From assembly GCF_011075055.1 (NCBI RefSeq), contig NC_058154.1:5133501-5197500 (forward strand): a DNA stretch of 64,000 nt. The letters run 5' to 3'. Below are positions 1 through 64,000 of the stretch, in pieces. This DNA comes from Mangifera indica (Eukaryota; Streptophyta; Magnoliopsida; Sapindales; Anacardiaceae). How positions within the stretch are numbered: position 1 is the stretch's first letter; each line of letters begins with the position of its first letter. The notes beneath the pieces were generated by a model that searched no databases, was not told the origin of the DNA, and worked only from the letters and a program-made list of their open reading frames with translations. The position numbers were made by a program, and so were the translations under genes.

Positions 1-138
1 TATTGCACATAAAGGAAACAACTTATGCATATGAACAAAAAGACTACTTCTTTTATTAATAAGTCATGATAACTATACTTTTGAGATAAAATGCCCTAGA
101 ATTGACAACACGAATGGTTCATAGGGCATACACTAACA
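1..138 (-). mobile_element. Copia LTR fragment (LTR start), cut by window edge
   Basis: Read on the minus strand, a new LTR opens at 138 with TGTTAGTGTATGCCC and runs off the window. The same opening, with substitutions (TGTTAATGTATACTC), starts the plus-strand LTR at 41300, and similarity continues through the GGCATTTTATCT stretch. It abuts and interrupts the LTR of element A, so it is the younger insertion or a rearrangement joint. Only the first part of the LTR is present. Confidence 0.55.
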
Positions 139-1541
139 AGAACACAATTCAATCCTCAGAAGGTGACACTTTGGTATCCACATAGACATGAACATGGGAA
201 GAAGCTATTTTAATCAAAGAGGCTGCTAGGGCTATTGATTAGAATTTGTGTTCTCGGGAGAAAGAGAAAGACTTAGCGATAGTTAGGTTTTATAAAAATA
301 AAATTTGTTCATCTATTTCACAAATGCACTCATTTATATATAGTTTTATGATGTATAACATGACTAACTCTATTAATGAGGAATGATCAATTTCCTCCTA
401 AAACACCATCATAATCAGTTTCACTTATGTTAAACGGTTGACATTCATTTCACTAAGATACACAACCGACTAGCATGGTGTATGGTCGTGCTCTTGGTCA
501 AAGGTGGTCAAATGAGGCTTTCAACCCAATTGGACAAGTGAAGTCCATTCGTGATCTCTATTGTCCTTAAACATTAGGATTATCAGCAAATAATCCTTGC
601 CTTTAGGTTTAAATAAACTCCTTTATATGTATGACCTATAATCTCTTTATTAAGTTGGTAGTGTTTGGATTCAAGTTGAATCCAGACACAGACCAAGATT
701 AGCATTTAACAAAGCATCATGGCTATCTGAATGATAAAGTAATCCTTTCATCAACTAATATCTCTTGAGGCTAAGACATAAAAGTGTGTCTATGTCAAAA
801 GCTCATCAGTATGAACTGATACATATCAATGACCAACATAGATCAAGTTATAACCTAATCCTAATATGGCAACACATTTAAATAGCCATGGATGTCATTT
901 AGTATTCTCATGTGAGATATCTCCTTTTGTGCTTAGAAATGACGAATCCTCTATTGATCAACCATAGCCTCTATGCATCTCACAATATGGCCAATCCACT
1001 ACCTTTATGGTTACCCTAGTTACATTGGCATGCCAAATAACATCAAACCATACTGATCCTTACACAAGATGCTCTGGTGACCTTAAGTCAAAGGATCATA
1101 TGCACCTATGATGTTCAAAAGATTTATTTTATATTCATTACAATAACCATCCATATGGATATCCTCTAGTTGGGTCAATCTAGTGAACATGTCTATAACA
1201 TGCACTTATGTGTTATACCAAGTTGTCTAAAAACAACTTTGACATGTGATAACTGTCACCACCTTTGGTAGGGTCACTTAACACTATGATAATCTTATCA
1301 TCATTATAATGTCCAGATTATAGACGTTTCTAGAATGGTCATTTAATGTGTGCATAGGGTTCTCATGATTAGTTGTCTGATCCTCTTATCACAGGTCTAC
1401 CATTCTAATGACATTATTCGTGCAATCATATAATTAACTGACATATGAATTGAATAATACTAAATTCTTTATTAATAATTAATGTAAAATTACAATTACA
1501 AATGTCAAATACGATTGGCTTTAGGACACCTATCCTAATAA
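139..1541 (-). mobile_element. Copia element A, 3' LTR (truncated)
   Basis: On the minus strand this begins near 1541 (TATTAGGATAGGTGTCC) immediately downstream of the RNase H remnant. It aligns by eye along most of its length with the plus-strand LTR of element B at 5639-7518, sharing blocks such as ATGCACACATTAAATGACC and CTTAGCCTCAAGAGATAT. The last few hundred bases expected from LTR B are missing, replaced at 138 by another copia LTR. No intact promoter was identified in it. Confidence 0.65.
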
Positions 1542-1559
1542 TCTTTTACTTTCAGTATA

Positions 1560-4400
1560 GCCAGTAAGTCACATATCTAATGTCAAAGCTGACTACATGC
1601 TTATCAAGCTTTTGCTATGATAAAGGCTTTGTCAATGGGTTAACCAAATTGTCATCTATATCAATCTTTGCTATCTATATGTCACCACGCTAAATAATCT
1701 CTTTAATTAGATGGTATTGTCTAAGTATATGTTTGGACCATTGATGAGACCACGACTCTTTCACCTTAGTAGTGGCTTTATTGTTGTCATAATAAAGCTT
1801 AATAGGCTCGATAATGCTTGAAACCACTCAAAGTTTTATCATGAACTTCTTGATCAATACAACTTTCTTTGCCACTTCTAAAAGGGCAATGCACTCGGAC
1901 TCGATTATAGAATCAACTATTATACTTTATTGGAGCTTTTCTGCTTATTGCACCATCATTCAAGCAAAATACCAATCTCGATCAGTTTAGAAACTAACAT
2001 TGCTATAGCCTCTAATAATGAGTTCAAGAACACCTCTATAAACTAAGAACACATCCTTAGTCCTTTTTAGGTACTTTATGATGTTCTTGTAGTTGTCTAG
2101 TGTTTTTCACCTAAATCAGATTGATATTTGTTGTAAACACTCAAAGTGCATGAAACATCAACCCTTGTACATAACATGATGTATATGATCAATCCTATAG
2201 CCAAGACATATAGGATCTTACTCATCTTATCTCTCTCAGATTGTTTACATGGACATATCTCCTTTGAAAGATATACACCATAAAACATGGGTAGAAATCC
2301 TTTCTCATATTCTTCCATATTAAATCTAGTCAATACCTTCTTTATATACGTGTTTTGATTTAAAGCTAGTAGCTTACGTGTTCTATCTCGGTAAATTTTA
2401 ATCATAGGAACGTATGTTGTTTCTTATAAGTCTTTCATAGAGAAAAACTTGGATAATTAAGCTTTTACAAGTTGTAAGTTTAGTACGTTATTTTCGGTAA
2501 TCAATATGTCATCAGCATACAATATCATAAATGCAATCATGCTCCTAGTGACCTTTTTATATACACACGGTTCATTTTCATTTTTTATGAATCTGAACTT
2601 ATAAACGTCTTCATCAAAACAAATATTCCAACTCATCAAAACTTGATTAAGTCCATAAATGGACTTTTGTAGCTTACATACCATACCTGCCTATCCAGCA
2701 AGAATGAAACCATTAGGTTACACTATATAGATTTCCTTTACAAGGTTGCCATTTAAGAAAATAGTCTTAACATCTACCTAAAAGATTTCATAATTGTGGT
2801 ATGTAGTTATAGCAAGCATAATCCTAATAAACTTAAGCATAGTGACTAACAAAAAGGTTTTATCATAGTCAATACCTTGGTTATGAGCGAAACCTTTGGC
2901 ATCTAATTATGTTTTATAGGTATACACAATACCTTTCATGTGAACTTTCTTTTTGAAAACCCATTTGCACCTTATGGGTTTTACCTTGTTAGGTACATCT
3001 ATTGAAAACCATACCTGGTTTTGGTAAATATAGTCTATTTTAGATTTCATAAATTTAACCATTTTTAATAATCTAGACTTAAGACAACCTTGTTGTAGGT
3101 TATTAGTTTCTCATCATATACTCATGTAGACCTACGTAACTCATATGTACATTGAGGTTATTTCACTTGCAGTGTGGAAATTCCCTTACCATGATTAACC
3201 ATCTGTAATGACACATTGTCCTTTCTAAAATCTATGGTATCTTATGGTTCAAAAACTTTATCGAGTTCAACCCTTCTATCACTAATCCTTTTGAGAATAA
3301 ATTCCTTCTCACGGGAACTCCAGTGTGAGCAACAAAGACATTTTGCTCTTTCATGTGGTAGTAGTAGTATCTTCTTAGCAGTAGTAGCAGTAGTAACTTT
3401 ATCGAGTTCAACTCTTATGAAGTTTTATCCATAGATTTAGATAGGACATGGTCAATATGTAGACAGCAATTTCTAGGGCATGAGCTTATAAAAACATGGG
3501 TAGATTTGTAAAACTCATTATGGATCTAACTATTTTTATCAATGTCCTATTCCTCTTTTCAAATACACCATCATGTTATGGTATACAAATAAGAGTGAGT
3601 TGAGATACTATCCAATTTTCCTTCAAGTATTCTCTAAATTTAGCACTTAGTTATTCACTTTCTCAATCATTCCGAAGAATTTTAATTTGTTTCCCAAGTT
3701 ACTTTTCTATTTCATTCTTTAATTCTTAGAATTTATCAAAGTATTCAGACTTGTGTTTCATCAAAAACACATAGTCATATCTAATTAGGTTGTTAATAAA
3801 TATGAAAAAGTAGGTTTCCCCATAACTTTATGCACTGTCATGGGCCCAAATACATTACTATATATGATCCCTAATAGTTTAATAACCTTTTCACTATGTC
3901 TAGTAAATGGTACTTCAGTCATCTTACCTTAGGCATGATTCTTATTCATCATATGATTAAAGGTCAAATGATCACAAGACTCTTTTTTTTAAAGAGCCTT
4001 GATATGTGTTTCAGTCATATGTGGACTAGCCTACAATGCCATAGATTCATGGTATTCAATTCGTTGGATTTTAATTGTTTATTATTTTGCACATCAAGAA
4101 TTTCATTATCAAGTTTCAAAATGTATAAATCATTAGATAGTTCAATTGTTTCATAAAGAATATTATTTAAACTAATAGTTATAATACCACCAGCAACTGA
4201 AAATAAATATCTCTTTTTGTCCAAAATAAATACAAAAATAAAATTTCTAAAAACAGAAGGAACATAAAAACAATTCTTTAATTCTAAAACAACCTCGATG
4301 GGCAACCTAACATAATAAACCCCCACAGCTAATATTGCAACATATGCTCTATTTCTAACACAATGGTCAACCTCTCATTTGTTAAACAATCTACTCGGTT
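1560..4400 (-). pseudogene. Copia A pol remnant (protease, integrase, RT, RNase H)
   Basis: Decayed Ty1/copia polyprotein. An open stretch at 4326-4015 is the GAG-pre-integrase region (ends NLWHCRLVHI). Integrase follows at about 4010-3100 with many stops. Reverse transcriptase is seen at 3030-2100: the segment 2684-2457 has the KSIYGLNQ block and an intact YADD catalytic motif (2519-2508), and 2405-2097 has the thumb-region pattern ending in a D-V-S motif. RNase H lies at 2096-1560, with blocks resembling SIIESECIALLE and KHILRQYHLIKE, though stops break it. The protease motif near 4440 reads D-I-T instead of D-T/S-G. In a live element this enzyme set copies element RNA and integrates the cDNA; here it is inactive. 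Frame breaks were judged by eye, so limits are approximate. Confidence 0.75.
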
Positions 4401-5328
4401 ATAGTCCCTATATATCAGAACAAATATGAGAACCACATGTTATGTCTACAACCCAGGATGAACAAGGAAAATAATTTATCCCAATGACATATATACCTAA
4501 AGTTAAGGCTTTAGCTATCCTTTTCTTCTTGTTTTTTAGAAGAGCCTTACAATGTTTCCTCCAGTGACAAACTTTGCTATAAAAGAAGCAGACAACCTTT
4601 CCCTTCCCCATGCTACTTGTAGGCTAAGTAGTAGTATTAGGTTGTTTTTTTGCTTTAGGTTTGGGCTTGGCCTTGCTCTTGCTTTTACCTTTGGCTTTAG
4701 ATGCCTTGGCTTTAACCATAAGCACATTATTTGAAACAACCTTACGTACTTCTTATTCAATAGTCCTTAGCATATATAACAACTTATTCTCCTTTATATT
4801 TAGATTAAAATTTATAATAAAATTAGCACAAGACTTGGGGAAAGATTTTAGTACTAGGTCAATGGCAAGCTCATTATCCATGATGAAGCGCAAGCTCATC
4901 AACCACTCAATGTAGCCAATCATCTTAACTACATGAGGGCTAACTTGCCCTCCCTTAGAGAGTTTGCAATCAAACAACACACTTGACATCTCATATTGTT
5001 CAACCCTTACACAAGTGCCATATAACTCTCAAAAGTTTACAACTATGGAATACGCATCCTTTTCCTCATATTGTTTTTGTAGCTCAAGTGACATGGAAGT
5101 CAGTATGAGGCATTGATCCTCCACCGAGTCATCCAGATATTTTTTAGAAGTATCCTCCTTATCATGGATGACACTAAGACTAGGCTCATAGGATAACGAC
5201 TCCTTAAGGATATACAATCTATTTTCGTGATATAGTATAATTTGAATATTTCCATACCAATAAGTGAAGTTGCATTTAGTGAGCCAATTTTCTTTTTTGA
5301 GAATTGATTGATACATATGGTTTGACAT
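4401..5328 (-). pseudogene. Copia A gag remnant
   Basis: The start at 5328 (MSNHMYQSIL) matches the gag starts of element B at 9439 and 10886 (MSN.MY.SIL.KEN), which supports the start. Open pieces at 5328-5029, 4989-4753, 4760-4536 and 4611-4408 lie in different frames, so several frameshifts separate them. The C-terminal zinc knuckle at about 4590-4549 reads CFFYSKVCHWRKHC: the second Cys is Tyr and the Gly before His is Cys, so zinc binding is probably lost. The following segment runs into the protease. Gag normally forms the virus-like particle that packages element RNA. Confidence 0.75.
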
Positions 5329-5638
5329 GGTGATTTATTATCTACAATTTATAGATAAAATGATTAATTAATTTTATTTTAATTTATTAATGTACATTTT
5401 AATTATGGATTTAATTAATTAAAATATTTCCACTATTTTTCTGAAGTTAATAGCCTTCACTATTGTACTCAGAAAGTTTTGATGAACTTTCTAATGACAG
5501 AGATCCTATCACATTAATTCCCTTATTTTTAAATTAATCACCAAAAGCCCATTATCTCAAATTAGATGTTTTTCGAACAAATCATGTGATATTAAATGTG
5601 ACTCTCAATATCAATAGGATAAACACTACATATCTCAT

Positions 5639-7518
5639 TTTTAGAGTAAATGCCCTAAATCCAATTGATTTGATATTTGTAATTGTTATCTATCTCATTG
5701 ATTAATAAAAGGATTTATATTCAGTTCATATTTTTATTTATTATATGATTATGAAAATAACGTCCATAGAATGGTATAATTGTGATTAAGGGCTTAGCCA
5801 ACTGATCGTGAGAACCTTATGCACACATTAGATGACCATTTTAAAAATGTTCATAATCCCGACATTACAATGACCAAGGGCATATGTAATAGTGATGGAA
5901 TTATCATAGTATTGAGCAACCCCACTGAAAGGTGGCAATAATTCTCATGTGTTAAAGCTATTTACCGATGACTTGGTGTACAACATAGATACATATTGTA
6001 AACATGTTCATTAGACTAAACCCACCAGAGGAAATCTATATGGATAATTACTCTAGTGTCTATAGAACAAATCCTCTGAATACCGCGGGTGTATGTGATC
6101 TTTTGAATTAAGGTTACCAAACTGTCTCGTGTAAAGATTAGTATGGTTTGATACTATCCAATGTATTATCATGAGATACATAGAGGCTATGATTAATCAA
6201 TAAAGGATTTGTCACTCTTGAGCACAAGAGAAGATATCTCATATGCAAATGCTCAAAGTTACTCATGACTACTTGAATCAATGACCATAGTGGGATGAGG
6301 TGATAATTTAATCAGTGTAAATCATTAAGGTGTATTAGCTCATATCGAGGGATTACTAAGATAGACACACTTATATGTCTTAGCCTCGAGAAATATCAGT
6401 TGATGAAAGGATTGAATTGCATGTGATTGTGATTTTGTAAAAGCTTATAGAGATATTCACTAACACTCTATCGTTTGGGTGGCTATGACGCTTTGCTAGA
6501 TTTTTATCTTGGTTTGTATCTAAATTCGACCCAAATTTAGACACTAGCGATTTGATAGAGAGCTTCTAGGTCACATGTATTAAGAGGTTGATACGAACCA
6601 AAAGGCAAAGATTGTTTGACAACAATCCCGAAATCATAGAGAAAGTGAAACTTATGAATATATTTTAACTAGAATCATTTGGTGTGCACGATGCCATTTG
6701 ACATCATACAAATACACTATATGGTTTCGATTAGACCCACTTAGGAATCCAACCGAGTAAAGCCAAATGATGGATGTGAGTTAACTGGTTTGGTTAACTT
6801 GTAGGTAAGATGTTTTAGTTAAACAAGGATTCTTCAAAGTCCTTGTTTGACAAAAAGTTTAGGTTGAGTTGAAATCAAAATTTAATTAGGATTCTTATGC
6901 ATTAAAACTTTCAATAAATTTAAAGTCCTTGTTTGATAGGAAGTTTAGGTTGACTTAGAATTCTAATTTAATTAGCGTTCCTACGCTTTAAAACTTTCAA
7001 TAAATTAAGAGTCTTAATTTAATAAGAACTCTTAGACACCTTATCATCTAAGTAGTTGGAGTTCTAACTAACTTAAGATTCATTAACACCTTATAAAGAA
7101 AAGGTGTTTAGTTTGAGTCAAATGTTTTAGCACAATAATAAAAAACGCAAACATCCTAAACACATATCTCTACACCTAGAATCTTGTTGATATAAGCTTC
7201 AATTATCGTGATCTAATTTCCAATATCTAATCGATAAAAGCTCTAGTAGCCTTATTTTAAGATCGCTTCCAATTCATGCTTCATCAGGATACCAAGGTGT
7301 TACCTCAAAAGGGTTGGATAACGATGTTTACATAGCCATGTGAAGTCTTGGAGAAGCCAACAACATAGGTGTAATTTCTAAACACCTTATGTGTTTTTAA
7401 CATGTTTATGAATTTATGCATTAAAAAAGGCATCCTGGATGAGTTTTAGGATCTTTGATATTTTTTTAATTTTTTAATTTCGTTATGCTACCTATTAACG
7501 GTGTCCTAAAACCTTACA
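5639..7518 (+). mobile_element. Copia element B, 5' LTR
   Basis: An LTR of about 1880 bp. Its start is degenerate (TTTTAGAGTAAATGCCC, having lost the TG), recognised from its match to LTR A. It ends CCTTACA at 7518, one base before a primer-binding site. It shares long blocks with LTR A (139-1541), with the LTR of element D (52139-56203) and with the split LTR at 37779-41028, so all belong to one family. No 3' partner LTR is found next to the truncated pol of B at 14268. Confidence 0.75.
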
Positions 7519-7519
7519 C

Positions 7520-7532
7520 TGGCATCAGAACC
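7520..7532 (+). other. Primer-binding site (tRNA-iMet type) of copia B
   Basis: TGGCATCAGAACC sits one base after the LTR end. The usual copia primer site is TGGTATCAGAGC, complementary to the 3' end of initiator tRNA-Met. Two substitutions are present. It fixes the end of LTR B and the plus orientation of the element. Confidence 0.8.
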
Positions 7533-8824
7533 ACTATTTAGGCATACTTTCATGAAAATGTACCTGTAAGTTTTGGTTATTTTTATATGTTGCTGCATGT
7601 AATTAATAAATAATCAAAATTGTAAAATTGGTAAAATTTATTTACAATCGTGTTGCCACACTATTTGTTGAGTTCAAGAACAATGTAAAGATATGTTAAA
7701 TTTATTGAGTGATTATTCCTAAAATTTTCTTGAGTTTAATTGTTGATGAAGGATTAAATTTAAGGTTGATTGATGGTTTGTCAAGTAAGCGTGGTTTACG
7801 TGCTACAGTTGCTCACATGATGATTGGCTTGCCTTTGTACGATGGCTCTTGGATATCCTATCACTAGAAAATCCAAAAACCAAGGCTAGAAACATCACCC
7901 TGCATGACTAGAACAAAAACCGAACAAGGTGGTACTACAAATAGCAAGGTTGCACCACGTCGCAACATGCACCTGGGCAGAATTTATTTTGTGAGGCAAC
8001 AAGGGTGATGACTTGAGCTTCAACCACTTGGACAAGGTAAGATAGCCTCCTATTCCTGAGGTTCGGGCTTGTGTATCACTAGACAACATCTGTTTGGGCA
8101 GTTTTGTCCAAGCTACTTGCTACCACTAGTATACTCATTCCACCTTGAACTTATGCGTGGCTAGACAGTTTTTCTACCTATGCTGTGATTGTTTTTGGTT
8201 CAAACCATGTACAATGGTCTTCCATCATGCCTTCGACATGCCTCCTAAGATGCCTACATGCCATTCGAGATTGGGAATTAGATTTTGGTTCAATTTTTAT
8301 TGAATTAAAATCAAAACTAAAATTTCCTTGAGTCTTGGGGTTGAACAATTGTTTTACAAAGTTTTAAGGATAAAAATGTAATTTAACACTTGGTTGATTT
8401 ATAATTAAAATTTAATTTTAATTGGATGTGTATGTATGAATGTATGTATGCATAATGCCCAATACATAACCAGTGAACCGATGTGAATGTTTTTACTTTT
8501 ATTTATTTTCCTTAGGTTGTAATTCTCAAATAGGGTCTACGCATCTTGCCTTAATTCCCTTTCTTCTTTAGTTTATACTGTTATTTTGTTTTCTTAGAAT
8601 AATGTAACTAGAAAATAAACTTATGTAATTATTAAAGACTAGGGTGAAAAGGACAAGCACGAAGACGAAGACCTGAAGACAAAATATTCACCTAGGTTAA
8701 CTAGTTAGACATTTCTTGGCTCGAGAGGTCTGACATTAGTTATGACTATGCACTGACACATTTTCATTTTATGTTGTTCGATAGATGTAAATGGTTATAT
8801 TTCTTCAAATATCACCTAACATAC
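7533..8824 (+). other. Copia B untranslated leader, first part
   Basis: About 1.3 kb between the primer-binding site and the duplicated block, with no convincing coding sequence. From about 8230 it is similar to the leader of copia D (47790 onward), including a shared ACCTAGGTTAAC-like block and the region before the gag leader. A 64-codon minus-strand ORF (8089-7895) has no recognisable motif and is taken as chance. Confidence 0.55.
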
Positions 8825-11696
8825 GACATAAAATTTGATGAGACCAATTAATTAAAACCATCTATTTAAATATTAAGTCTACGATTAAATTAGTATCTTT
8901 CAATATGATGCCCTAATTAAGCCCTTGTTCATTGAAACTTTGTTCATAAAAGCGAAGGGTATAGTTCTACTAGGTGGAAAATTAGGAGATGTTCATATTG
9001 GGTTCGACTAAACTAGTGTACTTTGTTTGTTCGCCAATGTAAAGGTGTAGTATACTAGAGGCATGAGTAAGGAATACATTTGTTGATGCACAATGATATG
9101 TAGTATCCATCTTATTGATATCGAGAGTCACATTTAAGGCTACATGATTTGTTGGGCAAAAACCTAAGTTAAGATCATAGGTTTTAAGTGATTAATTTAA
9201 AATTTACCTATTCGATTATTCAAACTTGTTCATTAGAACAAAAGAGAGAATTAATGCAACGAGGTGTTAGTCCATTAGAAAGTTCATCGAAACTTTTCAA
9301 GTACAATAGTAAAAGCTATTGGCTTAAGAAAAATAGTGAGAGCATGTTAATTAATTAAATCCATAATTTAAAAGAATATTAATTATGAATTAAATTACTA
9401 ATTATCTTGATCTATAAATTGTAGATCAAATTATCACCATGTCAAACCTAATGTATTAGTCAATTCTCGAAAAAGAAAATAAGCTCATTAGAAGCAACTT
9501 TTCTAATTAAAATAGAAATTCTTGGATTATTCTTCATCAAAAAACAGGTTTGTACATCTTTGAAAGGTTGTTTCCTTGTCAACTTGGTCTCGATGCCACC
9601 TATGAGGAAAAAGATAATTTTAATGACTCTATGGAAGTTTAATGCATTATGCTAACTTCTATGTCACTTGAGCTTCAAAAACAATATGAGGAATGGATGT
9701 TCCATCCATACTTTCACACCTTTAAGAGTTATATACTATTCATACGAAGGTTGAATGATATAAAGTGTCAAGTGTATTGTTTGATTGCAAACTATCTGAG
9801 GGAGGACAAGTTAGCACTCATGTGGTTAAGATAGGTTATATTGAGCAGTTGGCAAGCTTGAGCTTCATCATGGACAATGAGTTTGCCATTGACCTAATGT
9901 TGAAATCCCTTTCTAAATATAGGCTAATTTCATCATAAACTTTAACCTAAACAAAAAGGAGAAAACCATTGAGGAATTGTTTTATATGCTCAGACAAACT
10001 GAACAAGTGGTATGAAATGTAGCTTGAACTAAGGTGCTTTTTGTTGAAGCCCATGCAATAAGATCCAAGGCTAAGGGTAAAGGCAAAGCCCAAGCCCAAA
10101 ACAAATAAGCAACTAGATACTACTACTAAGCTAACAGGTGGTGTAGGAAAAGGAAAAGTTGTTTACTTTTATTGTGGCAAAAGTGGTCACTAGAAAAGAC
10201 ATTGCAAAACCTTTCTAGAAAAAAAAAAAAAAAAAAGAAGGCAGCTGAAGCCCTAATTAAAAACCTGATGAGACATAAAATTTGATAAGACTAATTAATT
10301 AAAACCCTTCTATTTAAATATTAAGTCTACGATTAAATTAGTATCTTTTAATATGATGCCTTAATTAAGCCCTCGTTCATTGAAACCTTGTTCAAAAAAG
10401 CGAAGGGTATAGTTCTACTAGGTGGAAAATTAGAAGATGTTTATATTGGGTTCAACTTAACTAGTGTACTTTGCTTATTCACCAATGTAAAAGGATAGTA
10501 CACTAGAGGCATGAGTAGGGAATACATTTGTTGATGCATGGTGATATGTAGTATCTACCCTATTGATATCGAGAGTCACATTTACGACTATATGATTTGT
10601 TGGCAAAAACCTAAGTTAAGATCATAGGTTTTTAATGATTAATTTGAAATTTACCTATTCGATTATTCAAACTTGTTCACTAAAACAAAGAGGAGAATTA
10701 ATGCAACGGGGTGTCAGTCCATTAGAAAGTTCATCGAAACTTTTCAAGTACAATAGTAAAAGCTTTTGGCTTAAGGAAAATAGTGAGAGCATGTTGATTA
10801 ATTAAATCCATAATTTAAATGAATATTAATTATGAATTAAATTACTAATTATCCTGATTTATAAATTGTAGATCAAATTATCACAATGTCAAACCCAATG
10901 TATCAATCAATTCTCGAAAAAGAAAATAAGCTTAGTAGAAGCAACTTTGCTAATTGGTATAGAAATTTTTGGATTATTCTTCATCAGAAAACAGGTTTGT
11001 ACATCCTTGAAAGGTCGTTGCCTTTTCAGCTTGGTCTCGATTCCCCCTATGAAGAAAAAGAAAATTTTAATAAGTATCTTGATGACTCTATGGAAGTTTA
11101 GTGTCTGGTGCTAACTTCTATGTCACATGAGCTTCAAAAACAACAAGAGGAAATAAATGTTCCATCCATACTTTTACACCTTTAAGAGTTATATACCATT
11201 CATGCGAAGGTTGAATGATATAAAGTGTCAAGTGCATTGTTTGATTGCAAACTTTCTGAGGGAGGACAAGGTAGCCCTCATGTGGTTAAGATGGGCTATA
11301 TTGAGCAGTTAGCAAACTTGAGTTTCATCATAGACAATGAGCTTACCATTGACCTAATGTTGAAATCCCCTTCTAAACAATGGGCTGATTTTATCATAAA
11401 CTTTAACCTAAACAAAAAGGATAAAACCATTGAGAAATTGTTGTATATACTCAGACAAGCTAAACAAGTGGTATGAAAGATAGCTTTAACTAAGGTGCAT
11501 TTTGTTAAAGCCCATGCATTTAGATCCAAGGCTAAGCCCAAGCCCAAAGCAAAGAAGCAACCAGATACTACTACTAAGCTAACAGGTGGTATAGGAAAAG
11601 GAAAGATTGTTTGTTTTTATTATGGCAAAATTGGTCACTAGATGAGGCATTGCAAAACCTTCCTAGAAAACAAGAAGAAAAAGACAGCTGAAGCCT
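8825..11696 (+). repeat. Tandem duplication of copia leader plus gag (2 x about 1.44 kb)
   Basis: Copy 1 (8825-10253) and copy 2 (10272-11696) are direct repeats. Both begin GACATAAAATTTGAT, and the offset is constant: 1447 at the unit start (8825/10272), 1447 at the gag start codon (9439/10886), 1448 just before the zinc knuckle. Both end at CAGCTGAAGCC. About 18 bases of filler (10254-10271) join them. Most of the length is near-identical, with scattered substitutions, a poly-A run in copy 1 (about 10219-10236) and a short in-frame gag deletion in copy 1. Confidence 0.9.
9439..10253 (+). pseudogene. Copia B gag, copy 1 (upstream duplicate)
   Basis: Starts at the ATG 9439 (MSNLMY, then a stop where copy 2 has Gln) with the same KEN.L.RSNF pattern as the gags of A and of copy 2. 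A recognisable region at 9649-9834 contains LTSMSLELQKQYEE. The zinc knuckle near 10160-10205 reads YFYCGKSGH, stop, KRHC: the first Cys is Tyr, the second is kept, and the Trp codon is TAG. It ends abruptly in an A-rich stretch and filler, with no protease behind it, so it is a gag-only duplicate. Frameshifts and stops make it non-coding. Confidence 0.8.
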
Positions 11697-11700
11697 CTAC
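10886..11700 (+). pseudogene. Copia B gag, copy 2 (joined to pol)
   Basis: Start 10886 (MSNPMYQSILEKENK) is open to 11101. A second open piece at 11225-11476 covers the middle of gag (ALFDCKLSEGGQGSPHVVK). The zinc knuckle near 11608-11655 reads CFYYGKIGH, stop, MRHC: the first Cys is kept, the second is Tyr, and Trp is TAG as in copy 1. Unlike copy 1 it continues into protease and integrase sequence, so this is the gag in its original position relative to pol. It is broken by stops and at least one frameshift. Confidence 0.8.
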
Positions 11701-14268
11701 TTTAGATATGTTTGTCATTGAGATAAACTATTCTCCTTGTCTCATCCTAGGTTGTTGACACAAGATATGATACTCATATTTGTTCTGATATGTAAGAACT
11801 GTTGCATAATAGATTGCTTGCCAAATGAGAAGTTGACCTATGAGTTAGAAATGAAACACGTGTTGTTACATTAACCGCAGGAATTTATTATCTTAGGTTA
11901 CCTACTGCCTTGTTTTAGAATTAAATACATGTTATTATATTCCATCTATTTCTAGAAATTTAATTTCTATGTCAATTTTAGATAGGGATGAATATTCATT
12001 TTTTATTACTAGTCATACTATAATTATTAGCTTTGATAATATTCTTTATGAAATGGTTGATTTGCATAATGGTTTGTACATTCTAAAACTAGATAATGGA
12101 ATTCTCAATGTGCAAAATAATAAACGTTTGAAAACTAATGAACTTAATACCACATATCAATTACATTGTAGGCTAGGCCATATAAGATTGAAACGAATAT
12201 CAAGACTTCTTCTTGCAATCATTTAACTTCTAATCTTATGATGAATATTAATCATGCTTATTGGGTAAGATGACCAAAACACCTTTCACTAGACACAGTG
12301 AAAATCTGACTGAACTGTTAGAGATCATTCACAGTAATGTGTGTGGGTTCATGATAGTGCATACTAGATATAGGAAAACCTACTTTGTCACATTTACTAA
12401 TCACATTAGTAGATATGGCTATGTTTTTTTTATTGAAACATAAGTTTGAATGCTTTGATAAATTTAAAGAATTCAATAATGAGGTAGAGAAACAGCTTTG
12501 GAAATAAATTAAAATTTTTTGTAGTGACCATGGAGGTGAATACTTAAGTGCTAAATTCAGAGGATACCTAAACTTTTAACTTACTCTTCATGGTAAATCA
12601 TAACATAATGGTGTATCTAAATGGAGAAATAAAACCTTGATGGAAATGGTTAGGTCCATGATTTATTTTATCGATCTATCCATGTCTTTTTGGGGATATG
12701 CTATAGAAACTATTTCCTATATACTAAACCATGTCCTATCTAAATCTGTGGATAAAATTCCATATGAGTTGTCGATTGGGTGAAAGCCCAATCTAAAATA
12801 CTTATGGATTTGGAGCTGTGAAGCTCATGTCAAAAAATTGCCTTTAAAAAGTGTTTCTTTGTGGAGTACCCAAAGAAAACTGAAGGATACTGCTTCTACA
12901 CTTGAAAAAGTGAAAAGTCTTTGTTGTTTATACCAACATGTTCCTTGAGAAAGAATTTATTCTCAAAAAGACCAACAGGAGGAAAGTGGAACTTGATAAA
13001 GTTCTTGTACCACAAGATATTACAAATGTTAGATAAGACAATGTATGATCACAAATGATTGATCATAAGGAAGTTCTTCAACCTCAAAGAAAACAACCTC
13101 AAAGCACATAAGAGCTATGTAGATGTATATGAGTACCTTACAAGTTAGAAATATTTGGATTTCTTATGACTCAACATGACGACATATCAGTCATCTTTGA
13201 TGAAGAACCTAAGAAATACAATAATTTTTCTTGAGTCCAAATTCCAATAAATGGTTGAATGCCATGAAATCCAAAATAGGCTCCATATACCAGAACCAAG
13301 CCTGGACTTTAGTGGATACACCTAAAGGAGTAAAACCCATAGGGTGCAAATAGGTATTCAAAAATAAAACTGACATGAAAGATAATATGCATATCTTTAA
13401 AGCATGACTGGTTGCCAAAAGTTTCACCCAAAAACATGACATTGACTATGATGAAACCTTTTTGCTAATCGCTATGCTTACATATATTAGGATTATGCTT
13501 GCTATTGCAACATACCGTGATTGTGAAATCTTTTAGATAGATGTCAAAACTGTCTTTCTGAATGGTAACCTTGTAGAGGACGTCTATATGGCATAACGCG
13601 ATGATTTCGTTCTTACTAGACAAGCTAATAAAGTATGCAAGCTGTAAAAGTCTATTTATGGGTTTAAGTAGGCTTCTAAAAGCTGGAATATTCATTTTGA
13701 TGAAGTTTTACAAGAGTTCAGTTTTATAAAAAAAAAAACTATGTATAAGAATGTTAATGGGAGCATGACTGCATTTATAGTATTGTATGTCGATGAAATA
13801 TTTATACTAAACTTGTAATCAGTAAAGGCTTGGTTATCCAAGTGTTTCTCTGTGAAAGACTTAGAAGAAACATGCTACATTCTTGGGATTAAATTTTACC
13901 AAGATAAAAAGTGTAGATTGCTAACCTAAGTCAAAACACTTATATAGTTAAGGTATTGACAAGATTTTTTAAGAGGGGATCTAAGAAAGGATTTCTACCT
14001 ATGTCCTATGGTATACAACTTTTGAAAGAGATGTGTCCATCTTCACAATTTAAGATAGACAAGATGAGTAGGATTCTATATACCACAGTTATAAGATTAA
14101 TCATATATATTATACTATGAACAAGACTTGATATCTTATACATCTTGAGCATTTACAGTAGATATCAATCCGATCCAGGTGAAAAACACTAAATAGTTGT
14201 TAAGAACATCCTAAAGTATCTGAGAAGAACTAAGGATATGTTCTTAGTTTATGGTGTAATTTTCCATT
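11701..14268 (+). pseudogene. Copia B pol remnant
   Basis: Continues from gag copy 2. The GAG-pre-integrase segment (11969-12226) contains YQLHCRLGHI. The integrase core starts at 12261 (GKMTKTPF...LLEIIHSNVCG), where the family's first catalytic Asp is Asn. Later integrase is in pieces to about 12900. Reverse transcriptase spans about 13240-13980, with the VAKSFTQKHDIDYDETF and DVKTVFLNGNL blocks. The catalytic box at about 13785-13796 reads YVDE instead of YVDD. The remnant ends at KYLRRTKDMFLVYG (about 14200-14268), before RNase H, and is replaced by leader-like sequence of copia C. Many stops; inactive. Confidence 0.8.
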
Positions 14269-14763
14269 TTCAAATGTTTAAGTAATTAGGTTGTAATATT
14301 CTTTCATTAACCTCAACCTATTAATTTAATTTAATTATATTTTTTGGATCTGTGTGCCTAAGTTTTTGAATGTAATCGGAGCAAATAAATGAGGACTCGA
14401 AGAAAATCTGGATGGTGATCCGAATGAAGACTTAGACCTAGGTGAATAGTTACCTTTAGGTTGTAATTTCGAAAACTCCATAATCATCCCACCATGTTTT
14501 GTATTATGCATGTATGTGATGTATGTATGTTATACAAATATTAATTTGATTAATTGATAAGTTAAACCTAAAATATTCTTAATTAAAATTATTAAATCTA
14601 TGTCTCCCATCAAGGGATAATTAAATTCTATAACATAAATTTCAATATCATAAGATTTCTATTATGTGAGGGATATGAAATTTATGTCAAGGAATTAAAG
14701 TTATCTTATTCTTGGGTGGTTATTTTCATCATGACTAAGATTTCTATCATGTGAGGACATGAG
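14269..14763 (+). other. Leader-like sequence before copia C gag
   Basis: No gene is seen. A stretch near 14400-14460 (AAGACTTAGACCTAGGTGAATAG) resembles the leader block of copia B (8670-8700) and D (48300). This suggests that copia C was joined here within its untranslated leader, with its LTR missing. The rest is AT-rich, with a short TATG repeat near 14510-14530. Confidence 0.4.
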
Positions 14764-15650
14764 GAAAATGCCATTTTCGAAAAGCATGAATTGAATTTTA
14801 AAAATTGCTAAAAAATCTTAGAATCATTCTAGATTTTGAAAAAATAAGCTACTTCTTAGAGGCATTGCTTCCCATCAATATAGCTTCAAATGCTTCTAAT
14901 GAAGAACATAAGACATTCAAAGCATGGGTCAAGGACAATAGAAAAGCTCGAGGTTTCATGTTAGCCTCAATGAATAAAGAGCTTTAGATTAAGCACGAAA
15001 ATGTTTCAAATGCTTATGACATCTTTGTTGCTTTGCAAGAGTTGTAAAGTGTGAACTCAAGAGTAGTTGAGCATGAGCTATACGTTTCGCTCTCTAGCAT
15101 GAGATTGAAGGAAGACATGCCCTCAAATGAACATGTCATAAAGATGATCAATGCAATTAGGGCAATTGGACATTTAGGGTGTGGTTCTACCAAACTACAT
15201 CAAAGTGAATTTGATTCTACATTCCATCCCACCAAGTTATAAACCATTTATTACTAATTACAATTTAAATCAGATAGAGTGAACACTCCTAGAGTTACTT
15301 AATAAGCTTCAAGAGTTCTACAAGTAAGGGAAGAAAGACTCTAGACATGTGGATGTCTGTGCAGCTTCTACTAGCAAGGTTAATAAAAGGACCAAAAAGC
15401 AACAAAAGAAAGGTCCAAATGTTAGACCCAAAAAGAGGAATTTTAAAAACGGTACCACCAAGGTAGAAAAGGCAAAAGAAAAAGGAAAGTGTTTCCATTA
15501 TCAACAAAATGGACATTGGAAGAAGAATTGTCCCTTTTACCTGAACAACCTTAAGAAGAACAAAATAGGTATAATCCACTTTCAAGTCATTGAATTTGAA
15601 TTAAGTTTAGATTTAGATAATCATTCCTAGATCATAGATTCAATAGCTAT
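14764..15650 (+). pseudogene. Copia C gag remnant
   Basis: Open pieces at 14805-14987 (RIILDFEKISYFLEALLP), 15051-15242 (HELYVSLSSMRLKEDMPSNE) and 15349-15630 together cover a copia gag of a family different from A, B and D. The Lys/Arg-rich C-terminal part (KKQQKKGPNVRPKKRNF) precedes a zinc knuckle at about 15487-15535 reading CFHYQQNGHWKKNC, in which the second Cys is Tyr. Stops separate the pieces. Its pol follows directly. The intact gag start was not found. Confidence 0.75.
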
Positions 15651-17089
15651 ATCTCATGTTTGTGTTTTTATGCAGACACTATAGAATAGTTTTGTTTTGT
15701 CACAAGGCGAGATCATTTTGAAGATGGCAAATTGAGTAAAGGGTTTAGCAGAAGCCATAGGAACTTGCCAAGTTAGACTACTATCAGGGCACATTTTGAG
15801 GCTTTATAATGTTTTGTATTTTGCAAAAGCCATTAGAAATATCATTTCTATTTCCATATTATGTTAGCTTGGTTACAATATTCAATTTAATAGAAATGAA
15901 TGTTTGATATTTTGTGAAAATATTGTAGTCGGCAAAGCTATAAATACAATTGGTTTATATGTATTGGAATTGAATGATTATCATATAAATTCTATTACTA
16001 CTAAAAGAATTTGTAATGATATAAACCCCAAGGTTTTATGACACAATAGATTAGGTCATATTAGAGGAAATGGGCTTTTAAGTTCATTGGGTTTTGAACC
16101 TAATCCAACGTGTGAATCTTGTCTCCAAGGCAAAATGACCAAATCTCCCTTTAAGAGTAAAAAGGAATGTGTCAAAGAATTGTTAGAATTAATACATGCA
16201 TATGTATGTGGACTATTTAATCAAATGGCTAAGGGAGGTTTTCACTACTTCATTACATTTACTAATGATCATTCTCGATACGGATATCTGTATTTGATGA
16301 AATAAAAATCAAAGTCCTTTGAAAAGTTTAAAGAATTCATAAAATGAATTGGAGAAACAAACAGGAAAAAGTATTAAAATTTTACGATTACATTGTGGAG
16401 GAAAATACTTGAGTACAAAATTTCAAAAATTCTTGAAAGACAATGGAATTATTTTCCAAATGATTGCTTCATACACACCATAACATAATGGTGCATTTGA
16501 AAGGAGAAATCATACTCTATTGGATATGGTGCAATCAATGGTAAGCTTCACAAACTTGCCAATGTAATTATGGGGATACACCTTCCAAACTGTTGCATAT
16601 ATCTTGAATCGGGTACCTTTAAAATAAATCCAGAAAACACCGTACGAGTTATGGTATTCTAAATGCCTAAGTCTAAATTATATGAAAATTTGGGAATGTC
16701 TAACTTATGTTAAAGTAATTAAATCAGATAAGCTGGATGTTAGATCAGAGAAGGGTTGGTTTTGAGAACCCATGCATGTTAATCAAGTCTAGACACTTAT
16801 TAATCTATCGAAAGGAATTGTTCCTATTAGCTATAAATGGGTTTTCAAGAGAAAGATTGGCAAATATGGATAGGTGGAGACCTATAAGGCATAACTAGTA
16901 GCAAAGGGTTATACTTAGAAACAAGGCTTAGATTATGAGGAAACTTTTTTGCTTGTGGCTATGATTAAATCAATCCAAATAATGCGAACTATCGCAACAT
17001 ACCATGATTATGAAATCTAGTAGATAGATGTCAAAACCATCATCCTTAATGGATTAATTGAAGAAAACATATATATAGAACAACCTAAC
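15651..17089 (+). pseudogene. Copia C pol remnant, truncated in RT
   Basis: A protease trace (SIAISHVCVF) is followed by pre-integrase (HNRLGHIRGNGL near 16045). Integrase starts at 16087 (CESCLQGKMTKSPF), is open to 16305 (YFITFTNDHSRYGYLYLMK) and continues with stops to about 16700. Reverse transcriptase N-terminal blocks follow from about 16830 (ETYKA.LVAKGYT.KQGLDYEETF and DVKTIILNGLIEENIYIEQP). Similarity stops sharply at about 17089, before the YVDD box, so the rest of RT, RNase H and the 3' LTR are absent. Inactive. Confidence 0.8.
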
Positions 17090-17700
17090 CTTTGCTACGA
17101 ACTTTCTCATTGACCTACAGTTCTCTTAACCTTTTCCCGTATTTTTCATCTACATATCTGTTATTTTTGTGTTCTACTCTTAAACTTTGTTGGACATCTT
17201 GGCTTATTTCCTTCCTTTATTGTTGCTAACCACCTCTATCAACACTAATTGCCCTATCTTCAACTACCGACATCTAGCTATCGAACGTTTAAACTTCTTG
17301 AGTTTTCTTCTACTGTAGTGATTTTATATTTTGTGAAGTTTGTTTATTAGCTTAATTTTGATTTTTGTTTGAAGTTAAAGTTTCTATGATTTTGAATTAC
17401 TGTCAGAGGGTGTTTGTTGTTATTGGGGTTATACTGCTTTTAGTGTTGGGTTGCTAGTTTGGGTTATTGGTTTTGGCATTTTCCAAGTGTTTGATAAAAT
17501 GCTTGCGTGAGTTTGCACTTGATAGTATTGTTAATTGTTATTATTTTGATTTCTAATTCTCCTATGTTATGTGAAAATTTAATTCAATCTAATGAAATTA
17601 TTTATATTTTTCACTTAGGAAGCTTTGAATATTTTTACAGTGAAGTTTGGACCAAGAAGACTAAAATTGGAGTAGGGTTACCAACTAACAAAATCTGTGA
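17090..17700 (+). other. Unassigned segment between copia C and Athila-like LTR
   Basis: T-rich sequence that starts where the copia C RT stops. It could be the upstream part of the Athila-like LTR (which would then be about 1.75 kb) or an older insertion. The plus-strand ORF 17507-17710 encodes no motif I recognise. No matching sequence is present beside the right-hand LTR copy because that copy is truncated. Confidence 0.3.
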
Positions 17701-18835
17701 TGCTGACTAGGCGTGGGCACTTGAAATTATGAGAGCAGAATTCGAAAATTAAATCTGAATATCCAGATTAGCTGAGATCTTCCACAAAAGTCAAGATTTG
17801 CTTTTTAGAAAAGGGATAATTATTAGCTGGAAAAGGAGATTAATTGACCTAGATAAGGAAGAACATTTTTGGGGAAGGATATATATGAAAATATATATTT
17901 TTCCTTTCTTTTTGGGGAAGATTTATTTGGCTGGATTGAAGAATGATTATTGCATTTTATTTTCGGTTTTCAGTGGGGGGACAAGATATATATAAATATA
18001 CTTTTATTTTGCTGAGGGGGGATTATGATTGTAATTGGAGGATTAAAGAGCTGAATATGGTTTATAGAGGCTGAATATTTTCTCTTGGTTGAAGGGATCT
18101 GAAACCATGAACTACAAGTTGTGAGATTTTTATTCTTTAATGCATCTTTTTAATTATTCAAGTATTAATTATTATTCTGAATTATTTTTTATGATTGTGT
18201 TGGTTGATTACTAAGGTGTGCGATTAGTTTATTAATTAATATAATCTACTACTAGTTTAGATGCTGAATCCGTAATTGTTCAATCCATCTAATCGAAGTG
18301 GCAACTAAGATTTATCGTTTGCTGCGTCAAGAACTGTAAATCCTAGGAAAATAGTTAAATTGATTAAATGCAACGTCGTACGCTTGTGTTATCTTACTTC
18401 ATTGGTCTTTCTAATTCTTAATGCTATTGTTTAAATAAATTCGATATCGTATCTGAATTATTAATCAATAAGGGTTAATTGGAATACATGTTTTTGGTTA
18501 ACTAATCATAAGGAAGGACAAACAATTAATATCGCAATGAATATTTGAATAATTAATTTGATATTTTTGGCTGTCGATGATCAATCGTAGTTCCAATGGT
18601 GGATGTGACCGTAGACCAAAGTTTGTCAAATTGATTAATTCCTTTCAGATTTTTATTTATTTATTTTTAATTATAAATCGCATTCAATTCAAAATCCCCT
18701 TTATTCCTTATTTGATTTATTTGTGACGACGTACTAATTGGAACTTTTTGAGGGAACAATCCCTACTTTCTTTTACTACATTTTTATTATAGGAATTTAA
18801 GATTTTAATTTAAGTGTCAACGACAGAACGTACCA
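17701..18835 (+). mobile_element. Athila-like gypsy element, 5' LTR
   Basis: The LTR end is ACGTACCA at 18835, followed five bases later by a tRNA-Asp-type primer site. From about 18160 it aligns closely with 19836-20525 (shared TGATTGTGTTGGTTGATT, ATCTACTACTA and GTGACGACGTACTAATTGG), which proves an LTR pair. The start is uncertain; it may extend left to about 17090. A TATA-like box is at 17987. Confidence 0.75.
17987..18000 (+). promoter_or_regulatory. TATA-like box in Athila-like LTR
   Basis: A TATATATAAATA run about 840 bp upstream of the LTR end, in the position expected for an LTR promoter. Assigned by sequence pattern only. Confidence 0.4.
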
Positions 18836-18840
18836 AATTT

Positions 18841-18858
18841 TGGCACCATTGCCAGGGA
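18841..18858 (+). other. Primer-binding site, tRNA-Asp type
   Basis: TGGCACCATTGCCAGGGA matches the primer site TGGCGCCGTTGCCGGGGA used by Athila-like elements, complementary to the 3' end of tRNA-Asp. The three differences are all CG to CA, as expected from deamination of methylated cytosine on the other strand. Confidence 0.85.
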
Positions 18859-19537
18859 GTTTTTAATTTGTATATTCGTTACACGATGTTCGAAACAAGA
18901 TGATTTGTAATTTGATCCAGAGATTGAAAAAAACTGTAAAAGGGCTGAGAAAAGAAACGAAAAAGAAACTGCATGCACATAGATTTGCTTGCAAAACAGG
19001 GAAAACATGGCTGAAAATTGGACTTTAAAAGAGCTTGCTACTCCAGATTTGAATCAACAATCTCATTGCATTACTTTTTCTAATTTAGATGCTAATACTA
19101 CTTTTGAATTAAAATCTGGACTAATCCATCTTTTACCTATTTTTTGTGGCTCTATAGGTGAAGATCCTTATAAACATTTAAAAGAATTTCATGTGGTGTG
19201 TACAGGTATGAAACCGAATGGAGTAACAAAAGAATAAATCAAGATGAGATTTTTCCCATTTTCTTTGAAAGATGATGCACAAGATTGGCTTTATTACCTA
19301 CCTACTGGAAGCATCACCACTTGGCATGAGATGAAGAGGCTGTTTTTGGAGAAATTTTTTCCAACATCAAGAGCTGCCAGCATAAGGAAGGAAATCTATG
19401 GCATTAGGAGCATAGTGGAGAGTCTCTATACGAATACTGTGCAAGTTGTTCATACCACTAAATTAGTGACTAGCGTCTTATTCAATATTTCTATGAAGGA
19501 CTTTTATTGACTGATAAGAATATGATTGATGTAGCCA

Positions 19538-19658
19538 GTACATTTCTTGACGATATTGTTAAAACTTTCAGCCATTCAAGTAGCCTTACATTCCTAGCAA
19601 TAACAATTAGCTTAAAATTCTGATTCAGGTACATTTCTTGACGATATTGTTAAAACTT
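19538..19658 (+). repeat. 31-base direct repeat, 90 bp apart, inside Athila gag
   Basis: The sequence from GTACATTTCTTGACG to AAAACTTT occurs at 19538-19568 and again at 19628-19658, identical and exactly 90 bases apart. The intervening 59 bases do not look like gag. Probably a local duplication with inserted sequence. Confidence 0.85.
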
Positions 19659-19766
19659 TGGCTACTAACACTGTGAAATTTCAACAGGAAACTAGAACCA
19701 GCATTCAAAATCTGGAAAATCAAATGAGTCAGATATCTACTACAAACAGTAGGCTAGAAGCATGAA

Positions 19767-19835
19767 ATTCAAGCAAACTACCATCACAGAATTCAAGCAC
19801 ACTGCCATCACAGAATTCAAGCACAAAATTCAAGT
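19767..19835 (+). repeat. 24 bp tandem repeat at gag C-terminus
   Basis: Units start AATTCAAGCA and contain CCATCACAG, about 2.7 copies. They translate as repeated NSS(K/T)LPSQ, an in-frame eight-residue repeat at the C-terminal end of gag. Confidence 0.8.
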
Positions 19836-20525
19836 ATTGATTATCATCTTTCTGAATTATTTTTCATGATTGTGTTGGTTGATTGTTAAGATGCGTAATT
19901 AGTTTATTAATTAATATAATCTACTACTAATTTAGGTGCTAAATCCATAATTGTTCAATCTATCTAATCGAAGTGGCAATTAGGATTTATCATTTGCTGT
20001 ATCAGGAACTGTAAATCCTAGGAAAATAATCAACTAGATAAAATGCAACATTGTATGCTTGTGTTGTCTTGCTTCGTTGGTTTTTCTAATTCTTAATGCT
20101 ATTGTTTAATTAAATTCGAAATCGTATCCGTATTATTAATCAATAAGAGTTAATTGGAATACATGTTTTTAGTTAACTAATCATAAGGAAGGACAGGTAA
20201 TTAATACCGCAACGAATATTTGAATAATTAATTTGATATTTTTGGTTGTCGATGATCAATCGTAGTTCCAATGGTAGATGTGACCGTATACTAAGGTTTG
20301 TTAAATTGATTAATTTCTTTCAGATTACTTCACCTAATTTTTATTTATTTATTTTTAATTATAAATCGCATTCAATTCAAAATTCCCTCTTATTTCCTTA
20401 TTTGTTTTATTTGTGACGACGTACTAATTGGAACTCTTCGAGGGAACGATCCCTATTTTCCCTTACTACATTTTTGTTGCAAGAATTTAGGATTTTAATT
20501 TGGGTGTCGACGATAGCACGTACCA
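19836..20525 (+). mobile_element. Athila-like gypsy element, 3' LTR (5'-truncated)
   Basis: Direct repeat of 18160-18835 with the same end (ACGTACCA at 20525). The first part of the LTR is missing: gag is joined directly to its middle at about 19836. The sequence after 20525 is LINE-like, whereas the sequence left of the 5' LTR is copia C, so the element lacks a matching pair of flanks and a target-site duplication cannot be read. Confidence 0.8.
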
Positions 20526-21410
20526 ACACTATAAAGTTTCCAATGTCTATTTGCCCACTACACAACTAGCAAACGTTCCATCAAACTTTAAACTTTACAT
20601 GGCAACCAAATCACCCACCCCACTTTCTGCCGGTCACCCTATGAACTTCTCTATACCATCTAACTCTAACCCTACTTCCTGACCACATGCTACCCCAACC
20701 TTTAAGCTAGTCATCACCCAACCACCCCTCACACCTATCATGGGCTCCACCAAGCTATCCACCTAAACACCTACCGTACTTGCCACCCAACCTACTACCA
20801 CAACCACTACTTAACCACCCAAGCTTCCAACTCAAGGCCCTATCTTAGGTCGATAGGATCTGAACTTTAAGCTTAAAATCTTGATTCACTATAGAACAAA
20901 TAGATTGTACAATTGAAGGTGATAAACCGAGTTGGTTATAGAAGATGATGTTATAAATGAGAATACTTCTCAATAGACCCTGTGTATTGTGGGTTTTCTC
21001 CTGGGATACATAATGTTACAATTTGAGCATGGAAATCATATAGATTAGAGCATGTTATGTCCTTTGATGGATTTATTATATTTAGATTCAAGGAGGAAGA
21101 AAAAGTTCATCGAGTGCTTGAGGAAGGCTTGTGGATGTTTGGAGGAAAACACATAATTTTGTAGCAATGATATGCCTACATTTCATTTGACATGAGTAGA
21201 ATTTCTAAGGTGCCAATATAAGTTTGTTTACATGGGGTACCCCTTCCTCTATGGACTCAAAAGGGGTTAAACATGGTTTCGAGTAGATCTGAGTGATGAC
21301 TCTCTTATGACAGACAAACTTATGAATATACACATATTTCTTATGCACGTGTATATATTGAACTATATGTTAAGAAGATGCCTTTGTAAAATTTCAAATT
21401 ACAATATTGC
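20526..21410 (+). pseudogene. LINE (L1-type) ORF1, 5' half, DUF4283-like
   Basis: A Pro/Thr-rich region (20530-20840) is followed by a DUF4283-like block at about 21060-21290: FDGFIIFRFKEEEKVHRVLEEG, LWMFGGK and ISKVPI.VCLHGVPLPLW, the pattern of plant L1 ORF1 proteins. Stops are present. The reading is cut at 21410 by a minus-strand gypsy insertion and resumes at 28487 with the ORF1 zinc knuckle. ORF1 proteins bind element RNA. The true start is not identifiable. Confidence 0.75.
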
Positions 21411-22690
21411 TGCAACATCCCTCCTTAGAATTACTACCCTCCAGAGGAGAAATGCTAAAAATTAATATTCGGAGCATCTATTATTATTATTTTTTAAACT
21501 ACTTTAAACTAAACTCATTTCTAAAAGTGTTTAGAAATTATCCTAAGAAAACTGAAAATCTGAAGCGAATAAAAAATGTATATATCCTATATGAAACCTC
21601 ATCTGAAAGCATCTAAAACATGAAATAATCATATACAACTGTACGACCATCTCAAGAAGGTCAAAAGTCAACAAGACATGTAACTATATGTATGTAACAT
21701 AAACCAGAGACAACTTACTCCAACTAGATCTATCTTCGCTGACTTGACCATGCCTCGTAACTACCACGATCACTTGTACCTGCAATCATGAAAGAAAAAG
21801 AAGTGAGAGATAAAAACACTCAATAAAGGGAAAAAATTAAGTAAACTATCTCCTTTTCTGTGCTAACTCACTTTCGGGACTCAATCTCACATCATAACCT
21901 CCATAAGGAATCGAGGGAATAATCTAGTTTATTCTTTACTATTTTGGTCATACTTTATCCCACCTGATATCTATTTGATACTTTCTAGAAGCTAACTATA
22001 GGGATTTGACACTTTTCTAAGCTTAAGCTCTCTTCTTTTCTCTCACTGCACCATTTCTGAATCTGAATTATGTTCTACTCTGGGCATGATCTACTGTAAG
22101 CGAACCTTACTGTAGGTCTATATCCTATTATAGATGTGTCCTACTATAGATGTGCCTTACTGTAAGTGGTGTAGTGTAAAGTGCCCCTTATAGTTCATAG
22201 CATGCATGCGTGCATTATATCTTACTAATCTTGGTTCCATCTAAAACTATCCATAACTAACCAAACCATACTTTTGGGACGACCCATAAATCTTGAGCCC
22301 TAAATTCCTTTACTTGTTTTTTTTTCTTTACTTCTTCTTTTCTTTTTCTCTCGTTTCTTTCTTTTCTCCCTTTTCTTTTTCTTTCTTCCCAAAACTATAA
22401 ACACTATTCATGAGGCTGTTTACTTAGTAGAGCAGTTTTTTTCTTTATGCATTCTAACAGTCCAAATGGTCTCTAATTCATACAAACTATAAATCATTAA
22501 AAAGAGGATTCAAAGACCTTTCCAAAAAGCTATAACAACACTCATGATTCATCAAATAAAGTAGTCAAAACATAGGATGAAATCAGTGACAAAAAATTGT
22601 ATTCACTATTCATTTGATAAGATAATCTTTTTGTTCATGTAATTTAATAGTTCAAACGGTCTCTAATTTATATAAGCTATATATCATTGA
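21411..22690 (-). mobile_element. Gypsy G1, 3' LTR, truncated
   Basis: Matches the LTR at 24766-28486 from its terminus (TGCAACATCCC at 21411 versus TGTAATATCCC at 24766). It covers the polypyrimidine tract (about 22318-22390) and about 1.5 units of the 190 bp array, then stops at 22690 where RT sequence begins. Confidence 0.85.
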
Positions 22691-23690
22691 ACTTTATTGA
22701 GGTATATCATTCTCTACCACTTTTACCTGGTGATAACCAGATCTCAAATCTATCTTGGAGACGACTACGAATTCCTTCAACTGATCAAATAAGTCATTAA
22801 TCCTGGGTAACGTGTACTTGTTGTTAACTTTAACTTTATTTAGCCCTCTGTAATCAATGCACATCCTCATGGACCCGTTTTTCTTTTTCACAAATAGGAT
22901 AGGAGCTCCCAAAGGAGAATGACTTAGTCTGATAAAACCATGATCTAGTAACTCCTAGAGCTACTTCTTCAGTTGTTATAACTCGACAAAGGCTATTCGA
23001 TAGGGTGCTTTTGAAATAGGTACTCTGCCTGGTACTAGCTCTATACTAAACTTAACTTCTTGTTTAGGAGCTAGTCCTAGTTGCTCACTCAGAAACACAT
23101 CTGGAAACTTTTGTACCACTAGCGTCTCATCATTAGTTAAGCTTGACTCAACCTTGCTCATTATATGAGCCAAATATCCTATACACCCCTTTTTCAACAT
23201 TTTACTGGCTTTCAACATACTGATCATCAAACTCTAGTATGACCCTCATCAAACTCGAATTGATCTCTAGAGTCCAGGGTAAATCTCACTTTCTTCTTTT
23301 TACAATTAATCTCAACTATGTATTTCCCTAAAAAGTCCATCCCTAAAATCATGTCAAAATTTGGCATTTCAAACATAATCAAGTCCATTAGTAACTGTCG
23401 ACCCTGAATCATAATACTATGTCCTAGTAGTATCATCTCACTAATGACTGACCCCTTATCAGGCAACTCGATCATAATCCTCTAGACTATTCTGATAGGT
23501 TTTAACTTTAACTTCTCAAGCAAACTCTTGGCTACAAAATAATGAGTAGCCCCATAATCAACTAAAACATAAATAGGAGTATCAAGATAGAGAATCTGAC
23601 CCGTGACTACTAATGAGTTAACCTCTGTTGGACCCTGGGTGATCGTATAAACTCTAGTTGTGGCCCCTCCTATAAGTTTCTATTGCTCTA
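22691..23690 (-). pseudogene. Gypsy G1 protease and partial RT
   Basis: Protease-like segment at about 23600-23227: a DYGATHYF motif (normally D-S-G) and, in 23475-23227, FDMILGMDFL, the usual gypsy protease end. RT N-terminal part: 23230-22976 (PDVF near QLGLAP, then VELVPGRVPISKAPYR) and 22912-22694 ([26 protein letters not shown] and [11 protein letters not shown], including the first catalytic Asp). RT ends at DIPQ (about 22694), before the YVDD box, where the LTR fragment is joined. Stops and frameshifts separate the open pieces. Confidence 0.85.
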
Positions 23691-24740
23691 CTATTACTAG
23701 GGCATTTGCACAAAACGGACGATATGTCTAGGTTGATGACATCTGAAACAAACTGCTTGGCCTATTAGATACTCTCTTCTATGTTAATTCCTACATTTCT
23801 GGCAAGCTAGTATTTCAAGTCTTCTCTATTTCTTTCCATTCTTCCAGTTCTTTTTCATGCCTTTGAATTAGAGAAGTCATTTACCCATTTTGTCCCAGTC
23901 TGGAAAAAGGCCTCTTTGTGCTAAAACTGAACCACTGCTCATCGAGGGAACTGGCATGGCAATAAGGGTGTAACTTTTTTCCTTGTGGTCTAACCGAACC
24001 TCCTTCTCACAAAAACCTACCCTTAAAGCTCTATCGAGGGCCTCTGTATAAGTCTTAGGTGGCTGTACCCCCTCATAACATCTTAGGCTATCTCTGGATC
24101 TTACCGGTACATAAACTTTTGCATACACCTTATCTCTGTACTAGCTATGTCAGGGGCATACTGGGACAACTTATTAAACTTCATAGAATATTCCTTTATT
24201 GAATTTGTCCCTAGCACTAGATTAATAAACTTTTCGACCCTAATACAAGTAATATTGGCGCCTCTGTACTCTACCTTAAATCGAAGCCTGAACTTGGACC
24301 AAGTCATCTCTGAGACATTGATCGTCTCTCGGACTAAGTTCTATCATATTCTTGTCCTGACTTGAAAAGATAGGTGGCATATCTCACTCTTTCTTGGTCG
24401 GTCATATCAAATAGGGTCATTGCACTTTCTGCTTATTCTAACCGCTCTTCAACTGCTATTAGGCCCTTTGCACCATTAAATTTTTTAGGCTGGTGCATAC
24501 TAGGGAGATTGAAAATAGGATGCAACTAAGTCCTCACTGGGGCTGCTATAGATGTTGAAGTAACCTCCATCATATCATGTCCCCGGGTTGGCGTTGTATG
24601 TGCACTGAGTCCTCCTCTGGGGTACTTAGGGAGTTGCTCTTTCATATTGGCTCCTCTGAAAGGGATTTATTGGTGTTCGGCTTATAGGTTCTTTGTTACT
24701 TGGATTACTCCATTTTGTTTTAGAAAACATCTTTAGGTTC
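23691..24740 (-). pseudogene. Gypsy G1 gag remnant
   Basis: Retrotransposon gag domain: 24307-24101 has W-S-K-F-R and a SIKEYSMKFNKLSQYAP block, and 24128-23877 has PKTYTEALDRALRV. A zinc-knuckle trace at about 23760-23710 reads CFRCHQPRH, with the final Cys lost. The N-terminal part near 24600-24450 is poorly preserved. Frames are broken by stops. Orientation, position after the primer site and order before protease all agree with gypsy gag. Confidence 0.8.
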
Positions 24741-24750
24741 CCAAAATTAT

Positions 24751-24762
24751 GCTCTGATACCA
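24751..24762 (-). other. Primer-binding site (tRNA-iMet type) of gypsy G1
   Basis: On the minus strand TGGTATCAGAGC, a perfect initiator-Met primer site, lies three bases downstream of the LTR end at 24766. It fixes the minus orientation. Confidence 0.9.
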
Positions 24763-25707
24763 ACTTGTAATATCCCTCCCCAGAATTACTATCCTCCAAA
24801 GGAGAAATATTACGAATTAATATCTAGAACGTCTATTTTTTTTTTTAAACCACTCGAAACTAAACTCATTACTAAAAGTGTTTAGAAATTATTCTAAGAA
24901 AACTGAAAATTTGGAAGCAAACAAAAGATATATATATCCTGTATGAAAACTCATCTGAAAGCATTTGAAAACATAGAGTAACCATATACAACTGTACAAC
25001 CATCTCAAAAAGGCAAAAGTCAACAAGACATGCAACTATATGCATGTAACATAAACCAGAGATAACTTGCTCTAATCGGATCTATATTCACTGTCCTAAC
25101 TCTGCCTCGCAGCTACAGTGATCACCTGTACCTGTAATCATGAAAGTAAAGGAAGTGAGAGATAAGAACACCCAGTAAGGGGAAAAAATTAAGTAAACTA
25201 TCTCATTTCTTATTCTAACGTACTCTCAGAACTCAATCTCACATCATAACCTCCATAAGGAATCGGAGGGATAATCTAGCTCATTCTTTACTATTTGGGC
25301 AATACTTTGTCCCATCTAATGTCCATTTGATACTTTCTAGAAACTGACTACAGAGATTTGACACTTTTCTAAGCTCAAACTCTCTTCTTTTCTCTCACTA
25401 TAACATTTCTGAATTTGAATTATGTTTTACTCTAAGTATGTTTTACTGTGAGTGGACCTTACTGCGAGTTTATGTCCTATTATGGATGTGCCCTCATAGT
25501 TCATAGCATGCATGCGTGCGTTATATCTTACTAATCTTGCTTCCATCTAAAATAATCTATAACCCACCAAGCCATACTCTTGGGATGACCCGTGAATCTT
25601 GAGCCTCAAATTCCTTTTCTTGCTTTTTTTTCTTTTCTTTTCTTTTTCTCTCCTTTCTTTCCTTTCTTTCTTTTTCTCCTCATTTTCTTTCTTTCTTTCT
25701 TTCCAAA

Positions 25708-27803
25708 ATTGTAAACACTGTTCATGGGACTATTTACTTGGTAGAGTAGTTTTTTTCTTCATGTAATCTAAAAGTCCAAATAATCTCTAATTCAAACAAA
25801 CTATATATCATTGAAAAGAGGATTCAAATAGCTTTCCAACAATCTGTACCAACACTCATGATTCATTAAATAAGGTAGTCAAAACATAGGACAAATTCAA
25901 TGACAAAAACTTATATTCACTATTCATTTAGTAAGACAGTTTTTTTGTTCATGCACTATAGTAGTCCAAATGGTCTCTAATACATACAAGCTATATATCA
26001 TTGCAACATGGATTCAAAGAGCTTTCTAAAAAACTATAATAGCACCCACGATTCATCAGATAAGGTAGTCAAAATGTGGGATGAAATAAGTGGCAAAAAA
26101 TTGTATTTACTATTTATTTAGTAAGGCAGTCTTTTTTTTCATGCCATTTAATAGTCCAAACGGTCTCTAATTCAAACAAAATATATATCATTGAAAAGAG
26201 GATTCAAAGGGCTTCCTCAAAGCTATACCAACACTCATGATTCATCAAATAAGATAGTTAGAACATAGGACAAATTCAATGACAAAAAACTATATTCACT
26301 ATTTATTTAGTAAGACGGTCTTTTTGTTCATGCATTTTAACAATCCAAACGGTCTATAATTCATACAAACTATATATAATTGAAACACAGATTCAACAAA
26401 ATTTCCAAAAAGCTATAATAGCACCCATAATTCATTAGATAAGATAGTCAAAATATAGGATGAAATTAGTAACAAAAAACTATATTCACTATTTATTTAG
26501 TAATGCAGTCTTTTTATTCATGCCATTTAATAGTCCAAACGATCTCTAATTCATACAATCTATATATCATTGAAATGTGGATTCAAGGAGCTTTCCAAAA
26601 AGCTATAATAGCACTTATGATTCATCAAATAAGGTAATCAAAATGTGGGATGAAATTAGTAGCAAAAAACTATATTCATGGTTTATTTGGTAAGACAGTC
26701 TTTTTATTCATGCAATTTAACAGTTCAAACGATCTCTAATTCATAAAAACTATATATCAATAAAAGAGGATTCAAAGATTTTTCCAACTAGCTATAACAG
26801 CACTCATGATTCAACACATAATGCAGTCAAAACATAAGATGAAATCAGTGACAAAAAATTGTATTCACTATTCAATTAGTAAGACAGTCTTTTGTTCAAG
26901 TAATTTAATAGTCCAAACGGTCTCTAATTCATACAAGCTATATATCATTAAAAGATGCTTCAAAGATATTTACAAAATGTTATAATAGCACACATGATTC
27001 ATCAGATAAGATAATCAAAACATTGAATGAAATCAGTGGCAAAAAACTATATTAACTGTTTATTTGGTAAGATAGTCTTTTTGTTCATGCAATTTAATAA
27101 TCCAAACGATCTCTAATTTATACAAACTATATATCATTGAAAAGAAAATTCAAAGAATTTTCCAACTTGCTAAAATAGCATGCATGATTCATTAGATAAG
27201 GCAGCCAAAACATAGGATGAATTCAATGGCAAAAAACTATATTCACGGTTTATTTGGTAAGGCAATCCTTTTGTTCACACAATTTAACAGTCCAAACGAT
27301 CTCTAATTCATACAAACTATATATCACTGAAAGTAAATTCAAAGAGTTTTCTAACTAGCTATAATAGCACTCATGATTCAACAAATAAAGTAGTCAAAAC
27401 ATAGGATAAAATCAATGACAAAAAACTATATTCACTATTCAATTAGTAAGACGGTCTTTTTCTTCATGTAATTTAACAGTTCAAACGGTCTCTAATTCAT
27501 ATAAGCTATATATCATTGAAAAGATGCTTCAAAGATATTTCCAACAAGCTATAATAGCATGCTTGATTCATCAGATAAGGCAGTCAAATTGTAGGATGAA
27601 TTCAGTGGCAAAAAACTATATTCACTATTTAATTAATAAGACAATCTTTTTGTTCATGCAATTTAACAGTCCAAACGGTCTCTACTTCATACGAACTATA
27701 TATCATTGAAAATAGGATTGAAAGAGCTTTTCAACAAGCTAAAATATCACTCATGATTCATCAGATAAGGTAGGCAAAATATAGGACGAAATTAGTGGCA
27801 AAA
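25708..27803 (+). repeat. Tandem array, 11 units of about 190 bp, inside gypsy LTR
   Basis: The landmark CTATATATCATTG recurs, with variants, at 25801, 25991, 26181, 26370, 26560, 26750, 26938, 27127, 27317, 27506 and 27696, spacing 188-190. Each unit also has a TCCAAACGGTCTCTAATTC block, a GATTCATCAGATAAGG block and a CACTATT.ATTTAGTAAG block. Two units survive in the 3' LTR (landmarks at 22487 and 22677) and three in the solo LTR at 53639-54222. No coding potential. Confidence 0.95.
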
Positions 27804-28310
27804 CGGTAAATATTATCCAACTCTTTGCCATGAACAAACTAACACACATAGATACCCTAAGTGGCAAAACAACATTTCTCAACTTCAAAATCATCATTTA
27901 TAAACTAGAGCCAAGGAACCAAAAGCATAAAACATGAAACATACCAAGAATAATACACCTTACCTTATTTCAAATCAATCTTTGCTAAATTGGCTCCCTC
28001 CTTTTTGTCTTCCTTCTTTGATCACCAAAATCACCTTAAATCAACACCAAAACACACTAAAATCTTCATATAACATGATCCAATATATATAAACATAGGA
28101 AAAGGGGAAAAGAAAGGGATCTTTTGGTTAACAAGGCTCCAAAAATGCTTCCTCTTCTTTTATTTCCTTACTTTTCTTTCAGAACCCTTCAAATCATCCA
28201 TTTTCCTTCTAAAAGCAAAGAAAAAGCATAAAGAAGGCTATTTTTTCTAGAAGAGACAAAGAAGATGATGGAAAAAGGTATAAGTTTCTTTTTTTTTTTA
28301 CTTTTCTCTT

Positions 28311-28354
28311 TATATATATATACGCATACTTTTTATATATATATATATATATAT
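28311..28354 (+). repeat. TA microsatellites in the gypsy LTR
   Basis: Two TA runs (28311-28325 and 28337-28354) near the 5' end of the minus-strand LTR. The solo LTR has its TA run (54787-54818) in the corresponding place. The ORFs across them are low-complexity and not genes. Confidence 0.85.
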
Positions 28355-28486
28355 CTTTTTTTTTTGAAATTGCTTTGTATATATATAAACACATATACAT
28401 TTGAACATATATATTTAAAACTAGAAATATCTCAAAGTAAGGGTAAAAGATATAAATGCCCCTAAAACGTACCTGAAGGTATTACA

Positions 28487-29110
28487 GTTGCCTATCCCCA
28501 TAAGCTATTCAAGTTAGAGTGGAGTATGAGTGGAAGCCAAAGAGGTGTGACAAATATGGCGAGTTTGGCCATAATTGTCAACCTAAGGAAAATAAGTCGA
28601 CTAGGCAGTAAAAGAAGGATTCCAAGGTTTTTTTTTATGGTACTTCAACTCCAAAAGATAACGATAAAGCTGTAGATACAAACTTATAGGTTATTAAAGA
28701 GATTAGAGCCAACACTATAGAGAGAGTTAATACCTTATAAATAGTGACAATAGGTACAAATAAGACTAATGATGTTTTCTTGAGGGAAGATAAAGTGAAG
28801 CCCTTAGCCATGGTTTTAGCAACTAAATAAGACTAGGGCACTTTTTCAGATTCTGATTTTGACCATGATACTCTGATAAGTATAAAGGAGAATCAGAAGC
28901 ATATTTTGGGCATTGGTGAGTGCGTTTTGAACAAATCAACGTCCTTATTAGCATCTCTTAATTGATTTTCCTTATTGGATAGCAGTATGGACCCACCTAA
29001 TACCTCTAAAGCATCAGATAACAGTTCTAAGGATATTGCTCCCCGATCTACTGTTCCTTGGATAAGGGGAAGGAGTAAGAAAGGTATTTGACTTCGTGCT
29101 CGAAGATAGA
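28487..29110 (+). pseudogene. LINE ORF1, 3' half with zinc knuckle
   Basis: Resumes after the gypsy insertion. The zinc knuckle at 28546-28578 reads CDKYGEFGHNC, the plant L1 ORF1 pattern with the second Cys changed to Tyr. Downstream sequence is polar and Ser/Thr/Lys-rich, with stops. It ends shortly before the ORF2 endonuclease start. Confidence 0.8.
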
Positions 29111-29149
29111 TAGATGATTTGACTATTACTATTCTACTTCCACATGATA

Positions 29150-31700
29150 CGAAGTTGGAATATTAGAGGCCTAAATGAGATGAGTTGGATTTCTAATTTC
29201 TTCTTGGGTTTAGTGGGTTTGTTGGACACCAAAATAGAGTATTTGCACCTAGATTATGTGGTGTTAGCGATATGTCTTTCTTAGAAGTATCTGTCTAATG
29301 CCTCAGACTCTATAGGATATTGAGTGTTGGTTTGTTGGGATCCTTTTTTATATAACATTAGCAACATTTAGACTTCTCTTTATGAGGGTAACTAGACTTT
29401 CCAATAGGTTTACTTTTACTATCACCTTTGTATATGGCTCTTCTGATTTGGGTAATCGAAGCACATTCGCAAGCTCTTAGCTTCTCACCATGGCTTATTA
29501 TGGGGGATTTCAACGTTATTCTTTGACCAAGTGATAGAGTTAGGGGTGATATTTGGCGGTACTCATATATGGATGAATTTAGGCAATGTATTCACAATGT
29601 TAAGCTGGTTCGAGTACCTTACACAAGATTAAGATATATTTGGCATAATAGGCAATAAGAGGATGGTACTATACTTAGGTAACTTATCTGGGTATTTTGT
29701 AGCTCTACTTAGTATATGACATGGCCAAATACAGTATTAAAGTTTCTGGTTAGGGATATTTATGATTATAGTGCTATGGTGGTTCAATTTAGGCTTTTAT
29801 AAGCTAGGGCACTTATCCCTTTTAAATTTCTGAATTTTTGGGCTAATCCTACTAATTTTTTTAAAGCCATTTAGAGAGTGTGATTAAAGGTAGCCCAATG
29901 TTTTGTTTCACACAAAAATTGAAGGATAAGTTAAAATTCCTTCATATTAAGGATTCTAGTCACATTTCTACTACGGTGAGGGAGACAAAAGAGTAATAGG
30001 CAATGGCACAGGCTAACCTAGATGATAATTTATTATCTTATGAGTATATTTATTTGGAGAGAGATCTAACAAAGTAATACTTCTCACTTTGCAAGGATGA
30101 GAAAACCTTTTATAAACAAAGATCTGGGATTCAATGGCTAGCTTTAGGAGACCAAAATATGAAATTCTTCCATAAGTCTCTGATTTAAAGGTAGGTTAGG
30201 AACAGAGTTATGATTTTAAGGGAAGAGAGTAGAACTATCATTTTTTATCAGCAAGATCGTGGTAATCTAGTTATATAGTACATTTGAGACTTACATACAA
30301 CCCCAGCTTAACCACCTATTAAGGGTGCCTTCAAACACTTTTTTAGACATGTCCCAAAGGATATGATTGATAGTTTAATTGCACATGTTACTGATGTAGA
30401 GATTATGGGTGCTTCATTTTTTATTCTAGATGTAAATCTCCCAGATCAGATGGTTTTACTTTTTTTTTTTTTTAAAAGGCCATGAGATATTATTAGGGCT
30501 GATTTTAGAGCAACAATAAGGTACCTTTTACTATTAATAGACTACCTAATTGTGTCAATGCTACGAGGATGGCTTTGGTTCCTAAGGTAGAGAGTCTTAG
30601 GAACATGGGCGACTTTAGACTGATTTTTTACTGTACTATGCTTTACAAGTATATTTCTAAGGTGATAACAAATTAGTTTAAACGTGTACTACCTGACATC
30701 ATTGGGAGCTCTTAGTCAGCTTTTATTTCAAGGAAACAGATCACAGATAATATTTTGTCGACTTTGGAGCTTTTGCACAATTATCATATCAGGGTTTCCC
30801 CAGCTTGGTATGCATTAAAGGTAGACATTCATAAGGCTTTTGATATTTTCAACTGAGACTTTATCCTCTTAGCATTATGAACAATAGACATTCCAGATAG
30901 GATGGTATAATGGATTAAGACATGTATGACTATGTCGCACTTCTCTATAGCTTTGAATGGACAGTTGTATTTTCTCCTCATCTAAGGGAGTCAAACAAAG
31001 GGACCTATTATCACCATATCTTTTTGTGTTGGCCATAAAGGGTTTAAGTAGTATTTTATGGAAGACTACCCTAGTTCCCAAGTTCTAATACCATTGGCAT
31101 TGCCACTGAACAGGTATCACTTACCTTTGTTTTACTGATGATCTTATGGTATTTTGCCATGCAAATGCCTTTTTTGTAGGGTTATTAAGTGTTCTCTAGA
31201 TGAGTTCGCTAGAGTATCTAGTTTAGTTACTAATTTAGAGAAGAGTCACATTTTCTTATCGAGAATCATAGAGGAGATTCAGATGTAAATTCAACCTATA
31301 TTGGGCTTTCAGATAGGTGTTTTACCTATTCAATATTTGGGGTGCCTTTAGTGACCTCTTGTCTAATACATTCTAACTATTAGCCATTCATTGAGTGGAT
31401 TCTTGCTAAAATCAGAGTATGGACTTTAGCTTCACTCACTTATGTTGGATGTCTATAGTTGATCAAGTTAGTCTTATTTTCTATACAGGTATATTAGTCA
31501 TCTATGTTTATTTTTCCTATAGCTACAATATGAATGATTAAGGATATTTTATGAGGTTTATGTGGAAAGGCACCTCTTTCTCTCATTTGAGGGCTAAGGT
31601 AGCCTTGGAGTAAGTCTATTTCCCCCTAAAGGAAGGGGTTTAAGGATAAAGACATGTAAGGATTAAAATAGGGTAACAATTTTAAGACATGTTTGAGGCT
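29150..31700 (+). pseudogene. LINE ORF2 remnant (endonuclease and reverse transcriptase)
   Basis: The endonuclease begins near 29153 with WNIRGLNE, and its PWLIMGDFNVI motif is at about 29490-29515. The RT has ALVPKVESLRNMGDFRLI (about 30570), SAFISRKQITDNIL, ALKVDIHKAFDIFN (about 30820) and FSIALNGQ blocks. The catalytic box at 31131-31142 reads FTDD where FADD/YADD is usual. A final recognisable block near 31555-31700 (FMWKGTS.SHLRAKVALE, PLKEG) is the region after RT in plant L1 elements. Many stops. In a live LINE this protein nicks target DNA and copies the RNA there; here it is inactive and cut at about 31700 by LTR sequence. Confidence 0.85.
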
Positions 31701-33714
31701 CCTTACAAATCATACCATTTCCTTACACAAAAATTATAGTTTTTGAAATCCTTATGAAATTGCTCCTTATGCAAAAATTCAAATACGCTGACAATGCACA
31801 GACATGTATTATTCATACACGATTTTACATACCTTCCAGACAACCAAATTGCATAAATTACTTGGGAAAATACCACTTTGCCCCTTGCCATAATACACAT
31901 GGGAGTTTAGCCACCCCATACGATCTTGAATCATGGTTTTCAAATGCTTGAATAATTAAAACATATTAATTACACACAAGGCAAAAAGACCAAAATACCA
32001 TTGAGCATACTTGCAGGTGCTATAACAAGCAACCTCGATTTTTCAAACGTCCTACGTTAATGCATAGTATCCAAAGGTATCAAGGTTAAACAGACTAGCC
32101 CTACTATTTTCATGACCATACTACATATGGTTTGGTGGTTTAATCACACTACTCATAGCTTGGTGATATGTCTCATTGTACACAACTTAGGACAAGTCAC
32201 AATATTGTAGCACATCATTTTCAATTTTTAACTTGAAACCACTATAGTTAGGGTTTGCGCTTTCATTCATACAGTCGAGCACACCCAAATACCTTTTGTG
32301 CCATCTTTTACATAATCTAAGACATTTATCTAATATTAATCTCATATTGCCTTCGTTGTGGCCTTAATCCATATTTACCTCTCATTCATCCCTTATAGAG
32401 GTAAATTAGTCAATTTTAAACTAATATACTCACATCGGAACTTCATATACTCTTCATGTACTTCACTTGTTTTTGTTTCCAAATTTTTCCAAAATTAAAT
32501 GGGTCTATATCCTATACACATAAAGGTGTGTTACTTCATCACACGAGCGAGTGAACCATGCACACAAGTGTGCATCTTTGGGTTTGAGTACATGACTATA
32601 TGTCCCATACTAGATAGGTGTGTGTCAATTCCTAACTCCACATTTTTGTGTCTTCAATTAACACATGAAGAAATTTTACCCAAAAGTACACAGGTGTATG
32701 TTGCAAAATTCCATAATTTCATCTTCATTTTCTTTTCTGTTTTCTAGCTACAAGCCATCACTATTGAGCACATAATCATATTAAAAACGTCCCTAAAACA
32801 ATCCTAAATCAATCACAATGTATCATACATCATAATCCTTTTAATATGGTCTTCCTTTAACCATACTCTCCATATTCAATTTTCAATTAGTTCCCACAAA
32901 ATTCATGGCAAAGTCAAGTCAATATATGCATCCATGATAACAGTGAACACAATCAACCCTTTTTCCTCAAGTTATTGCATAATCATGATGACATTTAACA
33001 AGTATTCTTCCAACTAATATAATACATAAACACAACCCATTCATAGGCTTCCATATCAACCAATCAGCACCAATTTTCGCATATAACATGTATAATCAGA
33101 TATTTAACATACAAATTAATTACTACCACACCCAATTCTCATGACACAAATTTGTATAATGATTTATCATTTCATAGTAATCAAATCATTCATAAAGGAA
33201 AAAGGAATTATTTACTTACCTTTCCTCCAACGAAACAATGGTCTTCACATGGGTTGATTAATTCCCCGAACTTTTAGCTATCTCTTTTAAATTCTAATTA
33301 TTGGGTAGGAATCATGAGCCAAACATGCCCAAGTTCTTTTTATTTTTATTAAAAACACGATACACGAGTATGTACTGTTCATACATAGGCATGTATACCT
33401 TTACCCATTAATGCCAAGTTCCGAAATTGCTGTGAAGCACATTCTTTTCTAAAATTCAAACGCGCTAACCATGCATGGGCATATACCTACTTATACACAG
33501 GTATGTATTATAAGCATACATGGAATCCACACTTCACCAATTATCAAACAATAAATAGGAAAAGATTATTTTACCCTTTCCATCAAACACACGGGCGTAT
33601 GGCCTTCCCACACAGTCGTCCAAGCTTGATTTTACACATAATATAATTCAACATAATTAATCGTACTCAAAACCAAAAGACAATAATAACCATGAACGAA
33701 TTTGAAAGTATTAC
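31701..33714 (-). mobile_element. Gypsy-type LTR remnants, at least two fragments
   Basis: 31701-32040 resembles 33428-33680, and 32060-33670 resembles 35140-36760, so fragments of one LTR family are stacked here. Fragment ends of the TGTTACA type occur at about 32040 (GGTGCTATAACA) and 33714 (GTATTACA). The family is marked by recurring CACA-NNN-TGTG words. No gene is present; the ORFs 31703-31900, 31754-31951 and 32499-32747 are within the LTR. Confidence 0.6.
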
Positions 33715-34388
33715 ATGTACATTTAGGGAAACTTAAGAATGAAGTAAGTATGAAGTATATAAAGATTGTAAGATGTTTCAATGTTTGTGTATAAGTATAG
33801 AAATGACTTATGACATCTTTTATAGCCTCAAGCCAATCCCTAGTTGAAATTGACTTGTCCTAATGCCATTTTTTAACTCTGAAAGTTGTTGTTTACTAGC
33901 CGATTTTAGATAGGGTGGAGTTATCCCTTGCTACTATTATCAACAATTGTCCTTTATATCTCCTTACCTATTCACCCTTATAAGGATGGTTGATCCAAAA
34001 ACGGTGGTTGCTCATTAATAGGAAAAACCTCAACTGGGTGTTTCATACTTTTAAGGGTCTCATGGTTCTTTTGGAGAACTTTCTTAACTATCTACCTTAT
34101 CACTAAGCGCACAATCTATGGCATTACATCTACGCCAAAAGTATATCCTTTAGTCTCACTCTGACTTCCCCCTTGGGGTAAGGACATCTTGATCATATAT
34201 TGCTAGCCTCAAGGATTTACTCATACTGAAATCAAGATTCAAGCTGAGGCAAATAAACCATAATTTTAAATACAAGATAAAATAATCCTTTCAACAACGA
34301 TCGATGTGTAAGGACTAGTCAGTGTTGCTAGAAGGGTTACTTAAACACTTATGCATATTCAGATACTTACCATTTTTTAGATCTCAAA
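33715..34388 (+). other. Unassigned; possibly LINE ORF2 tail
   Basis: No intact gene. On the plus strand, short stretches at about 34050-34180 (near GSFGELS and SHSDFPLGV) faintly recall the region after RT in plant L1 elements. That would make 31701-33714 a second insertion in the same LINE. The match is weak and I could not trace a frame through it. Confidence 0.25.
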
Positions 34389-34393
34389 ATTAT

Positions 34394-34405
34394 GCTCTAA
34401 TACCA
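34394..34405 (-). other. Primer-binding site of a second gypsy element
   Basis: On the minus strand TGGTATTAGAGC, followed by ATAATTTTGAGA as in gypsy G1 (ATAATTTTGGGA). It lies five bases from the LTR end at 34411. One transition from the perfect initiator-Met site. Confidence 0.75.
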
Positions 34406-34410
34406 GTAGA

Positions 34411-36770
34411 TGTAATGTCTTTCTCTAAATACATACCCCTACCTAGAAAAGGTATCCAAAGAGATATGCTAACTTGAGACTTTCACAGTTAGACTCGCAT
34501 CAAAGATAATAAACATGCATCATAAATTATTCACTCCCACAATCCTTAAAAGTGTAATAAATTACATTAACCAAGATACCAGTCCTAGTGTCTAAAATCT
34601 AAAATCATAAAATAAAGTACACAAATATCATAGATAAACTCAAACACATAAATACGGCCCAACTTGTAAAATGATCAAAATGCCCTTATCTCAAGCTAAT
34701 CCACTGGATTCCCTGTTACTACCATGCAACTCCTTAAACTTACCTATAAAACCATAAGGGAACACAGTGAATGAAACACATTCAATAAGTAAGTGACCTC
34801 AAAATATTCAATAAATGTATATGTATCACAATTAATCTTAATCTCATATAAGTCCTTTGATCAATTTCTCTATGGTATCACAAATGTTTCTCTAGCATCC
34901 CTGATGCCCATAGAATCATCTTGGTACCAAGCACCTAATCCTCAGTGGCATTGTCATCCTTGATGACTAATGCCAAACAATGTACGTCAGTATCTTGGAC
35001 ACCTAGTAAAAGCACGAGACATCCTAGATATCAATCATAAGGTGCACTAAATACAAATATCACAAGGGAACAAGACCCAAGCTTTTCCCAAAATCATATA
35101 AACATCCTAGATATTCAAAAGCCTAGCATCAGTGCATGCATGAGCATCCCAAATGCTAAGGTGCACTATGTTAGTGCATAGTCATCCAAAAATATTAAGG
35201 CCATACAGACTAGCCCTATTACATTCCTGACCATACTACACACAACTTGGTGGTATAATTACACTACACATAACTCAATGATATGTCATATTACACACAA
35301 TTTAGTGACAAGTCATAAAATCATAGCATATCATTTCTAGTTTTTTACTTGAAACTGCTCTAATCAAGGTTTGTGCCTTTATCCACATAATTGACAAATT
35401 TCCTTTGTGCCATCTTTCACATAGTCTAATACATTTATTCAATATTAACCTCATATTGCCTTCGTTATGACCTTAATCCATATTTTACAATCATTCATTC
35501 CTTATAGGGATAAATTAGTCATTTCTAAACTCATATAGTCACATAATAACTTCATATACTCTTTATGTACCTCACCTGTCTTTATTTCCAAATTTTCCCA
35601 AAAGTACACAAATATGTATCCTATACACACGAAGGTGTGTAACTTCATCATACAGACATGCAAACCATGCACATGCGTGTGTATCTTTAGAGTAAGGCAC
35701 ATGACTATGTGCCTCATACCAAATGGAGATGTGTCCATTACCAATTCAACATCCCGTGGTTGTGTCAATGACACATGGGTGTGTGTCACAAAATTTTAGA
35801 ATTTCATCTTTGTTCTTTTCTTCATTTTCTAGCTACATGCCATCATTACAAAACATATAATCATACCAAAAATGTCTTTAACACAATCCTAAATCAATAA
35901 CAGTGTCTCATACATCATAATCCTCTAGTTATGGTCTTTATTTAACCATACTTTCCATATTCAGTTTACAATTATTTTCCACAAAATCCATGGCAAAGTC
36001 AATATATGTAACCACGATAATAGCGAACACAATCAACCCTCTTTCCTCAAGCTAATGCATAATCATGAAGACTTCTAACATGTATTCTGCTAACCAACAT
36101 AATACATAAACACATCACATTCATAGGCTTCCATATCAACCAATCAATACCAATTTCGAAAGTAACACATATAATTAAATGTTTAACATACAAATTAATT
36201 ACTACCACACCCAATTCGCATCATACTAATTTGTTTAATAAATTATCATTCCACAATAACCAAATCATTCATAGGGGAAAAAGGAATCGTTTACTTACCT
36301 TTCCTCTGGAAAATCAATAGTCCTCATGTGGCTTGATTAATCCCTCAAACTCTCCTCCCTGCGTCCCAAGCCTCAAAATCTTCATCTTAACTTTCTATTC
36401 TCTTTTTAAAATTTTGAGAATTGGGTAGTAATCACGAGCCAAACGGGTCTAAGTTTTTTTATTTTTATTTTTTAAAATCATGATACACAGGCATGCACTG
36501 TTCTCACACCTGTATGTATGTCATTACCCATTAATGAAACTTGCTAAAATCCCCCCAAAATGTATCCTTATCCAAAATTTAAATGCACTAACCATGCATG
36601 GGCATAATGCATAAGTGTGTACCTACTTATACACAAGCATGTATCATAGGTGTGCATGTCATCCACACTTCACCAATTATCAAACATCAAATGGGAAAAA
36701 CTGTTTTGCCCTTGCCATTAAACATATGAATGTGTGGCCTTCTTACATAGCCATGTAAGCCTACAAGACA
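34411..36770 (-). mobile_element. Second gypsy-type element (G2), 5' LTR
   Basis: On the plus strand it opens TGTAATGTCTTTC at 34411, next to a minus-strand primer site. It contains the long segment also present at 32060-33670 (for example ACAGACTAGCCCTA and CTTTGTGCCATCTTTCACATA). The far end is unclear; similarity to the left copy fades at about 36770. Almost no internal region is left beyond the primer site. ORFs 35502-35789 and 35614-35799 are in the LTR. Confidence 0.65.
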
Positions 36771-37778
36771 TAGGGATTAAGATTATAGGTTAGTAAATGA
36801 GTGCCCATGACCTAGGCATACCCATAAATAGGGTAAATTCTATCAATTAGTGTACTTAGATTGAAAGATATATTATTGCTAGGATTGTGGGTCTATCGAT
36901 TGGTTAGGGCTTGTGTAACACCCCACCTTCAATATTATTGTGTCTCGCTTGCAAGTGAATGAGCCATCAAGTAATATAATAGATATCAATCCCACATGGA
37001 TTGGGAGCTAACTACTAGTTTATATTATAACTTATATTAGCTAGGGCAATCAAATTTAATGCTAAATTAAATATTAATTAAATTAATTTAATGCTACAAA
37101 TTAAATAAATGATCTTTCCTATCTATTCAATGTTATCAATCTTACATAACTAATAAGTTTTGCAATTTTAAGTAACTAATGATTTTGATGTACTTTGATG
37201 GTTGATTTTCCTATTTTACCTAATTTCTCTTTCGAGGTGGATTAAGTGTGTAAATATTAAAGGAATACCGACTTCTGTGGTACTCGGTTAATATAAACTC
37301 ATTAAGCTTTATGACAATCAATGAATCTACAAGAATTCTAATATATTTCTAGACTTAGATTTCCAAGTTTAACGATTGCATAAACTAGTTATGTACCTAT
37401 CTTTTGATAACTTACATTAACTTGCAAACATATATGATACTGGCCATTAACATCACACAAAAATTTAATTCCCAATCATTATATCAAAAGCAACATCATA
37501 AATTTATTGAATAAATAATAAAAACAACTACATAGTTATGGGGATCGAAAAACCCCTCTTAATCCCTACAAAATATATTTAGCCATTCATATTAATATAA
37601 AAAACACAGATTAATAATTCAAAATAATTCAGAATGCTTAAATGAATAAGATTAATAATTCATAATGCTTAAATGAATAAGATGAAGATATGCAATCCTA
37701 GTACAACATTCAAGCTTGATCTTTTTCTTGATTTTTAATGAAATCTCCAAGTCTTAACCTTTACTAGAGGCCAATCTT
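36771..37778 (-). mobile_element. Unclassified LTR-like remnants (possible Athila-type)
   Basis: 36780-36915 shares GTCTATCGATTGGTTAGGGCTT with the debris near 43600-43750. The remainder, read on the minus strand, has the overall build of an Athila-type LTR (phrases such as TCGATCCCC near 37545 and ATGTGGGATTGATATC near 36990) but does not align closely with 17701-18835. A short tandem duplication ending TGCTTAAATGAATAAGAT lies at about 37608-37682. No coding sequence recognised. Confidence 0.35.
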
Positions 37779-37883
37779 GATTTCTATTTGGATTCAACCC
37801 AAATCTAGATACTACTGACTCGATAGAGAGCTTATGAGTCACACACATAAAGGGGTTAATTAGAATTCAAAGGTAAGGATTAT
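37779..37883 (+). mobile_element. Copia LTR (B family), left part of split copy
   Basis: GATTCAACCCAAATCTAGAT and GATAGAGAGCTTATGAGTCAC match LTR B near 6520-6580. It stops at 37883, where a solo gypsy LTR is inserted, and continues at 40321. Confidence 0.75.
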
Positions 37884-40320
37884 TATTACACCCACTTCTA
37901 AAAGTACTACTTTTTGGAGGAAAACATTAGTGAATTGTCTATTTTAAGCATGCATTTAATATAAAACATTTAATAAACTCAAGAGCATTTGAATAAAACC
38001 TCAATTATTAAACTTTATAAAATTACTAAAATACCCTGTCAAAACCAAATTGGAAACGTTCAAAAGATGTTTAATTTCAGAAACACAAACTAGAAACTAT
38101 AGTATGTATAGTCAAAGACAACCATAAAAATCATTATGAAATAAAACTGGGAAAACTAAAATGATTGAAATGCCCTCATAGCTTTACGCCCACTAATTGT
38201 CACTCGTCCTATAGCCATCATGATTATCTATACTTGCACATATGAAAGTAGGAGAGTTAGTGATAATACACTTAATAAGTAGGAGACTTTACTAATAACT
38301 TTTACTAAAATCCCCAAAAAACCCTTAAACTCAACCTATGCTAACTCTATCATCTAGAGTTCACATTAAACTCCTTTGAGGTTGATGGTGGGTCTTTTAT
38401 CCTGTTTTTGTGCTCATACTATCCTTTAGGAACTATCTAGGTTATATATCATAACTCTTGAGTCGAACTATATCTCACTCAATCATTAAAGAACCACTCC
38501 CTCAAATTTCTATTTTGCATGACCATGTTAAACTTGATAAAATTATCTGAATCTGAAAGTTCTAATTGTAACTATATACTAGGCTGATCAGTTCGAATTT
38601 AATAAATGAATCTAACACCTTGGCCATGTGAGTTATCTTTTTATTATATTACTAGGACTATATCTTAGTTAGGCTTTACTATGAGCAAATACCATACTAT
38701 GGGTATGGTGTCCTACTATGAACGTACCATACTACGAGCAGTGTAGTGAATATATACTCATAGTGCCCCCTCGTAACAACCCTATGATATCTAGCATGCA
38801 TGCATCTTGAGCCTTAACTAACTCCGACTCACTCTTTCTTCCACCTAATAGTATATCTAGTGCTACACTATGGCTTAACGTTTGGCATGTAGGGTACTAC
38901 TACGTACTCAGAATGTCTACGTTATCACTTGGGACGACCTATAAATTCTCAACCTAATTCCTTTTCACTTTTTTTTTATTATGCTTTACACATACGAGTG
39001 TGTGTCTATGGACACAAGGAGGTTGTCTCTTTATTTCTAGGCACACAACTACTCTTCATGGCATTTCCCCATATGTTTATTTTCTTACACATATGAGTGT
39101 GTGCCTTTGTTAACATAGGTATGTGCCCCTTTAGCTATTTGTTTTAATTTTTGTTTTTATTCCTTTCTAGATCATAATACTTCTTAGGGGTATTCTAGTC
39201 ATTTCACCCTTACATGATTATGCTAATGTTATACATAGGAAGTCCATGTGTCTTAGTTGACCACTAATTGGTTAACAATATATGACAGTTACGAAATACC
39301 ATAAACTTGACTTGAAAGACGTAGTTTATGCACACACGTGTGTGTCTCGTACCACACAGTTGTGTGGCAAATGTAAACAGTATATCGAGAAGATTTAATT
39401 TTGATCCCTACTTTATTTTTTTTTTTTTATGTTCATCCACTGTCTACATAGTCTTGGCACATAATAATAACCAACACATTAATCCTAAACCAGTTATAAA
39501 CACATTTAATTTTCTATATAACCATTAAGGACCAAATCAAAACAATATGAATCTATACCACAGGCATCACAGTGAATATCCACAAATACCCCTTTTTCTC
39601 AATATCTCTAGTGTCATTCACAATATCTATAAATCATCATCATCTTTAGCCTCTAATATGCTAATTAAACTAAATGTGGCATCAAACTAGGATAACTCAT
39701 AAATTAACATATTCCATCATCATATAATCTTAACAAAAACATGATCAACCATGCATCTTATCAATTCCATCAATCAAAACATGATATAATGCTTTAATCT
39801 CATAACAATGGTGATCATATTGCATAACCATAAATCACATAAAACATTGGCAAGTCCTAATTACCTTAATTCGCATAAAACTAAACACATAGACAAGTTT
39901 CCTCTTCACTTCTTTTCTCACCACCACATTACCAAAAACAATCTATTGATGCTACTACACAAAGGCCAAATGATCATATTAGAAAACCCTATCTTCCTCT
40001 CTCTATTTTATGTGTTTAAGGATTGGGATAATAATCCCTAAAATGTAGTGATCATGCCTTTTATATAAATTGAATTCACATTTAGCACACAAAAGCGTGT
40101 GTTTAAGGTACATGGCTATGTCATTTAAATTTAAAATTTACATAGAATCATCTTATCCGATTGACATGACAATGACATATGCAGATAACCTTGCTATACA
40201 TGGTCATATGTCTCAAAAAACTCACACTTTGACTTTCAAATCAAAATTACTCAAACATATATTTAATAAACTCTCACTTAAAAAGTGTTTTGACCTTGAG
40301 ACGTACCTACAGGTGTTACA
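37884..40320 (-). mobile_element. Solo gypsy-type LTR inserted in copia LTR
   Basis: 2437 bp. On the plus strand it runs from TATTACACCCACTTC (a mutated TGTTACACCC start) to GGTGTTACA. Flanks are ATTAT (37879-37883) and ATTGT (40321-40325), a 5 bp target-site duplication with one mismatch, and the interrupted copia LTR continues in register on both sides. No internal region or second LTR is present, so it is a solo LTR. Distantly similar in layout to LTR G1 but without the 190 bp array. Several ORFs (39328-40348) are inside it and are not genes. Confidence 0.8.
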
Positions 40321-41028
40321 ATTGTTTGTCAACAATCATGGTGTTTAGGGATGAAAAAGAGATCGTGAATGGACTGGGTGTACCCTTTAGGGTTAAAATG
40401 CCCAATTTGACCATGCCTTAACCAAGTGCATAACCATGCATAGTGTATGCTAGTCATGCACTTAGTAGGATGAGGTGTCGATCAATCTATTAAGTTGTAC
40501 TGGCCAACACCATATGAAAAATGATATATTGGTCGTGTATGTCCTTTGAGCTAGTTGGCATATGGTATTGTGAAGAGTCATGCACATGCAAGTTTCCCAA
40601 TCGTGCTTGGATTCTTACACATATGTATATAAGGCATGTTTTCATGAAAAATTATACACATCACATAGAATACATAAGCTTTAGCCACTATAAGTTTCTA
40701 TGTCTCTTTCCTTATCCCGTGAACATAAAGTTTCTATTCAAGAGCTCTAGCAGCCTCTTTGCTTGGATTTGTCTTTTTGTGTTCGTGATCCATATGGATA
40801 CTAAGACATTGCCTCTTGAGGGTAGGATAGTGTATTGTCTCATGTTGTGTGAAGTCTTGAATGAGCCATCAACACAAGTATAACTTTAAAACACCATATG
40901 TGTGTTTTGCATGTTTATGAATTATATGTATAAAACAGGTACCCTGGTTTAGGCTTTTAAGATTGTTTTAATTTTAAATTTTTAAATTATGTTACGCTTC
41001 TAGTTATCGGCGTCCTAAAAACCCTACA
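40321..41028 (+). mobile_element. Copia LTR (B family), right part of split copy
   Basis: Matches LTR A near 560-150 (read on minus) and LTR B near 7260-7518, with the same end (CGGCGTCCTAAAA to CCCTACA). The 120-codon ORF 40521-40883 lies wholly within it and is taken as chance. It is joined at 41028 to the end of another copia pol. Confidence 0.75.
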
Positions 41029-41299
41029 TTGTCCGATAACCATGTTATGTGACAGTACTAGTGTTATTACACAAGTAAAGGAACCAAGGGCGTATCAAAA
41101 GTCTAAACATATTCAACAAAAATATCATATTTTAAGAGAATTGATTGGAACTAGAGAGATATTAATAAATAAGACACCGTCAGCAAAGAATGTTGTTGAA
41201 CCACTAACTAAGATGATGACATTGAAGCAGTTAGACCATCATCTTAAGAAGATAAGTATGAGATACAACAACAAATGACTCTAATACAAGTGGGAGTTT
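41029..41299 (+). pseudogene. Copia RNase H C-terminal fragment
   Basis: The open stretch 41042-41278 contains CDSTSVITQVKEPR, KHIQQKYHILRELI and a VVEPLTKMM end, the standard C-terminus of copia RNase H. It ends in a stop at 41276-41278, followed by a polypurine tract (AAGTGGGAG, 41288-41296) and an LTR start at 41300. The rest of the element is missing upstream, where copia LTR sequence abuts. The reading frame itself shows no stop. Confidence 0.85.
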
Positions 41300-41411
41300 T
41301 GTTAATGTATACTCTAGGAACCATTTGTGTTGTCAGTTTCAAGGCATTTTATCTTGTCTATATATGTAATCACCGTTTCTTTTATTTGCATTAATATAAA
41401 GTATGTATGTG

Positions 41412-41430
41412 AACTATCTAGATAATTCAC

Positions 41431-41474
<44 letters not shown>

Positions 41475-41493
41475 GTGAATTATCTAGATAGTT
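41412..41493. repeat. 82 bp perfect palindrome with TA core
   Basis: Arms of 23 bases, AACTATCTAGATAATTC... at 41412-41434 and its exact reverse complement at 41471-41493, flank a TA run (41435-41470). The TA run is self-complementary, so the full 82 bases can form one hairpin or cruciform. A further TA run follows at about 41494-41512. Confidence 0.95.
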
Positions 41494-42585
41494 TATATAT
41501 ATATATATATATAAAAAAACTGAATAATCGAATTGTTTCCTATGAAGATGATATAAGTTAGGCAATAATATCATATAGTAAACATATTGAATGCCCTTGT
41601 AGAATATCATGGATGATATTAATGTGGATGACGATGATGGTCATGTCATTAGGGTATTAATATGGATTAATAGTTAGTGAACCATTTTTTGAACGTGATC
41701 AATAACAATAAGTTACATGGTCATTAAATCATAGTCAATGACTTATCGTATGATTGTACTAGTATATAAAGTAATCCTTTGATCTGAGATACTATGGTTG
41801 GATCTAATATGGATGCATATGGTGAATAAATATGGTGTTAATCATATTCCATACGAAAGGTCATATTGGTCATGCATTATTGGTATATGGAGATAAATGA
41901 TGATCAAGACAGGATCCGTTGACTTAGAAATATTGGATTCAGAATATCTATTAATTTGACCCAGATCTGATATTCTGAATGAATATCGATAAAATATTGA
42001 AAACCAAAATCTCTAGCCAAAGTATAATGTAAGTCATACAAGGGGTGCTCGTGATGATGTATTTTGAATATATTGATTAACGATTCATAGAGAATCAAAA
42101 TTAGGCTTCTGATGAACTATGAGCCCAAAATCGATTAGGATTGGATAACATAAGGATCTTACCTACACGAAATATACGATTAGGAAATTAGGTTTGATGA
42201 AGTGTTTCTTTATTGTGGTGTAGGAGTTATGGCACATTGTTAGATGTTTATCATAGTCATTGATTTTTTAGATACATTTTTCAATCATTCGAAAATAGGC
42301 TCATAGCTACACTATGGTGAATTTAAAGGTCACAATAATAAACCAAGCATTTTGAGAGTGAAAGTTGATTATTTAGGGTTGGTTAGCACCTTTCGAAGGA
42401 AAATAAAATAAAAATCATATAAAGTATTATAAGGGTGCACAGGTAATATTTTAAAAGTTAAAATGTTATTGAGATGAAATTAGGGTGGTTAAAGTATATG
42501 ATTAATATAAATGCATGGTCATAGTTTAAATTGAGAATTTAAAGGAAACCAAATAACAATTCCATAATTATTAATTAGCCATCAC

Positions 42586-42594
42586 TATATAAAT
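42586..42594 (+). promoter_or_regulatory. TATA box in copia LTR
   Basis: TATATAAAT, about 1290 bp into the LTR, followed 50-90 bases later by a CT-rich segment as in many plant LTR promoters. Pattern only. Confidence 0.45.
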
Positions 42595-42840
42595 GGGCGT
42601 TTAGCTCATTTTATACACACTTAGTTCATTTTAACTAAAATTTTCTCTCACAAGCATAAAAACCTCTCTCTTCTTTCTACACCTCACGGGTTTGGTGGCT
42701 TCTAGTTTGGTTAGTGCATAACTTTGGAGGCTTTTCACTTAAGAGGTTAATCTCTATCATCTCCATCAAAGAAGAAAGTTAGAAGTAGGTAAAATCCTAA
42801 ACTTTCCTTGCTTACTTTCATTTATGCTTTGATTCTTGCT

Positions 42841-44582
42841 TGATTTTAGCATGCATGTCATTTTTGCATCACTTTCTTCTTACCATTCTTACAAAAAACA
42901 GTCGAAGAAACGTTCACGAACTCATCCAAGATTCAAGGATAACAAACTAACAAGAAGATTATATCAAACAACCAAGAAAATCCAACCAAGATGCAATAAC
43001 TTGAGGGAAAAAGCTTGCCTTACTTACCTAAATTTTTAGCCACATTACAACACCGATAATGGATTACTGGAGATACAAAACATGATATCTACATTCAGAA
43101 TGAAGAACAATGATTGTTCTACCCATAGTCTAAAACTCAAAGCAATCCAACAATGGAATTTAGAGAATATGAAAATATCCTACGGACACACACTAAAATT
43201 CTAGGCAGATTGTTTTTCTTCTTTTCTTTGGCTTCTATTTCTTGCTTCTTTTGAGTGCCAATTCTACCTTTCTTTTCTCTTAAATAATATATGTTTTTCT
43301 TTTCCAATTAAGGTTGCCAAACCAAAGTACCCTAAAGCTTAGGTGAAAAATGGCTTATATAAGCCACTAATCTTAAGGTACTTAGGACTTCTAACTAATG
43401 AAGTCTCTTATGCTTTTTAACTAATTGAAATCTATCTTTTAGGATTTATTTATACGGATCAGCTTTTAGGCCTAAACAAAACTTCTATATATGATTTTGG
43501 CCCAATAAAAATAATACTTTCAATTTTGACCCGATTCAGGATTGAAAGTTTCAGAAAAGACATTAATACCCTTAGGTTTTACTTAAGGGTATTATAGCTT
43601 GCTAGTGCATAGAGAGTCTATTGATTGGGGGTCCATTTGCCAAGATTGTGAGTCTGTTGATTAGTAATAGGTAATATATTTGACAAGACCGTGTGTCGTT
43701 GATTGGCAAGGGCTTACGAGAGCATAGTCTATCAATTTTAGTCCTCAGATTAGTCAAGACCGCAAGTTTATCGATTAGCCTTATGAGATTGGACACTGAG
43801 ACTAGAGAGAGATTGCCCAAATAATGGTCACTAGAGTTTGTATGTTGATTCCTTAAGATTCGAGTTAAATATTGATAGCCTCAGATTTGAGACACAAGAT
43901 TGAGATAACCTGGTTTGGTAAAAGGATAAGAAATATATTAAGATTGAGATGGTAGGATAGATTATTTATGCTTATTAAGTTTTATAATCATTTCCTTTTT
44001 TGGCATTTTGCAGGTTACAGAACTAAAAGTGATAGCGACAAGGTGGTAATTTAGTGATAGAGTGGCACGCGAAAGATTGACTCATAGGTGTAGATAGCCT
44101 AAGATAAAGACTATGATATTATGATATAATTATATGATAGATTTGAGTTAAAAATTCTAGTACATAGATTTATGTGATTTAATTTTATATGAGTGGCGAT
44201 GTTTCCATGTATTAGTTTTTATTTTATAATAAAGACTTTGATGAATTATATATGGGATTTATGCACATTGATATAGGGTTCATGGATTTCTTTTGATTAT
44301 CCTGTTCATACATATAAAGATTTTAGTGGCACTTTACCCTGAAATATAGGATATTCAAGGTGGGTTGTTATACGTCATCATTCACAACCATTCATCCTTA
44401 ATAATTAGACATTTTCATGCACTCAAAGCGAAATGGCTATTCTACCCTTTTCAAGGCATAAACATGCATCCACCCTATAATGCAAGACCGTCCTTGCTTA
44501 CAATTAACATACACTCAATTTAATTAACTTTAATTTAGAGAAAAAGACTAAAATAACTGTATAAGTGTTTGTGGGTGTTACA
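42841..44582. mobile_element. LTR debris, at least two fragments
   Basis: No gene recognised. 43044-43600 runs from ATTACAACACC to GGGTATTATA, which may be a short TGTTACA-type LTR. 43600-43850 shares short phrases with 36780-36915 (GATTGG, TAGTCTATCAATTTTAG). The stretch ending GTGGGTGTTACA at 44582 has the end typical of the gypsy LTRs in this window. ORFs 42836-43039 and 43602-43820 have no motif. Confidence 0.4.
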
Positions 44583-45826
44583 AAAACAATGAAAACACAC
44601 TCAAAGTAAATAAAATCAACCAAAAATAAGCAAATCCAAACTATAATTAATTTGTTGTTTTGATTTTTATAGTAAGGATTTTATTTTTTTAAGTTGAAAG
44701 TTGAAAGTTTCTTTATTAATTCGGGTTTAAAATGAATTATGGAAAATGGTAAAAAATAATTACTTTAAATTTAAAGAAACAAAAAACACCATTTTGATTA
44801 ATTGAATTTAAATAAACAAGTTACACTAAAAAGGTAAAAAAATAAAAATAAAAATAGATGCCCTAAAATTTGGATGGTTTTGCGAAATAAATTTGAGAAA
44901 TGGGTTAATTTGATAGTTTTGAGGTATGCAATTGTCCTCTTCAACAGTAAAATACAATTGCATAAACCTAGATGTTGCACATCTAGATGTAAGGATTTTT
45001 GAAGAAAAACTTAATGACATTAGTGGTTACACCTATTTTTGTTTGATAAAATACAAATTTGATCCCTTGCATATGAAAATTAGAAATTTCAATCACCTCA
45101 ATATATTAAAGCAAAGTTTGAGATCTTTACTAGAAAAAATATGACAATATGGTACAACTAGATGTTGTTTTATATAACAAAATTAAATAATAATAAATTA
45201 TTTCACTAATCTATCTTTTATTACTGAGATTATCTTATTTCATTTGTGAGAGAATAAAATATTTCTGGTAATTTTATATTATTAATAGTAATATGGTATA
45301 TAATATAGAAAGTTATATGATTATCAATTTTATCTTATATATTAAAATATTATCAAAGTAATTATATTTTGTTACAATTCTACCTTATTTATTAATTTTT
45401 AAAATAAAAATACTCTTATTTTTTATTAATATAACAAATGATATAAAAAATATTTTAAAATAATTATAAGAAAGATATTTAATAAAATAATATTTTAATA
45501 TTATTTTATTATCTCCAACCAAATATAAAAATTATTTATAACTATTAATTATTATCAAATATAGTAATAATTTAAACATAATAATTTTCTAAATAACCTA
45601 CCTTTACAACAAACATTCATTAATATTTCATTTTTTGTGATAAGAAATTACACAAACCAAGCCCATCAAAAAATTATTAAGATATTTTCATCTAATATAA
45701 CATACAAAACTTAATTTCTTCATTAATCAATTATAATAAGTAAAAAAAACTTAATTCATACTTACCAAAAAAAGAAGTTAATTCATTACTTTTGACTTTG
45801 AAAGACATATTATCTAAGTCATAAAC

Positions 45827-45830
<4 letters not shown>
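44583..45830. other. AT-rich intergenic sequence upstream of the thaumatin-like gene
   Basis: About 1.25 kb of very AT-rich sequence, especially 45150-45780, with no element, LTR end or ORF that I can support. The overlapping ORFs at 44798-45144 have low-complexity translations. It may be the original gene flank. Confidence 0.5.

Positions 45831-45909
<79 letters not shown>
45831..45909 (+). repeat. Compound microsatellite (CT)19 then (AT)17
   Basis: An uninterrupted CT run at 45831-45868 is followed after six bases by an AT run at 45875-45909. It lies about 250-330 bp upstream of the thaumatin-like start codon. CT-rich tracts are common in plant promoters; a role here is only possible. Confidence 0.95.
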
Positions 45910-45913
<4 letters not shown>

Positions 45914-46040
45914 ATTTAATTTTTGAAAATATTCTTTAAATGGTAAAACTATCCTAATAAATTTATTTAAATGGTAACAAATTATAGTACTTTCACATTT
46001 ATGGACATTTATTTCCTAATATCAAATTAATTACCCTTAT

Positions 46041-46127
46041 ATTGCAACACTAATTTTAATCTAATCACACAATATCCGCTTAAATGCCTACATATTGCAA
46101 CACTAGTTTCAATCTAGTCACAAAATA
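46041..46127 (+). repeat. 52 bp-period tandem duplication just upstream of the gene
   Basis: ATTGCAACACTAATTTTAAT at 46041 and ATTGCAACACTAGTTTCAAT at 46093 start two copies that match over about 34 bases, including TCTA.TCACA.AATA. The second ends about 35 bp before the start codon. It may lie in the core promoter or 5' UTR. Confidence 0.85.
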
Positions 46128-46162
46128 GACTGCAAATCATATACACAAAGAATAATTCAGTG

Positions 46163-47209
46163 ATGGAGGTTCAATCTATCTTCGGCCTTACACTGACCAT
46201 TCTCTTCTTATCTGGTAAACTATTCAGCAATCACTCATATTTCTTTATATTTCTTTAATTTTTCGGTTAATGTTATGTTGTGTATGTATAATTATTTAAG
46301 GTGAAAATCTTATCAATACGGCGAATTAGTAGATGTTAATATTTTGTAATGCTCCAAAAGGTAGTTATAAATTGTGACTGATTTCAATAATAGTTTAACT
46401 ATTTTTACAGTTGAAAAAAAAGTATTATCATCTTAAAAAAACTTATGGGTTTTTGGCTTACAACTTTATTTTATCTGAATTAATCTCAAAAATACTACTT
46501 ATATTTGTCTAATGAATTGATGAATAAAGGAGTTCACTCAGCAACCTTCCAAATCAAAAACAATTGCGGCTTTACAATCTGGCCAGGAACCCTAACTGGG
46601 GCAGGCAGTCCGCAGTTGTCTTCAACCGGTTTTGAGTTAGCCTCCAGAGCATCATTAACCCTAAATGTCTCACCTCCGTGGTCAGGCCGCGTCTGGGCTC
46701 GAACCAATTGCACCACTAATGCCTCTGGAAAGTTCACCTGCGCCACTGCAGATTGCGGATCTGGTGCGGTAGCCTGCAATGGCGCTGGCGCCATCCCACC
46801 TGCTTCACTCATTGAGTTCACACTGGCAGAAAATGGCGGACAAGATTTTTACGATGTTAGTCTTGTTGATGGCTTCAACTTGCCTCTTTCAGTTACACCA
46901 CAAGGCGGAACCGGCGGCTGTTCGTCGACAAGCTGTCTGGGTAATGTGAACTCGGTTTGCCCATCGGACTTGGCGGTGAAAGGCCCCGATGGGAGTGTTA
47001 TAGCATGCAAGAGCGCTTGTTTAGCATTCAATCAACCGCAATATTGCTGCACTGGTGCTTTTGGTTCGCCGGATACATGTCCACCGACTACATTTTCTGA
47101 AATTTTCAAGAAGAAGTGCCCACAGGCTTATAGCTATGCTTATGATGATAAGACTAGCACGTTTACTTGTAATGGAAGAGCTAATTATGCTATCGAGTTC
47201 TGCCCTTAA
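46163..47209 (+). CDS. Thaumatin-like protein (PR-5 family), two exons
   Basis: Coding exons 46163-46214 and 46530-47209 give 243 residues. Exon 1 ([17 protein letters not shown], then the first base of a Gly codon) supplies most of the signal peptide; cleavage is likely after residue 21. The intron 46215-46529 has GT and AG ends and phase 1. The start is chosen because it is the only in-frame Met giving a secretory signal; the Met at 46505 is inside the intron. The mature part begins TFQIKNNC and has the thaumatin signature at residues 84-100 ([16 protein letters not shown]), an acidic-cleft block (E118, D123, D131) and 16 cysteines (30, 78, 88, 93, 100, 148, 153, 161, 177, 181, 190, 191, 201, 214, 231, 242), the full set for eight disulfides. 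Length is normal for the family. Such proteins are secreted to the apoplast, often stress-induced, some antifungal. This member's role is not known from sequence. No stops, frameshifts or missing cysteines. Confidence 0.95.
46215..46529 (+). other. Intron 1 of the thaumatin-like gene
   Basis: 315 bp, AT-rich, starting GTAAAC and ending AATAAAG before GAGTTCAC. It splits a Gly codon after the first base. Joining the exons reads through in frame from the signal peptide into the mature protein. Not supported by any transcript here. Confidence 0.85.
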
Positions 47210-47242
47210 GTCTTTAGTCAGGATGAAAAACTATTGTTTTTT

Positions 47243-47248
47243 AATAAA
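47243..47248 (+). terminator. Possible poly(A) signal of the thaumatin-like gene
   Basis: AATAAA 34 bases after the stop codon, followed by T-rich sequence (47260-47290). Canonical motif and position; not proof of use. Confidence 0.55.
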
Positions 47249-47249
47249 A

Positions 47250-47789
47250 AAATGTATTGTTTTTAATTGTTCGATCAACTATTTTTTTTTATACTAATTA
47301 CTTTCTGTTGACAGTCAAGATGGAAGACAAATCATCCATACCATATGGAGAAACCAGAAACTAACCCATAAGAAACAAAGAATAAAACATGTCGAATCTG
47401 CTAGTGCAACTGATAGTGTAGCATCCACAACCAAGCCCTTGAAAGTAGAAAATGACTGAGGCAGCTAGATTAGCAAGGAGAAAGAGATGATGGAGACGGA
47501 GGAGAGTAGATTGATGGGCTGTTGCTTCTATTTTGAAGAGAGTTATTTGGTTGTTGAAATCGTGAAAGAATGAGGTTTGGTTTAGAGCAGTAAATTTGAG
47601 ACCTTAGAGGAAAGATCGAGGAGTAAGAGTGGCGAGAGAACCGTTAAAGAGGACTACAATGGCGGTTAGTGAATTTTCTCACTAAGATATCAATAATATA
47701 GTCGTTTCTTTTATCTCAAATTAAAAATAACTGAACTATATTAAAATATCTCAAACTGTAAAATGCATACAGTTATCTTACTGTGCTCT
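47250..47789. other. Unassigned sequence downstream of the gene
   Basis: No gene supported. 47440-47660 is purine-rich on the plus strand, less AT-rich than its surroundings, and keeps several CG dinucleotides, unlike the transposon sequence around it. Possibly 3' flanking genic sequence or an exon of something else; all frames on both strands contain stops. Confidence 0.35.
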
Positions 47790-49029
47790 CCAACTGTGCA
47801 TACTTCTAGAATTTTGTTGAATTTCAAATGCATAGTTGGACACTTTACTTGCATGCCCAATAAAATGGAAAAGATTGATTTGGTCATGTTTTGTTAAACT
47901 AGGACTGAATTGAAATTTTCTTGATCTTTAAGGTTGCAATTATGAGAATTTTAAGGGATTAAAAAGTAAATTGACACTTAGGCAAAATAATTAAAATTAA
48001 ATTTATATATTTATATATGCATAGTGCCTAGTATACAACTTAAGAACCTTATGTGAATGTTTTTTATTTTATTTATTATTTTTGGGTTTTTAATAATTAA
48101 AATAGTACCTGAGTCCTGCCTTCTTTTTAATTCTATTGTAATTTTCTTCTCACCTAACTCCCCTCAAATGTAACTTGAATTTTTGTTTTATGAATGTAAA
48201 ATTAGAATAAGATTTAATTTTTCAATATTAGAAAACTCGTAACTAGGAAACGATGCCATGTACAATTAAAAACTGAAGATGAAGGAATTATTAAAGATCC
48301 GAAGAGCAAGACCTAGGTTGACCAGTCAACCCTTCATGGCTCAAAGGGATTAGCATTAGTTAAAACTATATACCAACAGTTTAATTTATTTTGTAGTATG
48401 CATGTTAGGTTTTATTTTTCTGAATAATCAACTCACATACTAAATAATTAAAATTGGTGAGACAATAATAAATCCCTAAAATATAATATATTAAGCCGAA
48501 AATAATCAAATGCCTTCCAATATAATGCCTCAAGGTAAGCCCCTATTCATCAGAACCTTATTTGCTAAAGCGAAGGTACACTTTTACTAAGTGGAAGATC
48601 GAATGATTGTTTATATTGGGTCTAACTTAACTAGTATACCTAGCTTGTTCACCAAAGCCAAGGTGAAAGTGTATTAGAGGTAAAGTTAGAGACATGCAAT
48701 TATTATTGTATAGATGATATGTAGTATCCACCTTACTGAAACTAAGAATCATAATTGATATCTCATGATTGATTCATGTGTAGTTGTTGAATTAGAGATC
48801 ATGGATTTTTGTGATTTGTTTGATTGACCTACGTAATTGCTTAATTCGAACTTGTTTACCAAAGCAAAGAGGACAATTAATTCAATGGGATTTTGCCTTG
48901 CTAAGAAGTCCACTAGGGTTTTCCAAGTCTAATGGAAAGGGTTATTGACTTGAATAAAATAGTGAAAGCTTTTGACAGAAGACCATGTTAAATAAATATG
49001 AAATTAAAATATGACTTTATTTTTAGTTT
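47790..49029 (+). mobile_element. Copia element D, leader (5'-truncated)
   Basis: Matches the leader of copia B: 47890-48400 resembles 8280-8760, and 48530-49000 resembles 8930-9350 (shared AAGCGAAGG, ACTAGTGTAC-like and ACTTTTCAAG-like blocks). There is no 5' LTR or primer site; the element starts inside the leader. The boundary with the gene flank is approximate. Confidence 0.7.
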
Positions 49030-49720
49030 TGTGGAATGTACTTAACACATGACCTAACATTTGAATAGATATTCGAAAATGAGTTTAGGTTGGATGCAAA
49101 ACACCTTGACTTGTATCAATGTTTACAAACTATACTAGAAAATAGGAGAATCTTGTATGTTATCACACAAGATTTACCAGTAGTGGCCAAACTTGGTGCT
49201 AAAACGAGAGAATTGAATCCTTACAAGAAACACAATAATGGATGATAGAGTGGAGAATAGAACTCATCGGTTTAATATAACTAAATTGATTGAAAGAGCT
49301 AAAACTGTTGACTCACTATGACGAATAACATAGACTTTTAACCTTGTTTTCTCGTCTCTATTCGAATCCTACACTGAGTTCGTTATGGATTTTTTGAAGG
49401 ATAGCAAAAGAGAATCCATTAAAGGTTTGATAAGAATGGTAATGAATGTTGATGTACATATTAGAATGGCTAAACAGGTCGAAGCTAGTTTGAAAAAATA
49501 GGAAGAACGAAGCAAGGTTGACGTCTAGCTAAATTATGAATCTTACCCACTATATTAGAACACACTAAACTCTCATAAAGGCGCAATTGGCAAAAGTAAG
49601 GTAATTTGTTTTTGATATGGTAAGTCTGACCACTAAAGCAAACACTACAAAACCTTTCTAACTAATGAATGAAGGAAGACTAAGTCTTTAACTTTAGGTC
49701 AGACTGAGAATTGAACATTT
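49030..49720 (+). pseudogene. Copia element D gag remnant
   Basis: Heavily decayed gag in the expected place after the leader. Readable pieces include YQCLQTILENRRILYVITQD (about 49100-49165) and a zinc-knuckle ghost near 49610-49660 with GKSDH, stop, SKHY, where Cys codons and the Trp are lost. No open frame longer than about 50 codons. Identified mainly by position and by similarity to gag of A and B. Confidence 0.55.
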
Positions 49721-52138
49721 TCTCAAAATCTTAGAGTATTTAACATGAGATTTAAATTCTCACATTTGTTTGATATGAAAAAACTAAGGTATAGTGGATG
49801 CTAGCCAAGAGAAAATGTGGACTTACAAGTTGGAAATACGGCATGTGCATGCCATATTAGTTATAGGATCTATGTATTCATTCTAGCCCATGGGCAAGAT
49901 GAAAGTTAATAAAAACTAGTTGTAATATTTTTCAGAAATAAAACTTCTAAAGGATTTATTACTATGTTTATTTTAAGAAATTTCAATTGTATAAATGAAT
50001 TTAAACCAATAATTTGGCATGAAAGACTAAGTCATGATTGAAATTGTGATTTATTTGATTGTTGTTGAATGATGGATACTAGTTATGTTTTTAGACAAGG
50101 ATGACCATGTTAGCCTTTTCACTATTTTTGACTGTTGAATCGTCTAAACAACGAGAATTAATAGTTTGTGCTAAACAAATCAAATTTTGAATTTCATCTT
50201 ATTCGTTGGATATTCCAATGAATATGATTTTTAGATCTTTAGAAATACAAATATTAATACCTTGAAGAAATTTAAGGAATTCAAGAATGAAATAAAAAAT
50301 TTGTTAACGCATGTATTCAATCACTTGGGTTAAACAAAGAAGGTGAATGCACAAAATAAATGGTCTAATTTAATATCCAAGGTGTAAGAAGAGTTTCAAT
50401 ACCCACTAAATATTATAAGGTAATATCTTAGTGATGGTAACTCATGTTTATGTTAATGAGTATGACACTTTTTATATATGTTGTACTCATTAGATTAAAA
50501 TCCAATGACTTATTTAACAATGATAGTGACATTAATGTTAAGTAATTAACTTGAGTTAGTTGAACTATGATAAATAAATTATCTTCTGTGATATTCCAAA
50601 GAAAACTTAAGAATATTGCTCTTCCAGTACTAAACAGATTTTAAAATCTATTTTAGAAGATTCTTTTAAACGTCATTCTCTGAAAGATCAAGTGGGAGGA
50701 TAATAAAACTCAATCGAGTTGTAATTCTCAAGAAAGATAAACATAAAGTAAATTATGTGCCAATAAGCATGGTTGAACATCATAACAAAGATTACTTATT
50801 CCTAGAACGAAACAAGTAGTCAACCTAAGTATACAAAATCATTTAGGAAGATGAGATGAATTATGAGTTTAGAAGAATTAAAATTCTCATAACTCTTGAT
50901 ATATGCACTAGTCATTTATGATGTTAAAATCTGAGGCCTACAAGTGAAACTAAAATCTAGATACGTTCATAGTTGCTATATACTATTAAAAGTTTGATAA
51001 TTAATTGTCAAGAGCAGCTCCAATGGATAAAATCTAGAATGGTTGTGACCATCTCACAACCAATGGTATTAACCTTGAAAAGTTGATGATTTCTATATAA
51101 GAACTCATATGAACAATGAAATCTTGAAATATTCATACAATTAAAACCGTAAAATCTTTTGGTTTTACAAAGTTGAATATTAAATCTATATACAAAAGCT
51201 AGTGGGAGTATAATAACAATTCTGACATTGTATATTTGTATGATGATAAACATATAAAAATTAAGTGTGAAATTTACATTTGACATAATAAGACTTAAGT
51301 AACCAAGTAATCATTCACAGAAGAACTTAAACTAGGTAGTCCATATTCTTACCTAATCTATTATTGTAGATCATATAAACTACTAAATTTAAGTTTGAGT
51401 GTTTATAATAGATGAAAGCTGAAGAAATTCAACAAATAAGAATCCAAAAGGATTTTCTTTCATCATGATGATACATGCCTCTCTTAGATTATGTGTCACT
51501 AAACACATAAATTGAGAAACAAAGATGATTAGATTTCTATTAGTGTTAGCTATTAGAATGATTATAAATATCATGATATACACTCAAAAGTTGATGTCTC
51601 AATCTTTTAGAAATACCAATTATGTCCAGATAGGCATTATTTGATGATACACTATAAAATATCCTTGATTTCCTAAAAAGTAATATAGATAATTTCTACG
51701 ATCTTAAAGGATGAAGTCACTAAATAAGGAATAGTGACATAAGACAAATCAAGTTGAAAATAATGAATATCAATTAAAAAAGATAGATAGTATAAATGTT
51801 GAATCAATTCTACATTGAAAACTGAGTATAAGGCAATCAAAATGCAAGGTTTTAAACAACATATTAGATCGTAAAACTGACTTCTAGCATAGTTGATTTG
51901 GTGTTACTAGTACTAAAGAGATGCATTATGGAGTCATGGTCTCACCAAACGGTCTAATTGCATATTCTAGCAATTTCACCTTGTTAGATTGACAAGAGAA
52001 AAAGTTACTTAACCTTTGGAAAACTGAATGAACAAATTCTATCAATAAATGCTTTGTTTCAGCAGAAGCAATGATGGGCATATACAGTCATCTAATGTTG
52101 TTTGCATAGATAATTGGCTATAGTGTTAGTGAAAGATT
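49721..52138 (+). pseudogene. Copia element D pol remnant
   Basis: Between gag and the 3' LTR. Only short pieces are recognisable: a pre-integrase trace (FGMKD near 50015, for W-H-x-R/K), an integrase-to-RT linker trace near 50580-50700, and GIYSHLMLFA near 52075-52105. Internal deletions are likely because the region is about 2.4 kb and the catalytic boxes of RT were not found. Minus-strand ORFs 51008-51286 and 51389-51583 are chance. Confidence 0.5.
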
Positions 52139-52679
52139 GTTGGGGTTAGTGCCTTAGAGCTATCCCCATAACTATACAAGTTCATCAATAAAGGTTATCT
52201 ATAAAGCATATTAATATATGCTCAGAAAAATATCCTAAGAATAATTGAACCGTGATGAGGGGAGTAGTGTTTTACACCTGATAGTAAGAACCTTTTGTGC
52301 ACATTAGGTGGTTGTTCTTAAAACATTTGTAACTATAATATTACTATGACCAAAGGCATAAGTAATAGTGATAGAGTTATTATAGTATTAAACGACCTTA
52401 TCAAAAGATGATGATAATTCTCACGTGTCAAAGTTGTTTGTTAATAACTTGGTGTAACACATAGGTGCATATTGTAGACATGTTCACCAAACTGAATATA
52501 TCCTTTTAATGAATAGAGGTACATGCGATCCTTAGACTTGAGGTCATCAGACTATCTTATGCAAGGATCGATTTGTTTTAACACCAACCCAACGTAATCT
52601 AGTCAGAGAAGTTATGATTATTCATATCAAGATTTATACGAAGGTTATAATAGATCAATAGAGGATTCATCACCCTTAA
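52139..52679 (+). mobile_element. Copia element D 3' LTR, left part
   Basis: Starts TGTTGGGGTTAGTGCC at 52139 and follows LTR A/B landmarks (GAACCTTTTGTGCACATTAGG, then GTGATAGAGTTATTATAGTATT). Interrupted at 52679 by a solo gypsy LTR; continues at 54930. Together the two parts measure about 1.8 kb, like LTR B. Confidence 0.8.
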
Positions 52680-53638
52680 TGTAACATCCCTCCTTAGAAG
52701 TACTACCCACCGAAGGAGAAATATTACGAATTAATATTCGGAGTGTCTATTTTTTTCTTTTTTAAAAATACTTTAAAATAAACGCATCATTAAAAGTGTT
52801 TAGGAAGTATTCCAAGAAAACTGAAAATCTGGAAGCGAATAAAAGATGTATATACTTATATGAAGACTCATCTAAAAGTATCTGAAAACAGGGAGCAATC
52901 ATATGTAACTGTACCATAATCTCAAAAAGTCAAAAGTCGATAAGAACATGCCACTGTATGCATGTAATATAAACCAGAGATAACCTGCTCTAGCCGGATC
53001 TACCTATGTTGACCTGACCTTGCCTCGTAGCTACCTTGATCACTTGTACCTGCAATCAGAAAAGAAAAGGGAATGAGTGATAAGAACACTCAGTAAGGGG
53101 AAAGAATCAAGTAAACTATCTTTTTTCTTGTTCTAACTCACTTTTGGGACTCAACCTCACATCCTAACCTCTATAAGAGATTGAGGGGGTAATTTAGTTG
53201 ACTCTTTACTATTTGGGTCATACTTTGTCCCATCTGGTGTCTATTTAATACTTTCTGGAAGCTAACTATAGGGATTTGACACTTTTCTAAGCTCAAACTC
53301 TTTTTCTTTCACTACACTATTTCTGAATCTGAATTGAGCTCTACTGCGAACGGACTCTACTGTGGGTCTATGTCCTACTATGGACGTGCCCTACTGTGGG
53401 CGGTGTAGTGTAAAGTGCCCCCTCATAGTTTATAGCATGCATGCGGTCTTATATCTTACTAATTTTGCTTCCATTTAAATTTATTCATAACTCACCAAAC
53501 ATTACTCTTGGGACGACCCCTAAATCTTGAGTCCCAACCTTTTCTTACTTTTCTTTCTTTTCTCTTTCTCTTCTTTTTTTTTTCCTTTCCTTTCCTTTCT
53601 TTCTTTTTCCTTTCTTTCTTTTTCCTTTCCAAACTATG

Positions 53639-54222
53639 AAATACTGTTCACAGCCCTGTTCATTTTGACAGGGCAGCCTTATTTTTCATACAATTTCAAA
53701 GTCCAAACGGTTCCTAATTCATACAAGCTATATATTTTTGAAAAGAGGATTCAAATAGCTTTCTAACAAGCTATAATAGCACTCATAATTCATTCAATCA
53801 GGCAGTCAAAACAGCAGATAAAGTCAGTGGCAAAAACTGCCTCCTCTGTTTATTTGATAAAGCAGTCCTTGTGGTTTATGCAATATTTAACAATCCAAAT
53901 GATCCCCAATTCATACAAGCTATATATCACTGAAAATATAATTCAAAGAGCTTTCCAACCAGATATAATAGCACTCATAATTCCATAGATAAGGCAGTCA
54001 AAACGTGAGATAAACTCAGTGACAAAACTGCCTCCTTTGTTTATTTAGTAAAACAGTCCTTTTGGTTTATACAATATTTAATAGTAAAAATGATCTCTAA
54101 TTCATACAAGCTATATATTATTGGAAAGAGGATTCAAAGATCTTTCCAACGAGATATAACAGCACTCATAATTCATCAGATAAGGCAGCCAAAACATGGG
54201 ACGAACTCAGTGGCAAAAACTG
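53639..54222 (+). repeat. Three-unit version of the 190 bp array
   Basis: Landmarks (CATACAAGCTATATAT) at 53728, 53920 and 54111 are 191-192 bases apart. Flanking sequence on both sides matches the flanks of the 11-unit array at 25708-27803 (for example GTAAATATTATGCAAC after the last unit). Confidence 0.92.
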
Positions 54223-54783
54223 TAAATATTATGCAACTTTCTGCCATGAACAAAATCACATACATAGACATTCCAAATGGCAAAACAATATTCCTCAACA
54301 TCAAAATCAACATTTATAACATAGATCTAAGGAACCAAAAGCCTAAAACATGTCACATATCAAGGACGATATCCCTTACCTTGTTTCAAGCCAAATCTTT
54401 GCAAATTGGCTTCCTCTTCTTTGTTTTGCTTCCTTTATCACCAAGACAACTTTAAATCAATACCAAAACACACTAACATATTCACATAACATGCATATAA
54501 ACATAGATGAAAGGGAAAGGAAGGAGATCTTTGGTTACCAAAGCTTCCCAAGTGCTTTCTTTTCTTTTCTTTTCTTTCTTCTCTTCCAACCTCTTTCAAA
54601 TCCTTCTTTTTTCTTCAAGAAAGCAAAGAAAAAGCTTCAAGAATGGTGGCTGCTGGAATATGGACGGAAATGATGGAAAAATGGGATGAGATGCCTTTTT
54701 TTGACTTTACTCTCCCTTTATCTAAGCTTTATCTCCTTTTTTTCTCTTTGTCTTTTTCCTTTTTTTTTTTTTTCTTTTTCTTT

Positions 54784-54786
<3 letters not shown>

Positions 54787-54818
<32 letters not shown>
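54787..54818 (+). repeat. TA microsatellite in the solo LTR
   Basis: Sixteen TA units, preceded by a long T/C tract, in the same place as the TA runs of LTR G1. Confidence 0.95.
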
Positions 54819-54822
<4 letters not shown>

Positions 54823-54929
54823 CACATATACATGTAAAACAAATATATGTACTTAAAATGGGAAATATCTCTAAATAAGGTCAAAAGACATAAATACCCC
54901 TAGAACATACCTGGGGGTATTACACTTAA

Positions 54930-56203
54930 GCATAAGAGTTGATATCTTATTTAAAGTCTTCTGACGGATGGCAATGACCAATTAAATCTATGGTCATGTG
55001 TGATTGAGTTGATGCTTGATATGATTTTTTTTTTTGGTCATTGACAAAAGTTTGTCTATGTAACTCAAGGATCCCTGAGAGAGACATTTCATCTACATCT
55101 CAACCTCGAAGAGATATCATATGATGAAATGATTGAATTATACAAACAATTGTATCACTGACAAATTAAGAAGTCATATGTTTACACTTCACTAATCGGG
55201 TGGCCATAAGGTCATGTTAGAGGCCACTCTTGGTTTGTGTTTGAATGGATGCCAAGTTGAGAGTTTGATACAAATCTAATCACTACCGACTTAGTGAAAA
55301 GTCTATGAGTCACACACAAAAAGGAGTTAAACGAACTTTAGAGGTGTAGGATTTTCTAAGTTGAATATGAGTCAAATCCAATTGGGATTTTAGATTGAGG
55401 GTTTTAAGTCTTAGAAATGCTTTTGACCCAAAAGTATATTTTATGATACTATAGGACTGAAGTGAAATAATTCTGATTAGTTAAGGTTATATGTGAGAAA
55501 GTATAAGGTTAGATTGGGTTTATCCAATTGGATAAATCCAAGCCCAATTTATGATTATATACGGGTCATAAGTTTAAGTGAATTAAATAATATAAATATA
55601 ATATATTAATATAAGTAATATATAAATTATATATATATATCATGGGGCTCATAAACATATGCTTGTACATATATATGCAACTTCTAGTGTGAAAAGCTTT
55701 TCTTTTTGTCATGGATGGCAAAGGCACACATGGAGGGAATTACTTTTTCACGAGAAAGATTAAGGCACATGATTTTCGCTTTTTTTAAAATTCAATTCCT
55801 TCTCACACAAGTCATAACATATTATGAGACATGAGAAAAAAAAACCTAGTCGTCTAAAGTGAAGCAAATAATAGTATTGTGAGTTTGACCTGAGATATCT
55901 CAACCATCCTTATGATTCTACAAGATTTTTTAGCATGGTTTTACCTCTAATAGGTTCGTGCTCTGTGTAAATACCGAGATTCAGACCTACTTTAGGTTTT
56001 AGGAGTGACTTATAATATATTGTCAATTAATAGAAGTTAAAAGAACCGTCTTTGCATAGTTATATTCTATAAACACTCTATGAATGTTAATAATATGTTT
56101 GTTAATTAATTATCTTATAAAGGAGATCTAGAAAAGGTTTTTATGGTATGTTTGTTTATTAATTAAAAATTTTTTTATGCTATTTCGATACCCAAAGGTC
56201 ACA
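54930..56203 (+). mobile_element. Copia element D 3' LTR, right part
   Basis: Resumes after the second CTTAA. It keeps LTR-B landmarks such as AACCTCGAAGAGATATCA, ACTTAGTGAAAAGTC and ATGAGTCACACACA, and ends in TTTATGCTATTTCGATACCC to GGTCACA, the counterpart of the LTR B end. The exact end is an estimate. MULE sequence begins within about 100 bases. Confidence 0.7.
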
Positions 56204-56269
56204 AATTCCCTGTATATATTTCCCGCTGGAGATAACAACCTAGGTAAAATAAAAACCCATAGCCCCGAT

Positions 56270-59200
56270 CATGTCTACCTCAACCCAAAGGCAGTCAAAA
56301 ATATCTAAGAAGATGTGTTTTAGATATTTTCAATAGTTTAGAGACATAAGATTCAACTCAATTTTGGTCTATTCATTTATATTGAGAGAGATTATCAGAC
56401 ATGACATGAGAGACCAATTATGGTCTCAAATCAATGGGTTGTTGTGAGGTTGCTCTTGTTATCAGCCTTGACAATGTTTATACCACGAGATTCTAGAAAC
56501 AAGATCAGGGCCACATATTTTTGGGGTGTCAAATCTATGACCTATAGTGATATTGAGAAGGTATTCACCACAAGGTTATAAGGGGGTAATGATAAAGACA
56601 TTGTTAAATTGGTTATGTTAGATTGTTTCCATATGGTGTTATTGGGGAATGATAAGTGAAAAATGGTTAATATGCGGTTTCGCCAATTGGTTGATCATCT
56701 TGGATGGATTCAATGCCTACCCATAAGGCAAACTAATGTGGGACACAATGTACTGATCCATATGCAAAACCATTATGAGGTTATCATCGGACTTGCCCAA
56801 CACCAACAAAAGAAAGTACAGTATCGTGGGGTTCCTATAGGCTTTTAAGGTAAATTGATCAATATAAATAACTTTTTTATTGTTAGTAAATTGATGGAAT
56901 TTAAATTTTTATTTTGTTATTACAGTTTTGGATATACAAGATGTTGGACTTTGTGTTGAGTAAGTGGATCTGGTCGATTGTTTTGAGTTTTTACATATGT
57001 TCAGGTGGAAGTTGAAAAACCTCTCAGGATGGAATTTAAATTTCCTATTTTGGACGACAACTACCCTAACCAAGGAATAATTGTCATGGTATATCGAGGT
57101 TGTTGGCTACTTTGGATTAGCGGGTTCATATCCTTTCTCTCCACTAGCATCAATATCATCATCATTGATTCCTACAACTAGTGTATCTTCATCCATTAAT
57201 CTCATTCCTCCTATGTCACCTATCATTGGACTCACTTTTATTTCTCTATTCGTTGAGCTCTCATATTTCTCCATTGGTTGAGTGCCTTATTATTGAGCTG
57301 ACTACTATCAGTGACTTGGGCATGCCCCCACAATGGAACACTTATCGCCCATTAGCATGGCCTTCATGACTGAGAATCTTTTGCTCACCCCCATTAGCAT
57401 GACTCATACGGTGTCCATATTTGATGTTGCATTGATAAGATAGAGTGATCTTATATTGAATAGGATGCGACACGAGATGTCTTTTTTGTGAAAAGAGATG
57501 TCTAGTCAAATGTCTCGTTTTGAGGCTTATATAAGTCATTTAGAGGATATTGTGACACGAATTTGACTAGATACAATCATTTAGGTGAAAATGTGACATG
57601 CATATATTCATGTTTATTTATTTGTTATTTAATATTTTTTTTATACTTGTTAGTCTGACATGTATATATTCGTATAAAGTTATCACGATGGTTTCGGTAA
57701 ACCCACACCCATAAGTACTCTAATTTCATCTCTTCCCCCAGTAGAAGTTAGTAATTATTTTATTTGTTACAATATTTTATATGAAATGTTATTGAATAAT
57801 TTATTATTAAATTTTGAACAGGGTTCTCCAGACAGTTATGGTAGACCCTTTCCCATATACACTGTGATTTTATCTCCTTCTCCCCCAGTCGAGGTTAGTA
57901 ATTCTTTGTTACGACATTTTATATGAAATGTTATTGAACAACTTATTATTACATTTCATATAAGGTTCTAGCCATAAGAGAGTATCGGTTCACAATTTGC
58001 CACATACTTCATCCTCTATCATGGAGGTATACACGTTATTGTTCTAAAGTCGATTGAATGAAGTTAATCCTAATAAGGTGATAACTTTTTATTCTTCATA
58101 TTTTTAGGATGAATGATTATTCTTTCTAGTGGACCTCTCAAGTAGCTCGAGTAAAGAGGTAATTGACATTAACTCATAGGGAGATGATCTTATTGATGTT
58201 TTATCATAGAGAGATGATGCTAAGGTATAATCATAATTAAATATATTTTTTCTTCTATATATTGATAATTGAAAACATTAAATTCCTTCCCCAGTCTATC
58301 ACGAGGGTACATATGGTTAACTTGACATCATATAAGGATTCTCTTGCTAAACCTCTTTTTTCATACGTCGAAAAAGTAACATTAGCCTATTTCATCGATC
58401 ATGTTAATTAAAACGAATTATTGAATTAAAAAAATTTATGTATTTTGTTCAGTTAGTGAGGACAACTCATGGAAGGGTCATTCATAAGTCTATTCATATG
58501 CGCTCTGTGCACAAATTTGCTTAAACAGAGGCTAAAATGATAGATTTGGACAATTCCCTCCTTAGCCATAAAGCTTGAAGAAGTTTTCAAGAAATGGTAT
58601 GATGACATTGAAGCATCAAACGACCATAAGGTCTACTGCATAAGAGTCAAGTCCAAACCCATATTTTGGTTCACCATTATCATGTTGCGTCAATGTCTGA
58701 TTGATGATGTAAGTGGTTTATATACATTGACTTTGTTTAAATGTTTTATATATTCATGAAAATGTAAAACAAGTTATGTTTTCTTATCGATCATTAGCAT
58801 GTAGATTCTTTTATGGCACTACAATGTCAGTATTAGCATAAACACCAGGTTATCATCCCACAAAGTTGGATGATAACCCACACATTCTTTATAGGGCATA
58901 TCAGCATGACATATGACAATTGGAGTACTGCCCTACAAGATGACTACAATTGGTCGGAACTTTTCACAAAGATAGTAGAGGCAAATTATACTCCAAGTTT
59001 ATTTTACAAACCATAGAGGGCAGTCGATGGGGTATTGAATATATATGTTTCTATTATAATTTATTTATATATAACACGTGTCTTTATTATACTTTTTTCA
59101 ATGTTTGCAAGTTTTCATACTTATAAACTTCAACTGTGTCTATTAGGTCATGGGGGCTCCAAATCTATGTGAGTGAAATATCACTATATATGACCCCTAG

Positions 59201-59480
59201 ATCACTTTTACAGGTAGCCATAAGGGGCTTGCTTGTCGGATGCATCCATACGCCACCTTTATCCTAGTATTAATGACATTCACAAGTTTTTGGTCTATCA
59301 TAAGTCGTATACCACAACAAGGTCATTTAGCATTATGTTGAGCGGAAGGTGTCCCCCAGCAAGGCATAAGATCTAACGATTGCGATGTTCTGTTTATATA
59401 TTTTATGAGATTCATAGGATTCCTTATACATATGATTTCATCTTTTATTTGTTTTATAAGATGTCTGAAACAAGTACACC
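56270..59480 (+). pseudogene. Ulp1-like C48 protease gene of the MULE (DUF1985 + protease)
   Basis: N-terminal DUF1985-like part at about 56330-56850: FNSILVYSFILRE, CEVALVISLDN, then HMVLLGNDK, FRQLVDHLGW and YRGVPIGF, which match this domain's order. A likely intron 56850-56925 (GT...AG) precedes FWIYKM. A Ser/Pro-rich linker (about 57100-57300 and 57690-57890) contains a duplicated exon. The peptidase part lies at about 58560-59480: LEEVFKKWYDDI, then LINFN..Y.VMGAPN with NITIYDP (Asp codon 59192), and NDCDVLFIYFMRFI with a candidate catalytic Cys at 59381. The expected His-Trp pair reads TAT TAG (59141-59146). Ulp1-type enzymes cleave SUMO-like tags in the nucleus; the MULE copies' role is not settled. 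Stops make it inactive. Confidence 0.7.
57690..57968 (+). repeat. Tandemly duplicated exon-intron unit in the Ulp1-like gene
   Basis: Two units about 142-147 bp apart. Each has coding sequence ending CCCCCAGT.GA.GTTAGTAAT (57735 and 57882), where PPVE is followed by a GTTAG splice donor, then the same AT-rich intron (ATGAAATGTTATTGAA at 57781 and 57923) and GGTTCT. The coding parts translate to similar Pro-rich peptides. Confidence 0.75.
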
Positions 59481-59739
59481 AAAAGTTTATAAGTTATTTT
59501 AATACAAACATAAATCAAGTGTAATAACTGATTAATAGATGTCCGAAACATAAACAACATTGATACAAGATTCCAATGATTACATCTCATTTTAATAAGT
59601 ACATAAATCAAACTAAAGAAAAGGTTGAGGCTATAAAAATCTCTTTCCTTTATTTCTTCTTAATGAACCTGATAGTAGAAAGCTTGGAACCAATGTTAGG
59701 CCTTTATAGTGTGATTGTACATGCCTAGGTTGATTACAT

Positions 59740-61345
59740 CAATTGCAAACCTTCAGTATAACGATCTTACCCTGCGAAGGATGTTGATTCCTGTTTGAAA
59801 GATGACTCAGTTGACTACAACTGAGAAACGGTGGTAGGATAACTTTTTCCTCCTTGGTATATAACCATTCTAATTGATCCTTCAATAAATTGATCATTTC
59901 TGCATACATTGCATAGTAAAATTTGGTGTTGTAGAAAGGACACACCTATGCATAGACATTGGTGAGTCTTATATGTCTTGCGACAACAATGATATACTTA
60001 CAGGGAATATATGAATGTTGAAACTTCATGCACATATATGCCTACTCATGAAAGTCCACTATTCTTATGTATTCACCCCCACCCATAACCTAATATCAAA
60101 CATTTGTAATTGGATAAACTTCCAAGTTTGTAGACTTCAACATATGATGGTTAAACTTTTCCTTTGTCCAGGGGTGTAACTTGGTTATGACATTTATCTG
60201 TAATTTTAAAAAACATCAACACGTCTATTAGTAAATAAATGTAAGTGTAAAAGGTCATGGTCATTTAGATAATTAGTATGAACTTGGACAACATCATGAA
60301 AGACAAACCTTGCGCGTGTTTGACAAGTGTATTAAATGACTCTACGATGTTGGTTATCATTATGATATATTTGTTGCTTGGAAAATGTGTCATGCTCTAT
60401 CACTGATATTCTACCTCACATTGGTAATTCTTCGCTTCAAGATGCACCTCATCAATAAATCTTATCATGACTTCAAAATTTGCCTCTATATGGGTTGTCA
60501 TTGCTTTCTAGTATAAACACGTCACCTATGAGTTACACTTGTACTTCGATCACATGTTATAAGGAAAGTGATGATAATAACATCCATAGTGTACATCTAG
60601 AAATACCTCAGTCATTGCAGAGTATATAAGATGACGTCGATCTGAGATTATTGCCAACTTTAGTACTTTATCGATGTAATCTTTAAGCTTTGTCAAAAAC
60701 TAACACCATGTTTGATGATCTTCCTCTTTTCCCATGTCGAAAGCTATTAGTTAGATATGTCCAAGATATCAACCCTTAAAGAAAACAATAATCTGGTAAG
60801 AACATAAATGACACTTCTAGTAAGCCCTTCAATAATTGTATTGCCCAACTTTTTGCCCATCAAGCTTATGAATATGATATATTAATCTTATACTTGTCGA
60901 CAATGTCGATAATGATCTTATTAGGCTAATAAATACAATCAATCAATACGAATTTTGACTTCATTAATTGGCCTAAAGCTCAAGCCCTAACTTACTTATG
61001 ATATGACTTTATTTGATCTCTTGAGCATATGTGTGTGGGATACATAGAAGGAATTCAGAATACATCACTAGGTTTTATTCTTCCTCTTAATAAATACCAT
61101 TCGCATGTTTCATCAATGTATTAATCTTTCATTTATCTATGTTTAACTTGGCTACTTTGTACTAGAATCGTTTCTCCAATGCAAATTAAACCATTACATC
61201 ATTCAAGTGACTTTTATCCTTAAAAATCTCACTATTTTTTACAGCATTCCCCTCTCACATCGATCCTATACCAATTGATGTTGTTGAAGGTTGTAGAAGA
61301 AAATCGGTTAGCCATTTAAATGGATCAGTAGGGACATTGTCAAAA
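59740..61345 (-). pseudogene. MULE transposase (MURA-like)
   Basis: N-terminal MuDR domain at about 61250-61000: IFKDKSHLNDVMV, FALEKRF, stop, YKVAKLN (the stop at 61164-61162 stands where the family has a residue such as Trp or Gln), then HANGIY and later PHTYAQEI. Transposase core at about 60720-60300: KLAIISDRRHLIYSAMTEVF, DVHYGCYYHHF, FEVMIRFIDEV and IVESFNTLVKHA. A probable intron lies at about 60308-60199. The C-terminal SWIM-type zinc finger is at about 60040-59960 (MCMKFQHSYIPCKY, with lost zinc ligands), followed by VCPFYNTKFYYAMYAEMI and LKDQLEWLY. MURA cuts and pastes the element. Several stops are present. Convergent with the Ulp1-like gene, about 260 bp apart. Confidence 0.8.
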
Positions 61346-61367
61346 AATGGTCCAACATAATTCCTAC

Positions 61368-61870
61368 TGTTAGATTTATTTTATAGAACAGAATAAAATA
61401 AATCATTCAATTTCAATCTCAATATCTATGCATAAATTATAAAATACTGAATTAAACTTTAGGGTTTTAGAAATACCTAGATCTTTATGCAATTAGAAAC
61501 TGAAAAACCTATTGAAATCATCTGAAATTATTTGTCGAGATCACCTCTCTATGACTTGGTCTTCTACTCTAGAAACTTCTCTAAATGACAGTTTTGAATG
61601 GGTAAATTATACTGCATTTATTCTGCATTAGGTTTTGAAACAGGGACCTAGCCAATTTATAATAGGTTAACTGACCCCCCATCAAGGTCCAATAAACCTT
61701 AAGGCACACACTTATGTTGTCCACCCAAATCATAACCTTTAAGTGTATTAGAGTTATCTTTATTGATCACTTAAGCCCATCTTTAAACTGACATTGGACT
61801 ATTCTATTACTCGGTTTTGTTAAATCAAAAATTATAATTAATGTTAGCCCACATAAGGAAATTTCTAACA
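61368..61870 (-). mobile_element. Copia element E, 3' LTR
   Basis: 503 bp with matching short ends: on the minus strand TGTTAGAAATTTCC at 61870 and ATAAATCTAACA at 61368, an imperfect inverted terminal repeat (TGTTAGA/TCTAACA). The polypurine-like AAGTGGGCGAA lies immediately upstream on the minus strand. The flanking pentamers differ, consistent with the rest of the element extending to the right. Confidence 0.75.
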
Positions 61871-64000
61871 TTCGCCCACTTGGGCAACATTAATTATCTT
61901 TTATTTTATTTTAAGAAAAGGAAAACAATTTTGACTCTCGGGTAATTTACATTTTTAACTTTAAGTGGCCACTATTTTGAAAAACAAAATAGTTTAAAGA
62001 TAAATTACACTTTAATAAACAATCCAGTTAATATGACCATTAATATCGACCAAGACATTACATATGTCCTTTATCAACATAAGATTATTTTTTATCACAA
62101 TTACTAATAATCAAATTAACACAAATCAAATATGGGAGTGTGGTAGAAATAGCAACCAACAATGTGATCACAAATATGTGTTATATCTTTGTCAGTCTTT
62201 TTTATGATTTCTCTTTAACCTAATGTTTCAAAAGAAACAAGCAAAATCCCTTTACTTCTAACGAAGTCTGCATGTTTCAACTTTGCTCGAGACTCGTAAA
62301 ACATATACATACAACTGTCATACTCAAGGGAAACCTTATCTTGAGACACATGTTATACTTTAATCGTATATATACGCATACATTCATAGACAAATAAATA
62401 TGTCAATATGATCATGATCAATGAATAAATAAATAAGTAACAAACCATATCAATAAAAACAATGATAATAAAAAACTCCCACTAACCCTAAATGTCAAAA
62501 GACCTTAAACACCTTTATATTTCAACATGACTTTATGGGTTATAGGTCTTATTCCTTTGGTTAGGGGCTTAACCTTTATCAATTTTTCATTATATTTTAG
62601 CTTAATGTCTCATTTCTTTATAAGGTTCTTGATTGTAATATATTTTATTTTGTATGTCTCAATCTATCAATGGTCTTTTACATAATTGCACTACTAAAAG
62701 TTAATACTGAGTAGTTTATTCAAGCAATCCTTCAACCACATGCTTAAGAAGCTATTCTATGGTAAACTACAAATTGAATGTGTATGGTTGAGGCTGCTGC
62801 ACACAACTGCTTAGTACTTTTCCAGATATAGGCCATTGAACGAGTATATGAATATATCCTAAAATAAACTTCAGATCATCTTTATAACTATCAAAATTTG
62901 ATCTTTTGCAAACATCTCATTACCTCTTAAATTACAACCCAAATATCAACATTGGATTTAGGAGATGTAAATTGAGAACCATAAATGCAAAAGTTACTTG
63001 TATATTCATCAAGATTCAAATATTGAACCATACCAAAAATAAATTTACTCCCTCTGATCTTCATATTCTTATATTGGTCTAATTTAATCTTTATGAGGCT
63101 ATAAAAAGTGTATTTTATTAAAACACCATTGTCAAGAAGTCTATTTCTACCCATATTAAAGGTTTCATCCCTTATGTTTTTGATAAACCTAATTGCACCA
63201 TACAGACTCTTTTACTAAAGCTTTCATTCAGAGAGACAACTTTGACATTCACCTATTATAACTCTAATCCAAATGAGCTTTCAATATCATAGGGTCTCCT
63301 TTGCTAAGATACGTATAATAATTATTGATTATGACAAATCGTCCTTTTATAATAGACAATCCTATCAGAATTTCTTTACCTTCATCAACTGTATTTGACT
63401 TATCTATTATAAGATTAGCTATCAATTATTTAAGGAAACTTCTTTTAAGGTGATCTCAGATTTCATAGGTCTTTGTTTCCACTATTATTTTAGCCATAAC
63501 ACCTTCATACCTTCAAAATTTTAAGAATTAGACTTATCCATTCCACCTTCTTTAAAAAAGAAGAATATCACTTTTAGAAAACTCAAAGCCCAAGAACTTT
63601 TCTATATTAGAGTTAATTACTTTAGTATCTTGATTTTAGTGATAAATATCCTATCTTTTAAAATACCCCAAGTGAATGATGATGAAAGTAACAACTAATA
63701 TCAGTTTTAATCTCTTTTTAGTAAGATCATAAAAGCTAAAGAATTTTTTTTTTTGACATAGATTTACCAAAAATTCTTTTAAAATATACTATGTTTCTTG
63801 TCTACTTTACCCCATGGATACTCAATCACTATTTCTTCTCATCATGACTTTAAAACTACAATTGAGTTTTATAGCTATGTCATTTTGGAGTCTCAGAACT
63901 TAGAAATTTGGTAAAATTTTCTTTATGCCCATGTTACTAACCTTAACATCCATATAGTTTTCAACTTAAAAGTAGACTCCCACTTACTTGGCTTTTATCT
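61871..64000 (-). pseudogene. Copia element E, 3' region and degraded pol
   Basis: 61886-62480 is AT-rich, with no coding sequence seen. Near 62475 a minus-strand AGTGGGAGTTTTTT follows a pol end with KPLTKGIRPITHKVML (62590-62530), a copia RNase H C-terminus. RNase H pieces continue to about 62900 (YIHILVQWPISGKVL). At about 63250-63180 VKVVSLNESFSKRVCMVQ matches the RT block V-K-T-A-F-L-N-G...Y-M-x-Q with the catalytic region damaged. The open piece 63154-62927 lies between them. 63300-64000 is copia-like only by position, with many stops. The element continues beyond the window. Confidence 0.55.

Follow-up and report, generated by a model that had tools for sequence, protein, structure and literature searches.

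Tandem arrays carried in the LTRs or untranslated regions of gypsy retrotransposons are already established as precursors of satellite DNA in plants, and the mango array described here is a further case of that kind. In hop, the LTR of the Ty3/gypsy element SaazCRM1 includes the centromeric SaazCEN, a repeat with a satellite annotation (PMC12371157). In Lathyrus sativus, arrays in the 3' untranslated region of Ogre elements gave rise to nine satellites, and the mechanism that generates such arrays was called undetermined in that work (PMC7004042). LTR-derived satellites have also been tabulated for potato, maize and animals, with the LTR (in maize, the LTR and the UTR) listed as the source of Sobo, the potato St3-58 group and maize CRM1TR/CRM4TR (PMC9659126). 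In addition, the rice element Retrosat2 was described by its authors as having LTRs longer than 3 kb, with U3 at positions 1-244 and a short tandem repeat within an extended R region of some 2 kb (PMC3485330). Our literature search, of which only a small part named Mangifera, found no paper on the mango array.

Self-comparison of the window, namely the whole 64-kb stretch of Mangifera indica DNA that was analysed (contig NC_058154.1), revealed three copies of one LTR family, termed A, B and C, all of which read along the minus strand (Table 1). A and B share 81% identity over 1289 columns in the blastn alignment, and C is 74-76% identical to B. LTRs B and C both start with TGTAATACC on the minus strand, and TGGTATCAGAGC is found within three bases of the end of B. 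The outer end of A is TGCAACATCCC, with ATTGC just outside position 21411, which agrees in four of five bases with GTTGC outside B at 28486. Paired TG...CA ends together with short target duplications, a hallmark of Ty3/gypsy LTR retrotransposons, are thus found in this family, B being complete, A truncated and C solo. As C is flanked by CTTAA on either side (five of five bases), it is a solo LTR.

Table 1. Coordinates of the LTR copies, coding remnants and repeat arrays in the window
Feature	Position	Strand	Description
LTR copy A	21411..22691	-	most simply the 3' LTR, truncated, of the element to which B belongs; target-site-side LTR end and 1.46 array units kept
Decayed internal region	22692..24765	-	primer site, gag, protease and RT start; remainder of pol missing
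RVT_1	22694-22954	-	Pfam
RVP_2	23482-23679 and 23227-23481	-	Pfam, two stretches
Retrotrans_gag	24101-24340	-	Pfam
LTR copy B, most simply a 5' LTR, 3721 bp	24766..28486	-	ends TGTAATA and TATTACA; adjoins primer site
LTR copy C, solo LTR, 2245 bp	52680..54924	-	target duplication CTTAA/CTTAA
Array remnant in A, 1.46 units	22415..22691	-	unit HMM
Array in B, 11 units of ~190 bp	25729..27804	-	TRF, unit HMM, alignment
Array in C, 3 units	53655..54221	-	unit HMM, TRF

The stretch between A and B retains the remnants of a retrotransposon. A primer-binding-site-like sequence, AGTTGGTATCAGAGCATAA, adjoins B on the minus strand and is presumably of the initiator-methionine tRNA (iMet) type; it is followed by gag, protease and RT, in the order expected for Ty3/gypsy elements after a 5' LTR. 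Of 17 open stretches in total (nine on the minus strand), seven were searched singly against Pfam and four of them matched at E ≤0.01. The portion of pol for integrase, which follows RNase H in the gypsy order, is missing from the element, and the retained RT stretch starts right beside the array of A, whose match breaks off at 22691 inside the second unit. The RT fragment may be akin to the Tekay/Del chromovirus lineage, whose integrase chromodomain would lie in a region missing from the element. Given the primer site, the domain order and the near-matching target duplication, A and B are most simply read as the 3' and 5' LTRs of one decayed Ty3/gypsy element. The simplest account of the missing parts is a deletion that removed the greater part of pol and, in the 3' LTR A, its beginning and most of its array. 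The LTR ends and target duplications, the primer site and the matches to gag, protease and RT bear out the assignment to gypsy made in an earlier, sequence-only reading of this DNA. Additions to that reading are copy A, the minus-strand orientation, the solo status of C and the remains of gag-pol that separate A from B.

The array is composed of units of about 190 bp. TRF detected a 190-bp array of 10.9 copies at 25729-27803 and a 191-bp array of 2.6 copies at 53713-54218. An HMM built from the 11 units of B (cut-off E ≤1e-3) matched 16 times in the window. B accounts for 11 of these matches, C for three and A for two, of which one is whole (A1) and the other only 87 bp long (A2p). All 16 matches lie inside the three LTR copies, and no unit was found outside the LTRs in the 64-kb window. 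A degenerate 29-mer of the unit, allowing up to three mismatches, matched 15 times in the window versus zero times in each of 100 shuffles. A 27-base unit pattern gave no exact match in collections of prokaryote and virus contigs, a result that has no bearing on plants. By eye, the array edges and the unit junctions carry a similar short stretch, seen as AAACTATAAACACT at the left edge in A and as AAAACTGTAAATATT at the right edge in C. A conserved RNA structure of the unit was also considered and rejected, as just one of the 21 pairs predicted over 15 units shows a two-sided change and the structure has an energy of -1.92 kcal/mol.

The array measures 2076 bp in B and 567 bp in C, and the difference of 1509 bp corresponds to 7.94 units of 190 bp. 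The flanks to the left and right of the array are 963 and 682 bp long in B, and 975 and 703 bp long in C, with B-C identities of 80% and 73%, respectively. The sequence-only reading had proposed that one LTR family occurs with 11 and with three units, that the array flanks correspond in both copies, and that LTR length differs by whole tandem units, about eight in number. TRF and the unit HMM agree on the two arrays, the flanks are similar in length as well as in sequence, and self-comparison of the B and C LTRs identifies the surplus as tandem units rather than an unrelated insertion, so that all three proposals hold.

In a tree of 15 units, no branch reached the 95 and 80 mark of the tool; the values are 93/96 for C2-C3, 94/94 for B07-B10 and 82/85 for B06-B09. 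The partial unit A2p was left out of this tree and of the nearest-unit table, and was included in a second tree, in which the support of C2-C3 is 96/96. The split of the C units from A1 and the B units is weak, at 61/75 without A2p and 72/87 with it. The nearest unit of A1 and of each of the 11 B units lies within A/B, and C2 and C3 are mutually nearest; C1 is by a hair nearest to B01 (0.232), and about as close to C2 (43 differences over 182 positions). This tendency of the C units and the A/B units to group apart suggests that the two sets may have been amplified separately.

Within B, growth of the array neighbour by neighbour was rejected, as adjacent units show no excess similarity over distant units (permutation p 0.68 at offset 1). 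Offsets 2 and 3 are slightly enriched, with uncorrected p values of 0.049 and 0.067 among seven offsets tested. The blocks B06-B07 and B09-B10, which lie 567 bp apart and match at 87% each, hint at a multi-unit duplication. Moreover, A2p is 90% identical to B10 compared to 83% to B02, a difference of 4 versus 10 sites that is not significant in a sign test (p 0.18). If the arrays in A and B matched, A2p would not be expected to lie nearer to B10 than to B02.

The two LTRs of one element provide a clock for the age of the array, based on a single element and on its left flank only. The A-B left flank has a K2P distance of 0.178 over 953 columns. Between A (21411-22414) and B (24766-25728), transitions far exceed transversions (123 versus 23), as expected if methylated cytosines decay. 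The units A1 and B01 differ by a K2P of 0.159, which suggests that array and flank evolve at like rates. Among themselves, the B units have a mean K2P of 0.222 (55 pairs, range 0.141-0.310) and the C units of 0.260 (three pairs). The distance between B and C units is 0.310 over 33 pairs, above the within-B mean, and the B-C flanks are 0.241 (left) and 0.334 (right) apart.

The divergence of five of the 55 B unit pairs falls below that of the A-B flank, in no case significantly, and two pairs are significantly more diverged after Bonferroni correction, in a comparison whose pairs share units and hence are not independent. At a unit length of ~190 bp, only pairs with at most 14 differences (7.4%, about half the flank value) would score as younger in this test, and the lowest pair has 24 differences over 188 positions. 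Since none of the B pairs is significantly younger than the insertion, the B array probably existed already when the element integrated, and decayed afterwards. Given like rates of array and flank, the B units seem to have differed by a few percent on average at insertion, with most of their present divergence being decay since then.

We lean, somewhat more than evenly, towards an old Ty3/gypsy LTR with a ~190-bp array whose unit number was altered during retrotransposition, each integrated copy then freezing its array. The first step would have been the duplication of a block with similar short sequences on either side (AAAACTRTAAAYA-like, judged by eye at the two array edges), and the short stretch common to the array edges and the unit junctions is a plausible seat of this duplication. 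The unit number might then shift by whole units in reverse transcription, if the template slips or if strands are transferred out of register between array copies. After integration, the array of each copy would be frozen and subsequently decay by point mutation. This account draws on two complete arrays, and we infer its reverse-transcription step. A more specific form of it, which we think distinctly unlikely, places the array in the R region of an LTR with a short U3: the first-strand transfer from 5' R to 3' R could then misregister in every cycle, and the LTR would be its own length mutator, with a number of units that shifts at each retrotransposition and is equal in both LTRs of a new copy. 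The array occupies positions 683-2758 of the 3721-bp B and 704-1270 of the 2245-bp C, and if U3 were as short as in Retrosat2 (1-244), the array of B would, by conjecture, fall in R. TATA-like matches are located in LTR B at 100-171, 396, 2109 and 3551 and in LTR C at 107-131; AATAAA occurs nine times in B (eight within the array) and three times in C (two within the array). Their use for placing U3 and R is limited, as the TATA-like runs at 100-171 and 107-131 are all TA-rich simple repeats and AATAAA recurs inside the array.

Alternatively, the unit number might have changed after insertion, each chromosomal locus having undergone unequal crossing-over or replication slippage. Such a change would agree with the resemblance of A2p to B10, B08 and B07 rather than B02 and with the multi-unit duplication to which the block pair B06-B07 / B09-B10 points, and the young-pair test is blind to events in the first half of the life of the element at its locus. 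However, with none of the 55 B pairs significantly younger than the insertion and adjacent units not the most alike, we regard a change at the locus as somewhat unlikely. It is also conceivable, albeit unlikely, that C once had more units, which were lost when recombination between the misaligned arrays of its two LTRs formed the solo LTR. Solo LTRs arise through LTR-LTR recombination, C is one with a perfect target duplication, and C1 is about as far from C2 and C3 as from the B units; on the other hand, C2 and C3 are mutually nearest and A1 and the B units tend, weakly, to group apart from C, which favours separate amplification. The reverse direction, in which a free satellite came first and a piece of it was later captured by the LTR, has been considered as another possibility for the satellites of Lathyrus (PMC7004042). 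For the mango array it appears highly improbable, as no sign supporting it was seen in the 64-kb window, and all 16 unit matches fall within LTRs and occupy one common position there, the flanks of these copies being separated by K2P distances of 0.18-0.33. Under the favoured change of unit number during retrotransposition, the array is probably a by-product without demonstrated function; it could serve as a satellite precursor, of which the window bears no sign. The sequence-only reading saw the LTR as a nursery for satellite-like repeats whose copies could seed arrays in other places. That idea is known from other plants; within the window every unit match is in an LTR, and the B array gives no significant indication of having expanded after insertion.

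The window contains several other repeats. Two direct repeats of ~700 bp (18156-18836 and 19828-20526) are 87.7% identical, and next to the left copy comes ATTTTGGCACCATTGCCAGGG, a sequence resembling a primer binding site; the pair may represent a short plus-strand LTR element with an internal deletion. A second direct pair of ~1.6 kb (32052-33615 and 35166-36750) is 74.6% identical, with its copies 1.5 kb apart and borders without clear LTR ends. In addition, there is a near-adjacent direct duplication of 1.4 kb (8825-10252 and 10272-11695, 88.8% identical) and a large inverted repeat region in three pieces (2038-5634 and 10543-14252, 72-74% identical). The sole stop-to-stop stretch of at least 150 aa wholly inside the window, 46484-47209, belongs to the thaumatin family (Pfam PF00314). 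Among the best 120 of 3129 matches, Mangifera indica thaumatin-like protein 1b comes first, with 99% identity across 95% of the product, and a Pistacia protein follows at 81%. This single gene would place the host in Mangifera or very near to it.

The mango family thus adds a case in which the length of a gypsy LTR is set by a tandem array, together with a within-element clock (A versus B), the latter suggesting an array that was fairly uniform at insertion and has decayed since. If this is general, whether the unit number changes in reverse transcription or at the locus could be told from the counts in the two LTRs of each young element.

Like the mango array, the satellite-annotated SaazCEN lies within a gypsy LTR and has short tandem subunits, in most cases three or four of 39 bp, but SaazCRM1 belongs to the CRM lineage and is centromeric, with a 284-bp monomer and 39-bp subunits, whereas the mango LTRs carry 190-bp units in runs of three and 11 (PMC12371157). 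Likewise, Ogre/Tat elements are gypsy elements whose short tandem arrays spread with the element, some of them expanding into satellites; their arrays lie in the 3' untranslated region downstream of gag-pol, in contrast to the array in the LTR itself in mango, where the window is without an expanded array (PMC7004042). An array between pol and the 3' LTR, taken as the sign of Ogre/Tat membership, was not found, the arrays being located inside LTRs B and C. Sobo, St3-58 and CRM1TR/CRM4TR differ in that they are satellites, whereas the mango arrays are within the LTR only (PMC9659126). Retrosat2 is comparable as an LTR retrotransposon with LTRs longer than 3 kb and a tandem repeat in the LTR; its repeat, however, comprises seven copies of a 6-base motif, with no long-unit array noted in the portion of that description available, in contrast to the ~190-bp units of the mango LTR (PMC3485330).
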